64,000 nucleotides of DNA from Tetradesmus obliquus (taxonomy: Eukaryota > Chlorophyta > Chlorophyceae > Sphaeropleales > Scenedesmaceae): assembly GCA_030272155.1 (NCBI GenBank), contig CP126195.1, positions 6,183,001 through 6,247,000 on the forward strand. Reading direction: 5' to 3'. The notes under the pieces were generated by a model. It ran no database searches, was not told where the DNA came from, and saw only the letters and a program-made list of their open reading frames with translations. Shown here in pieces: positions 1 to 64,000 of this stretch (positions are counted from its first letter, which is position 1; each line of letters begins with the position of its first letter). The position numbers were made by a program, and so were the translations under genes.

Positions 1-255
1 GACGCAGACAGCAAGACAGCAATCAGCGATTCCAGCTGCTGCACAGTGAGTGCGATGTTGTTGTGCTGTTGCCTCGCGCGTGATCACACATCATTAGCGT
101 AAGGCCAGCAAAGTGTCTGGAATTCAAATCGCGTTGCGCAACACTGGTGCATGCTGTGTGCGCAGCGGGGATGCGACTGACGTGCACCTCTCTCTTTAAA
201 CCCATCCTCCCATCTTCTAGTACCCTGTGTCACCTGTCGCTGCCGCCTGCTGCAG

Positions 256-3200
256 TTTGAGTACACCTGCGGTGATATCAGCCCCCTGCCAGGCAAGCAG
301 CTCTTCCCCTGCCTGGCTGTGGGCGGGTGTGACGCGCCGCCCTTTGCCACCAACTGCTGGGCCTACGATGCCAAGAATGCAGATGTGTCCATCGATGCAG
401 GCAACCCTAACAAGACGCCAGAGGACTTTGTGCCCATCTGCTGCGTGAGTACACTCCTTGACTGTGCTGAGGGCTGTCGCATGTGTCTGCAACAACCGTC
501 AAGGTGCTGGTGCACAAGCGTATAAAACAGGCACTGGTGTACTTGCGTGTTTCTGCAGCCTCCTGTGCAGCTGCATTGCCAGGAAGCTGCATGCAACTGC
601 AGGCCATGTTGCACCTGCTCAGCGCCATCCACCCCGCTGGCTGCTGCCACGTGACACCGCATTGCCTCCCTCTCCGCAGACCAAGACTTGCCATGCGTGC
701 ATGCATGTGCAGCTAGTGTTGGGTTCTGCAGCTGGGAGCTTCATGTTGCTGTACTGTTCAGAGGAAGCCTCTGGCTGCATGCAAGCTGCTCGGTGCTGAC
801 ATCACAAGTGCAAAATCTGCATCTGCTTCAAGCACTCCAGGTGTTGGCACAGCTTGCAGGAGCATCATGATCTAAATCCTTTCTCACAGCCCTGCTGCTG
901 CAATCTCCGTCATGCTTGCAGACCAAGAAGTCTCCTCCCGCGTCTGCGCCGGACGTGTACGTGGTCAAGCAGACCAACGCGCCCAAGGCCAAGCCCGTAG
1001 GCAGCCAGTTCACCTTTACCATCGAGGTGGGCGTGAGGGGCCTGGCCACAGCAGTGGCGCGAAACGTGGTGCTGGAGGACGAGGTGCCCGCGGGGCTGCT
1101 GCTGGACGGCGCGCAGGAGATCACGCAGCCTGGTGAAAAGGGTGAGGCACAGCAGCAGGCAATGCGCAGTGCTGGGCGCCTGGAGAGCAAGAGGCAGGGC
1201 GGTAGAGGGGTTGGCAGCATGGTATGCAGATGCCAGCATTGGCATCTTGCTGTGGAATGACGTCGGCGTGAGACGAGGTGACAGAGGCAACACGTCACCC
1301 TGTGCATGCATTTTGAAATCCACTTGCGCTGGCTTGCTCCTGGTGAACCGCATAGCAAAACTTCCTGCTCAGTGCTAAAGGCAATTGCAGCTGCCACAGC
1401 TGAACTCCTGGTACCTTGCAGTTAGAAGTCCTTGTCCTAACAGGTTCCCTGGTGCACTGCCTGTCTCCTTGCACCTGCTGCTGCTGCTGCTGTCTCTTGC
1501 AGCTTGTCAGACGGTCACTGCACGCAAGTTCCGCTGCACATGGCTGGTGCTGCTCTTCCAGGATGTGCGCACGGTGCAGGTGACAGTGACTGGCCAAATC
1601 GCTGGCGACTACACCAACACCGCGTTTGTGAAGACCACGTCTGGTGACACCAATCCGAACAACAACCAGGACTCAGACACTCTTCAGGTCAAGGTGAGCA
1701 AGCGGGATGTGTGGACATCTAATACAAGGACCTGCGCAAGCTTGCGATTTCCTGCAGTGATTTGGCATGTAGGCATGTCGGGTGCAGGAGGCTGGAGTTC
1801 GCAGCGTGTGCCAAATACATGTGGTGCAGCCAGCTACTGCCCTTTATTTATGAATAATGGTGTCAATCGCAATGTCACCACGCTGCGGACCTAACCACCA
1901 ATCACAAATCAGGGTGCTGTGCGTAAAGATCCAGTCCAACTCACCTCTGCACTTCTTCCCTGTGTGCTGCCTGTGCCTGCACAGGGTGCGTGCTGCAACA
2001 GCCGCGTGTCCCCTCCCAGCTGCAGCGAGGTGCCCTCCAAGGCCTCCTGCCCCGACCCCAACACCTTCTACAACAGCAAGAACTGCAACGAGGTGCCCTG
2101 CGGGCCCATCCCGGGCGGCGCCTGCTGCCTGGAGCTGCTGGGTCAGTGCATCGAGCGCACCTACGAGGCCGCATGCAGCGCCGCGGGCGGCGCCTGGCAC
2201 CAGGGCAAGCTCTGCGACGAGCTGCGCAAGCAGGGCACCTGCAGGCAGCCCAGCGGCGCCTGCTGCAACGTGCGCAGCGGCGAGTGCTTTGAGGACAAGG
2301 CCATCACGCAGTGCGACCTCAAGTGGAGCACCTGGTGGAAGAACGGCAGCTGCAGCAGTGACGGCTACTGCTCGGGCGCCTGCTGCGACACCGCCAATGG
2401 CAACTGCTACCAGTCCAAGAAGGCCGACTGCGCCCTGCCCAGCCAGCTGTGGACCATCTACGGCCAGTGCGACCCGCTCAAATGCCCCAACGTGAGTGGG
2501 GGTGGCAGCCATTGCAGTGATCAAATTGGTCTGAACCCAGCACCACTGGTGTTGGGTGGCTGTCGTGCCTGCTTTCAGGTTGGCAGCTGTGCTCTGTGGG
2601 CTTGCTGCTGCTAACCTGTTGGGTTGCTGTGCACATATGTACCACAGGGTGACACCTGCACTCCTCCTTGGTACAAGTGCAAGCCTGCCCTGTGGGGCAG
2701 GCCGGACGAGTGCTGCCCCGGCTTCTCCTGCCAGGAGGCCCCCAAGGGCTGCAAGGTCGGCAAGTACGTGTGCCAGCCCAAGTTCACGCCCAGCTGCGGC
2801 CAGGAGGGCTTCTCCTGCGGCGGCAAGTCCGGCGCGGTCTGCTGCGAGGGTGAGCGGGGCGCTGCGGGCTGTTGTGCCCTTGACAAGAGTAGTGCAGGGT
2901 CAGACAGCATGAGGAGCATGCTGGTGCAGGGGTCACTCTGGTGACCGAAATATGTGCTTGATGGAGTGGATGGCACATGAAAGGGGCAGCCGTGCTTTGC
3001 CCTCGACTGCAATTGGCACTGCTGTTCTGCTGGCAACAGCAATTTAGTGCTCATGAGCATAACTACCCCTTGGTGGTTGTTTGACTGTTATTCCCTGTGC
3101 TGCCCTGCCACCTGCCGCGCTGCACACCCCTGCCCCCACCGCCCTACCCGGCCAGGCTTTGCGTGCTACTGGGACTACAAGCAGCACAAGGGCAGCTGCC

Positions 3201-3484
3201 ACCCCGAGCCCAACCCCGACTACTGCCGCAAGGACGGCGACCAGTGCGGCGACGACCGCGACTGCTGCTACGGCTCGCGCTGCTGCTTCCCCCAGGGCAA
3301 GAGCAAGCTGGCCACCAAGCGCCTGGCAAAGCACGGCGGCCAGTGCACGCCTGTCACCTACGAGAAGTGTCACAAGGACTGCTACGATTACGAGTGTTAC
3401 GTTGAACGCAGCAAGGACTGCAACGCCTACTACGCCACGTCTGCCGCAAAGCTGTCGGCAACAGGCGCCAAGTACATGGTGTGA
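256..3484 (+). CDS. Cysteine-rich protein with DUF11-like domain, 5' partial
   Basis: Spliced gene running in from the left edge. Exons I can join: 256-444, 922-1141, 1503-1693, 1985-2491, 2648-2849 and 3156-3484 (stop TGA). Phases agree throughout and give at least 545 residues; the N-terminus is outside or not recognised. The second and third exons resemble the DUF11 beta-sandwich repeat: FTFTIEV, then ARNVVLEDEVPAGL, and finally GDYTNTAFVKTTSGDTNPNNNQD, whose asparagine-rich end is typical of the family. The rest is cysteine-rich, with repeats opening GACC or GDTC and CC pairs (GACCNS, GACCLE, GACCNV, GACCDT, DECCPG, RDCCYG), as in disulfide-knotted extracellular proteins. A wall or extracellular location is inferred; no signal peptide is visible because the start is missing. 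Introns are clean. Exact function unknown. The donor at 1142 could instead be at 1133 without changing phase. Confidence 0.75.
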
Positions 3485-5132
3485 GCACGGCCAGAAGCCC
3501 TCAACACACGCTGACATTGCTCAGCGTGTGCCGGCGATTGCAGGACTGCTGTGCCATGGTCAGCATGCGCCTGGGAGGCAGAGGCATGTGCTGGCAGAAA
3601 GCTGGCGACATTGCTGCTTTTGGTGGCGTGCAGCTGCCGTCTCAACCGCATGCCTTGCCTTGTGTTGTAGTGCTGGCACTTCAGATTGCTAACGGCCGCG
3701 TGCAGGCGCTGGCAGACATGATGGCTGTGACGTGTACATAACGCATGCAGCATTTAGGTAGCAGCACTGTCACCCTTGACTGGGTTTATTGATATTGGTG
3801 ATCACCATAATATGACTGCTTATTCAGCGCGGCGCACCAACAGAGCCTATGTCCCAGCAGCACAGACCTTGATTGGCCGTAGACCCCTTGATTGTCAGCG
3901 CAAGTAGTATCATGGATGCATTGCTGCCAGAGTTGCGGTTGGCGGCGGCTGTGTGTGTGCAGAAAAGGCGGAGCCATTTGTGAGAGGAAGGACGACATGA
4001 TGCATCACAGCATGTGTGCGGCCCGGCCATCACTGGCAGTCTCTGGGGTCTAGTTTGAGTTGCAGAACGCTTCTTTGCTATCATACAACCGCATACCTTG
4101 AAGCTGCTTGGGCATGTCTGCCATTTGAGCGGTGATCAAGCCCGGCACAGCGCTGCAACACGCCAGTGCAGCCGAGGCAGGCTGGGTGGCGGTGCAGGTG
4201 ATCACACTGCCGCACTTGCATTTTAATGGTGCACTTGATACAGTAGACTAGCTGCATTAACAGCAGATGCTATCATTGTTTTGGGCTCGGCGGTGGGCTA
4301 ATATCAAGTGGCCGTCACTGCCACATGCCCAAGTTGCCTCTTTTGAGATGTTGAGATGTTGTTGACTATCATTGGGGCCGATTGCCCTGCAGCCAGCATT
4401 GCTTGCATATCACTACTGCCAGCATGTGCTCCTGATTGGCATGCTTTATCATGCAGCATTGTGGGTGACCAACACGGACAAAAGCCACGACCGACAGGGA
4501 GGCTGCGTTGCTTGCACCGGTTTCGTTTGAAGAGCAGCCATTTGCAGCACCCATTGCACGCCGTCCAGATGGTGAATCCACTTGCTGTGACGAGGGCTGC
4601 GATGACCCTGGTGTAGGCTACTGCAGGTGGCCTGTTTGTGGCGTGTGGCTGTTATTGCCTTGCCAAGGTGTGTGTTGCACATGAAGATGCCAGCAGAGCT
4701 GCAAGGTGTGCTACTGCACAGTGCCAAGCTGCCCGCTTGTATCATCAGGGGCGGTCACAGATGCTGTGTGGGGATTGCATGCATCACGTGCAGGCTTGCA
4801 GTGAGTGTGGGCTGCAGGCGTTTGGTTGGTGTGTGCTGATGTTGTCGAGGTTGAGCAGTGTGCAACTCTGTTGCATACCTGTGAGCTTCTGGTTTTCAAG
4901 GCAGGGTATGCGACGACCGCCGCCATCGTCAGCCTTGCATGTTGTTGATACAATACATGCATGCGCACGGTGTGGTGATTATCGTCTTCCAAAACAGCAC
5001 TTGAGCTCCTCCCGCTAGGCCAGGCGCGGTTTGCTGACTCTAAACGTATGCTCATTGATGGCTGACAGTAGTTATACACGCACAGAGTAGAGCAGTAGCA
5101 ACAGCTGGGGCACGTCACACTCGTACTATGTA
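3485..5132. other. Intergenic, no gene seen
   Basis: No coding region, repeat array or RNA gene that I can support. It must hold the 3' UTR of the cysteine-rich gene. Short open frames here have no recognisable motif or splice context. Confidence 0.5.
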
Positions 5133-5349
5133 CTCAAGACTCGTTGCACACTGCAGGGTGAGCAGCCTGCTGGCTGCAGCACCACCCTGGGCGATTCGAT
5201 GGGAACAGGAAGGACACCAATCCCCACCAAGGCCTTCATACTATGAAGGCCTTGCTGGAAATTCGTGTCCTTGCTGCTCTCATCGAATCGCCCAGGGTGG
5301 TGCTGCAGCCAGCAGGCTGCTCACCCTGCAGTGTGCAGAGAGTCTTGAG
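5133..5349. repeat. 217 bp near-perfect palindrome
   Basis: Outer arms 5133-5201 and 5281-5349 pair over 69 bases with a few mismatches near 5142-5145. The inner stretch 5202-5239 pairs with 5243-5280 with about 7 mismatches and ends in the self-complementary core AAGGCCTTCAT-act-ATGAAGGCCTT. The loop is only 3 nt. A transcript of either strand would fold into one hairpin with arms of about 107 nt. It could be a small-RNA precursor, a foldback element or a recent inverted duplication. I see no clear target-site duplication at its ends. Confidence 0.9.
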
Positions 5350-5764
5350 GCTGCATGCGACAGGCACACACAACAGCCGATTTGTTGTCACTGCATGTCA
5401 CGCACACCCACAGCCAGCTTGCAGTGCGTGCAGCAAACACGCCATGGCTGTTGTGAGGGACAGCTTCGGCTGCAGTACCAGGCATGAGAAGGGCTGAAAA
5501 CAACCGTTGGCGCCACTGCCATGGGCATGCAGACTGCTGAGCTGACCCGGCTGGCGTGCGCTGTGGCAGCAGCACGGCGGTGTTTGAAATGGGGACATGC
5601 TGCTGCAGCAAGTCAGCACTGACAGCATATGCGTTGGTCTGTCAAAGCAGCTGTGGCGACATCATGCCGTTGCCCTGTTATGAACCCAGAGTGGGTCAAG
5701 GCGCTGCACACTTGAGGCATCCTCGTCACACAGGTGGCATCTGCACGCTGGCTGTTGACCTTTA

Positions 5765-6362
5765 TTCATCATCATGTTACTCATCAAGCCATAGCATCAA
5801 CGCCATCGGCCCCGCGCCCCAATGGAGCGGCAACTACACCCTCGTGTTTGCAAGCATTACGCACACCCCAAGCCTTTTCAAAAAAATCAGCAATGAACCT
5901 AGACACCAGTAACCTAACAGAACCCCAAGCATCATCCGACACAAACCGCTTCACCTTCACCTCAGCATCTGTAATAGACAACAAGTTACGCAATTTTGCA
6001 GCGTAACCAGACAAAGCCCTAATCTCATTAAACATCTCATCTCTTTGCACAGACGTCGCAGCACAATCAAACAACAAATGTGACAATGACTCCACACCAG
6101 CACCACACGCCGGACATGCTGTATTACCATTAGCTCGCCTGCCACCATAACGACTGGTGCGTTCATGTACAGCCAAGCAACCCAAACGCACACGCATCAT
6201 CAACTCGACACCACGTGTAGGCGCCCCAGACCGCAAAAAAGGCCTGACCCGCTTAAACGTCATAACATCAGCATGTTAAGGGTGCACATGCGTGATGTAA
6301 CTCAACAAAGTGGAATGCTCCAGCGATTCACACATTATCCTATCTGCATGCAACTTCTTGAT
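5765..6362 (-). mobile_element. 5'-truncated LINE, 3' end of the reverse-transcriptase ORF, with 13 bp target-site duplication
   Basis: The minus-strand frame 5784-6263 encodes about 159 residues. It includes CPACGAGVESLSHLLFDC, the zinc-binding knuckle found after the reverse transcriptase of many non-LTR elements (zf-RVT type), followed by the usual helical C-terminus. The same frame continues upstream to about 6362 and is broken by one in-frame TAA near 6276-6278, so this copy is dead. The 3' end is a short ATG/TGA microsatellite-like tail rather than poly(A). The copy is flanked by identical 13 bp CTGTTGACCTTTA at 5752-5764 and 6363-6375, which sets both ends at about 598 bp. The clade is not assigned. 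Confidence 0.88.
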
Positions 6363-6375
6363 CTGTTGACCTTTA

Positions 6376-7285
6376 CTAACACGAGGCACTGATATACTGC
6401 GGTAGTACCTGGCACCTGCTTTGAATGATGCAGCCACTGGCAGCAGGCTGCCTCCTTAGCGTCAGCACACCAAAACCGTGTGCTGGAGCTGCGTTCCGTA
6501 CCGTTTGCTGGAGCTGCGTTCCACGCAGTGCACTGTGCACCATGGTGCTGGCCAGCAGGGGGCAGCTCTTCCTTACGTCCCATGCACAAGGCCCATGCAC
6601 GGCCCATGCACAAGGCCCATTGTGTAACATACAAATCGTGATTTGAATGGGTAAAGCTTGACATGCAAACGATGTTAGGCTGTTAGCGTGTCACACAGTC
6701 AGCGGCAGTCAACAACACCACGCCATTGGCCCCAGGTCAGGCAGTGGCCAGGGGCAGGGATGCTTCAGCAAGGGTGTGCAAGTCAGGAGTCACGACGGCT
6801 GAGCATGTGAGCAGCACGGTGTTCAAACAAGGGATGTAAGCTTCTTCAGCACGCTTGCTGCACGAGCTGACAGGAGAAGCGATTGCAACACCGGTCACCC
6901 CTGGGCCACTGGGCAGGACTGCTGCGGGTGACCAAGCACGTAGCCTGCTTCAAACGCTACCAGCTACAGCAACAAACGTTAGCCCGGGGTTGCAGCTAGT
7001 TCAGCGTGGCACATTGAACAAGGGTTGTTATGGTTCTGCAAGGCGTGGAAATTGTAACCACTGACAGCTGCGCCCACAGAGCGTGAACGTAAAGCTAGGC
7101 AAACAGGAAAGCCAATGCGTATCTGTGCTGCCTGCGCCTGACCTGGCGCCCCTTTCTTGGAGTAAGGGGTTGCGTACACGTCCTGTCCCGAATTGCTGTT
7201 TGTCGTAACTTACTATCTTGCTGCAGCCTATTACAAGGCAAAGCGCTGAGTGCAGCGGCTTTAGGGCCTGCAGTCTGGGCGAGGC
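6376..7285. other. Intergenic / presumed PEP carboxylase promoter region
   Basis: No gene recognised. It contains small imperfect tandem duplications at about 6481-6525 (unit GCTGGAGCTGCGTTCC) and 6583-6622. It lies directly upstream of the proposed PEP carboxylase start, so the promoter and 5' UTR are expected here; I see no TATA box that I would defend. Confidence 0.4.
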
Positions 7286-8250
7286 ATGATGGTCGACTCT
7301 TCGGCCCTGTTGATGCCTACCAGCGCCAAGCAGGTGCGTGGGGCTTCGTTTCATGTGGCTAAGTTATTTTCTATGACGTTGGTGCTTGATCTTGGCGTGA
7401 GCTCTGAAACCCTGCCTGCTGCAGCAAGCAACCTCCAGCAGCAACCCTGCACGTCACTGCGCTGATGCTTCCTTCTGCCCAGATCAATCGACATGTGCCA
7501 TGCTCTGTAGTTTGAGTGAACCATATAGTCAAACAGGTGGCCTGGTTTATGCTGTCTTCTAGAACTACTGCTTGCAGTTGCACTGGTGCACCCCACCCTG
7601 TCCTGCCTGCCTTCCATTGGTATATTCCTGCAAGCGCCTGCCGTCATTGTTGACGCTTTTACTCACAGCAACTCCATCTTTGAACGTGTGCTTGCTATGT
7701 GCAGCTGCTGCGTGATGATGACAGCCTGCTGCGCCAGGTGTTCTTCAATGTGCTGCGCCACCACCACCCCAATACAGCAAACAAGGTGGACGTCATCTAC
7801 GCACTGTCTCAGGTGCGCTGCAGCAGTGTAGCGTAGCACACATTAAATACAGCAGCAGTGGCAGGGGCAGCGGCTGGGACAGGGCCGCACAGAAGAGCAG
7901 CAACAGTAGCCAGCCACAGCTGAGGTCCAGTCAGTGATAATCCGCAGCCATCATATGTAGGGCACTCAAGACATGCAGCAGCCGACGGGTACCACTTGTT
8001 GTGCGATGCAGCTAATCTAGCTGGTTTGCAGCTGGCGCACTTCAGCAGGTGCTGTTGGCTTCTGCCTTGTTGCTGCAACGGCAAAATACTCGCCATGCTG
8101 CTGGCGCAAGCCACGGGCGGCAGCGTGTGCGGCTTGCGCACAGCAGCACGCAGCTGGTTTGCAGGGCTTGCATTAATTTGCACTTGTTTGGGAGCGACGT
8201 GGAAGAGCCGGTGTTGCTGCCGCGTGCTCAACAGTTGCCGTACCTTGGCT

Positions 8251-8294
<44 letters not shown>

Positions 8295-8757
8295 TTTTGA
8301 GGGCGGTGGAGCGCTGTCAGCTGTGGGACATGGTCTGGCTGGTGGAATGTCTGACCATGGCGCTTGTCAGTGCTGCAACAAGCAATGTTTTTTTTTCATA
8401 AATCCCCTGCTGGCTTTGCTGCTGCAGGCATGGTGCAAGTGCAAGGATGACGACAACATTGAGCTGTTGTTGCATTCATGCTGCCGCAATCCTCTGTTGA
8501 CAACCTGCAGGCAATAATTCAGTTATGTGTAAAAAATGTCCTTGTGCTCTGTCTGCTGCCGCAGGCGTGGTGCAAGAGCAAGGATGACGGGGACTTTGAG
8601 CTGCTGGAGAAGTACCTGGGCAACCTCAAGCCAGAGGAGTGCATCCTGGTGCGCGGTGGCAGCAGCAGCAGCAGCAGCAGTAAACGCTAGCAGTGGCGCC
8701 AGCAGCAGCAGTAGGCGGTAGTGCGGCGCCTGCAACAACAGGACAGGGGTATGCCCT

Positions 8758-8794
<37 letters not shown>

Positions 8795-8803
8795 GATGTG
8801 GCC

Positions 8804-8849
<46 letters not shown>

Positions 8850-11807
8850 AAGCAGGAGCTGCAGGAATGCTGTTTTTAAAAACAGCAACAGCGAGCTGCT
8901 GCCTTGTCTCGAGGGACAGCGACGACAGCAGTTTGCTTGGTAGCATCGCTGACTGCAGCGGCATTTGCAGCCACAGCATCGTCAATTGCACGCCTGCAAG
9001 CAAAAATTAGTTGCGCATCTGCATCCCCAGCAGCTTCAGCCACATGCAAGGAGAACAACCTGTCAACACTGTTTAGTTTACGCTGACGCTGCTGTGCTTT
9101 GGCCCCGCCTGCTGTTTTTCTACTTCTGCTGCCTGCTGTATGCAGGTTGCCAGCAGCTTCAGCCACATGCTCAACCTGCACAACCTCACCGAGGAGGTGG
9201 CCAACACGCAGACGGAGCGCGCGGGGCGCATGGGCGAGGTGCGGCCGGTGGCTTGTCATGACGTGTCATCTCTAGTTGTTACATGTTAGCGTGTGGGGGA
9301 GGGGCGGCCGCTGGCAGAGTGCTCTGGTACTGCTTGTCTCCAGCTCTAGCACCTGCAGCAGTGTTGCTTTGTACACACCTGCCTGGTTTGCTATGACACA
9401 CACTGTTTGCCTCTGCTGACTCTCGCCCTCATGTATCCGCAGCTGACGGCGCCCACGCGCTCCACCAACACGAGCTTCATAAGGCTAGTCGCTTGTTCAC
9501 CTGCTGCCTGCTTGTCGCACTGCCTGGCTGCACTGCTTGGCTGCTGCCTCTGTTCCTGGTCTCATGCAGCTGACGCTGCCCACGCGCTCCACCAACATGA
9601 GCTTCATCAAGCTCACCAACCAGAACGGCGTGCCGGCGCAGAAGATCTACGAGGTGCGGCTGGCGGCGCTGCTGCTGCTGCTGCTGCTGCTTGGATCCGC
9701 AGACTGAATAGCTCACGTGGATATGGATCTTGTGTGTTGCGAGGCAGTGATTGTCAGCAGACTTGTCGGCTCAGAAGATCTACAACGTGCGGCTGGGGGC
9801 ACTGCCGTGGTTGGTCGCAAGTCAGCAGTTCTAAACATGAAGATCATTGGGCCGTTGTTGCAGCAGATGTACAATGTGTGGCTCGGCACGGCAGGGTAGT
9901 AGCAACAATACGGCATCCACTTACATGTTCACCTCCTGCTGCTGCCGCTGCTGCTGCCGCAGACGCTGTGCAGCCAGACGGTGGAGCTGGTGTTCACGGC
10001 GCACCCCACGCAGGCCTTCAGGCAGAGCCTGCTCAAGAAGTATGCACGGGTGCGCGGCGGTCGCCTGTTGCCCAGCAGCCGCATTGTCCGCATTGCTGCG
10101 TGATGCAAGTGCTGTTGTTACAGGCCAACTTTGATCTTGGCCAGCGCTTGTTGTTTTTGTGCTCTGAGTCCAGCTCCTACCATGTGCAGGCGCGCGGCTA
10201 CCTGGACCAGCTGCACAACAAGCAACGCCAAAATCATACACTATAATCTCACAAACAATTGTGTTTGCCTGCCGCATCATCATGATGAGCTGCACACACA
10301 CGCATCGACTGAACCTTATACAAAACCTCATAGACAGATGTGTTTGCCTGTTGCATTATAATGCCCGCTGCAGGTGCGCGGCTACCTTGACGAGCTGCAC
10401 AACAAGCGCATGTCGCCCTACGAGAAGATTGAGCTGCTGGAGGCCATCCGCGCGCAGGTGCAGGCGGCCTGGCGCACCGACGAGATCAGGCGCCAGAAGC
10501 CCACGCCGCAGGTGAGGCGGTATAGCAGATCGTATCATCCGGAATCGTACCAATTTCCACAAAAAAAATCATCTGCTGGTTAGTTTGGAGGGACCACAAG
10601 GCCACATCGCAGGTGATGTCTGGTGCAACTGAGATCATACCAAAGCACACCGCATTCATCCCCTGGTTTGATTTGAGGGAGCCACGGGCTGAGCTACTTC
10701 CAGCAGACCATCATGGACATGGTGCCCACCTTCTTCCATTGCATTAACCTTGCTTCTGTCCTTTGCCTTGCAGGACAAGATGCGCCATGGCCTGAGCTAC
10801 TTCCAGCAGACCATCAAGCACATGCTGCCCACCTCCCACCATATCAACTGCTGTGTTTGTCCTTTGTTTTTTGCAGGACGAGATGCGCCATGGCCCGAGC
10901 TACTTCCAGCAGACCATCATGGACATGGTGCCCACCTGCCACCATTGCAACCACTGTGTCTCAGCATGCTTTATTGTTTGTGCTGTGCCGCTCAGGACGA
11001 GATGCGCCACGGGCTGAGCTACTTCCAGCAGACCATCATGGACATGGTGCCCACCTTCTACCGGCGCGTGGACACAGCACTGGCCAACATCGGGCTGCCA
11101 AGGCTGCCCCTCAACCACCGTCTGTTTGAGTTTGGCTCCTGGATGGGCGGTGACAGGGACGGCAACCCTAATGTGACTGCGGGCACAACACGCGACGTGG
11201 TGGTGCTAGCCAGGTGGGGCTTTGGATCGGAATTGCAGCTTGGGGTTCTTTGTATGGCGGTTTGGGCTTCTGTGTGCTGCTGCTGCCTTGGGTGTTTTGC
11301 ATCGTGGGGGTGTTGGCCCCAGGTGGGGTTCTGGCCTGAGGCTTTTGCCGTTGTGTCGAACCACCGGCTGTTTGAATTTGGCTCACAAATGGGTGGCGAC
11401 AGGGCCGGCAACCCTAACGTGACTGCAGGCACAACACGCGACGTGGTGGTGCTGGCCAGGTGGGGTTTTGGCCTGAGGTTCTGCCAGCTTATGGTTTGAT
11501 GCCTTGCAGTTTGGGGTTCTGTAGTTTGTAGCAGCTTCCTGGGGCCCAGGGCTGAGAGTTGATGATATCTGCAATCGCCAGGTAGGTTCGAGGTTTGTGT
11601 TCCAGCTGCCTGGCCGTGTCATGCAGTGATGCACAGCGGCCTTCCCTTCAAAGCCGCAATGCTTCAATCTCCTTGGCTGCTGATTATGCTCGATTCCTTG
11701 TGCGTGTTCCCTGCTGCAGGCTGGAGGCGGTCAACGCGTACTTCCAGGCTGTGGAGACGCTCATGTTTGACCTCAGCATCTGGCGCTGCAGGTGAGCCGC
11801 GCAGCAG

Positions 11808-11839
<32 letters not shown>

Positions 11840-12784
11840 CTGCAACAGCAGCGCTGCAACAGTAGGGTGACAGCAGCAGTTGCGTGGTGTGGCGCTTTCG
11901 ACCTCAGCATCTAGCATTGCACGTCGGGCAGCCACAAGGTCCATGGCTTTGTGGCAGCACAGCCGCAGCAGTCGCAGCAGCAGCAGCAGCAGCAGTGGCT
12001 GCAGCAGCAGCTGTGACGTTAGGAAGTCGCAGGACCTGCTGCCTGCTTTTATATGACGCCGCCGCCTGCATGGCCGCCTGTCTCACGCATCTGCCGCAGC
12101 CCTGAGCTCAAGGCGCTGGCGCGCCGCCTGGCTTGTGCTCAACACTGCCTTCTCACTGCACCTAATTTTCTGTGTCTCCTGCTGCCTTTGCTGCTGCTGC
12201 TGCTGTCGCAGCCCCGAGCTCAAGGCGCTGGCGCGCCGCCTGGCTGCCCGTGCTGTGGCGGCTGACCCGGGGCGCGTGGCTGAGGAGCGCAAGAAGCGCA
12301 ACTACGCCGACTTCTGGACACCCATTGCGGCCAACGAGCCGTTCAGGGTGGTGCTGAGCCACATGCGCGACAGGTGCGGGGCCTGCAGCGCTGCAGGGGG
12401 AGATTTGCAGGTTGTGAGAGGGTGTGCGGGGTGTGCGGGGAGATGAACACAGAGTGTTGTGACGATATTTAAATATGTGCTGGGGTGATGTCTATTGTCA
12501 AAGCTTGTGAGTATCCTGGTGTCCCCACTTAGGGGAGTGCAAGAAGCGCAACTACGCAGAATCCAGGACGCCCTTTGCGGCCAACGAGTCGTGTAGGGTG
12601 GTGCTCAGCCACATGCGCGACAGGTGCGGCGCGCGCTGTGCCGTCATCTCTGTATGATCTCTGCAGCAAGGTGTCAAAAGAGCAGCAGAGACCACTTCCG
12701 CTGTGTGTTGTATGGAACGTTGTGATGGTGTGCTGGGTAACTCCTTTACCCCACTGAGGCCCTCGTTCTAGTTTGCACTCATTA

Positions 12785-12838
<54 letters not shown>

Positions 12839-15800
12839 GCTGCCGCCCGCTCAGGCTGTGGCAGACGCGCGAGGTGCTGCACCAGTGCCTCATCAACCCG
12901 CAGCTCAGCGTGAGGCAGGCGCTGCTGGACACAGACAGCTACCTGGACGTGCAGGTGGGCAAATGGCACAGCTGAAACTCTGTAAGCTTACACAGACAGC
13001 TACCTGGACGTGCAGGTGCATGTGTGGGAGGGGGCAGGGAGCGGGGATGCCACATGCCAGGCAACACATGTGGTGTGAAGAGGCATGGTGCGGGCATGAT
13101 CGCAAGGATGGCACGCAGTCAGTGCATCAGCACTGGCAGCGTTGCAGCCATGCACATGCCAGTTTGGTGCAGCGGATGCCTGTGCTACCATTGCACACAC
13201 GCAACAGATGCGTGCGCGGTTTGCCACCCGGAGACACGCCTGTGCTGGGGTCGCAGTGTCTGCTGTGCTTGTTACTAGCACATGTCACAATGTTACACTG
13301 GTTACATTGTCATGCTGCCGTGCCTGCAGGAGCTGTTTGAGCCGCTGCACCTGATGTACACCAGCCTGCTGTCGACTGGCGATGAGAGCACCGCCAACCA
13401 CAAGCTGCTGGACACGCTGCGCCAGGTGGGGACTGGCTGGCAATTGCAAACACTGTTGGCACAGTGGCCCTCAGGGCGCCACTGCTGCGAGCTGTGCGCT
13501 TTAAACACGTGCCTGAGTAACGCGCAGCAGCCGATGACACTCGATCGTAGGGTTTTGGATGGGCAGAGGCTGATGCGCAATTGCTTCCTGGGCGCCGCTG
13601 TTGCGGAGCTGTGCGCTGCATATACAAAGACAGTGCCAAACAGCACTCTGCTGTGAAAACACGCCTGATTATTGTCTCCCTGCCGCCCTTTGTGCTGAGT
13701 GCTTGTTTGTGACGCGCTGCTGCTGTGCTTTGCCCGTGTTTCTGCTGCTGCCGTTGCCGCTGCTGCTGTGCAGGTGCAGACGTTTGGGCTGTCTCTGATG
13801 AAGCTGGACATCCGCCAGGAGTCCACGCGCCACGCAGAGGTAAGCGGCATGGAAGTGGGGATAACAGGACTCGCCTTCCCCTTTCAAAAGGACGATATTA
13901 CAGTGACAGCACAGTTACGCACCTTCAAGCAATGCTGGACCAGCAGAAACCGCCCAGAGTCTTCTGATGCTTTTGTTTGATGTGCATACCTCCTGCTGCA
14001 AACATACACACAAACTAAGCCCTTTTCATGTCAACATGCAGGTGATTGACGCCATCATGCGCCACCTGGAGCTGGGCAGCTTCCTGACCTCATGGATATC
14101 GCGTCAACATCAGCACATAACTGCCATTGCGGCTGCCCTGTTTCTTGCACCCTGCAGGTGACCGACGCCATCACGCGCAACCTGCAGCTGCTGCACACTT
14201 GACATTCATGAGCACCTCGTGAACATGCATGTGCATGCGCTGCGGCTTGCATGTGCCCTGCAGGTGATTTACGCCATCACGCGCCACCTGGGGCTGAGCA
14301 GCTTCCTGGCCTCATAAGCACGCCTGCTCCTTTCTAAACATGCGCGCTTGCCTGTAGCTGCTTCTATTACTTGTTCCTGCTCCTCACGAAACATAAACAT
14401 GCACAAACTCGCACTTTCTATGCTATCACACAGGTGATTGACGCCATCACGCGTCACCTGGAGCTGGGCTCCTTCCTGGCCTGGCCCGAGGAGCAGCGCA
14501 CGTCATGGCTGCTGGGGGAGCTGGCTGGCAGGCGCCCGCTGTTCCCGCCAGGGATTGAGCTCAGCCCTGATGAGGCGGAGGTGGTCACCACCTTCAGGTG
14601 GGGTTTGGCTTCTGGCCTCAAGGGTTCAGAGGTGCTGTGATTGCGCATTGGCTAGCAGGGTGTGGCTGCTGTTCCCGCCAGGCATAGAGCTGTGAGCCCA
14701 GATGATACGGAGGTGGTCACCCCCTTCAGGTGGGGTTTGGGGGTTATGAAGCACAGCGGTTTAACTATGCTTGCAGGACGCTGCTGTACACAGCTGCTGT
14801 ACATGATCAGCTGCTACGCCCGCTGCTCATACAAAACAAGTGCATAGGAGGCTGTACGTTGCTGCTTTCTGACCACACGTACATGCTGCTTGCCCGCCCC
14901 GCAGGACGCTGGCGGAGCTGCCCACGGACTCGCTGCACAGTTACATATCAACATGACGCTGTGTACACCAGTTCTTGATTACCTTGCGTCTGATCGACCT
15001 GACACGGGGTGATGTGTTGCTGCTGCCTTGCAGGACGCTTGCGGAGCTGCCCACGGACTCGCTGCACAGCTACATCATCAGCATGACGCGCACCGCCAGC
15101 GACGTGCTGGGCGTGGTGCTGCTGATGCGCGAGTGTGGCATGACAGAGCTGCTCAAGGGTGCGCTGCGAGGGTTTGAATTGTTGAGGGTTCAGGGTTTTG
15201 GTGTTCACTGGGTTGTGGGGGTTCAGGGCGCTGCCTTATGGGCAGATGCTGTGGTGCTGGATGACTTTGTTGCTTGTCCTTGAGGGTTTGACACCTGTCT
15301 TCTGCATCCCCTGTCCATGGCTTGCTCGTTGCTGCAACATTATTGGCCCCTAGTTCAAAAAGCCAGTGCATCTGAACAACAGCAGTGCCACCCCAGGCTG
15401 CTGCCTGCCTCGTGATCTGTGACTCATGTCGCCTCACTTCTCTGTGTATTCCTGCAGTGGCGCCTCTCTTCTAGACTGGACGACCTGCACAACGCCCTAC
15501 ATGATGAAAGATGACTGACACTGCCTCATGCCTTCCTCTGTCCTGCAGTGGCTCCCCTGTTTGAGACGCTTGATGACCTGCACAACGCGCCCGGCACCAT
15601 CCAGACGCTGCTGGGCAGCGAGTGGTACAAGGGCCACATCAGCGAGCACCACGACGGCGTGCAGGAGTGCATGATCGGTGAGTGGCGGGCTGCAGCAGTG
15701 CGTGGTGGGTGAGTGGCGGGCTGCAGGAGTGCATGATTGGTGATTGGTGGGCTGCAGGAGTGCATGAACAATGATTGGCGGGCTGCAGGAGTGCATGATC

Positions 15801-18800
15801 GGTGAGTGGCGGGCTGCAGCAGTGCATGATGACGGCAAGAACGTGCACCCTCACACAATTGCGGCGCATTGCAAACCCGACTCGTACCTACGGTGCCTGT
15901 AACACATCTTTCTGCACGCTTCCACCGCGGCCCACAGGCTACTCCGACTCGGGCAAGGACGCGGGCCGCATGTATGCCGCCCCTGCTTGCAACGCTCTTC
16001 GCTGTGCTGCTACTCTTGCTGCGATGTAACTGTGCAGCCCTGCTGCCACCCCTCCGCTGTGTTGCACCCTCCGGCAGGGAGCGCCTTGGGCCCCACATTT
16101 GCCTACCAGCTGCCATTTTGCTGTGTTTCGCTGTGCACTCAATGCTGCCCGTGACTGCGCCGCACTCTGCAGGCTACTCCGACTCGGGCAAGGACGCGGG
16201 CCGCATGGCAGCCGCCTGGGCGCTGTTTGAGACGCAGGAGCGCATCGTGGCGGTGGCTGAGCAGCACGGCGTGCGCCTCATCCTGTTCCACGGCCGCGGC
16301 GGCAGCGTGGGGCGCGGCGGCGGGCCCACACACATGGCGATCAGGTCGCAGCCGCCGGCAACCATCAAGGTGGGTTTAGGGTTGATGTGATGCAGCAGGG
16401 CTGCGGCTGCTGCTGTTGGCGCCGTTGTCCTTATGTGCTCGTGTCTGTGCTTGTGCAGTGCTGTTTCTGTCTGCCTTAGCACCTGATATGCTGTCGTGGC
16501 TGCATGCGCCTGCAACGCTGCTGTCAGCAGCTCTGCCTCTCGTCATGTGTCTCTCTGCCTCTCACACAAACCTCGCAGGGAAAGCTGTTGTGAAAATCCA
16601 GGGCAGCACTTTCTGTCCTTCCCTCTCTCTTCCACTTTCTCACTCTCTTTTATTCCTTCCTCCTTCACAAACACAAACCCCGCAGGGCAAGCTGCGCGTG
16701 CCATCCAGGGCAGCACTCTATGTCCTTCTGTATCTTCCTTTCTCAATCTCTTTCCGCCGTTCCTTCCTGTTCCTGGCGCAAACACAAACCCTGCAGGGCA
16801 AGCTGCGTGTGACCATCCAGGGCAAAACCATTTGCATCTGCGTTTTCTCTCTTCCTTCTTCTCTTTCACTCACACGCTTCTTGATACCTTCTCCCCTCGC
16901 CCCGCAGGGCAAGCTGCGCGTGACCATCCAGGGCGAGACCATCGAGCAGCAGTTTGGCGAGCGCGAGGTGTGCTTCCGCACGCTGGACCTGTACACCAGC
17001 GCAGTGCTGGAGGCCTGCCTGGACCCGCCCAGCGCAGCACTGCCGGAGTGGCGGGAGCTCATGAACCAGCTCAGCGAGACATCCTGCAAGGTGCGGATGC
17101 TGCTACAGATGTTTGTTGCAGTGTTTCTTGTTGCGGCTATGCTTGTGGCGGCTAAGGTGGCTGCAGCGGCATGCGTCGGGCGGTGCAGGATGGTTTGTGC
17201 CTTCGCCTCACTCATTCTACCCCTCTCCTCACGCTTTTTCGCCCGCAGGTGTACCGCAGCTACGTGTTCCAGCGCCCGGAGTGCCTAGAGTACTTAAACC
17301 TGGCCTCACACTTCCTCTCAAGGCAAGTCGCCTCTCACACTTCATGTCACACTTCCTCTGCCTTGTCTCACATTATCCCTTCCCGTAGGTGTACCGCAGC
17401 TACGTGTTTCAGCGCCTCGAGTGCCTGGAGTATTTCAACCTGGCCTCACACCTCCTCTCAAGGCAAGCCGCGTCTCACACTTCATCTCACACTTCCTCTG
17501 CCTTGTCTCACACTTTCCCTCCCCGGCAGGTGTGCCGCAGCTATGTCTTCCAGCGGCCCGAGTTCCTGGAGTACTTCAACCTGGCCTCACACTTTCTCTT
17601 CCTCCGCCTCACCCTTTCTAACCTTCTCTCTCACTCTTTTTCTCCCGCAGGTGTACCGCAGCTACGTGTTCCAGCGCCCCGAGTTCCTGGAGTACTTCAA
17701 CCTGGCCTCACACTTTCCTTTTTCTCTCTTCTCACTCTTTTTCCCTTTTCCCTCGCTCTTTTCCCTCACTCTTTTTTGTCCCGCAGGTGTACCGCAGCTA
17801 CGTGTTCCAGCGGCCCGAGTTCCTGGAGTACTTCAACCTGGCCACGCCCGTGGGGGAGCTGGGCCGGCTCAACATTGGCAGCCGGCCTGCCAGCCGCAAG
17901 CAGACCAGCGGCATCGAGGGCCTGCGCGCCATCCCGTGGGTGTTTGCGTGGACGCAGACGCGCTTCCACCTGCCGGTGAGTTCAGTGGTTGCATGGATGA
18001 TCTGTTGGTTGCATCGCTAGCTATTTGGGTTGTAGAAGCTTTAAATGTTGGCGCACCAAAATTCCCTGGGTGTTTGCGTGGCCGCAGACGCGCTTCCACC
18101 TGCCGGTGAGGAGTTAACTCATGCTGGCTGGCTTGACTGATTGACTGGTTGGTTGCTGGTAGGATGGGTGCGTGATGGCCGGCACGCCATCCCCTGGGTC
18201 TTTGCACAGACGCAGACGCGCTTCCACCTGCCGGTGAATTCAGTGGTTGCATGGATGATCTGTTGGTTGCATCGCTAGCTATTTGGGTTATGGAAGCTTT
18301 GAATGGTTGGCGCGCCATCCCCTGGGTGTTTGCGTGGACGCAGACGCGCTTCCACCTGCCGGTGAGTTCAGTGGTTGCATGGATGTCTGTTGGTTGCATC
18401 GCTAGCTATTTGGGTTGTAGAAGCTTCAAATGGTTGGCGCGCCATCCCCTGGGTGTTTGCATGGCCGCAGACGCGCTTCCACCTGCCGGTGAGGAGTTAT
18501 ACATGCTGGCTGGCTTGACTGATTGACTGGTTGGTTGCTGGTTTGATGGGTTTGTGATGGGCTGCGCGCCATCCCCTGGGTCTTCGTATGGAAGCAGACG
18601 CGCTTCCACCTTCCGGTGAGAAACGAGTTGTGCTGGCTGGCTTGATTGATTGATTGATTGACTGGTTGGTCGCTGGTTTGATGGGTGTGTGGTGGGCTGC
18701 GTGCCATTCCCTGGGTCTTCGTGTGGAAGCAGACGGCGCTTCCACCTGCCGGAGAGAAATCAGTTATGCTGGCTGGCTTGACTGGTTGGCTGGTTGTTTG

Positions 18801-21800
18801 ATGGCTTGTTGCTGTGTGTTGGGCTTCGCGCCATCCCCTGGGTCTTCGAGTGGATGCAGACGCGCTTCCACCTGCCGGTGAGAAATCATGCATGCTGGCT
18901 GGCGTGTGACTGGATGACTGGATGGTTGCTGTGTGTTGGGTGTGGGTGTGTGATGGGCGGCGCGCCATATCTTGGGTCTTTGCGTGGACGCAGACGCGCT
19001 TCCACCTGCCGATAAGTTGTTGGATGGCTTGATCGGTTGGTGTGTTGGATGGTTGGATGATTGTAGGGTGGAATGGTTGACGCAGACGCGCTTCCACCTT
19101 CCGGTGAGAAATCAGTTATGCTGGCTGGCTTGACTGATTGACTGGCTGGTTGGTTGCTGTTTTGATGGGTGTGTGATGGGCGGCGCGCCATCCCCTGGGT
19201 GTTTGCGTGGACGCAGATGCGCTTCCACCTGCCGGGAGCTGCATTGATGGCTGAAATAAGGTTTGAACAGTGGACTGAATGGATGATTGCATGATTTGAC
19301 CGCTGGATGATTGGTGTACAGAGATGACTGGATGGTCAATCGCACATGCGTGTACACATCTTCATAAGAAATAGCCACATATCTCTGCTTGCAACCACAA
19401 CTGCAGCTGTGGCTGGGCATTGGTGACGCGCTGGCCGAGGCGGTGGAGCAGGGCAAGCTGCCGCTGCTGCAGGCCATGCAACCGCAAAGTAACATCCCCC
19501 TGTGCCGCCGCATTTGCAACTGCTGCAGGTTTGACTGGGCATCCTCGACGCGCTGGCTGAGGCGAATGGAGCAGGGCAAGCTGCCGCTGCTGCAGGCCAT
19601 GCAACTGCAACATAACCACATGTTTGCCTGTTCCACTGCAACTGCCGCAGGTGTGGCTGGGCATTGGTGACGCGTTGGCTGAGGCGGTGGAGCATGACAA
19701 GCTGCCGCTGCTGCAGGCCATGCTACTGCAACATCACCATCTCGCTACTCTATCTGCAACTGCTGCAGGTGTGGCTGGGCATCGGTGACGCGCTGGCTGA
19801 GGCAGTGGAGCAGGGCAAGCTGCCGCTGCTGCAGGCCATGTATGATGAGTGGCCCTTCTTCAGGGGGCTGCTGGACCTGGTGGAGATGGTCATGGCCAAG
19901 GCAGACCCCAAAGTCACATCCATGTATGATGCAAAGCTGGTGCGGCCGGAGCTGCAGGTGAGGCACGCCGGTTGCTTGTGTGTTGGGTTTTTCTTGGCTG
20001 TTGTTGTGTGTTCACTAGTACGCCTTGAGCTGCAAGTGGCGCCTGTTTGACAATTGTGTTGGCAACCGGGGGCTGCTGGACCTGGTGGAGATGGTCATGG
20101 CCAAAGCAGACCCCAAGGTCACATCCATGTATGATGCAAAGCTCGTGCGGCCGGAGCTGCAGGTGAGGAATGCTGGTTGCTTGAATTGGGTTCGTGGTTT
20201 CTTTCACAGCTTGATTCCTGCTGGTGAGACCTTTTGGGGTTGCAGGCTTTGCGGTTTTGTTGGCAGTGGGGTCTCCTGGACCTGGTGGAGATGGTTATGG
20301 CCAAGGCTGACCCCAAAGTCACATCCATGTATGATGCGAAATTGGTGCGGCCGGAGCTGCAGGTGAGGTGCTTACATGTTGGGATTGGTGTTTCTTTAAC
20401 GCAGGTGGGGCCATGTTTGAGTAGCAGGCTCTGTTTATTTCTTGACAGTTGGGGTTGCTGGACCTGGTGGAGATGGTCATGGCCAAGGCAGACCCAAAGT
20501 CACGTCCATGTATGATGCGAAATTGGTGCGGCCAGAGCTGCAGGTGAGGCCCTTGTTGTTGGTACCTTTGTTTGTTGCACTTTGTGCAGGTCAACTGTGT
20601 GGCGGCCCATCTGGGGTGGCAAATCATGAAATGGTTTTGTGTCCTGAATCTTCTTTGGCAGTGGGCGCTGCTGGGCCTGTTGGAGATGGTCACGTCCAAG
20701 GCAGACCCCACAGTCACAGCCATTTGATCAGCTGTGCGCCAAGCTTGGTGTCTGTCTCACGCCTCAACAGATGCACACTCACACCACGGCTGTGCTGCCT
20801 TAGCTAGTACGTGCAGGCACTGGATGACGAGCTGCGCGCCAAGTGTGGTGCCGCCAAGGCGGGCGTTTTGTCTGTGTCATGCCTTAGTACGTGCACACGT
20901 CTGCTGCTGCCTTTTGCTGCTGCCCTCCCTTGTGTTCCATGTTCTTTTGCTTGCAAGCGCTTGGTGGCGAGCTGCGCGCCAAGTCTGGCGCCACCATCAA
21001 CATGCATACACATGTGTAAATGGCTGCTGCGCTGCCTCATCTTCTGTTCGCAGGCTTTGGGCGATGAGCTGCGCGCCAAGTTTGGTGCCACCAAGGCGCA
21101 GGTGTTGTCTGTCTCATATGCTGATTTGCACACTCATTCAACTGCTGTGCTTCGTCTGCCTTGTATCCGCAGGCTTTGGGCGATGAGCTGCGCGCCAAGT
21201 TTGGTGCCACCAAGGCGCAGGTGTTGTCTGTCTCAAGCCCCAACAAATGCACACACACGGCCGCTGCGCTGCCTAATCTACTATGTGATCTCTGTCCCAT
21301 CTCCTGCTTGCAGGCGCTGGGTGACGAGCTGCGCGCCAAGTTTGGTGCCACCAAGGCGCAGGTGCTGGCCATTGTGAGGCAGGACGAGCTGCTGGAGGAC
21401 CCCAGCAATGGCGCCAGCCCAGAGCTTGACGAGAAGATCAGGCTGCGCGCACCCTATGTTGCACCGCTGAACGTGCTGCAGGTTAGTTTGGCTTTTGAAT
21501 TCGATGTAAGAGGTTTAAGCATGTCATCGGCTCTGCATGCCCCTTTGCGCCGTTTTTTAAAGCGCTGCAAGTTTTTGTGGCTTTTGAGTTGGTTGAAGAA
21601 TATGTTTGCAAGCAGCGGGGCTGCTGGAGGACCCCAGCAATGGCGCAAGCCCAGAGCTCGATGAGAAGATCAGGCTGCGTGCATCCTATGTTGCACCGCT
21701 GAACGTGCTGCAGGTTGGTGCTGCTAGTCCTGTTTGTCTTATAGAAAGCAGAATATCCGGCTCTGCATTTCCCTTGTTGCGTCGTGTAATGCGGTGCAGT

Positions 21801-22831
21801 TCTTTGTGGCTTTTGAAATCGGGTTTTTTCGTCGGGCCTGTAAGCTGTAGAGCTGCTGGAGGACCCCTTCAATGGCGCCAGCCCAGAGCTGGATGAGAAG
21901 ATCCGGCTGCGCGCGCCTTATGTTGCGCCGCTCAACGTGCTGCAGGTTAGTTTGGCTTTGGTGTTCGGCTTAAGATGTTTCAAGCATCTCACTGCCTCTG
22001 CATGCCCCGTGTTGCGCCGTTCATAGCGCAGCAGCTTTGGGTTTGGTTGTGGCTTTGGGGTGTGGTTGAAGAATATGTTTGCAAGCAGCGCAGATGCTGG
22101 AGGGCCCCAGCAATGGCGCCTGCCAGTGAGCTCGTTAAAAAGATCCGGCTGCGCGCGCCATACGTGGCCCTGCTCAACGTGCTGCAGGTTGGTGCTGCTG
22201 TAGCCAACATTTGCAGACGCTGCGCCTCTATGGGAGTACAATGCTGGCATCGTACTCCCACAGAAGCGCAGCGTCTGCAGCTGTTGATTACCGCAGCAAC
22301 AACCTGCAGCACATTGAGCAGCGCGCCGTCTGCTTAATAGCGTCATATGCCTCCACTGCCCTCCGTTTGGTCAAGAGGTGCAGACATTGTGCAACCTTAC
22401 GCAGGTTTGACGCGGCCGACAGCTCCGGCCCGCGCGCAGGCTACCAGCCCAGCGAGGTAGAAATCATCGAGCTGCCAAAGCCTCGTCCCTCCCACCAAAC
22501 GTGCACGCGTTGCTCACCAGATGTGATCAACAATGCAGTTGGCTGCGGCACTTTTTTGCCCACAATCACAACTGTGCTAGTACTCAACTACATCACTCCC
22601 GTGCCGTGCTTGTTGTGTCTGCAGGTGCAGACGCTGTGCAACCTGCGCGAGTTTGATGCAGCCGGCAGCTCCGGCCCGCGCGCAAACTACCAGCCCAGCG
22701 AGACAGAAATCATCGAGCTGCTGTCCAGGGACCCGCACAGGGACGGCAAGCACCCCTTCCAAGCAGCCATGGATGACTGCCTGATGATCACCATCAAGGG
22801 CGTGGCAGCCGGCATGCAGAACACAGGGTAG
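7286..22831 (+). CDS. Phosphoenolpyruvate carboxylase, plant-type (22 exons)
   Basis: PEP carboxylase converts phosphoenolpyruvate and bicarbonate to oxaloacetate and phosphate (anaplerotic carbon entry; plant-type enzymes are normally cytosolic). Exons: 7286-7333, 7705-7812, 8565-8648, 9146-9238, 9570-9653, 9963-10049, 10374-10511, 10996-11213, 11720-11791, 12212-12373, 12855-12954, 13330-13425, 13774-13839, 14434-14597, 15034-15158, 15549-15677, 16173-16369, 16908-17090, 17787-17975, 19769-19957, 21314-21481, 22625-22831. They sum to 2907 nt, 968 residues, the usual family length. Signatures: VFTAHPTQ with the catalytic His, [54 protein letters not shown] and the C-terminal QNTG typical of plant-type enzymes. 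The first exon ([16 protein letters not shown]) is the least certain and lacks the N-terminal phospho-Ser motif of land plants. Almost every intron carries tandem copies of adjacent exon edges (see separate entries). TGTAA at 23351-23355 is a possible poly(A) signal. Confidence 0.95.
8254..8842 (+). repeat. (CAG)n tracts in PEP carboxylase introns
   Basis: Uninterrupted or nearly uninterrupted CAG runs lie at about 8254-8291, 8659-8681, 8758-8790 and 8804-8842, on both sides of exon 3. A further CTG run of about 17 units sits at 12786-12837, just before the exon 11 acceptor. They are intronic in the gene model. Confidence 0.95.
8428..8466 (+). repeat. Echo of exon 3 5' edge
   Basis: A CAG acceptor followed by a diverged copy of the start of exon 3 ([13 protein letters not shown] against [13 protein letters not shown]), about 140 bp upstream of the true exon. 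Confidence 0.85.
9443..9888 (+). repeat. Echoes around exon 5
   Basis: Upstream, 9443-9483 copies the acceptor and exon start ([12 protein letters not shown] against [12 protein letters not shown]). Downstream, 9770-9797 and about 9861-9888 copy the exon's 3' edge (AQKIYN-VRL and QQMYN-VWL against AQKIYE-VRL) with the donor region decayed. The upstream copy is the better preserved. Confidence 0.75.
10190..10223 (+). repeat. Echo of exon 7 5' edge
   Basis: A CAG acceptor plus [11 protein letters not shown], a copy of the exon 7 start [11 protein letters not shown], about 185 bp upstream of the real exon. Confidence 0.85.
10682..10936 (+). repeat. Three echoes of exon 8 5' edge
   Basis: Copies at 10682-10734, 10774-10833 and 10877-10936, period about 105 bp, precede the real exon at 10996. 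Each carries [15 protein letters not shown] or a variant, and the last two keep the CAG acceptor. All three leave the exon sequence at nearly the same point, after the MVPT codons, and run into a shared intronic stretch, so they descend from one junction. Confidence 0.9.
11359..11459 (+). repeat. Echo of exon 8 3' edge
   Basis: A copy of about 100 bp of the end of exon 8 ([20 protein letters not shown]...), ending in CAG before GTGGGG exactly as in the true exon. The conserved GDRDGNPN motif has become GDRAGNPN. Confidence 0.92.
12100..12623 (+). repeat. Echoes flanking exon 10
   Basis: Upstream copy 12100-12131 repeats the acceptor and [11 protein letters not shown]. Downstream copy of about 12533-12623 repeats [29 protein letters not shown] with the CAG-GTGCGG donor; this copy has lost the conserved tryptophan region. 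The true exon is 12212-12373. Confidence 0.88.
12991..13014 (+). repeat. Echo of exon 11 3' edge
   Basis: A 24 bp perfect copy of the last codons TDSYLDVQ with the following GT donor, 36 bp downstream of the true exon end. Confidence 0.85.
13914..13942 (+). repeat. Short dispersed repeat
   Basis: A 29 bp stretch in a PEP carboxylase intron recurs at 55041-55069 with 3 mismatches (begins GTTACGCACCTTCAAGCA). The family is unknown. Confidence 0.55.
14042..14315 (+). repeat. Three echoes of exon 14 5' edge
   Basis: Copies at 14042-14092, 14158-14193 and 14264-14315 each start after CAG with [15 protein letters not shown] or a variant. The true exon starts at 14434. All acceptors are intact. 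Confidence 0.9.
14665..14728 (+). repeat. Echo of exon 14 3' edge
   Basis: A copy of LLFPPGIEL...VVTPFR ending in CAG before GTGGGG like the true donor at 14597. An internal TGA in the frame shows it is not translated as such. Confidence 0.88.
14905..14956 (+). repeat. Echo of exon 15 5' edge
   Basis: CAG acceptor plus [14 protein letters not shown], about 130 bp upstream of the true exon at 15034. A fainter copy of the same junction may begin at about 14778. Confidence 0.88.
15458..15832 (+). repeat. Echo of exon 16 start and 31 bp donor minisatellite after exon 16
   Basis: Upstream, 15458-15497 is a decayed copy of the exon 16 start ([13 protein letters not shown]). Downstream, the exon end plus its donor has become a minisatellite of about 31 bp spanning 15660-15832, around six units of GCAGGAGTGCATGATCGGTG followed by AGTGGCGGGCT. 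Several units keep the GTGAGT donor, others read GTGATT or AATGATT. Confidence 0.9.
15938..15972 (+). repeat. Echo of exon 17 5' edge
   Basis: CAG acceptor plus [12 protein letters not shown], identical to the catalytic signature at the start of exon 17, 235 bp upstream of the true acceptor at 16172. Confidence 0.92.
16579..16829 (+). repeat. Three echoes of exon 18 5' edge
   Basis: Copies at 16579-16607, 16686-16714 and 16797-16829, period about 110 bp, precede exon 18 at 16908. They read [10 protein letters not shown], a frameshifted GKLRV, and [12 protein letters not shown]; the copy nearest the exon is the best preserved. CAG acceptors are kept in all three. Confidence 0.92.
17249..17710 (+). 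repeat. Four echoes of exon 19 5' edge
   Basis: Copies start at 17249, 17389, 17530 and 17651, the true exon at 17787. Each has a pyrimidine tract, an AG acceptor (CAG, TAG, CAG, CAG) and about 60 nt of exon encoding [19 protein letters not shown]. All leave the exon at the same point, where CTGGCC continues as TCACAC. Confidence 0.95.
17976..19235 (+). repeat. Ten echoes of exon 19 3' edge (donor array)
   Basis: After the true exon end at 17975, copies of [16 protein letters not shown] plus the downstream intron repeat every 90-134 bp, ending at about 18105, 18233, 18361, 18488, 18615, 18751, 18877, 19011, 19103 and 19235. Seven keep a GT donor at the junction (GTGAG or GTGAA); the copies ending 18751, 19011 and 19235 do not. 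With the true one there are 11 copies, and they fill most of a 1.8 kb intron. Confidence 0.95.
19407..19722 (+). repeat. Three echoes of exon 20 5' edge
   Basis: Copies start at 19407, 19529 and 19651 (period 122 bp), each after CAG and reading [21 protein letters not shown] or a variant. The true exon starts at 19769. Confidence 0.93.
20069..20725 (+). repeat. Four echoes of exon 20 3' edge
   Basis: Copies 20069-20162, 20270-20362, 20451-20543 and a decayed 20666-20725 repeat [20 protein letters not shown]...RPELQ. The first three end in CAG-GTGAGG exactly like the true donor at 19957. Confidence 0.93.
20817..21220 (+). repeat. Four echoes of exon 21 5' edge, two shaped as 48 nt cassettes
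   Basis: Copies at 20817, 20956, 21054 and 21173 precede exon 21 at 21314; a fifth trace may lie near 20728. The copies 21054-21101 and 21173-21220 are exactly 48 nt between a CAG acceptor and a CAG-GTGTTG junction. They encode [16 protein letters not shown] in the same phase as the true exon. Confidence 0.92.
21617..22187 (+). repeat. Three echoes of exon 21 3' edge
   Basis: Copies ending at 21713, 21945 and 22187 (period about 235 bp) repeat [21 protein letters not shown]...PLNVLQ with a following GTTGG or GTTAG donor like the true one (21481). Confidence 0.92.
22170..22321. repeat. 152 bp palindrome built on an exon 21 echo
   Basis: 22170-22245 pairs with 22246-22321 with about 8-9 mismatches and a loop of about 2 nt. 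The left arm contains the end of the third exon 21 echo (LLNVLQ and its donor), so the right arm is an inverted copy of a splice junction. Its core is GCAGACGCTGCGC at 22213-22225 against its complement at 22266-22278. Confidence 0.9.
22378..22475 (+). repeat. Echo of exon 22 5' edge
   Basis: A degraded copy of VQTLCNL...[21 protein letters not shown] with small insertions, 247 bp upstream of the true exon at 22625. Confidence 0.88.
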
Positions 22832-24553
22832 CGGGGTTCAAGGGATTTGGGCTTAGGGTGGAGGTTACGGTGGCAGCGTGCGTGCAGGGTACAGGGTTTT
22901 GCTGCTTAGGGTGTGGTGGGCAGAGGCAAGTGGCAGCGTCAGCGCTTCCGTTTGGTGAGGTGGCAGTGTCCTTTGCAACGGCCTTCAGCAGGCTGGGTTG
23001 GTCGAGGTGGTGTGCTTTAATGAGCACCTGAGCTGGGCCTGCTGTGCAGGCGTGGCGGCTCTTGGACCAGTCGCCGCAGCGGCACAGATCAATGCAGTAG
23101 ATCCATGTGGCAGTCCAGCGAGTGGTGGCAGCCTGTGTCTGCCTCCTCACAGGGCTTCCAGACGTGAAATGCGTCTGCCACGGTGCAGCAGTGCTGCCTG
23201 CAGCTGCGCATTTTGCAGCAGAGCTGTGTGTGCGGAGTTCATGCAGTGGGCTGCAGCGTTGAGAGGCAGCAGCCTGCAGGGGCAAACATGTCTGCCTGGC
23301 AGTGATGGCCTATGGCCAGGATGACTATTGTTGGCATTCTTTGCAGATGTTGTAATCAAATCAAGAGCATGGGTTTGTCTGTGCTCATTGCGCAGTACAA
23401 AGTGCTGCACACTGCGTGTCGTGTGCACGCGGCTATGTGGCCCCCAAGTGCTCCGTGTAGGGTTTTGGCATTAGGGGTGAATGTTTGAGGTTTGGTGGAG
23501 CAAGCACACTTTGTTGTGTGCGACCGCACAGCTTGCGAGTGGGCAGTTCCCCTGCTTGCTGATTTGGCGGCGCTAGGCCTTGCCTACTTGTGCCAGAGCA
23601 TGTATCGTGTTGGGGCGTTGCCCTAGCAACAGGCACTGGTGCAGCAGTTGCATTCATGCAGAATGACCTTGCAGGTGCTACACTGTTAAGTAAGGAGCAG
23701 CGCGTGTTTCTTGTTGTCTTGGTTGCACTTTCAAGAACGGCCGTCTTATGCATTGCATACCTACCCACAGTACGCAAGCGCAATTGCTGGATTGCTTGCG
23801 GATGGGGCGATACAGCCTGAGTGCGTTGTACGAATGTGCCTCACCTGCTTCTGCTAGGCATATCTGTGTAGTATAATGCTTGCAGCTGCCCAGGGCATTT
23901 CTGTCCGGCTGAGCAGTGCCTAGGATGTGATGAGGCGCAGTGCCTAGGATGTGATGAGGCGCAGTGCCTAGGATGTGATGAGGCGCAGACAGTGCGCAGC
24001 AGGGCGTGCGGTGTCTGGCTTCAACACACACTGTGGCACTGTCATGTTGACAGGGCAGCATTGTCTGTGGTTTGGCAGCAGCAGCAGCAGCAGCAGCTCG
24101 GGCTGCTCCCTGCTGTATTGCGGCTCGCAGCTGGCAGCACCCTGCACAGTGTAAAAGGCGAAATAGGTACGGCTCCAGGATCCCGAAGGACCGTGGTACG
24201 TGCATACAGTGTGCGTTGGGGGCTGCGCAGCCAGCTGGCATGTTACTAACATGGCTGCGGCACGCGCCGCGCGTGCAGGACCAGCAGCATGCATCTGTAC
24301 TCGGCAATTGTGGGGTGTGCAGCGCTCTCCTGTGTTGGCGCGTACTGCCCAGCTGGATGCCGCATCCATCACGGTGTGCATGGCCAGTTGTGAGCTGGGA
24401 GTGTTGCAGTGGCTTGCGCTGTGTTGTTCTTGAGTCCCAAGCGTGGTTGGGTCATACACAGGGTGCTAGGCTGTGGTCTGTTGCCCCCCGCTTGGCAGGA
24501 CAGTGTGCATCCTTGTAGTTGCTTTGTGGTCACTAATATCACATATGAATATT
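22832..24553. other. Intergenic, 3' side of PEP carboxylase
   Basis: No gene recognised. It should hold the PEP carboxylase 3' UTR. A 24 bp unit starting GCAGTGCCTAGGATGTGATG is repeated three times without change at 23913-23984. Confidence 0.5.
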
Positions 24554-24689
24554 TGTAGCATGTGAATTTGTGTCACTGTGTGAAAGGCTGTCGGGCATTG
24601 GTTGTGTCACAGACAGTGTTACGTCTGTTGGCCTGCCAGCCTGCCCCCTTCATAGGCTGCTCGTGCTCACAGCCTCTTTGGTGGTGTGT
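24554..24689 (+). repeat. 136 bp direct repeat, copy A
   Basis: Matches 27273-27408 with 2 mismatches over 136 bp, in the same orientation and 2.6 kb apart. No coding content recognised. Confidence 0.92.
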
Positions 24690-25128
24690 GAATGATTCCG
24701 ACCCCCCGGGATGGCCCGTAACAGCTTCGGGTAAGCCCGATATAGCTTTGGACACAGTTCGATCGCAGCTAAGCTAGCAGCCACATGCGGCCCAACAGCT
24801 CAAGGAGAAAGTCTGGATTAAAGATCTGATCTATTGCCGGAGGCAGCCGTTGTTGCGTGCCCTCTCGAGCAGCGTATGAGGCTTCTTGTCGGCGTGGCGC
24901 GCAAGTGACGCACACGGTGATCCCTGACTCAGGCTCAGCGAAGGATAAGAATGTGAGTTTGATATGATCTGCAGTTTTGGAAGCTTATTGGCAATGGTCC
25001 TCGGAAAGTGAAAAGTGAACGACAGCAGCAGAGTGTTCCTGCTGCAGCCTTGTGGGTGAGTGACCCATAAGCACTCTGGTGGAGATTGAGTTGGAAAGGA
25101 TTGATGGTCGCGACTGTACCCCAGGTCC

Positions 25129-26672
25129 CACCTTGTTTGGTGGAGATTGAGGGAACGTCCCCCGCAGGTTTGTGAAGTGATGGCAGTGACAGTGCTGCCA
25201 GCAGCAGCATGGTGTGGCAGGAGATGATCTTTGTTCCTTGTTTGGTGGAGATTGAGGGAACGGGTTTTTGGGCAGGCGCAGCCTCCTCAATCTCACACCT
25301 TGTTTGGTGGAGATTGAGGGAACGTCCCCCGCAGAGATGAAAGTGATTGCAGTAGCAGCGGCCGCAGAAGCACCTTGTTTGGTGGAGATTGAGGGAACGT
25401 CCCCCCCAGGTCACACCTTGTTTGGTGGAGATTGAGGGAACGTCCCCCGCAGAGATGAAAGTGATTGCAGTGGCAGCGCCGCCAGCAGCAGCAGTGTAGC
25501 GAGGCTCCTGGCTTGCTTGGCATGGCAGTTTGCATGAGTATGGTTTTTGGGCAGGCGCAGCCTCCTCCATCTCACACCTTGTTTGGTGGAGATTGAGGGA
25601 ACGTCCCCCGCAGAGATGAAAGTGATTGCAGTGGCAGCGCCGCCAGCAGCAGCAGTGTAGCGAGGCTCCTGGCTTGCTTGGCATGGCAGTTTGCATGAGT
25701 ATGGTTTTTGGGCAGGCGCAGCCTCCTCAATCTCACACCTTGTTTGGTGGAGATTGAGGGAACGTCCCCCGCAGAGATGAAAGTGATTGCAGTGGCAGCG
25801 CCGCCAGCAGCAGCAGTGTAGCGAGGCTCCTGGCTTGCTTGGCATGGCAGTTTGCATGAGTATGGTTTTTGGGCAGGCGCAGCCTCCTCCATCTCACACC
25901 TTGTTTGGTGGAGATTGAGGGAACGTCCCCCGCAGAGATGAAAGTGATTGCAGTGGCAGCGCCGCCAGCAGCAGCAGTGTAGCGAGGCTCCTGGCTTGCT
26001 TGGCATGGCAGTTTGCATGAGTATGGTTTTTGGGCAGGCGCAGCCTCCTCAATCTCACACCTTGTTTGGTGGAGATTGAGGGAACGTCCCCCGCAGAGAT
26101 GAAAGTGATGCAGTGGCAGCGCCGCCAGCAGCAGCAGTGTAGCGAGGCTCCTGGCTTGCTTGGCATGGCAGTTTGCATGAGTATGGTTTTTGGGCAGGCG
26201 CAGCCTCCTCCATCTCACACCTTGTTTGGTGGAGATTGAGGGAACGTCCCCCGCAGAGATGAAAGTGATTGCAGTGGCAGCGCCGCCAGCAGCAGCAGTG
26301 TAGCGAGGCTCCTGGCTTGCTTGGCATGGCAGTTTGCATGAGTATGGTTTTTGGGCAGGCGCAGCCTCCTCAATCTCACACCTTGTTTGGTGGAGATTGA
26401 GGGAACGTCCCCCGCAGAGATGAAAGTGATTGCAGTGGCAGCGCCGCCAGCAGCAGCAGTGTAGCGAGGCTCCTGGCTTGCTTGGCATGGCAGTTTGCAT
26501 GAGTATGGTTTTTGGGCAGGCGCAGCCTCCTCAATCTCACACCTTGTTTGGTGGAGATTGAGGGAACGTCCCCCGCAGGTTTGTGAAGTGATGGCAGTGA
26601 CAGTGCTGCCAGCAGCAGCATGGTGTGGCAGGAGATGATCTTTGTTCCTTGTTTGGTGGAGATTGAGGGGTT
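25129..26672. repeat. 161 bp satellite array with 322 bp higher-order period
   Basis: Seven unit-length repeats run from 25416 to 26541, starting at 25416, 25577, 25738, 25899, 26060, 26220 and 26381; one unit is 160 bp through a single-base deletion near 26109. Each unit begins CCTTGTTTGGTGGAGATTGA. The base in CCTCC(C/A)TCTC alternates C, A, C, A, C, A and then A, which implies a dimeric unit. A different 107 bp flank unit (CCTTG...GCATGGTGTGGCAGGAG...) stands on both sides, at about 25133-25239 and 26542-26648, with shorter partial units between 25240 and 25415. Since 161 is not a multiple of 3, minus-strand frames rotate through the array and stay open; I regard them as non-coding. Confidence 0.95.
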
Positions 26673-27218
26673 GCTTGCTTTGCTTGGCAGCATGTTTGTT
26701 TCTGGGTTCTTCTTGTATCTGAGCCAGGAGCCAGCGGCAAAGCCAGTTGTAGGTTGTGATGGAACAGCGCCAGAAGCTCATCACAGCAGTGACAGTAAAG
26801 GTGCTTGCTTTGTTCCTGCATCCACTGTGTTCCTACAGCGGTGATATGGTGGTACAGCGCCAGAAGCTCATCATGCAGCAGTGGACTTGTTTGCAGGCAC
26901 TGTGTAGCCATGGCAATATCGACTCACTTATAGGGTGGATTTTTTGAGCAGCAGCGGCCGCAGAAGCAGCAGCAGCGCTGAGTGACGGGATGTCGCCTGC
27001 CTTCTGACTCGCTTTGCCTGGAGATATGGAACGAAGAAGAAGATTGGAGGCGCTGGAGCTGGACGCTGGAGCAGCAGCAGCGTTGGTCGTGGCCGTGTCT
27101 GGCCTTGTTCCTTTTGCACAGCCTGCTTGCTAACAGCAGCATGGTGTGGCAGGAGATGATCTTTGGATGCAGTTTGGGTGCATGCAGTTGCCCCTCTCTT
27201 TCTTGTGCCAGTGGGGTG

Positions 27219-27270
27219 ACGACTGTAACTGTGTGTCTTAATCACATGTGTATCAAATCTCCCACTACAT
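27219..27270 (+). repeat. 52 bp direct repeat, copy 1 (copy 2 at 28185-28236)
   Basis: Identical over 52 bp to 28185-28236 (begins ACGACTGTAACTGTGTGTCT). Copy 1 ends 2 bp before copy B of the 136 bp repeat starts, so the 0.9 kb between the two 52 bp copies begins with the 136 bp sequence. Confidence 0.92.
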
Positions 27271-27272
27271 TA

Positions 27273-27408
27273 TGTAGCATGTGAATTTGTGTCACTGTGT
27301 GAAAGGCTGTCAGGCATTGGTTGTGTCACAGACAATGTTACGTCTGTTGGCCTGCCAGCCTGCCCCCTTCATAGGCTGCTCGTGCTCACAGCCTCTTTGG
27401 TGGTGTGT
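27273..27408 (+). repeat. 136 bp direct repeat, copy B
   Basis: See copy A at 24554-24689. Confidence 0.92.
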
Positions 27409-29922
27409 TTCTCTGGCTTTTGTGATGCCGTCAGCTCTGTTAGTCTGTTGATAAGTTGTAGCAGTTCACAGTCGCCACCCCCTGGAAGACCCCTTGTTAT
27501 GGGTTTGTTTGCCTTTGTTGGCTCTCCCACCCCCGGTTTCATGGTGTTTTACATGGGATTGTTGGCCCTTGGCTGGCCTACCCTAGGATGGCCTATTCTG
27601 TCAGTGGCTTCAATGTCTTGACAGTTACTCCAACTGTATCAGGGCAGCGCCTTGTGCTTTCGTGTATGGCTGGGTGGTTATGGTACGCGGTGTCACATTG
27701 GTCTGATGACCAGATCAGGCGCAATGTGTCATCTGCTATCGCGTGTGTGTTCAGGCTGGTACCCTGAGCTCTGCATGTCTGTGACTACTCGGTTTCTTTT
27801 GTCAGCGCGCCCTGGCTTGCTGTCAGTTTCCTCAGGTTTGTGAGAGGTACTGGGTTTTTTTCTGGCAGCCTGCGTGGTTTTGCTTGTTGCATGGTCACAG
27901 GCTTCCCTTGTGGAGGGGGAAAGTAGTGTGTGCCACACGTAAAGTCTAATGTTCAGCCTGTGCCATGCAACTGCTGTATGTGCATAGCTAGAGCATCCAA
28001 CATCCATCTCTCTGAGGCAGCAGTCTCACTGTGTTGTGGACCGAAGGCATTGACAGTGTTTGTAGATCTGTGAGTGCGGCATGGGACCCACAAAGAATCA
28101 GGTTCCCGGCTCTGACAGCTGCTTACAAGTCACCACTGTGTGACTCTGTGCTTGAAGTTGGCTATGCGGGTTGTGTTCAACAAAACGACTGTAACTGTGT
28201 GTCTTAATCACATGTGTATCAAATCTCCCACTACATATTGTACATAGCCAGCAGCTTCGCTTGTAATCACATCGCTTTCCAGCAACCCCTGCGTCCTGCT
28301 TGTGCATTTAGCTATGTAGCTGCCGGCTGCGTTTGGGTGGGGCTATGCAGTGCCGTTAGGAGCACAGCGGCAGCAGCAGTTGCAGCAACAGTAGAGGCAG
28401 TTCAGAACCAGCCGACATGCGTTGTAGAGTGAATCGGCTTGGTTCTTGTCATGAGCCGGGACAGGAGAGCATGCTGGCCAGGAGTTACCAAGAGCCAAGG
28501 GGACCCACAACACCGGCAGATCTGCACACCAATAGCAGTTGGGTGCGGCGACAGTCAGCACAGCACGCTCAGCAGCATAGCCAAGGCCGCAGCATGTCGA
28601 CTCTCTTTGCCACAGCTGTAACAGCCTCACAGTTGCAACAGCCTGGAAAGCCAGATAGGCCAGCCCAAAGTTTGGAGCTGGCAGCACTGACAGCACCTCT
28701 TTGCACCTCTGTAACAGTAGTAGCCAACATTACAGCCACATAGTACTCTACTTGGGGCATACACTAGTAGCGGCCGCAGCTGCCTCGCATGCACAAGTGT
28801 ACGCTCAGCAGTGCGGCCGCAAAACACACACACCCAAAGCGCAACAAAACACACACAAAAGCTACATATAAGCAAGGTGCAACATGTGGTTTTACGTACT
28901 TCGGTAGAGGACCGCCAACGGGACTCTGAAACAACAAGGAGCAAGTCTTTCAACAACCGCAAGCCGGCGTGAAGTAGGTATACACTCTGGTGATACACAA
29001 TCGTAGGCCTTCTGCCCTGACTCACAGCACACACAGCAACCGCAACAGGCTGCCAGACAACAAACAGGCCCTTTCTCCCCACAACCCAGTTCAAACTCGC
29101 GCGGTGACAAAATATGAGGCGTGGTGACAATGGATGAGCAGCTCAACGCTCATATGAGGCAAGAACAACCGCACTGTGTGAGGTGTAGGAATCGAACCTG
29201 GGCCATACAAAAACATGCTTGCTGTCAGGCAGTGGTGTATGCCTGCGCAACAGCAGCTTGTAAAACCTGAAAAACCTTGAGCCTGCCTTCTCATCGACAG
29301 CCTTTGTCCATAGCACAATGCCACACATAGCCGCACACAGTGTGATTTATCATGCTGCCGCGCTGCAGCTGCGCAACTGTGAAAGGCAGGCACCATGTGC
29401 CACGCAGCACAACCACCAGTCGATGATGCGATGCTGTGGGTTTGTGCAGCAGCAGCATGATTGTGAGGTGCATGCTTCGCAGCAGAACACAGCCGAAACC
29501 TTTCCTGACTCTCTTCCCCAGCTGTTCACAATCGGTTTTGGCCGCAGCATGCACAGAATGGCGTGCATTGTTGCGCCTGCAGTTCTCAAAGATGCAAAAG
29601 CGGCTACTGCACGGGCTGCACCGACACCCTGTTTTCAATATGTGCTTTTCAACCCACCAATGTGCGAATCTCACAAGTATCTATGGCAAATCCAGCAAGC
29701 CAGCATCGTGTTCTCAATCGGTTGCAACACACATGGGTTGCAGGGGCAAGCACCATCATCTATGTTGTCCCTTGAACGTCGTCAGGGACGTGTGCAGGTG
29801 CCTGGCAGCAGCGCACACGCTGTTGGTAGTGCGCTGGGCCACCTTGTCATGTGACGTGTCATGTAACATGTGTAGAACATGCCCTGCACATGCTGCCAGG
29901 TCGCCGCGTGCCAACCTCGGGT
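27409..29922. other. Intergenic, no gene supported
   Basis: Contains the second 52 bp repeat (28185-28236). On the minus strand at 29188-29198 there is a perfect RNA polymerase III B-box-like string GGTTCGATTCC. The bases around it do not fold into a full tRNA, so it may be a decayed tRNA or tRNA-derived short element. Otherwise nothing recognised. Confidence 0.4.
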
Positions 29923-31366
29923 TTAGCCAAGGATCCTGGCGGAGTTGACGCCGGCAATGTTGGTCACTGCAAGGAAAGTTCGGCATAGCAGCAGCAGCAG
30001 CAGCATAGACAAAGGTTAGCAAGTGGCTCAGCACCACAGTATGCTGCGTGCAGCAGTATCAGCCCCCGCCCTCCGCCACAGCTCTGACTATGCATCCTGT
30101 ACTCAATGCCTGCTACACCCATAACACAGCTGCAGCTGACATGCAAACGGAAGCCATGTGGTGAACCCATGCAACAACCAACACCCACGTCACGCACGAT
30201 ACACAAATGAAGCACATTCATCGTAAATATTATCTGCTGGCTCACCGGCGTTGTTGGCGGCGGGGTCAGCCAGGTGGTCGGCAGTTAGGCGCTGTAGTGA
30301 ACATTCACAACATCTAAATGCACAACACGTATAGCAACCCTCGGCACTCAGCGCAGCGAAACCATCTCAGCTCTGCAGATTTCTCACCGGCGTTGTTGGC
30401 GGTGGGGTCGGCCAGGTGGTCGGCCAGATTCTCCAGGGGGCCCTTGCCAGTGACCAGGCCCTGCAGCAGCAGCAGCAGCAGCAGCAGGAACAGGCGTCAG
30501 ATTTGTTTGTGTCGTACTCTGTGGTAGGACATGCTGTGGAAGTGAGACTTCTGGTGGAGCTGCATCCACAACACGACATGCACGCGGCTAAGCCACTTTG
30601 AACACCCAGCCAGCCAGCCAGCCAGCCAGACAGACAGACAGCCAACCAGCCAACCAGCCAGCCAGCAGCAGCAGCGCTTCACCTGCACCAGGAAGCCCAG
30701 GAAGCCGACCATCGCGAGGCGCGCATTCTTCACCTCCTTGACCTGCAATGCAGCAGCAGCAGCAGCATGTGTCGGCGCACAACACCTGTCTGATGGCAGC
30801 GCGAAGGGAATGGCCGATTCTTTACACCAAGAGCTGCAGCAACAGATGCCGCAACACATGTCGCGCTCTGCAGTGCACTGCACAAACGTTGCACAAGAAA
30901 CGTACCTCGCGGCCAGGCATGCATGCACACGAATGCTGAATTAAACCAGCTGTCCGCAATGCAGGCTGGTAACGCAATATTACAATATATATGGCACGCC
31001 GCCTCACCTTGAGCTCGGCAAAGGTGTCGGGGTCCTCACACACGCCCAGGGGGTCCCAGCCGGGGTACAGGGTGTCATAGGGACTGCAGGGGTGGCAGGG
31101 AGAAGGCGGCAGGGGAGCAGCAAAGCAGCGGCAGCAGCAGCAGCAGTGTGTGATGGTGCGGAGTTGGGGGTCCCAGCCGGGGTACAGGGTGTCATACGGG
31201 CTGAAGGGGTGACAGGGGTGGCGGGGAGCAGGCGGCAGGGATGAAGAAAGCAGCAGCAGCAACAGCAGCAGCAGCAGTGTTTGAGGGTACGGAGTTGGGG
31301 TACAGCGTGTCATACGGGCTGCAGGCGTGGCAGGGGTGGCGGGGAGCAGGCGGCAGGGATGAAGAA

Positions 31367-31397
<31 letters not shown>

Positions 31398-31894
31398 GCA
31401 GTGTTTGAGGGTACGGAGTTGGGGTCCCGTGTGTCATACGACTGCAGGGGTGACAGCGTGAGGCGGCGGCAGGGGTGACAGAAGCAGCAGCAGCAGCAGC
31501 AGCGTGTGAGGGTAAATACAGGCTTGTAGGTGAGTCACGCGCAGAAAGGGCGTATGGGGTTCATACCAGCACTCATACACATCAGGTGCGCAGCTATGCT
31601 TTTACCATGCGTAGAATCGCTCTATTTACATCCACCTCTCCATTCAGGACCACACGCATGTTCAGTGGCGGTCACTCCCGAAGCTCGGCTAGCAGCACAC
31701 TCCAGCAGGATTTTGCCTTTGTGCTGGCATGTTGGACACAGACATTTGGCAGCATGTATATGCGTGTATTATATGTATATATCTGTGCCGGGCCTCACCC
31801 GTCGAAGCCGCCGCCGCCGCCGTTGTAGCGCCACACCTCAACAGCGCCCAGGATCAGGATCTGCGGTGGTTTGGTTAAGGGATTGGTTGTTGGT

Positions 31895-31929
<35 letters not shown>

Positions 31930-34288
31930 GCAGCAGCAGTGAGCGAGACATTGTGGGCTCTGGCGCAAGCCACTTTGAAGGTATACCATGATTGGCCATC
32001 GAAGCACGCTGTTGTCAGCTGCCTCTGCATACAAAGGCAACAGTGGTGCTGCGCATGCACACAAAGGTCGCAAGACGTCCTTCAACCAAGTATACTGCCG
32101 TATGTGCTGATGAGGCATGCACAGCACAGGTGCATCCACCTGGCAACTATTCAACACTCGACATGTGCAACACCGACTTCAGAGGTACTCGCGGTGAACA
32201 CAAACAGCACAAGCAGGTTGTTGCCCAGGCCATGCATGTACATATTCACAAGGAAACATCAAACTTCAAACACCGACAATCACCACATGAAAACAAACAC
32301 ACCGACGGTGGACACGCACAGCGCAGGCAAGTTCTTGCCCAGGCCACACACAGCCATACAACAAAGCTGAACTCAAACACACATCAAAACAAGCAACTCA
32401 CCGTGGACACGAACAGCGCGGGCAGGTTGTTGCCCAGGCCGAATCCGAAGCCCAGGATGTTGGCACCCTCAGGGGTCAGCGCGGCGGCGTTGGTCTTGAA
32501 CCACACGCCATCGCCAAAGATCTTGGTGCCCTGCGGTTTGAGGGTAAAAAAAGAGTGGCGGCAACAGCAGCAGCAAGCAGGCAGACAGGCAGCTTAATGA
32601 TGTGGTATGGAAGCAGTCCCTGGAGTGCCGCTGTGCGTGCGGAGCAGGCAGCATGCGAAACTGTGTGCCGGAGACAATGCTGGAACCAGATGTGCCAGCA
32701 CGAAGCACGCATCCGCGCAGGACTCGTGTTGCACACACCAGCACACATACGCAAACACACATGCACACTCACGTTGTTCCTGACCAGCACTCACATTGTT
32801 CCTGACCAGCAGTTCGGGCAGCAGGCAGCCCAGCCACCACACACCACACACATGCACACACATACATGCCTTCAGCCGAGCACAGCAGGCCACACAGCAG
32901 CCGTCTCAACCACTCACGTTGTTGCGGACCAGCAGCTCGGGCAGCAGGCAGCCCAGGGCTCCCAGCAGGGCCCAGCGGCCGTTCATGATCTCAGCCTGGC
33001 GCAGGAAGGCGAAGCGCTCCTCGTCAGCGCACAGGCCGGCCCTGCGGGGTGGTGGTGGTGTTGGGGTGCGGCGATAGAGGAGATGCAGCAGCAGCAGCAG
33101 CAGCAGCAGCAATGAAGTTGATGCGAGCAGTTGAAAGCAACCATTTGTTGTGTGAGTTTCAGGTAGTTTCAAGCATGTGCAAAGCAAGGCGCTAGCAGAG
33201 CGCTGGCAGGCAGCGAGACCAAAGAGTGTTGGCAGCAGCAGTTGATCGTTGGTGCACGCATGTGTGGACTGCAGGCAACACCACAAGCGTGGCTGTGTGA
33301 TGTGCAATGAGGGTACTCACCAGTCCCAGCCATAGTCTGTTGGGGATGCCGGCAGTTGGGATGATTGATGGAAGACGCAGCAGACAGCAGGCAGGCAGGC
33401 AGGCAGCAGGCACTTGGTCAGGCAGGTGCGCATGTACAGTCGTTGCAGTACAGATCACCTGCTGTTGACTGAAACGTGTTGGTGTATGTGTATGTGCAAA
33501 CGAAGCAGGTGGTACCGCGCAGCCACACAGCTGCCTGCACTGCATGTTTGCAAACCGTCTGCACACACAGGCAGCACAGCCCCCTTGGCTGGTTTTAATC
33601 AATCTCCACCCAAAGGGACTCACCGCCGGGGAACTCTCCCTTCAGGTGTGAAGGGGGCTCCAGGTCAGGGAAGATCTTCGCCCTACAAAGCACAAGAGAT
33701 TAGCAGGTGGCAACACGGTTCCAAGTTCCGTAAGCATGTTCCGATGATGCCAGATCCATCCGCGACAAGCAGTGCAGTGAGAATCCGCAGTTACAGAAGA
33801 TACCACTTGACTGTAAAACACATTATCACGGCAAATTCGAGCGAAGGAAGGGGCTGCAACGGGTCCTCGGACCCGGCCAACTGGTTTCCTTGCTCCCCTC
33901 GTAGGTGCTCACCTGTCCGGGCCATACCTGCACAACATCAAAAATAATCTTTGATTAATAGATATTAAGCGATTATAGCGAGAGCAAACGAGACAGGCTG
34001 CGAGGCACCAAGCACCTTCCCTCCTACGCTTGCTGTGCATGCGAGAGCAGGCCGTGCTGCATGCTTCGCAGGCAAGCGACTTACCAGTTGGCCAGAGAGG
34101 ATGACACAGCGCCACTCTGCAAACACGGACGGCCTGTGAGCCACGCTGCACAGAATGCGGGCCAGTTACGAGCGTATCAGCTGGTCACGCACCCTGCCCC
34201 CAGTTGCCTTGGGAGCTGCAGCCCTCTTGCTGCCCTCAGCCATAGTGCGCCTGGCCACAACATTCAGGGTGGACCTGTTGAGGAGCAT
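29923..34288 (-). CDS. Light-harvesting chlorophyll a/b-binding protein (LHC family, 12 exons)
   Basis: Antenna protein of the thylakoid membrane. Exons from the start: 34193-34288, 34085-34116, 33913-33927, 33624-33682, 33321-33336, 32918-33041, 32402-32530, 31799-31860, 31008-31083, 30683-30742, 30388-30460, 29923-29966. They give 786 nt, 261 residues with all phases consistent, the normal LHC size. The N-terminus is a basic, Ala/Ser-rich likely chloroplast transit peptide. WYGPDR, the trimerisation motif of LHCII proteins, follows at about residues 43-48, then GEFPGDYGWDWAG. Helix one is [14 protein letters not shown], the middle helix [16 protein letters not shown], helix three [18 protein letters not shown], then [17 protein letters not shown]. 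The usual ligand His of helix one is Asn. Two exons are only 15 and 16 nt long. The subfamily is unclear: the WYGPDR and the tail look LHCB-like, while the helix-one Asn recalls some LHCA proteins. Confidence 0.93.
30246..30283 (-). repeat. Echo of LHC exon 11 3' edge
   Basis: A copy of [13 protein letters not shown] with a GTGAGC donor, lying between exon 11 and exon 12. It is downstream of its parent exon in transcript order, as for the PEP carboxylase 3' echoes. Confidence 0.9.
30609..30675. repeat. CAGC/CAGA/CAAC tetranucleotide repeat and CAG run
   Basis: An AGCC-type tetranucleotide tract with AGAC and AACC variants in an LHC intron, close to the exon 10 donor. Confidence 0.85.
31166..31442 (-). 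repeat. Three echoes of LHC exon 9 5' edge
   Basis: Copies at about 31166-31204, 31292-31321 and 31412-31442, period about 120 bp, each have a CAG acceptor and the start of exon 9 ([24 protein letters not shown]). They lie 5' of the true exon in transcript order. The copy nearest the exon is the most complete. Confidence 0.9.
32767..32835 (-). repeat. Two echoes of LHC exon 6 3' edge
   Basis: 32795-32835 copies [13 protein letters not shown] with a GTGAGT donor, and 32773-32788 copies LVRNN with another GTGAGT. The true exon end is at 32918, so three consecutive donors compete. Confidence 0.9.
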
Positions 34289-35384
34289 GGTGACTGGTTT
34301 GAATGGAGCACAGGCACTGGTTGAGGGAGAGCGGCGACGCTGTGTTGGAGTTGCAACGCAAGCTAACTAACGTATTCGAGAGGCGAAGTGCGCCTTATCA
34401 CGGAGCGAGGCCTGCGACAAGACACTGATTCAAACCTGAGTGACAGTGATGACGAGGACCAAGGCGATTGTTGCGAGATCTGCTTGTTTTGGGGCAATAT
34501 GTCATCGATAACTTCGTTGAATTCCAAAAAGAATCATGTTCGCCACGGGACCTGCCCAGAAAATGTTCGTACATGTGCGCCCCTCTGGTTACACTGTCAG
34601 TCGTTCCGGTGTTTTCTGCGATTGTCCTCAAGCGCGATGCAGTTGACAACAGAACAATGCTAGCTATAAGCAGCATTACATCAAGTAGCAGCTCGCACGG
34701 GCAATTGCTAATGATGCACTTACAAAGTGCCTTCTGGCACAGCTGCTGAAACTGCTGGGGTTGGTGTTGTTACCAACACACATGGACTCAACGCAGAAAT
34801 TCCTAACACAATATGGCTTTCTGCGGCAACTGAATTTGTTTTGGACAATATGGCTGCAGCTAGGACGCTTTTCACCACCAGGCAAGCTACAGCCAATGTT
34901 ATAAGGTGTTGCTACAAACAATGACAGCCACCTGCGCCGAGGCATAAGCAACAACATCACCAAACATCCAGCGACAGTGCAGGATAGTTGACGGCAGAGC
35001 AGCAGGCGTCCCTTGGCACTGCAGGCACTGTTCAGCAACTTCAAAAAGGCCAAGCTCAGGTAAGCTGCCACAGCATACAAAACAAACTGCAGCTGTCTCC
35101 AAGTCGCACCCCACCCGCAGCGCATTGCAGTGCTGTTACACAGTGCTGTAGGTACATTGCAGCTGCAGCTGCTACACAGTGCTGTCCCGAGGAGCCAGCA
35201 ATGCAAGCAAGATTCCCTCACCCAACACTGGTGCTCAACGCAAACCGTAACCCGGCAAAACCAGCACCACCTGCTGCCCAGCCTTGTGCTTGTCAGCTTC
35301 CCTGTGCGTTATGTTTTAGCACGTGCCCGCGCACGTGCCCGCACACTTGCCTAGGCGAGACAAATTCACAACTTCAAAACAAAA
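34289..35384. other. Intergenic, LHC promoter side
   Basis: No gene supported. It lies upstream of the LHC start codon, so light-regulated promoter elements are expected, but I recognise none with confidence. Confidence 0.4.
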
Positions 35385-35493
35385 CAAAACAAAACAAAAC
35401 AAAACAAAACAAAACAAAACAAAACAAAACAAAACAAAACAAAACAAAACAAAACAAAACAAAACAAAACAAAACAAAACAAAACAAAACAAA
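35385..35493. repeat. (CAAAA)n microsatellite
   Basis: About 22 perfect units of the pentanucleotide CAAAA in an intergenic stretch. It is AT-rich and unlike the CAG repeats that dominate the window. Confidence 0.98.
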
Positions 35494-35785
35494 GCAAGGG
35501 CAGCCAGCTGTCACACAAGGCACCCGCTGCCCCACATGTAAAGTGACGAATTCTATACAAAGCCAGGATACCGAAGTACGCTGGTCATGCACACCTGCGC
35601 ACCTTCAAGATGTACCACACACTTTTTCCTGTGCCAGCCACAGCAGGTTCCTGAGCAACGCCGATTCAACACCTAGTATGTGAGGCTGTGCATGATGTAA
35701 ACACGGAGTTTGTGCATGATGTGGTGTGCACCCGCCAGGGGCGTCAAAAGCGACACTGGCATTGTGCAGTACGTGTATACAATAT

Positions 35786-35813
35786 CATCATCATCATGTT
35801 ACTCATCAAGCCA
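35786..35813 (-). mobile_element. 28 bp LINE stub with 13 bp target-site duplication
   Basis: The 28 bp matches the 3' terminus of the LINE at 5765 (shared core, minus strand, GGCTTGATGAGTAACATGAT, plus an ATG-repeat tail). Identical 13 bp GTGTATACAATAT at 35773-35785 and 35814-35826 flank it. This fits an insertion whose reverse transcription stopped after about 28 nt. Confidence 0.88.
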
Positions 35814-35826
35814 GTGTATACAATAT

Positions 35827-37052
35827 GTGCCGCCCCCAACACGCAGGCTCCAGCCAAAATGTATGACGGCATACTCTCGGTGCATGATTTATGCATGCCA
35901 ACCTGCGCACATGTGCATACAGGAGCTGTATGCAAGCCATGTGTACGGCAGTTCAAGATGCGGTGTGCATGATCATGCACAGCGCCAGTCAAAGCACGCA
36001 AGCTTGCCCTTGCAGCAAGCAGCAGCGAGCTGCTACACCGCAAGCAGCTTGCTGCCATGTCATGCTGCGGCAATTGATCACCTTGGCACCACCATCTATG
36101 CAAAAATAAGTATGCTGTGTTTGTGATCATGAGTGATGGGCAGCATGTACAGTGAACAGTGTACATATCACAGCGGTCATGATGCAACCACACAGTATCC
36201 CCCAGTCAAGAAACGTTTCCTATGCCATGCACGGCAGCCTGCAAGTGTTGCCCTGAGAGTGCTGCTGTGTCTGTGTGCGCAGAGGTCACAATAGAACACA
36301 TCAAACATCTACGTGTTGTGCATCCCAGGTTGTCAAAAGCAAGGAGCCAAGCCCTGGCAGCAGGCGGCGTGCCACCACTGAGTCAACCAAGTCAACATAT
36401 GCTCACAATGAGACTGGCAATGCTGCCCACACTGTGCATGTTTCATGTTGCATGTTGCATGAGGGGCACACAGCACGCATAAGTCTGCTTTACAAGCATA
36501 ATGCAAACTCCCTTTCAACAGCAGCATGCATGGCCACCAGTCCACCAGTCCACAATAACGCGCAGCACAGTAACCACCGCACCAACCAGCATACCAACCA
36601 GCGCATCAACCTGAAGTCGTCGCTACGTACGAACTGTCACTAATACACAGCACCACGCATCAACTTCAGGCTGGCCAATGTACGACAGCACAGCACAGCT
36701 TGGCACCACGACAATTGCCCACTCGTTGCTACTGGGGCACCAAGGAATGGGTGCATCGTGCTGCCAGTGCCAGGCTGGCAGCAGAGGCCAGCAACACTTT
36801 CCTAACAGCAGCGCACATGGCCCTGCGCTGTCTCAGTGCGTCGGCTGCATCAGATGCCCTGGTAGCTGCACCGAGCCAAAGTATCGGCCAGTTCATTATA
36901 TTGCTAGCAATGCATACACACACCAGCAACGTCAAAGCTTGTCAAAGCACATGTTTTCACACAAAAAAAGAGACACTGCCAACACAACAGCACTAGCAAC
37001 GCCACAGCCAGCAGCAATCCTGACCAGACTGCGCCTGCCGGCAACTCAGCCC

Positions 37053-37094
<42 letters not shown>

Positions 37095-37099
37095 AACCG
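35827..37099. other. Intergenic, no gene supported
   Basis: Nothing recognised beyond a CTG run near 37055-37093. Confidence 0.4.
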
Positions 37100-37447
37100 C
37101 TAGTCCAGCTGGCCTTTGACCAGCCTGCAGCCAGTGCTGCCATACGCAGCACTGCCGGGCTGCCAGCCCCCTGCAGGGCATGTTGGCACCTTGCCTGCCC
37201 CCACATCAGCAGCGTCTGCAGCCTGCACAAACCTCTTCTCGTGCTTGATGTAAGGGTAGGTGCTGATGCAGAAGCATTCGTACAGCAGGGAGTTGCGGAC
37301 AGGCTTGACGGCAGCAGTCGTGCTGTCAGGGACGCGAGCCTGGATGTTGAACAGGCGCCTGCTGGCGCTGGCTGGCGAGCAGCTTGCGCAGGTGAGGAGC
37401 AGCAGCAGCAGCACTGGCGCTGATGACGTGACCAGGCGAGGCATCAT
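37100..37447 (-). CDS. Possible small secreted protein, 115 residues
   Basis: Single minus-strand frame starting at one of two adjacent ATGs (37445-37447 chosen). The N-terminus, MMPRLVTSSAPVLLLLLLTC, looks like a signal peptide with an Ala-Ser-Ala cleavage region. The rest has five cysteines, including ECFC, and the stretch ISTYPYIKHEKRF. I do not recognise the family. The frame is not low complexity, unlike most open frames nearby, which is the main reason to list it. It has no obvious intron, unlike its neighbours, so it could also be an exon of a larger gene or chance. Confidence 0.35.
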   Translation of the reverse strand: MMPRLVTSSAPVLLLLLLTCASCSPASASRRLFNIQARVPDSTTAAVKPVRNSLLYECFCISTYPYIKHEKRFVQAADAADVGAGKVPTCPAGGWQPGSAAYGSTGCRLVKGQLD

Positions 37448-37486
37448 TGGAGGTTTTGTTGAATTCTGAAATATGCAGCAGCCTGC

Positions 37487-37518
<32 letters not shown>

Positions 37519-37716
37519 TGACTAATGTGATGCAGAGAGCTGCCCTGTACATCAAAGAGGTCCCAGCAATACCCGCTATTTTGGTGGCAAGTGCACGTAC
37601 AGTCAACCTGCTTGCTGCGCTGGCGCTAGGTGACTTACACAAGCCCTTGAGGGAGCAGCTGTGGTGACTCGCCTCAACCAACGGGAAATGTGTTGCTGCT
37701 TGGTGTGTCAACCAAT

Positions 37717-37749
37717 ATGGTGCCAGGACCCACATGTAACTATCCTCTC
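37717..37749 (-). repeat. 33 bp dispersed repeat (inverted copy at 60631-60663)
   Basis: Identical over 33 bp in opposite orientation (plus-strand copy at 60631 begins GAGAGGATAGTTACATGTGG). Similarity stops abruptly at both ends. It is perhaps the end of an unrecognised element. Confidence 0.8.
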
Positions 37750-38545
37750 TCAATATGGCTATTGAGCTGGCTGCAGGAGGCAACACGTGTAACCCAGCTC
37801 TGTATGTTGTACATACAGCAAGCTGTGCGATGCTGAGGCACTACACTGCTACATGTGGTAACACAGCGCTTTGCCACAACTGCACGACTGCCTGCTGCTG
37901 AAAGTGCTAGCATCATCACTGACTGTCCAGGCTGTTGACATGAACGTAGCGTGAAGACTAATACACTGCTTGCTTTAGTGTTGCTCTGGCCCGCTTGCAC
38001 GAAGTCACAGGGAGGCAGGCTGCACTGCTGTGACACAGCCTGAAGTTCCACGCGGCCTAGTTGTTCCTGCTGCTGAGGTGCCGATGCCGGCAACATAAAT
38101 TCAACTTCAACATAGTTTTCAACGTAACTAACGTTGTTTGGTGTGCGTTGTGGCTGCCCAGCCAGCCGTAGCGTCAGCACATTCCCTATAAACACTCACG
38201 GGTTTCGGAGTCCACGCCCAAGTTGCCAGCAGCCGTGATGGACGGCCAAACGAGCTTTGTAGTGCAATTGGAGAGTATAGCGTCACCAATGGTGGTAAAA
38301 TCAACCGACAAGCGCACAAGCCAATTGCAATCTGTCAGGATGACGGTCCGTGGCCGTAAATGTCTTAGACTGAGCGTCTATATAGAGATGATTAGCCGTT
38401 CCGTGAGTTTGACACGGCATAAAGATGTTGTCACTCGAGTTTGTGGCTGGGGTTACAACGCCTGCCATGCGATGAGTGCGGTGTCGACAACAGGTGTAGA
38501 AGCTGTCAGCGTCGTATCGGAGCAACATGTTGCATAATAGTGCAT

Positions 38546-38550
38546 TTACA
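38546..38550 (-). terminator. Candidate TGTAA poly(A) signal for the WD-repeat gene
   Basis: The chlorophyte-type pentamer TGTAA on the minus strand, about 256 nt after the stop codon. A pentamer alone is weak evidence. Confidence 0.3.
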
Positions 38551-38805
38551 GCCCCACGGACATTATGATGTGCATGTAAAGCATTTGTACATCATCAGCT
38601 GTTATGCCTGCTTACAAGCAGGGGTTGTCTGCACCTGTTTCTGAAGCTGTGATAAGGCTGCCGCATGCATCAACAGATGGGAATGTCATCTTGCAATAGG
38701 CGCTCTGCCTACAGCCAGCTGGGGCATGGCAGCCAACAACTGCATCCCTCTGTTGCAACTTGAAGATCATGTTACCAATGGGGTCACACTGTGTATGGCA
38801 TACAG

Positions 38806-41800
38806 TTATCTTTCCATTGCAGCTGCCGCTGCGCCAGGATGTGCCTCCGCTGCTGCATTCTCAGCAGCCCGCTTGCCGCTCAAACTACTGAGCAGCCGCT
38901 CCACCCTGCTGCACCCGCCAGCAATGCCCCTGCCTCTGCTGCTGCCATCACCAGCAGCGCTGCCGGCAGTGGCTGCAGCTGCTGCTGGTAGGGCCGCCCA
39001 GTGCTTGCGTGCTGCTGCCTGCCGCATGTCATGTGCCTCAGCCTCTCTCAGCTCTACTAGCACGCCAGGGTCACTCACAGTGTGCAGCAGGTGGTCCATC
39101 TGCGACAAGTATACCGGTTGCTGCTGCTGCTGCTTCCTGCCCTTGCCTTTCTTCTTCTTCTTTTGCTTCTTGGGCTTGGCATCACCAGCAGCATCGCCAG
39201 CAAGCAGCCCATCTACCCCTTCACTGCTCTTCTTCTTGACGTTTTTGCTTCTCACTTTCTTCCCAGCTGCACCGCTGCCGCTGCCGCTGGCTACCTGCGC
39301 TCTGTAGCGTGCCAGCAGCTGCTGCAGCTCAGCAGCCGGCGGCACATCCTCCAGGAATGCATCCGGGTGCTGCACAACCCGCACAGCACTGCGCATCGAG
39401 GGCTGCAGGCCCAACAGGCGCCTGGCAGCTTGCAGCCCTGCGCTAGCGCCAGCGCTGCTGCTTGATACCTCAGCGCTGTCACCTGCGCCTGCCTTGCTGC
39501 TGCTGCTGCTGCTGCTCTGATGCACAAGCTGGGCGCTGCTCTGCTGCTCAACCTGCTGCTGCTGCCTGGTGGGCTCCGGCGGCACCTGCACACAGAGCTG
39601 ACCCACTGTGAACGTACCGTCACCTGCGGCTGGTGCCGTTGCAGCAGCAGCTGCCCTGGTGAGGCCAGTTGCAGCACAGCCTGCACCAGCACCAGCAGCA
39701 CCTGCCACTTCTGCCTGATGACTGCAGTCGCTGCCGCTGCTGCTCTCACTGCCTAGTTCACTGCTGCTGCTCGAGCTTCGGCTGCTGCAGTCATCCTCAC
39801 TGCAGCTGCTGCTGCCAGCGCTTGCGCTGCCCTGCCTACCCACTCCACTGACTGTTTTGCGCAGCCCAGCCGCCCGCCACCTGTCTGCCTGCATGGCTGC
39901 CAAGTTGAATTCGAAGCGTGTCTGCAGCTGGCCCTTGGAGCTGCTGCTGCCAGGGCCACCCACACTGCTGCTGTGGCGCTTTTTCCTGCTGTTGGTCCCA
40001 GCAAATGCAGCACCATGTGAGCTGGAGTGCCTGGCTGCCGGTACGCCAGGTGTGGCAGCAGCAGCAGCAGCAGCAGTAGCAGCACTGGTGCAGCCGACAG
40101 CCTGGAAACCACCAGTGCCAGCTCGCACTGCTGTTATGGCAGGGAAACCAGCTGTGCCTACTCCTGCTTCGCTTTGCTGCTGCTGCTGGTCATGCTGCTG
40201 CTGGCTCGGGGTCCCAAGGGCGAGACTGAGGTTTGTGAACGCAGCAGACACCTGCTTCAGCTGTGGAAGAGAACAGCCAGGCTGCTGCCCCCCTACATCT
40301 GCTGGTTGCTGCTGTGGTGTTCTTTGTGTGTCAAATGGTACCGCTGGTGCTTGATGAAACCCAACACCTTTGGGGCCACGTCCCAGTTTCCTGCCAGCAG
40401 CACCGCAGGCGTCTGCTGCTGATGCTGGCTGTACTGCAGCTATGCTGGCAGCAGCAGCACCAGCAGCAACCCCACTCCCTTGCTGCTGCACTGCCCTGCT
40501 GATGGTGTTCTGCCTGTATGATGACCGCGGCGCTGCCATTGCTCTAGCAAGCTCTGCTTTTGCCCGCGCCTCATCCAAATCCAGTGGTGGCCTGCTGCTG
40601 CTGTGGACATATGCTGCTGGCTGCATTGAAGGCTCCACATTTAAGCTACGATCCGAGCTGGGGCCAGGGCTCTGTTGCGACCCCGGCAGCTGCAGCGGGC
40701 TGAGGTGTGAAGGGCTAGCTTGTTGTAGACCTTCCCCAGTCGCATGCTGATGTTGCTCCTGCTGCTGCTGCTGCTGCTGCTGCTGGGGGCTGGTGCTGCT
40801 GTTGCGTCTGGCACTTGCTGGTGCACTGGCTGCCCTGGCATCATCAAAGATGGTGCTGAGCTCGCCTCTGCGGCTGCGCGCAGTTACTGCAGGCAACAGA
40901 AGCAGCCGTAGCAGCAGCAAGACACAGGCAGGCATGTTGGCACACGGATTTTGAATCCGGCTACATGTGCTGCAACAGAACTGCTGCCCAATCCCAAGCT
41001 GCAGCCTGCTACAGCTTAACCTTCTACCGGGGAGCAGATTTGCATCATTTAAAGCTTAGCGATCATAGCGCCTAATGCTGCGCAGCCGATCTTAACTTGT
41101 TTTTATACCTGTTAAGTATACACAGACGTAAGCAGGGCACTTGCCGACGCATATTCAGCTCTCCCCACCACAAGCACAAGCAGCAGCGCTGCACTCCTGT
41201 TGCGGCTGTGGCAGCCATGCACCCGCTGTACATGCGCACTACACACAGGAGACCAGCCCATCACTGCCGCACCGCACCTGCATAGCTGTCCCCGCGCACC
41301 ACCAGCAGCGCTCCTGCTGCGCCCGCTGGGCCTGCCGCTGCCGCTGCTGCGCCTGCCCCTGCAGGCGCCACCAGCAGGTCGCCGCTGTCGTTCAGGAAGG
41401 CTGCTGCAGCCAGCGGGGTGCCCAGGTAGATGGATGCACGCAGGCGCCTGTCCAGCCCAAACAGCTGCAGCCAGGGAGAGGAGCGGCAGTGGCACAGGCG
41501 GCAGGCAAAGGCCAGCAGTCGGTGTCGGTATCAAGGCCCTGTGCCAGAGAATGCAGTTGTGATCAAGCAGGCACCTGTAGAGCAAGGTGCAGCCAAGGCT
41601 TCATGTGCAGCAGATGCCTGCAAGGAACCAACTGTGTCCTGACAGCCTAGGCGAGGTGTGGCAGTGAGGCAGTGAGACGCTGGCCGTGGTGACAGCCGCA
41701 TCAAAGCAGGAGAAGAGCACCAAGCTGATCAGCTAGCGCAGCGCACCAACAACATGCATGCCTGCAGCTGGGCAGCAGCGCGCCAGCCTCACCTTGACAT

Positions 41801-43283
41801 AACCGTCCCTGGAGCACGTCACAAAGTGCTGCAGGTATGAGTTGCCGCTGATGCAGGTGACAGGGCCATCATGGTCGCCACTGCTGCCGCTGCTGCCGCT
41901 CCCGTTGCTGCCACCATGGCTGCTGGCAGCAGCAGCAGTCTGTGGTGCGGCTGCAGCTGACACGCTCCTGCCAGTGTCCAGGCTCAGCATGTGGCAGCGG
42001 CCACAGGAGCTGCCCAGCAGCAGCACGCCATCCATGATGTGCCCACACAGCAGCTGCAGCAGCCAGCGCAGCAGCAGCAACAGCAGCAGCAGCAGCAGCA
42101 TCATGACAGACAGTGCCACAGAAGATATGGACGCACTCACGCCAGCAGCGCTTGATAATCTGCACCCTTGCCACTCAGGCTGCTCTATGCGTCAAACATA
42201 GCAGCCTGACCAACCCCGTCGCCAGCATGCTGCCGCATTCGCACCTGGTGTGACGCCTCCAGCTCTGCGATGCATGTGAGGCTGGCCAGGTCCCACAGCC
42301 GCACCACACTGCCGCCAGCCACCACCATACAGTTGCGCGCCGCATCTAGCAACAGCAGACTGACAGGCAGCAACCTGGAAGTCATCACAGCAGCAGCAGC
42401 AGCAGCAGCGCGTGGTCCATCAATCAGCGGTTGCAACAGCAGGGTGCAACACAAGCACTACTACTATCCAGCAGGGCAACAAGCAATGCACTCATCCGCA
42501 TCCACAGCTCCTCAACAGCAGCAGCACAAACAGCATCCACCTTGCACCCAGCCAGGCGACTCACTTGAGCACTGGCACGCGCAGCACCAGCAGCCCCTGG
42601 CGTGACGCGTCACACACCAACACCTCGCCCTTGGCTGTGCCAATGAACAGGTGGTCCTCGGTCACGCCACGAGCCATCACTTCTGCTGCTGCTGCTGCTG
42701 GTGCTGCTGTGTCTTGGCCAGCTGCTTGCGGATCAGCTCCTTTTGCTGCTGCTGGTGCTGCCTCTCTGACTGATAGCCCCAGGCTGCGTGCTGCTGCTGC
42801 GTCCATGCTGGCGCCCTGCATGAAGGCTATGCTGCAGCAGCGCTCGCGCTCCAGGTGCGTCCACGCCTCCTGCAGCAGCAGCAGCAGCAGCAGCAGCGGC
42901 AGCAGCAGGGGCAGCATCAACATGCTGCAGCACCGGCGATCAAGCATAAATGCAAACATATCCTGCAAGAAACTGTCATAACAGTTCACACTGTACACCA
43001 GGCGGAAACCATAAAATACAACAGCAAGCTCATGCTCCCATGCAGTGCATGCTGCAGCTGTCAGCGCTTTCTGCCACATAAACCCACGCCACACCTGCAG
43101 CACTGGCGGCCGTGTGAGGTGCAGCTCCCACACATGCACGTGCCCGTTGCTCAGCAGCGCAAACAGGCGCCCCCCTGCGAGGTCCGCTGCCGCCTTCAGC
43201 AGGCCGGCGCTGGACAGCTGCGGCACTGTAGTGAGCGCTGACCTGTCAGAGCAGGTGCTGCTGGCATCAAGCTGTGTCATTGA

Positions 43284-43314
<31 letters not shown>

Positions 43315-45044
43315 CGATCAAGGGGTTGTACAGTAGTATCCTTGCTAGCACCATATTTGTCAGGCATCTACCTGCGTCGAGGCCATTAAGAGCCAAAGCG
43401 CACAGCAACTGACCACTGCGCCAAGCCCAGCCATGCCAAGCCGCCAATCAGCTGGTGTGCACTGCAGCCGCATAATATTCAAAGCGCGGGGTTGGCTGGC
43501 GCCTCACCAAGCGTATGCTGCTGTCGCTGAAGGTGGCCATCAGCAGGCCGTGCCCTGCTGGCTCCAGCGAGGTGAGGGCGCAGCTGGCGCTCATCCAGGG
43601 CTGCGCGGCCTGGCGCAGCTTGAAGAACTTCACCTGCAGGGCGATGATGCACATAGGACATGCGGTGTGGGCATGAAAAGACTGCGCAGCCATGCCCAGG
43701 ATTCGCACACCATAACAATGAGTGTGCAGTTATGACAAATACGGAACGCGCGAAGGACAAGAGGGTGCACAGAGAGGCTGCGAGATAGATGCAGACGCAA
43801 AGCTGACGACGCGCCATCCCACGATGTATGAGAAGCCGCATGCGGTTAGTGCTTTGCCCACCGTGTGCTCACCATGTTGCCCGCCAGGCACAGGAAGTGG
43901 TCTGGCTTGTAGAACTGGATGCTGCCCACCGCCTCAGGCAGCTTCATCCTGCGGCATGCAGCAACAAGAGGCGTTGCAGAAAGCACATGAGCAGGTGCGC
44001 AAACAGCAAGAGCACCTGGCAGCTATAGAGCATGCGTTGAATGCAGGCTGCTTGATGTACTGCACAATCCGCAAGTTGCAGAGCCACAGAAGCAGTTGCA
44101 GGACTGCAGGACCGCAGTGCGCATGCTGCCCGCACCTGAACAGCTGCTGCCAGCTGTCTGTGCTCCACGCCACCACAAAACCATCTAGTGACGCAGACAG
44201 CAGCCAGGGCCGCCCAGCTGCGGGCGCCACGCAGTGCGCGCCAGCAGCAAAGCACCCCAGCGAGCATAGCCTGTCCAGCCGCCCGCCCTGCTGCAGCTGC
44301 CACACCTGCAGGGACAGCAGCCGTGCCAGCCAACCAATCACAGCCCAACCACCAATAGGCCGGAATTAACATGCAGCACAGGCACGTAGCTACATGCAAT
44401 TTACTAGAAGTTGCAAAAACTGCAGCCTGTGCAGCTACAGTCGCGCATTTACAGCTGCAGGCCTGCAACAGTGCCGTTGCGGCGTAGAACACACGCAGCT
44501 GCTGCGCACCGCGATGGTCGGCTCCCGCGCTGCCGTGACCAGCTGCTGCTGGCCTGCCAGGAAGGCCATGCTGACCAGCGGCTGCTGCGCCAGGCCCCGC
44601 CAGCTGTACAGCCGTGCCCCGCTGGCAGCATCATAGCCGTACACGTCTGCCTGCAGGCAGCAGAGCATGGCGGTAGACAAACCGGCAGCAGGCAGCGCAG
44701 CGCGGTTACCGCCAGCCACTCCACAGCAGTGTGTGGCTGCAAGCAGCAGCTGCTGCTGTCAGTACTCATGCTGCCCTCATCACCTTGCTGACTAAATCGC
44801 TTGGGTGGCCGCCTTGCGCCACTACAACATGCTGCAGCAGCTGTGTCTGTGGTCAGCACACACTCTGCTGACCCACCGTCTGGCCTGCAGGCCCCTGCGC
44901 GACACCGCACCTGAAACATGACCAGCAGCAGCTGCTGCTGCGCCAGCAGCTGCATGTCGCTGACCCAGCTGATGTCACCCGCATCCGGCACTGCCATGTC
45001 TGCAGCAGTCAGCTTGGTCTTCAGCCCAGGCACCCTGCAGGCCA

Positions 45045-45076
<32 letters not shown>

Positions 45077-46593
45077 ACAACAGCAGCAGCAGCAGTACAT
45101 GTTTAATGTTCTGCTTGATCTACTACCGCAACTGCAACACCTGCTGCTACCGCAGGGCAGGTCTGGTGTCTGGGCGAGCCTGCAGCTACATGTGATGTGC
45201 TGCTGCCTGACAATGGCTGATGCACGTACATCAGCTGCTGCTAGCAAGGCCCGTATACGCCACCAGCAGCCGCTGCTTGCCACCCACTGGTATGTCAGCA
45301 GCTCCTGCGCCTGCTGAAACCTGCCATAGCACCAAGGCACCACCTCTCCTGCAGGACAAATTGCAGCTGCTGTGTTTTAACGTACTGTTACGCACCACAC
45401 ACTGCTATAACACAATGGCAGCTGCTGTGTTTGCCCTTACTGCCGTGCCATCAAGGTGGGCCTGTCGCAGGTGGCATGCGCATGCACAGCTACTGCTGCT
45501 GACATTGCTGTGGCGGTGAAACAGTATGCAGTGCTGCCCGCCTGCCACACCTGCTGCACTGAGCCAGGGCCTGTCGCTTGCAGGAAGCGCCTTCTCATGA
45601 GCATAGCCCTCACAGTCTGCCTTGCTGCCCCACAGCTTCACTCCTGCTGCGCCTGCTGTGATGATCGTGTCATTGTGGCTGCAGCGGCAGCATGCAGCAG
45701 GAGCAGCGGAACAGAGCCTCTGCATTCACACCACCGCAAGAGCTGCAACAGCATTGCAGTGCAGTCCTGCATTTCCATGTGCTGTCAGTACTCTTCCTGC
45801 TCCAACGTGAACCCCGCAGCGGGTTCGTCAATACATTGTATACACAAAACAGCTGCCAGTGCAGATATCTGTACACAAGCAGCGCAGTTGCTGTGTGTTG
45901 CAGGCAGGCACTGCAGCCAGCAGCACACCTGTTGTACAGCAGTGCTGTCACAACGCCACACGTCCAGGTCATGCTGCTGCGCAGCCGCATCTTTTCCATT
46001 GCGTACACCTTCAAGCTGCAGTCCAGGCATGCTGCAAGGATGACGCCGCTGGCAGCGCCGAGACCAGTTGGCACTGCATGGCACACTGCTGACACAAAGT
46101 TGGGCCGCTGCAGCGCCTTTGTGTGCTGCACCTCGATGTGGTCAGGGTCGAGTGGGGGCCTGCTGAAGACATGCAGCGCACTCTGGTCCAGTGAGAGGAA
46201 GGTGGGGTGGCCCCTGCCACAGGTGGAGATGCTCTTTATGCGGTTGCCTTGCTGGTAGGTGATGTCCTGCAAGTTGGCGGGACAGCAGCAGCATGAACAG
46301 CAGGCAGTATGCTAGCAGTGGCAGAAAGACTGCAAGCTAGCAGGAGTCTGGTAACTCCAGTGATAGACGGTGTACTGCTGCACAGTGCTATGTATCTGGA
46401 GAACAAAGACGGTGCTTTGACAGTGTTGCCAGTTGAACCAGCGGGCGCAGCTGCTGTGTCAATCAACAGAGGGCCCAGGCGTCGAAGGAGTGCAACACAT
46501 GCAGATAAACGGACTGTTGCTTATTATACCAACACTCACCTCATTGAAACCAGGTGGCAAAACGTCCCCGTGCTTGTTCCTGGGTGTTCTCAT
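38806..46593 (-). CDS. WD-repeat protein with long low-complexity C-terminus (15 exons)
   Basis: Exons from the start: 46540-46593, 45929-46266, 45614-45678, 45259-45313, 44911-45034, 44510-44650, 44136-44305, 43873-43948, 43508-43633, 43095-43367, 42565-42869, 42245-42374, 41793-42053, 41278-41464, 38806-40886. They sum to 4386 nt, 1461 residues, with every phase consistent. The first half carries many WD40 blades: TALLYNSHNDTIITAGAAGVKLW, LLSASLDGFVVAW, LFALLSNGHVHVWEL, MVVAGGSVVRLWDL, YLQHFVTCSRDGYVKV. The last exon encodes about 690 mostly disordered Q-, S- and A-rich residues, with a lysine-rich stretch (KPKKQKKKKKGKGRK) that could be a nuclear signal. It is probably a two-propeller scaffold; resemblance to WDR-type ciliary proteins is possible but unproven. 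Start ATG chosen because MRTPRNKHGDVLPPGFNE joins in phase 0 to the next exon. No exon echoes seen in its 14 introns. Confidence 0.85.
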
Positions 46594-47290
46594 GCTGCTG
46601 CTCCTGCTGCTCACTGCTGAACTTGCCTGTGGTGCAGCGAGCTACCTGAGACACGACTACATGTGCCACAAATCGCAGATGAATTTGTGATGGATGTAAT
46701 ACCACTGCTGCTGCGCATTGAGCCCGCCCCTCAAGGGCTGTGGGGAAGATTTTCGTCAGGCACCAGTACTGGTCAAGCAAGGTGGTATACTGTCAAGTGG
46801 ACAGCAGTGGCACTGCACCGTGATATACCCATCCATCGTTTCTTTCACAGTGCGATGAACAAGTTAGAGAACGGTGATCCACCAACGAAATTAATCGAGG
46901 ACAGTCGTGTCGCATGTGCAAGATATGCCTTATGCGTCTAAGAGCTATGTACACCTGAATTAAACTCCGTTTTCCAGCAAAGCGTAACCGTGCTTACATC
47001 AGTGAGGAACCCTACGTGCACATGTGGGGGCGCTGTCATCTGTTGCATGGCTGACACTGTCATAGGCTTTCAAATGCCGGTTGCCAGTCAAGGGTCCTTG
47101 CGGTCTGATTCAAGCACAAGGTGGTTGCTAGGAATTATATGGCTGGATCACACGAAGCTAAGTCTAGCTTGAGTCAAATCAGTCGCTTGCAGGTGACTGG
47201 CGGGTGACCTGCTGGCCAAGTTGCTCCTGCAGCACTTGCGTGCTGCTAGCAGCAGATTTCACCCGCACCAGCTCCACCAGTCTGCTGTTC
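46594..47290. other. Intergenic between WD-repeat and Q-rich genes
   Basis: No gene supported. It holds the upstream region of the WD-repeat gene. Confidence 0.4.
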
Positions 47291-47318
47291 TTACAAGTCT
47301 GAGTTTTTATGTGTTACA
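47291..47318 (-). terminator. Candidate TGTAA poly(A) signals for the Q-rich gene
   Basis: Two minus-strand TGTAA pentamers, at 47314-47318 and 47291-47295, about 310-340 nt past the stop codon. Weak evidence on its own. Confidence 0.3.
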
Positions 47319-47417
47319 CAATGGGAACAGCCCGCACTCCAGCCAATATCAGGCTCATTGGGCAACCACCTAATCCATCAGCCATCAACCTTCCATCATC
47401 TGAACAAGCCCTTGTCC

Positions 47418-47606
47418 TCAACCCTCCCCAAACCAAGCCGGCATAGCTTTTCCAGACGCCAGCAGCACAGTCCCAACATTCTGCGCGCTGCGCTTGTAGT
47501 CATCACGTGCACTGCACAGCAGCGCCTCACCACTGCTGGTGTTCACCAGCACTCCACTCCGCACAAAGCTGTGCAAAGCTGGCACTGGCAGCTGCACCCT
47601 CAGCAT
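47418..47606 (-). repeat. Diverged copy of the last exon of the Q-rich gene
   Basis: ARDDYKRSAQNVGTVLLASGKAMPAWFGEG-stop resembles the true ending LGDDYMRSVQHVAAELLEWAKVLPAGCGQG-stop in length and order, including the position of the stop. It lies just past the true stop, probably in the 3' UTR. Confidence 0.8.
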
Positions 47607-47627
47607 ACCAGGTTATTTAAGAACGCC

Positions 47628-50600
47628 TCATCCCTGCCCGCAGCCAGCCGGCAACACCTTCGCCCACTCCAGCAGCTCTGCCGCCACATGCTGCACGCTG
47701 CGCATGTAGTCGTCACCAAGCTTGGGGCACACGCAGCGCAGGTAGCGCTGCATCTGCAGCACGCCTGCCGCATCCTGCGGGCGCAGCACCTCAAAGGCGA
47801 TCTTGATGCAGGGCTGCAGGTTGGCCACCCAGTGCATCCAGCCGGCCTGCAGCAAGCAGGGTTTGCAGCGTTGCAGAGGCAGGGTGATGAAACAAAAAAT
47901 AAACTCGAAGCGCACCACGTGCTTGACATGAGGTTCGAAGAGTGCACTGAACCTGCATGCTGTCGAATCCAACCGTATATGCAGAAGGATACAAGACAGG
48001 CAAGCGTTGCAAGGGCCAGGCCCTAGCCACTGCAGAAGAACCAAGAATTGCATCTTATCTAAGCAGGCACGGAGCAAGTGGAGTAAGGGCCTGTACGGCT
48101 GCTGTGCCCTGCCCAGTGTAAAGAATGTTGTGCGCCCTGGCAAAACAACCTCTGTAACACGTCACGGCCCAAATCGCACAAGGCAGCGCAACAGCATGTG
48201 CTGGCAGCTGCTGCAGTACGCTGTCACAAATCACCCACATCATAACTGACCGCACCCAGGACGCTGGCACTGCCACCCACCTTTACGCTCACTCCCTCTC
48301 CAGCAAACTGATCCAGCAGCACGGCATGCTGACTGCCCATAAAGTTAGCCACCTCCAGCATAGCATCAGCAGGCAGCCGCCACCCCCCTAGCAGCAGCTC
48401 CAGCTGCTTTTCTTCCTGCGCAGTCAAACGGTCAACAGGCGGCGCCCGGCGCTGCTGCTTTGCCGCCTCCTGCAAGCGCTGCTGCAGCTGCCACGCTGAC
48501 AGCACTGCCTGGGCATCCTGTACCGCCTGCTGCGCTGCTTTGAGCTCCACTACTGCTGCTGCTGCCCGGCGCTTGCTTGCATACTGCGCTGCAGCGCTGA
48601 CTCGCGCCCTGTCCAATTCCTGCTCACATTTCTTGGCATGCAACTGCCGCTGCCGCTGATCATCCAGCAGCCACAGCAGCCGCCGCAGATGCGGCACGCA
48701 TGCAAAGACAGCAGGGCTAATGAACAGCCAGCGCGCAAGTGCTAGCTGCTGCAGCTGCTGCAGCTGCTGCGGCGTGGTGCTGTCGTCTGCAAGCGCAAAC
48801 GCATACGTAACAGCAGCAGCCGGGTCGATGTGACCAGGTGTGCTCGAGCCTGGCAGCATTCCAACCAGCAGCAGTGACGGCTCAACGATCTTGTTACATA
48901 ACAAACTGTCACAGCTAGCGCTTGCACTGAACCTCAGGCGCAGCGCTGTGGCCAGCACATTTAGCGCAGCAGCGCGCGATGTGTCGCCATCTGCCTGCGC
49001 ATATGCCGCTTGCTGCCGCACCTGCTGCTCATGCCGCGCAGCAGCGGCTGCTGCCACACTTGTGCTGCAGCTGGGCAAGAAACTGCTGCTGCTGCCACCT
49101 GCACTGCCAGACTGCTGCTGCTGCAGCTGCACTGCAGCCGGCTGTAGCAGCCGAGCTGCCTCCCGCTCTGCTGCAAACACACCCACTGGCTGGTCCAGCC
49201 CATCCTGCAAACTGCACTGAAAGTATGGCAGCGGCTGCCTGTCCCTACGCTGCAGCTCAGCCATCACTACTGCTGCTAGCTGCTGAGGGCTGTGCGGTGG
49301 GCTGCCTGTGTATCCCAGCTTATTGCGCAGCCCTTGATACACATGGTCCGGCAGCAGCTCTGCCAGCAGTGCTGCTAGCTCACTGTGTGAGAATGATAGC
49401 TTGCTGCCGCCTGGCTGGCCCTCGGCTGCATCGAGGAACACCTTGCTGGCCAGCTTGTGTGGCTGGTGCTGTATGTACAGGTGGTAGATGTGTGGCAGCA
49501 CAGCACAAGAAGATGGAGCGGCAAGAATGTTAACTGTAACGGAGTGCTTAGCACAGAGCATTTGAGCATCTGCAGCAGTGAATCCGGCAGTGGGGTGCCA
49601 TGGCATCTGCAAAACCTGAAGCAGCAACGACTGCTTTGTGTAGCATCACAAACTGCTGTGTTGCGCCTGCTGGGTCATTTCAACACAACATGATGGTGTG
49701 CACTATCCCAGGCATGTGCCGCCTCCTCGCCCTTCATCTGCAGTGCGCCACGAACTACCCCACCTGCTTACAGGACAAGCCACAGCTAGCAAAAAATCCA
49801 TGGCACTCCCACACCAACAGCAGCACGCTATTACACCATACACACCACACGCGCCCGCTGCCAGAGCTGCTTGTAAGATGGCGGCCGCCGCACTGGCAGC
49901 AGCTGGAGGGCCGGCCGAAGCCACGTGCAACATGATGGTGTGCACTACCCCAGGCATGTGCTTCCTCGCCCTTCACCTGCAGCGCGCCACCAACTACCCC
50001 ATCTGCTTCCAGGACAAAAAAAACACAGCTCCACGCCACTTCCAAACCAACCAACAGCAGCAGGCTATTACACCATACACACCACACGCGCCTGCTGCCA
50101 GAGCTCCTTGTAAGCAGGTGGCCGCCGCACTGGCAGCAGCTGCAGGGCCGGCCGAAGCCACGTGCAACATGATGGTGTGCACTGTCCCAGGCTTGTGCCG
50201 CTTCCTCAGGCTTCATCGACAGCGTGCCCCCAACCACCCCATCTGCTTGCAGGACAAGCTGCAACTAGAAAAATACCACGGCACTTCCACACCAACAGCA
50301 GCACGCTGAAACCATGATGCACCACACCACACGTACCTGCTGCCAGAGATCCCTGTAAGCAGGCGACCGCCGCACAGGCAGCACCGCCACCAGCTGCTCC
50401 AGCAGCAGCAGCTGCGGCACCTCTAGCAGCCTCTCCTGCTGCGCCAGCAGTAGCCCACCAGCAGCCACACAAGAACGCACCTCTGCTTGCAGAGCAAACC
50501 ACAGACGGATGATACCATCGCACTTTCACGCCAACAACAGAATGCTATGGGGCCAACTAACATACTACACGCACCTGCTGCCAGAGCTCCTTGTAAGCTG

Positions 50601-52942
50601 GTGGCCGCCGCACAGGCAGCGCCGCCACCAGCTGCTCCAGCAGCAGCAGCTGCGGCACCTCCAGCAGCCTCTCCTGCTGAGCCAGCAGCAGCCTGGCCCT
50701 CAAGCAAGCCCCCACACTGGCATGCCTGCTAGATGGCAGGGCAAAGCCGCATGCCTCTGGGGGTGCTGCTGCTGCTGCACCGGATGCTTTAAGGTAGCAG
50801 GTGCTGCACAGGACCAGGCGCTGCGTGCCCTGGGATAGGTCGGGTGTCTTTGCGCTGCTGCTGCTGCTGCTGCTGCTGAGGTGGGATGAGAGCCCTACTT
50901 GTGGCTCCTGCAAGCAGCAAATAGCAGACCAACAGCAGGGCAGGCGTTTGAGCTGGCGGGTCTTCAGGTGGTCCACACACCTTAGATGGTGCAAGAGCCC
51001 TTGCTTGAGAGTCACCAGGCAGTACAAGCAACCCAACATACCACACAACAGGAACTACACTGGCCGTTGCTGCAAACTCACCAAGCGGTTCAAGCAAACT
51101 GGCTGTGCTGCACATCCATGCAGTACAGACGCTTTGGCTGTGTGCAGTACACTTCTTAATGAGACAGTCGACCTGGCAGTACATATCAGCCCAGGCAGTA
51201 CAAGCACTCCTGCTGCTGCCTCACCAGGCGGCGGTACATAGCAACCAGTAGTGCAACCTCCCTCGCTGCACACTACCGGGCGATTCAAGCAACTTGGCAG
51301 TGCATCTTCACCCAGGCAGTACAAGCACTCCTGCTGCTGCCTCACCAGGCGGCGGAACAAACCAACCAGTAGTTCAACCTCCCTTGCTGCACACTACCAA
51401 ACAGCCTAAGCAGTCTGGCAGAGCACGCACACATGCACGCACGCACACACGCACGCACGCACACACTGGGCAGTACACGTAGCTGCTTTCAAACTTCCTG
51501 CTTCTGCCTCACCAGGCGGTACGCCAGCAGGCTGAGCCGCTTCAAGGACTCCCCACAGATGCTGCAGGCTACTAGGCAATCCAAAAAGTCTGGCAGTACA
51601 CATGCACACCCACACCCAGGCAGTACAAGCACCCCTGCTGCTGCCTCACCAGGCGGAGGTTCATATCAGCCAGCAGTGCAACCTCCCTCGCTGCACACCA
51701 CCAAACAGTGCAAACAGTCTGGCAGTACACACGCATGCACGCACGCACGCATGCACGCACGCACACACGCATGCACGCATGCACGCACTGGGCGGTACAC
51801 GTAGCTGTTTCAAATTTCCTGCTGCTGCCTCACCAGGCGGTACGCCAGCAGGCTGAGCCGCTTGAGGGACTCCCCACAGATGCTGCATGCACCCGTAGCC
51901 ACAGTAGCCGGCAGCTCGTCTGCTGCCCGTATGCAAGCCAGAGCCTGCAGCAGCTCAGCCTTGCTGCCGGCTGCCAGGTGCACAGACAGCGCATCAACCA
52001 GCTGCAGTATGCGCTGCTGGTCTGACTCCGACAGCTGCTGCTGCTGCTGCTGCTGTTGGGGTGCTTGTAGATCCAGCGACCCTGGTGGTGGCAGATCAGA
52101 CAGCCACAGGGCAACTGCTGCAGGCTGCTGCTGCTGCTGCTGCCGGCGTCGTTTGTGTAGCTGCTGCTGGCTGTCTCGCACAACTGAACGGCCCCTGGTC
52201 TGCGGCGATAAGCACATATGCAGAAATGGCATGCAGTGTGTGTTGGCCAATTTGCACATTGGTGACTGCACGGAGTTCGTATCAGCTGTGCACTTTGATT
52301 GCCTGTGATGAAGAGGCATAACAGTAAGCACAGCAGCAGCAATGGGGTGATGACTCATGACCTGCAGCTGCTGCATGTCACTTGCACGCAAAAGTGCGCA
52401 CGACCAGTGCTACTCACCACACGCTGCGTGCTCTCAGCTTCAGCTGCTGCCGCTGCAGCTGCAGCCAGCAGCTCGATGCCATCCATATGAGAAGCCAAGC
52501 CATCAGGAAGCTCTGCTGGTGCACCCTGCTCATCCTGCTCATCCTTATCAACAGGCAGCCCATCAGGCTGCCATGTTGGCTCATCCTGCTGCTCCTGTTG
52601 CTGTTGCTGTTGCTGCTCTTCCTGCTGCTCCTGTTGCTGCTGCTCCTGTTCCTGTGCCTGTTCCTGCTGCTGCTGCTGCAGCATGGGCTGTTGTACCTGA
52701 GGCTGTTGCTGTTGCTGCTGCAGCATGGGCTGTTGTACCTGAGGCTGCTGCTCTTGCTGGTCCTGTGGCTGTTGCTGCTGTTGCTGCTGCAACATGGGCT
52801 GCTGTACCTGAGGCTGCTGCTGCTGCTGCTGTTGCTGCTGCAGCATGGGCTGTTGTACCTGAGGCTGCTGCTGCTGCTGCTGCAGCATGGGCTGTTGTAC
52901 CTGAGGCTGCTGCTGCTGCTGCAGCATGGGCTGCTGTACCTG

Positions 52943-52973
<31 letters not shown>

Positions 52974-54169
52974 AGCAGCATGGGCTGTTGTACCTGAGGC
53001 TGCTGCTGCTGCTGCAGCATGGGCTTGTGTACTTGAGGCTGCTGTTGTTGCTGGTCCTGTGGCTGTTGCTGCTTCAGCTGCTGCAGCATGGGCTGCTGTA
53101 CCTGCGGTTGTTGCTGCTGTTGCTGCTGTTGCTGCTGCAGCATGTGCTGCTGCACCTGCGGCTGCTGCTGCTGTTCCTGTAGCTGCTGCTGCTGCTGCAG
53201 CATGGGCTGTTGCACCCGTGGTTGCTGCTGCTGCTGCTGCTGTTGCTGCTGCAGCATGTGCTGCTGTACCTGAGGCTGCTGCTGTTCGTGTAGCTGTTGC
53301 TGCTGCAGCATGGGCTGTTGTGCTTGTGGTTGTTGCTGCACTCGTTGCTGCTGCTGTTGCTGCTCCTGTGGCTGCTGCGGCGGCGGCATGGGCGGCAGCA
53401 CTTGCTGCTGCTGCTGCTCTTGCTGCTGTTGCTGCTCTTGTGACTGTGGCGGCGGCAGCATGCGCTGTTGTACTTGTGGTTGTGGTTGCTGCGGCGGCGG
53501 CGGCGGCGGCAGCATGGGCTGCTGTGCTTGTGGTTGTTGCTGCAGCTGCAGCTGCAGCTGCTGCTGCTGCGGCATGGGCTGCAGTACTTGCTGTTGTTGC
53601 TGCAGCTGCGGCTGCAGCTGCTGCTGCTGCAGCTGCTGCTGCTGCTGCTGCTGCTGCTGCAGCGCATGCTGCTGTACCTGCTGCTGCTGTACCTGCTGCT
53701 GCTGTACCTGCTGCTGCTGCTGTTGCTGCAGCATGTGCTGCTGATGCTGATGCTGCCCAACAGCACCGGCTAGCGGCATAGTAAGTGGCTGCTGCTGCGC
53801 AGGCCCCTGCTGCTGTTGCACAGGTATGCTCGGGGCCTGCGGTACTGCGGTTGCCTGCAGTGCCCTGCTCATCAGCAGTGCCTGCTGGCACTGCAGTGCC
53901 GCTGCAACCTGCTGCTGCTGCAGCTGCCCCAGCTGCACTAGTGCGGCCGGTGGTAACTGCATGAAGCGCATAAGTGACTGCATCGACTGGCGAGCGATCT
54001 CTTGCTGTTGCTGCTGTATCAGCTGCTGCTGTCGCATCTCCTCTTCAAGCTGCCGCTGATCGGCCTCACGCTGACGCCTCTCGCGCTGTGCTCTCTTTTC
54101 AGCCGCCCATCTCTTTCTTTGCTCCGGCGACCCCGCATAATCCTTTTCTGGACGGTATCGCTTCCCCAT
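47628..54169 (-). CDS. Glutamine-rich protein with split CxxC...CxxC motif (5 exons)
   Basis: Exons: 52418-54169, 51834-52199, 50575-50829, 48281-49606, 47628-47846, all phase 0, giving 3918 nt and 1305 residues. It starts MGKRYRPEKDYAGSPEQRKR and continues into a charged, probably coiled-coil segment (EKRAQRERRQREADQRQLEEE). About 400 residues dominated by Q with repeated QPQVQQPMLQQ units follow. Across the exon 2/exon 3 junction sits CSIC, 21 residues, CSTC, which could bind one zinc ion. Exon 4 is folded-looking, with a coiled coil (ELDRARVSAAAQYASKRRAAAAVVELKAAQQAVQ). I do not recognise the family; Q-rich plus coiled coil suggests a nuclear regulatory or RNA-associated scaffold, but that is a guess. 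Introns 2 and 3 hold echo arrays of the flanking exon edges. Confidence 0.8.
49686..50460 (-). repeat. Three echoes of Q-rich gene exon 3 3' edge in about 240 bp tandem units
   Basis: Tandem units of about 240 bp start near 49686, 49927 and 50166. They carry copies of the exon end (PAYKELWQQ and upstream residues) at 50337-50460, about 50096-50164 and about 49857-49925. The donor decays with distance from the true exon: GTGCGT (true, 50569-50574), then GTACGT, then GCGCGT-like in the two farthest copies. Confidence 0.88.
51225..51566 (-). repeat. Echoes of Q-rich gene exon 2 3' edge
   Basis: The exon end plus donor (CTG-GTGAGGCAGCAG; YRL followed by VRQQQ) recurs with donors near 51225, 51346, 51510 and also near 51650. 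The true exon end is 51834. The copy at about 51514-51566 keeps the longest exon stretch (CGESLKRLSLLAYRL with changes). Confidence 0.88.
51425..51791. repeat. GCAC/ACGC microsatellites in intron 2 of the Q-rich gene
   Basis: Two (GCAC)n / (ACGC)n tracts, at about 51425-51475 and 51728-51791, each next to an exon 2 echo. They were probably duplicated together with it. Confidence 0.9.
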
Positions 54170-55213
54170 GTCCGCCCCGCCAGGCCATACGGAGGTTACA
54201 AGCGACCCTATACGCCTGATTAGATCACTATTTTGTAGGTTGTTGTCTTGAATGCACGGCCACTGTCTGGAAGCAAGGACAAGGGCCTGCCAGATGTGGA
54301 TGGGCTCAGCAACAGTAAGCTAGACGGTCAAGAACCATTAAATATACGGTTGAACTACAGATACATACAGTTTGAAGCTTAATCGTCGGCCAGAGGGAAC
54401 AGTAACCAGACGTTATTTCCGAGTCACAACAGTCCAATTTCGTGCCGTGCTTGCTCGGCCTCAGCATCGCTAAAACTTTACAAACATAATAAAACGCAAC
54501 TGCTGGGGGTAGCATATCTGCTGCAGGCCGCACGAGTTGGGTGCCTTTGGCTCTCGCAGCATGCACTGAGTGCACAGGTGGTCACTGTGCGGGTGACACC
54601 CTGCGAAAGTGAAGACAGTGCTTCAATCGCATTAGAGCTTCCATCTCTGAGACATTGACTGCAGTTTGATTGTGTTACCCGTGGCTGCGCCTCTCAGGCG
54701 TTTGTCACCCAGCCACAATCAGCCACTGCTGCCACTGCTGCCTGCTGCTCTGGAAGAACATGCCCCTGTGCATCCCGGGCACCAGGTGTGCTGCGCCGCC
54801 TGCATGTGCTGCAGCTGATGTGTATCGTTTGGCCAACCTTCAAGCCCCAGTGAAGCAGCTGCAGCATTTTCAAATTTGCAAAAGGCCGCACAATGCCAAC
54901 CCTTGACTGTTCCTGGCGATGTCAAATAGATATTGTCTTGCTTTTTATGTGTTGGTTTGCATCCATACAGGATGGCACGGTGAGACGCCGCAGCGGCATA
55001 TGGGCGTGGCGCCATTCAGACCTCAATTCCCAGGTCCCAGGTTACGCACCTTCAAGCAGTATTGGACCATACTTTACTGTAAGTATGGTGGCTACCTCTG
55101 CACAGAAGGCATGCCTGCAGAAGCAGCTGTCAATAATCTTTCTAGGCATATCACCACTGAAACGACAGTGCTTCTTATCGTTCTGCACCGCTGCATGACT
55201 CATGATGTGGAGA
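54170..55213. other. Intergenic, upstream of the Q-rich gene
   Basis: No gene supported. Contains the 29 bp repeat 55041-55069 shared with 13914-13942. Confidence 0.4.
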
Positions 55214-56783
55214 TCACACACCGCTGCACGTGTGGCCAGCAGCAGCCATGCGCTTGCATGCAGCCTTGTGCCGCTTCCAGTCCGCCTTCTGGCACGCCAC
55301 GCTGCAGTAGCGGCATCCGCAGACACCGCACGCCTTGCAGGGCGCTGCTGCCTCGCTCACACCAGCAAAGCTGCAGCAGCTGGGGTTGTTGCACACCACT
55401 GGCAGCGGCGCTGCTGCCACAAGCGTCATGCTGCACAGCATCTGCAAACTGCTGGGCGATTGCTGGCACCATAACAGCAGCTCCGTGCAACACCTGTGCA
55501 TAGCTGTCTTCCACATCTTCCTGCCACCACCCAGGCCACTTCTCACTGAATGCTGCCACAGCTGCCGCCCACTCCGGGCTGCTCTGCTGCAGGTGCAGCA
55601 GGTGGCTCCACTTCACCTGCCGGCTGCTGCTGCTGCTGCTGCTGCTGGTGGCCTCAGTAGGCCGGGCTGCTGCAGCTGCCAGCGCTGCTGCTGGCTGCGG
55701 CTGTTCACCTGTTGCAACAGCTGCCACCCGCAGCAGCCCCAAGCAGCACAGCAGCGGCTGCACCACACGCAGCACAATCAGCTGCCAGAACTGCCACTGC
55801 AGCTCCTGTGTGTCTTGTGTTGCATGCGCTGGCAGCGTCTGTGCCATTTCTATCCTATGATCCTTTTCGTCTGCTGCCCACATCAGCTGGAAGCTAGGCT
55901 TAGCATGCAGAGCTGCAAATAGCACCTGCGGCCCTGCTGCCTGCATAGCATCTGCCAGCTGCACTACGCTGCGCGCAAGCACCACAGCCAGCAGCGCAGC
56001 GCTGGCAGCCGCCCTGCTGCTGCTGCTGCTGCTGCTGCTCTTGTTGATGATGGTGTTGGCAGCTCTCCAGATCCGGCGTGCTGATATGTGCAGCATGCCT
56101 TCAGCAAGCACAGGGACACATGCGGGATAGCCGGCAGCAGCTGCCTGCTGGTAAGCTAGTCCAGCCATGGATGCTGCTGCTGCTGCTGCTGCTGGCTGCT
56201 GGACTATCAGTGCTTGCTGCATGCTGGTGGACACCCCAACAAACTGCACTAACCGCTTGACCAGGCTGGTCAGGGCAGACGCAATGCTAGCTGCTGCGAC
56301 AGTGCTCCCAAGCACTTCCTCACTGGCCAGTACTGCTGCAAGCGCGTGTAACAACAAGTCTACTGCTGCAAACATGTTGAAGGGGTCAGTCAGCGGTGTC
56401 CGCAGGAAGCAGTCGATGAGGGCTGCGAGCGCCTCCGGGTGTGCTGCTGCTAGCGCCGGCAGCTGACCTTCTGGCATATCGGCAGCTGCAGCACAGCAGC
56501 CAAGACAGTGTGACAGTGTCCATATGAGCAGGACGTTGTTGAGCAGGACAAAAGCGAGGGGCAAATTGCGGTCAGTGGCTTGTCATTGAACTTGAGATGC
56601 AATAACAGTTGTAGAGCAGCAGTGCAATCAGTGACAGGAAGGCAGCCCTTATAGAACAGTCATGTGACAAGATCAGCAATCAGCGAGCAGGGTCGTGTTT
56701 GAGTGCAGCGGATGTGCAGCACACCGGCAGCTGTACAAGCAGCACTTACAAAGGCAGGTGCTGCGTGTGACATGCAAGTTGAA

Positions 56784-56823
<40 letters not shown>

Positions 56824-57129
56824 CCCACCTGACGTCCCAGCCTACGCAGCAGTCATGCCCGAGACGGCAGCCCTGAGAGCCAGCAGCTGCTGACTCACAC
56901 TGTGGATCCATGCAGGCAGCAGCCTTGTAACAAGGCCTGTACCAGGCAACCCAAGCTGTAGCTGCTGCAGAGGCGCCGCCAGCGCCTGCAGCAGCTGCAG
57001 CCCCGCTTGCTGCAGCACCTCCGCCGGCAGGCAGCCGCTGCCGCTGCTGCGCAGCACAACTCGGATCTGCATGTGAAGTAGAGAGGTGGTCTGCAGCAGC
57101 ACCATCTCCCCCACATGTGGTGTGTGATT

Positions 57130-57170
<41 letters not shown>

Positions 57171-58192
57171 GTGCTGCTCGTTGCTGCTGCATCTGCCCAG
57201 CAGCCAGCAGCAGCAGCTCCAGCAGCAGCAGCCGCACAGCGGCAGCGGACAGCACTGCTGCACGAGCAAACCTTGGATGGCCAAGTTGCTCGCCACTTAC
57301 CCAACAACAGAAGCTGCGGCTCAGTGGCACCAACCACGTGTTTATGCGCTGCAACAGCTGCTGCATCCTGCGCCCCTTGCTGCTGCTGCTGCTGGTGAAA
57401 GCCTGAGCTGCCGCATCCAGGTAGGCCTGGCCACCCGGCAGCAGCAGCAGCATGTCAGGATGCCCGTGGAAGGCAGGGATGGTCAGCAAGTCTGCACGGT
57501 GCTGCTGCTTTGGCCCCGTTGCTGCCTCTTGTTGCGCCTGTGCATAGCTTCTGCTGCTGCTGCTGCAGCTGCTTGCCTGAGACGCTGCTTCTGACCCCTG
57601 CTGCCGCTGCCGCTGCTGCTGCTGATGATGATGATGATGCTGCTGCTGCTTGTATTCGATGTGAGCCGGATGCAGCATTGCAGCATGCACGGCTAGCAGC
57701 TGCAGCAGCAGCTCTGCCACTGCAGGGTCAGCCAGCAGCTTATAGCCAGGCTCTAGCTGCTGCTCCGCAGCACCTTCTGACTCCTGCTTGTCAAGCAGCA
57801 GCACCACTTCATAGAGCACCAGACCCGCATTAAACTGCACTTGGCTGAACATCTCATACGGCTCTTGGGTCTTGCTGCTGCTGCTGCTGCTGCTGCTGCT
57901 GGCTGCAAGTGTTGTGCTGGTGGCAACATCAGGAAGCAGTCTGCCAGCCGCTTGCAGCTGCTGCAGCAGCGGCAGCACTGCCGGCAGTATGGTGAGCAGC
58001 ATTGCTGCATTGCTGTCCGCCATGCAATACCACATGTGCACCACCACAGCCATCACGTCGCGTAAAATAGCAACAAACACCCGCCAGCCTGCTGCCTGCT
58101 GCCGCTGCTGCTGCTGTGTAGCCTGCTCGATTGCTGCCTGCACAATCACAGGCAGCACCAGCCACAGGCCTGCAATGGACACCAGCACAGCG

Positions 58193-58234
<42 letters not shown>

Positions 58235-59301
58235 ACAGGACACTGGGCACAGCAGAGACGGCACAGGCGCACAGCAGTGTGCTGCACTTGCAGCGGTACC
58301 TTAAAGGTGGCAGCAGTGCATTGCAAGCTGCTGTACAGATTCGCATGCTGAGGCCGCACCAATTGCCAGCAGTGCCTAGCATGGGCAGGCGTGCATTGCC
58401 GGACGTACAGACCGATATGCGTTTGACTGATTCAACCGTGTGTGTAGAGGCGCATTCGCGCACAGCACTTGGCAGCCTGCGCTCATTTGAACAGCCTGTC
58501 GCCCACCTGACTGCTGCAGCTGCTGTGTCATCGCTGCAGCGAGTGTCCCCATGCTGCTGCTGCTGCTGCGCCCCAGACCTGAGATTGCAATGGCTGTGGT
58601 CTTCAAGCATGATTGGCTGTTGTGCCACAGCACAGTCAGCGTGCAGATGCAGCTGCTGCCTGATGGCCCTACCAGCTCTGGCTTGAGCAGCTGCGGCCGC
58701 TGCAGCAGCCAGGCCAGCAGGGCGGCTGCGCTGCGCACTGCCTGGCTGCGTAGCACTGCTGCCAGCAGCTGCAGAGCAATCAAGGCGACGCAAGGCGTCA
58801 GTAAATAGTCGTGTTCAGGGTTGATGATACCAATGGCCAGAAGAATCCAATGAGCCACAGCCACGCTGCACTTTCCTGCATTTCAAAGACCGGCAGCAGC
58901 AGCAACCGTGCCGCCGTTACTAGTGCTGCCAGTGCTGGCTGCAGCAGCTACTCCTGTAACATGCCGGCACGCACATACTACTGCTTGGCTAGTAGCTGAT
59001 AAGGCGCAGCTTGCGTGCACAGCTCTGACTGAGTTGGTACCCTTGCCAGCGCTGCAGCTGTCGACGCCGCCTGGCCACTGCTGCTACTGCTGCTGCTGCT
59101 GCTGTCGGCCGCACCTGGCCACTGTTTGCGCTCTGTTCCACATTTGGCAGCGCCACTATAAGCGACTGCAGGGCCACGGTGCAGCTATACAGGATGTCCT
59201 CGTGCCGTGCCGTCAAGGCAGCAGGCGGTGGATGCTGCAGCAGCTGCTTCACGCTATCACTATTGACCAGGGCAGTCAGCTTGCGTGCTGCATCCTCTGC
59301 T

Positions 59302-59359
<58 letters not shown>

Positions 59360-59381
59360 GCGCTTGTAGATTGGATGTCAT
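55214..59381 (-). CDS. MYND-type zinc-finger protein with helical repeat-like body
   Basis: Starts at 59381 (MTSNLQAL followed by about 18 Q). Exons I can place: 59115-59381, 58831-58938, 58507-58768. Long exonic stretches follow at about 56899-58360 and 55410-56480, and the finger is at 55214-55450. The C-terminus is a MYND finger: CNNPSC, then CKACGVCGCRYCSVACQKADWKRHKAACK, with all the expected Cys/His residues, preceded by LPLPVV-type residues as in many green-algal MYND proteins. The body is leucine- and alanine-rich helices interrupted by Q, H and S runs. The finger is in a different frame from the preceding exon; a short 52 nt intron with a GTGTTG donor (about 55443-55494) would join them, or there is a frameshift. 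Boundaries between 56899 and 58507 do not agree in phase in my model. MYND fingers bind proline-rich peptides; the target here is unknown. Confidence 0.72.
56787..59357. repeat. CAG/CTG tracts in the MYND gene
   Basis: CAG/CTG runs at about 56787-56823 (intronic), 57130-57175 (poly-Q), 58195-58232 (poly-A) and 59305-59357 (poly-Q). Reading frame decides whether the same triplet gives Q, A, S, L or C. Confidence 0.9.
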
Positions 59382-61500
59382 TGTACTATACTGCACTATG
59401 GCTATCAGCAAGCTATTTTTTTGTGAAAGACGGAGCACAACTCCCTGTGTCACCTGAGCGCTGCTACTGCTGTTGATCCTGTTGATGCTGTTGCAGGGTC
59501 CCGAGCAATGGCGGCATGCTGCCGTATATCCATGAGTTTGAATCAAGGAACGAAAGGCAGATATGCGGGAAGGGCAGGTGATTGCCGAGTGATCTCCTTC
59601 GGTGTGTCAGCTGTCTTTCCACGCGGATGTGCTGCTACAGCTTGGAAACCATGCGACGCTTTTTACTACAACGAATCTGAATTTTTCGACATTACACCGT
59701 CTTTCTTTTTATATTACGGACTGGTCACTGCGCCAAACAGAGACGCAAACCACAACTGTCAACAGACCTCAGGCAGGGCAGTGCAGTGCTGATTCAGTAT
59801 GGCTGCCATTTTCACAATGCCGCTGAATTGGATTCCAGCAAAGCAACACAGCAAACGTATTTACAAAAATGAAAGATGAATTTTACGCCTGACAACCGTC
59901 ACTATACCGCAATTGCACCACTGCCCCAACCCCATAGTCTCCCATAGAGACGGAGAACACACAGGTAACCTCGCCCGGGGCAGCAATGACAGGCTCATTG
60001 GGCAAAGAGAAAACATACGTGGGACAAGCAAGGGCCAAAGGCTCCTCCAACAGTCAACACTACCAAACATTATCCTGGACCACTCTTGTGCAAGACTTCC
60101 CTCTACCAGCAAAGCAGTCTAATTGCTGCGGCTGCGCGGGGAGATTGTGACATGCATGTGACATGTGTACCATGCATGTGACATGCATGTGACATGTGTA
60201 CCATGCATGTGACATGCATGTGACATGTGTACCATGCATGTGACATGTGTACCATCGTGTGTTACCTTCCCGCCATCTAAAGTATAACAGCGCCTTGAAC
60301 CTGTTATGTGCTGGTCAGCATGACTTCTTGCAACCTGCGAAATGGGGCAACGCGAGTAACAAAGCTGGCAGCTGTGCTCCAACCTGGCAGCTCAGCTTTG
60401 CAGTGCGAACAATGGCTACATTACCAGGTGCTACCAAGCCATAGCAAGGTGGCAGCTGCATGGTGGATAGAAATCATTAAGCTGAATCATGCGTCAACAC
60501 GCCAGCACGTACTTGGACGCCCAGAGTACTGATGAGTCAGCACGCAGTTGCTGCCAGCCAAACATGCCGCTTGCTGGTTGCTGGACACCTTGCCAAGGTC
60601 ACTGGCACAGGCCCTTAGCTTATTTATTTAGAGAGGATAGTTACATGTGGGTCCTGGCACCATCTTTGATGAGACACAGCCACGCGCCCACCCGAACGTG
60701 CCTAAACGTCGTGGCCCATCAGCTCCGCAGGTATGAGCCACAACAGGTTGAACACAGGTCTGAGACCAGAAAAGGAGAGTGGGCACCGTAGAACACAATG
60801 CATATCGATATTGCATAAGTCATAGGTTGACTGCCTGCAAACAAACTCCCGCCTGCCAGATACAGTCAGCAGCATACGCAGTGGTGCCTTGCCAACTACT
60901 GCAGTGCAGTAATCGCTGGAGGCAGTGCAGCATACATATGACTGCACACATGCAGCTGGCATGCGTTGAATGGCGCCAGATCTAGTTTGAATTGCTGTTG
61001 CGGCGCAATGCCTCACAGCCTAACACGCACCCAGGGCCCAACACAGACCACCAAGCTACGCTCAAATGGGTTTGCAAAATAAAGTTGTACAGTGCTGCTA
61101 TGGCTATGTGCAACTCATGCTACATGCAGCACATTCGTTTCAAACACCAGCCAATCATGCTACGAATCAACCACCTGCTACATATGCTGACAGCCTAGTG
61201 CAAACTTGCAACAAGCTAGGCTCTACAACTGCCAATTGCCAATGGTCCTGACTAAAATCTACAACAACAACAATAGATAAGCAATGTGTAAACCATGATC
61301 TTCTAAGACAGCAGTTTGGCTAAAGGAATGAAGGGCAAATGACAGGCTGTACACAATCTTGCAGCCTGCTGATCTTGCCCCTGCTTTTGTGAGCACTAGC
61401 ACCAGCACACTGCCCACACTGCAAACCTGCAACACTCCTATACCTGTACCTATCACTTTTTTGCGCGTTGCTGCCCCTTGTTTGTGTGTGAAGCCATGCA
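59382..61500. other. Intergenic between the MYND gene and the last gene
   Basis: No gene supported. Holds the 31 bp minisatellite at 60148-60255 and one copy of the 33 bp dispersed repeat (60631-60663). Confidence 0.4.
60148..60255. repeat. 31 bp minisatellite (ATGCATGTGAC type)
   Basis: About 3.4 units of a 31 bp repeat rich in CATGCATG and ACATGTGTACC. Each unit is internally palindromic. Confidence 0.92.
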
Positions 61501-64000
61501 CTAGATTGACACTTGCAGGTGCAAGCCCCCAGCCTGGATGTTGACACCCACACCAGGCAGCTGCACCAGCTGCTGCGCCGCTGTGCGCACTTGCTGCTGC
61601 TGCTGCTGCGCTGCAGCAGGCTGCTGCTGAGAGCTGTTACTGGCTGGGCTAACAGCCGCTGCTGTTGCGCTGCTGCTGCTGCTGCCAGTGGTGGCTGTGC
61701 GCTGCACAACAGCTGCTGCAGCGTGCACAACTAGAGCTGCCTTAGTGGCACTCTTTGACTGTGGCTGTGCTGCTGGGGGTGCTGCAACTGTCGGTTGCCC
61801 CTGTCCTGGCCTGGGTGCAGGCTGTGCATTGGCTTTATTCTGTGCAGTTTCAGCTGCAGAGCCGGGCGGGGATCTCTGCTGCTGCTGAGGCGCTGTTGAT
61901 GCTGCTGCGGGCTGCTGCTGCTGCTGCTGCCTTATCAACTGCCGTGCAGGCTGCTGTACAAGTTGTGTCTGCTGACTGCTGCTCGCCTTGTCAGGCCTAG
62001 CAGCAGGCTGCTGCACTGCACTTGTCTCGTTGGTGCTGCTGCTGCTGCCACTCTGCTGTACAGGGGTTGGTGGCTTCACATCACCATCAGCAGGAGTTCT
62101 GCTCACACCGCTGAATGCAGGCGGCAGCGCATTGGATGCATTGCTTGCTGGCACTCTCAAAACATTGCTGCTGGCTGCGAGGGTGCTGCTGGCAGCAGGC
62201 GCAGGGCTGGGGGAGGGCTGCGTTCCTTGTGGCACCTGCGGCTTGCTGGTGGCAGCTGCTGCAGTGTTGCCGCTCATGCCTGTCCCGTTTATTGCTGGCG
62301 CAGCAGTTTTTATGGCTGTCACAGGACTAGCCACTACAGGAGTTGGCTTGCTATTAGTGCTGGCGCCAGGAGCAGCACCCTTCCCGGACGCAACCAGCTG
62401 CTGCTGCTGCTGGCTCAAAGACAAGCCAGTGGCCGTCTTATTGAGTGTTGCTGTTGCTTTATTCGAGACATTGCTGCCAGCCTGAACAGCTGGCACAGGC
62501 TTGGCTGCAGGCCGCGTAACTGTGCTAGACGCATTGTTAGCAGCTGGTGGCTGCCTCTGTACTGGAGTCACCGGGCTAACCACCCTGCTGCTGCTGCTGC
62601 CGCCGCCGCTGTGTGAGTTGCTGCCAGGCACGCTAGGTGTTGCTGGTGGCACGTGCTGCCCCGTGAGCTGAGCCAGTGTGCGGGGGTTGCTTGCGAGCTT
62701 TAGCCGCTGTGCGCGTGTTGCCTGCATGGCTGTGAGCAGGTTGGGTGGCCATACTCGCTCCATTGGCTTATACAGGATGAGCCAGTCCGCGGCCTGTGAA
62801 TGTGGGGATTCAATGTGGGGATTCAATAAAAGCGAAGTAGCAGGCATGGCGGGCAGCAAGGGTGTCAGCAGCAAAGGATGGTAGCGCAGCGAATCTGTCA
62901 CGCCAAGAGCACTGGGGTTGAGCTGCATGCCATGTTGGGACACCAGCGCTTCAAGCGCTTACACAGCAGCAGACACAGCGGCAAACATTGTGACTCAACG
63001 CGTGTACTTCAAGAGGGGATGCCAGGTGGTGTTGGATCGTACAGGGGCATGTCAACCACCAGTTGGCTGTCATTCTGTTGAAGCACAAACACATGTGCGT
63101 GTACAGGAGAACAGCTGGCGCATTGCATTGCATATCAGAACCCACATTAGAAATATAGGGTAGCGTACCTCCTTGATTGGGGGAACCTGGTTGTCCAGGG
63201 GCATGTCCACCACCACTTGAGCATAACCCTGTATGGATGCTGGCCGGCTCATCACCGGCAGCTTGGTCATGCGCCGCTGCAGGTACATGTCGGTACGGCG
63301 GTTGCTATTTGCGAGTCGGCCAACGTAATCGTATTCCACAGGCATGCGCGAGGCCCAGATGTTCCAGAACACGTTGTTGGCACCGGCGAAGGGGAAGTGC
63401 TGCGGGTCACCCGACCAGCGCATGGCTGCCTGGCCGGCACCCTGCAGCGAACAGAAGCAGCAGCGCAGAAGCGCAGTCAGGGCCTGAGTGATCATCAAGT
63501 TGCAGGCGGTTGCAGGTCGCCCGGCCAGCGCATTGCAGCCTGACCCCCGCCCTGCGGCATGCGGCGTGAACAGCAAGGCAGCGGTGCAGCCAGGAGGTGC
63601 GTGATGGCAATGATCACAAGCAGATCATGTTGTCTGATTGGAGGTGATATCTGCCACATCTCAGCATGCGTGGGCGGAAAGGACCAATGTATTACATGGC
63701 TGTGTGACTGCTCTCCGCACTCACCAGGTCGATGTCTGTCCACAGGTTGTTGTGTGGTGCGCCACCATGGTGGTCCAGGCACACGTCCACGCCGCTTCCG
63801 CCGGCAAACACATTATGCGCAGAGTACCCAGCCACCAGCAGCTGCAGGCACAGGCAGCACCAAACAGTGGAGCAGCATGGGCGTCAGGTTGCGCGGAGCA
63901 GATGCAGGCCGTGCAAACTGTGCCTTGCAGTGCTGAGTAACTGCGTCAAGGTCACATACACATACGCAAAAGTGTCCTGCTGATGTAGGCGTCTCTTGGG
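61501..64000 (-). CDS. Unrecognised protein with low-complexity C-terminus, 5' partial
   Basis: Three exons visible: 63725-63841, 63169-63441 and 61501-62793 (stop TAG), all joined in phase 0; the gene continues past the right edge. The first two encode a folded-looking region: HNVFAGGSGVDVCLDHH, APHNNLWTDIDL, then AAMRWSGDPQHFPFAGANNVFWNIWAS, MPVEYDYVGRLANSNRR. Repeated NVF/NLW/FWN strings with Asn, Gly and aromatic residues suggest a right-handed beta-helix as in polysaccharide-acting proteins; this is only an impression. The last exon starts AADWLILYKPMERVWPPNLL and becomes about 370 residues of A, S, P, Q and T, probably disordered or heavily glycosylated. Exon 2 has echoes on both sides. 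Confidence 0.7.
63025..63066 (-). repeat. Echo of exon sequence near the 3' edge of exon 63169-63441
   Basis: A copy of AQVVVDMPLDN (LVVDMPLY here), 3' of the exon in transcript order. The donor end is not retained clearly. Confidence 0.65.
63512..63551 (-). repeat. Echo of 5' edge of exon 63169-63441
   Basis: CAG acceptor followed by GGGQAAMRWPGDLQ, a copy of the exon start GAGQAAMRWSGDPQ. It lies 70 bp 5' of the true acceptor in transcript order. Confidence 0.88.

What the first reader, a model, noticed from the sequence alone, without database searches (positions are those of the whole stretch)
7286..22831. PEP carboxylase introns are filled with tandem 'echoes' of the adjacent exon edges and splice sites
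About 55 partial copies of exon ends occur in this one gene, flanking most of its 22 exons. They follow a rule: copies of an exon's 5' edge, with acceptor, lie only upstream of it; copies of its 3' edge, with donor, lie only downstream. One complete exon survives in each array and the joined product has normal length (968 aa). This is not ordinary exon duplication, because whole exons are not copied; the unit is the junction plus neighbouring intron. I know of no named phenomenon that fits. It could be a gene-selective junction amplification process, or a decoy splice-site layer that tunes splicing.
Basis: partly seen in the sequence, partly recalled or inferred. Interest (0 to 1): 0.93.

Follow-up and report, generated by a model that had tools for sequence, protein, structure and literature searches.

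The report
Genome-wide exon-edge echoes in algal introns
In the green alga Tetradesmus obliquus, introns of several genes, most strikingly a PEP carboxylase gene, are swollen by repeated, decaying partial copies of the neighbouring exon's edge; the strict upstream/downstream order follows from the geometry of short tandem duplications across splice junctions, but why the exon pieces stay so alike while the intron around them drifts is unexplained.

Summary
The gene is a complete 22-exon, 968-aa PEP carboxylase of Tetradesmus obliquus. At E<=1e-3, 49 partial exon copies lie in its introns, all same-strand and next to their parent exon: 27 exon starts upstream, 22 exon ends downstream, no exception. 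Arrays hold 62% of its intron bases. It is not one gene: the neighbouring LHC gene has 4 arrays, and in 19 arbitrary 10-kb stretches 19 of 102 confidently predicted exons have such copies (36 copies; none reversed after dropping 4 predicted exons that are themselves copies). A PEPC paralogue (0 of 20 exons) and four other LHC loci (0 of 13) have none. The polarity needs no special rule: a tandem duplication across one junction leaves its truncated copy on the intron side. Copies show no codon bias in their private changes and lose splice sites at about the drift rate, so they look like neutral debris, not decoys. Two things stay odd: homology usually stops near the splice site although exon parts are about 90% alike, and arrays without a junction are nearly absent. 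I favour tandem duplication plus gene conversion; copying of exon edges alone is not excluded.

The parts
7286..22831 (+). PEP carboxylase gene (PEPC1), 22 exons, 968 aa
8417..8606 (+). array, acceptor side of exon 3 (8565-8648)
9027..9170 (+). array, acceptor side of exon 4 (9146-9238)
9439..9613 (+). array, acceptor side of exon 5 (9570-9653)
9631..9805 (+). array, donor side of exon 5
10185..10407 (+). array, acceptor side of exon 7 (10374-10511)
10681..11062 (+). array, acceptor side of exon 8 (10996-11213), 3 copies
11113..11485 (+). array, donor side of exon 8
12091..12245 (+). array, acceptor side of exon 10 (12212-12373)
12284..12632 (+). array, donor side of exon 10
12929..13018 (+). 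array, donor side of exon 11 (12855-12954)
14009..14482 (+). array, acceptor side of exon 14 (14434-14597), 3 copies
14522..14740 (+). array, donor side of exon 14
14901..15089 (+). array, acceptor side of exon 15 (15034-15158)
15450..15588 (+). array, acceptor side of exon 16 (15549-15677)
15660..15831 (+). array, donor side of exon 16, 31-bp period, 5.5 copies
15935..16216 (+). array, acceptor side of exon 17 (16173-16369)
16564..16942 (+). array, acceptor side of exon 18 (16908-17090)
17200..17843 (+). array, acceptor side of exon 19 (17787-17975), 4 copies
17916..19235 (+). array, donor side of exon 19, 10 copies
19401..19840 (+). array, acceptor side of exon 20 (19769-19957), 3 copies
19863..20723 (+). 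array, donor side of exon 20, 4 copies
20746..21367 (+). array, acceptor side of exon 21 (21314-21481), 4 copies; 68-bp exact run shared by two copies, starting at 21049 and 21168
21386..22199 (+). array, donor side of exon 21, 3 copies
22376..22721 (+). array, acceptor side of exon 22 (22625-22831)
29923..34288 (-). neighbouring chlorophyll a/b-binding (LHC) gene, 12 exons, 261 aa, with the same kind of arrays
32766..32956 (-). LHC array, donor side of exon 6
32187..32440 (-). LHC array, donor side of exon 7, 2 copies
31049..31514 (-). LHC array, acceptor side of exon 9
30241..30424 (-). LHC array, donor side of exon 11

Best explanation
Short stretches of this alga's genome (tens to about 250 bp) are repeatedly duplicated in tandem. 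A unit that crosses one splice junction carries an exon piece plus intron. Only an arrangement with one unbroken exon survives selection, so the truncated copy must lie on the intron side: exon starts upstream, exon ends downstream (geometry). Once two copies exist, unequal exchange multiplies them into arrays. The outer copies are presumably spliced out with the intron and decay without constraint. Over time the intron parts lose their likeness faster than the exon parts, which I infer are refreshed now and then by gene conversion among the copies and with the functional exon. Shown: the arrays, their polarity, occurrence at many loci of the genome, locality (all exons within the window; exon 20 genome-wide), neutral private changes. 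Inferred: tandem duplication as founding event of every array, exchange, conversion, and that copies are spliced out.
For: Polarity 49 of 49 in PEPC1; at E<1e-7, 5 of 5 edge copies in LHC and 36 of 36 in the arbitrary stretches after the drops told below. Exon 20 in the whole genome gives 8 matches, itself and its 7 neighbours. Head-to-tail units: in 43 of 72 neighbouring pairs the alignment, often through several units and at 69-98% identity, spans at least 0.9 of the period. In young arrays exon and intron parts are about equally alike: L027 100% and 100%; L022_g1 exon 92-100%, spacer 94-96%; L014_g0 exon 96-98%, spacer 97-98% except its first pair, 79%. Flank homology of the outermost copy in 17 of 51 arrays. 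Private changes 44:52:56 by codon position; changes shared by several copies 22:13:70 (by subtraction), as expected if inherited from a coding exon. The real exon's branch is 0-0.066 long in 8 arrays. Conversion: two copies of the exon 21 start share a 68-bp exact run while their spacers beyond it are not significantly alike (p 0.11).
Against: A uniform clock predicts about 0.83 identity on the intron side (simulation); 0.63-0.79 is seen against a null of 0.60-0.72. Flank homology in 17 of 51 arrays, and 6 of 19 with exon parts >=93% alike, where about 0.65 of 50 was expected. In 20 of 28 alignable one-copy arrays the match reaches at most 12 nt into the intron. In L027 three exon starts of 54 nt are identical and two spacers are identical, yet the sequence before the first copy is unlike the spacer (p 0.70). 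28 of 28 arrays in the two hand-modelled genes include a junction, against 0.65-0.72 in simulations of random placement, which used 25 copy-free introns of mean 257 bp. The four-gamete test gave no excess of incompatible sites in any of 8 arrays, with 0-4 informative sites each. The 68-bp run could also come from a recent exchange rather than conversion.
Confidence: 0.55

Rival explanations
1. Founding copies are not tandem duplications: a process copies the edge of an exon, cut at or within about 10-20 nt of the splice site, into the adjacent intron (for example repair of staggered breaks with filler, or an RNA-templated step). Ordinary tandem amplification follows.
For: In 20 of 28 alignable one-copy arrays the match reaches 0-12 nt into the intron while its exon part is 34-100 nt (identity 73-98%; 3 more of the 31 one-copy arrays gave no alignment). 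Ungapped likeness beyond the junction falls to a small excess over null by about 20 nt (25 acceptor and 24 donor arrays). L027. Intron-only arrays nearly absent: 0 of 28; 1 of 13 components in 43 confident introns of the arbitrary stretches.
Against: 17 of 51 arrays do show intron-flank homology and 8 of 28 one-copy arrays extend 18-300 nt. Excess over null at 6-15 nt is not zero, and donor arrays keep a small excess to 40 nt. The L027 spacer has no other home in the genome, so a filler's origin would be unknown. I know of no printed mechanism with this edge precision (recall).
Confidence: 0.25
2. Plain tandem duplication with no conversion: introns simply mutate and gain or lose bases several times faster than exon-like sequence, erasing intron homology and intron-only arrays.
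For: Spacers carry about four times as many indels per site as exon parts (0.094 against 0.023). Only 6 of 32 introns (5 of 21 and 1 of 11) keep repeats detectable without exon-like sequence, so intron-only arrays would be missed more often than junction arrays.
Against: Inside arrays substitutions differ little between exon part and spacer (0.119 against 0.148, from gapped alignments that flatter spacers). Copies are themselves intronic and should share the intron's rate. L027 has 100% exon identity with an unrelated flank.
Confidence: 0.12
3. The copies are kept by selection as decoy splice sites or alternative exons that tune splicing.
For: Most copies keep their splice dinucleotide (46 of 52). 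Two copies before exon 21 could be read as 48-nt in-frame exons with a possible donor (sequence).
Against: Retention is about what drift gives (84%). Private changes show no codon constraint, and 24 indels were counted, 22 of them single-base. The protein record of another strain has the same 968-residue length. Other genes of the same families have none.
Confidence: 0.06
4. Assembly artefact.
For: Tandem arrays are a known weak point of assemblies (general knowledge).
Against: Copies differ by 0-20% from the exon, mostly by several percent, which duplicated or collapsed reads do not produce; the same pattern occurs on seven contigs in the arbitrary stretches.
Confidence: 0.02

Closest known systems
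Tandem duplication across an intron-exon boundary in a potato RdRp gene (Ma, Lan and Niu 2016, PMC4974935; Results section and passages read)
   Same: Duplicated unit is the 3' side of an intron plus the 5' side of the next exon; a truncated exon copy ends up upstream of the full exon; splice signals come with the copy.
   Different: One event, two copies, both acceptors used and a new intron gained. Here arrays of up to 10 copies on both exon sides at many loci, with the normal product length, and intron homology at the outermost copy often missing.
[quoted passage not shown]
   Same: Tandem duplication places exon sequence inside an intron.
   Different: There the unit is exonic and makes a new intron; here existing introns grow and the copies carry the existing acceptor or donor.
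Introners (PMC9860276, three passages read)
   Same: Genome-wide and intron-associated; reported mainly from fast-evolving lineages such as green algae.
   Different: Introners are dispersed element families, some with 3-9 bp target duplications; here the one spacer and the one exon searched genome-wide were found only at their own locus.
Tandem exon duplication giving mutually exclusive exons (recalled, no call)
   Same: Local, same-strand copies of exon sequence with splice sites.
   Different: Whole exons are copied there; in PEPC1 and LHC only edges, with no codon constraint on the copies' private changes in PEPC1.
Small tandem duplications at breaks with 3' overhangs (PMC8355091, abstract and outline seen)
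   Same: A source of short tandem duplications with a known biochemical route.
   Different: The abstract and outline describe human and mouse cells and say nothing of splice junctions.

Membership tests
Junction-crossing tandem duplication (potato RdRp type) | truncated exon copy on the intron side, same strand, adjacent | tested here: met
   49 of 49 in PEPC1; 36 of 36 in arbitrary stretches at E<1e-7 after dropping 4 copy-like predicted exons
Junction-crossing tandem duplication (potato RdRp type) | intron part duplicated with the exon part | tested here: inconclusive
   17 of 51 arrays at p<=0.01; full-unit likeness in young arrays; absent at the L027 first flank; at most 12 nt in 20 of 28 one-copy arrays
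Junction-crossing tandem duplication (potato RdRp type) | creates a new spliced intron | not testable with these tools
   no RNA data; product length 968 aa also in another strain's record
Rogers AGGT intron gain | duplicated unit lies wholly in exon | tested here: not met
   copies reach the splice site and keep AG or GT in 46 of 52
Introners | same element in many unrelated introns | tested here: not met
   L027 spacer: only its own 2 copies in the genome (one spacer tested); spacers of different PEPC1 arrays 0.62 identical in 126 pairs, the baseline
Tandem exon duplication | complete exon copied | tested here: not met
   0 whole-exon copies in PEPC1 and LHC. Another window gene (49.7-51.9 kb, -) has two predicted 99-nt exons 93% alike over their whole length
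Tandem exon duplication | copies under coding constraint | tested here: not met
   private changes 44:52:56 by codon position, p 0.48 (PEPC1)
Ordinary minisatellite arrays | placement independent of exon edges | tested here: not met
   28 of 28 arrays include a junction in two genes; 0.65-0.72 in simulated random placement; part of the gap is lost detectability of intron repeats

The most novel reading that the evidence does not exclude
A mutational or recombination process in Tetradesmus preferentially copies or refreshes exon edges up to the splice site and deposits them in the flanking intron, making exon 'echoing' a genome-wide engine of intron growth that differs from tandem duplication, introners and exon duplication.
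Probability: 0.25. Interest if true: 0.85.

Novelty: new variant of a known kind. Interest (0 to 1): 0.6.

Why it matters
It offers a directly visible route by which introns grow: 62% of this gene's intron bases lie in such arrays, and T. obliquus has mean introns of 462 bp against 230-302 in four other green algae (table in PMC5966456, passages read). The arrays keep old copies of coding sequence next to the working exon, so neutral and constrained evolution of the same sequence can be compared and gene conversion measured over tens of bases. They also set a natural test of exon definition: the spliceosome must pick the right junction among up to eleven near copies. Gene finders may stumble over them: mine called several copies as exons.

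Tried and rejected
Codon-phase rule for the inner breakpoint: a first impression by eye that copies end at codon boundaries was not borne out, 9:11:6 on each side. Spacer as a dispersed element: L027 spacer found only in its own array. Recombination among copies by four-gamete test: no excess, too few sites. Selection on copy splice sites: retention about equals drift. Constraint on copies as coding sequence: none seen. The Raphidocelis PEPC is longer (1050 aa), but the extra length is an N-terminal extension plus a short alanine-rich insert, not repeated exon edges. Ten literature searches showed no paper on such arrays in algae among the rows they listed (the lists were capped); preprints and most subscription journals are not in that library.

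Rows dropped before counts. Four predicted exons that are themselves copies (L014 three, L024 one); loci L010, L013 and L028 (low-complexity or weak hits); one L027 entry; predicted exons of the other window genes. Before any drop, at E<=1e-4, the arbitrary stretches had 106 exons, 42 with a match: starts 17 upstream and 3 downstream, ends 29 downstream and 12 upstream, plus 36 internal and 6 whole-exon same-strand matches and 19 on the other strand. At E<1e-7 five reversed ones remain, 3 starts downstream and 2 ends upstream, all belonging to three of the four dropped exons. The other window genes: 28 predicted exons, 6 with matches, among them 5 end copies downstream, 3 whole-exon matches and several internal or opposite-strand ones, mostly in low-complexity sequence. 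The PEPC paralogue had one internal opposite-strand match. One search's 12 junction components include some repeats lying inside coding exons (L011, L027), so its true junction count is lower.
Full report
WHAT IS THERE. The window lies in contig C5 (6183001-6247000) of a 104.7-Mb, 17-contig genome. The PEPC protein matches Tetradesmus obliquus record OEZ85_003241 over its whole length, listed as 100%; letter by letter it differs at 3 of 968 residues, so the window probably comes from another strain (inference). I rebuilt 22 exons with GT-AG borders, giving 968 aa and a full-length PEPcase match.

COPIES. Exons searched against the exon-masked window gave 49 copies at E<=1e-3: all on the coding strand, all in the adjacent intron, 27 exon starts upstream and 22 exon ends downstream. 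57 exon-like stretches appear at E<=0.1 in the adjacent introns. Grouped, they form 24 arrays in 19 of 21 introns whose spans hold 62% of the gene's 12,639 intron bases. In a whole-genome search exon 20 matches only itself and its seven neighbours (the tool scored a single candidate stretch).

NOT ONE GENE. The LHC gene at 29923-34288 (-) has 4 such arrays. I took 19 stretches of 10 kb at fixed positions: 1 Mb into each of 17 contigs and 3 Mb into two. 15 carry local direct repeats and 4 none; inverted ones total 8. A simple gene finder, trained on the two hand models and on its own best predictions, found at its working threshold 20 of 22 PEPC1 exons exactly, with 6 extra calls, and 7 of 12 LHC exons with none extra. 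On the stretches, 19 of 102 confident exons in 11 of 28 gene fragments have edge copies at E<1e-7, 36 copies in all, none reversed; these numbers follow the drops told under Tried and rejected. Seven predicted proteins from those 11 fragments were checked: five carry Pfam domains (glutamate-cysteine ligase, UBA, Oxidored_FMN, U5 116-kDa component, AAA_12), two none. A PEPC paralogue (20 exons) and fragments of four other LHC loci (13 exons) have no edge copies. So the process is widespread but uneven.

WHY THE POLARITY. If a tandem duplication takes in the end of an intron and the start of an exon, the result reads intron tail, exon start, intron tail, exon start, rest of exon. The unbroken exon is the downstream one; the truncated copy can only be upstream. 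The mirror image holds for exon ends. Duplications breaking the exon are lost by selection. The rule is geometry plus purifying selection (reasoning, not a test).

HOW THE COPIES EVOLVE. Changes private to one copy are spread evenly over codon positions (44:52:56, p 0.48), while changes shared by several copies are third-position heavy (22:13:70 by subtraction), so copies seem to inherit the coding exon's synonymous changes and then drift. Splice dinucleotides are kept in 46 of 52 copies against 84% expected.

WHAT DOES NOT FIT PLAIN TANDEM DUPLICATION. Over 39 acceptor and 44 donor copies, exon parts are about 0.9 alike near the junction while intron sides are near null. A simulation with one clock predicts 0.83 on the intron side and would leave intron-only arrays 88-98% detectable; none is seen among 28 arrays. 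The sequence beside the outermost copy resembles the spacers of its own array in 17 of 51 arrays, and in 6 of 19 whose exon part is at least 93% alike, while about 0.65 was expected (50 arrays simulated). Of 31 one-copy arrays, 28 could be aligned through the junction: 20 matches reach at most 12 nt into the intron, 8 reach 18-300 nt. L027 is the sharpest case: three identical 54-nt exon starts, two identical 83-nt spacers, and an unrelated first flank. Against these, inside arrays exon parts and spacers differ at similar substitution rates (0.119 and 0.148), with four times more indels in spacers, and only 6 of 32 introns keep repeats detectable without exon-like sequence. So part of the missing intron homology, and part of the junction bias, is loss of detectability.

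INTERPRETATION. I favour recurrent short tandem duplication, array growth by exchange, decay in introns, and occasional gene conversion among exon pieces. The best direct sign of conversion is a 68-bp exact run shared by two neighbouring copies of the exon 21 start whose spacers beyond it are not significantly alike; a recent exchange would look the same, and a four-gamete test on 8 arrays showed no excess. The main rival, copying of exon edges alone, cannot be excluded here.

KNOWN AND NEW. A single tandem duplication across an intron-exon boundary that made a new intron is in print for potato (PMC4974935). Introners differ by being dispersed families (PMC9860276). T. obliquus has longer introns than four other green algae in the table of PMC5966456; such arrays may be one cause (inference). 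The rows listed by ten searches held no report of arrays like these. I rate it a new variant of a known kind, with an unexplained edge.

Noticed in passing
window 25411-26620: Satellite of 161-bp units, 7.5 copies, 98% alike, downstream of the PEPC gene.
   Followed up: no
window 22159-22332: Inverted repeat in PEPC intron 21: arms of 86 nt, 84% complementary, 2 nt apart; its left arm begins inside the last exon-21 copy, so it holds an inverted piece of an exon edge.
   Followed up: partly
window 21049-21116 and 21168-21235: Two copies of the exon 21 start, identical over 68 bp, are followed by a possible donor and could be read as 48-nt in-frame cassette exons (sequence; run length).
   Followed up: partly
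window 35375-35497: (CAAAA)n tract, 24.6 copies, 99%.
   Followed up: no
window 49686-51890 (-): Another minus-strand gene shows repeated coding-like segments, exon-end copies, and two predicted 99-nt exons 93% alike over their whole length.
   Followed up: partly
window 22685 (exon 22, codon 921): The window's exon reads Asn, the OEZ85 strain Gly; the intronic copy of this exon start in the window has GGC (Gly) there, as if the exon changed after the copy was made or was converted.
   Followed up: partly
L027 2818-2954 (-): The youngest array seen (100% identical units) sits in a gene matching the U5 snRNP 116-kDa GTPase, itself a splicing factor.
   Followed up: no
window 244-3481 (+): Coding segments, several rich in cysteine, unidentified, upstream of the PEPC gene.
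   Followed up: no
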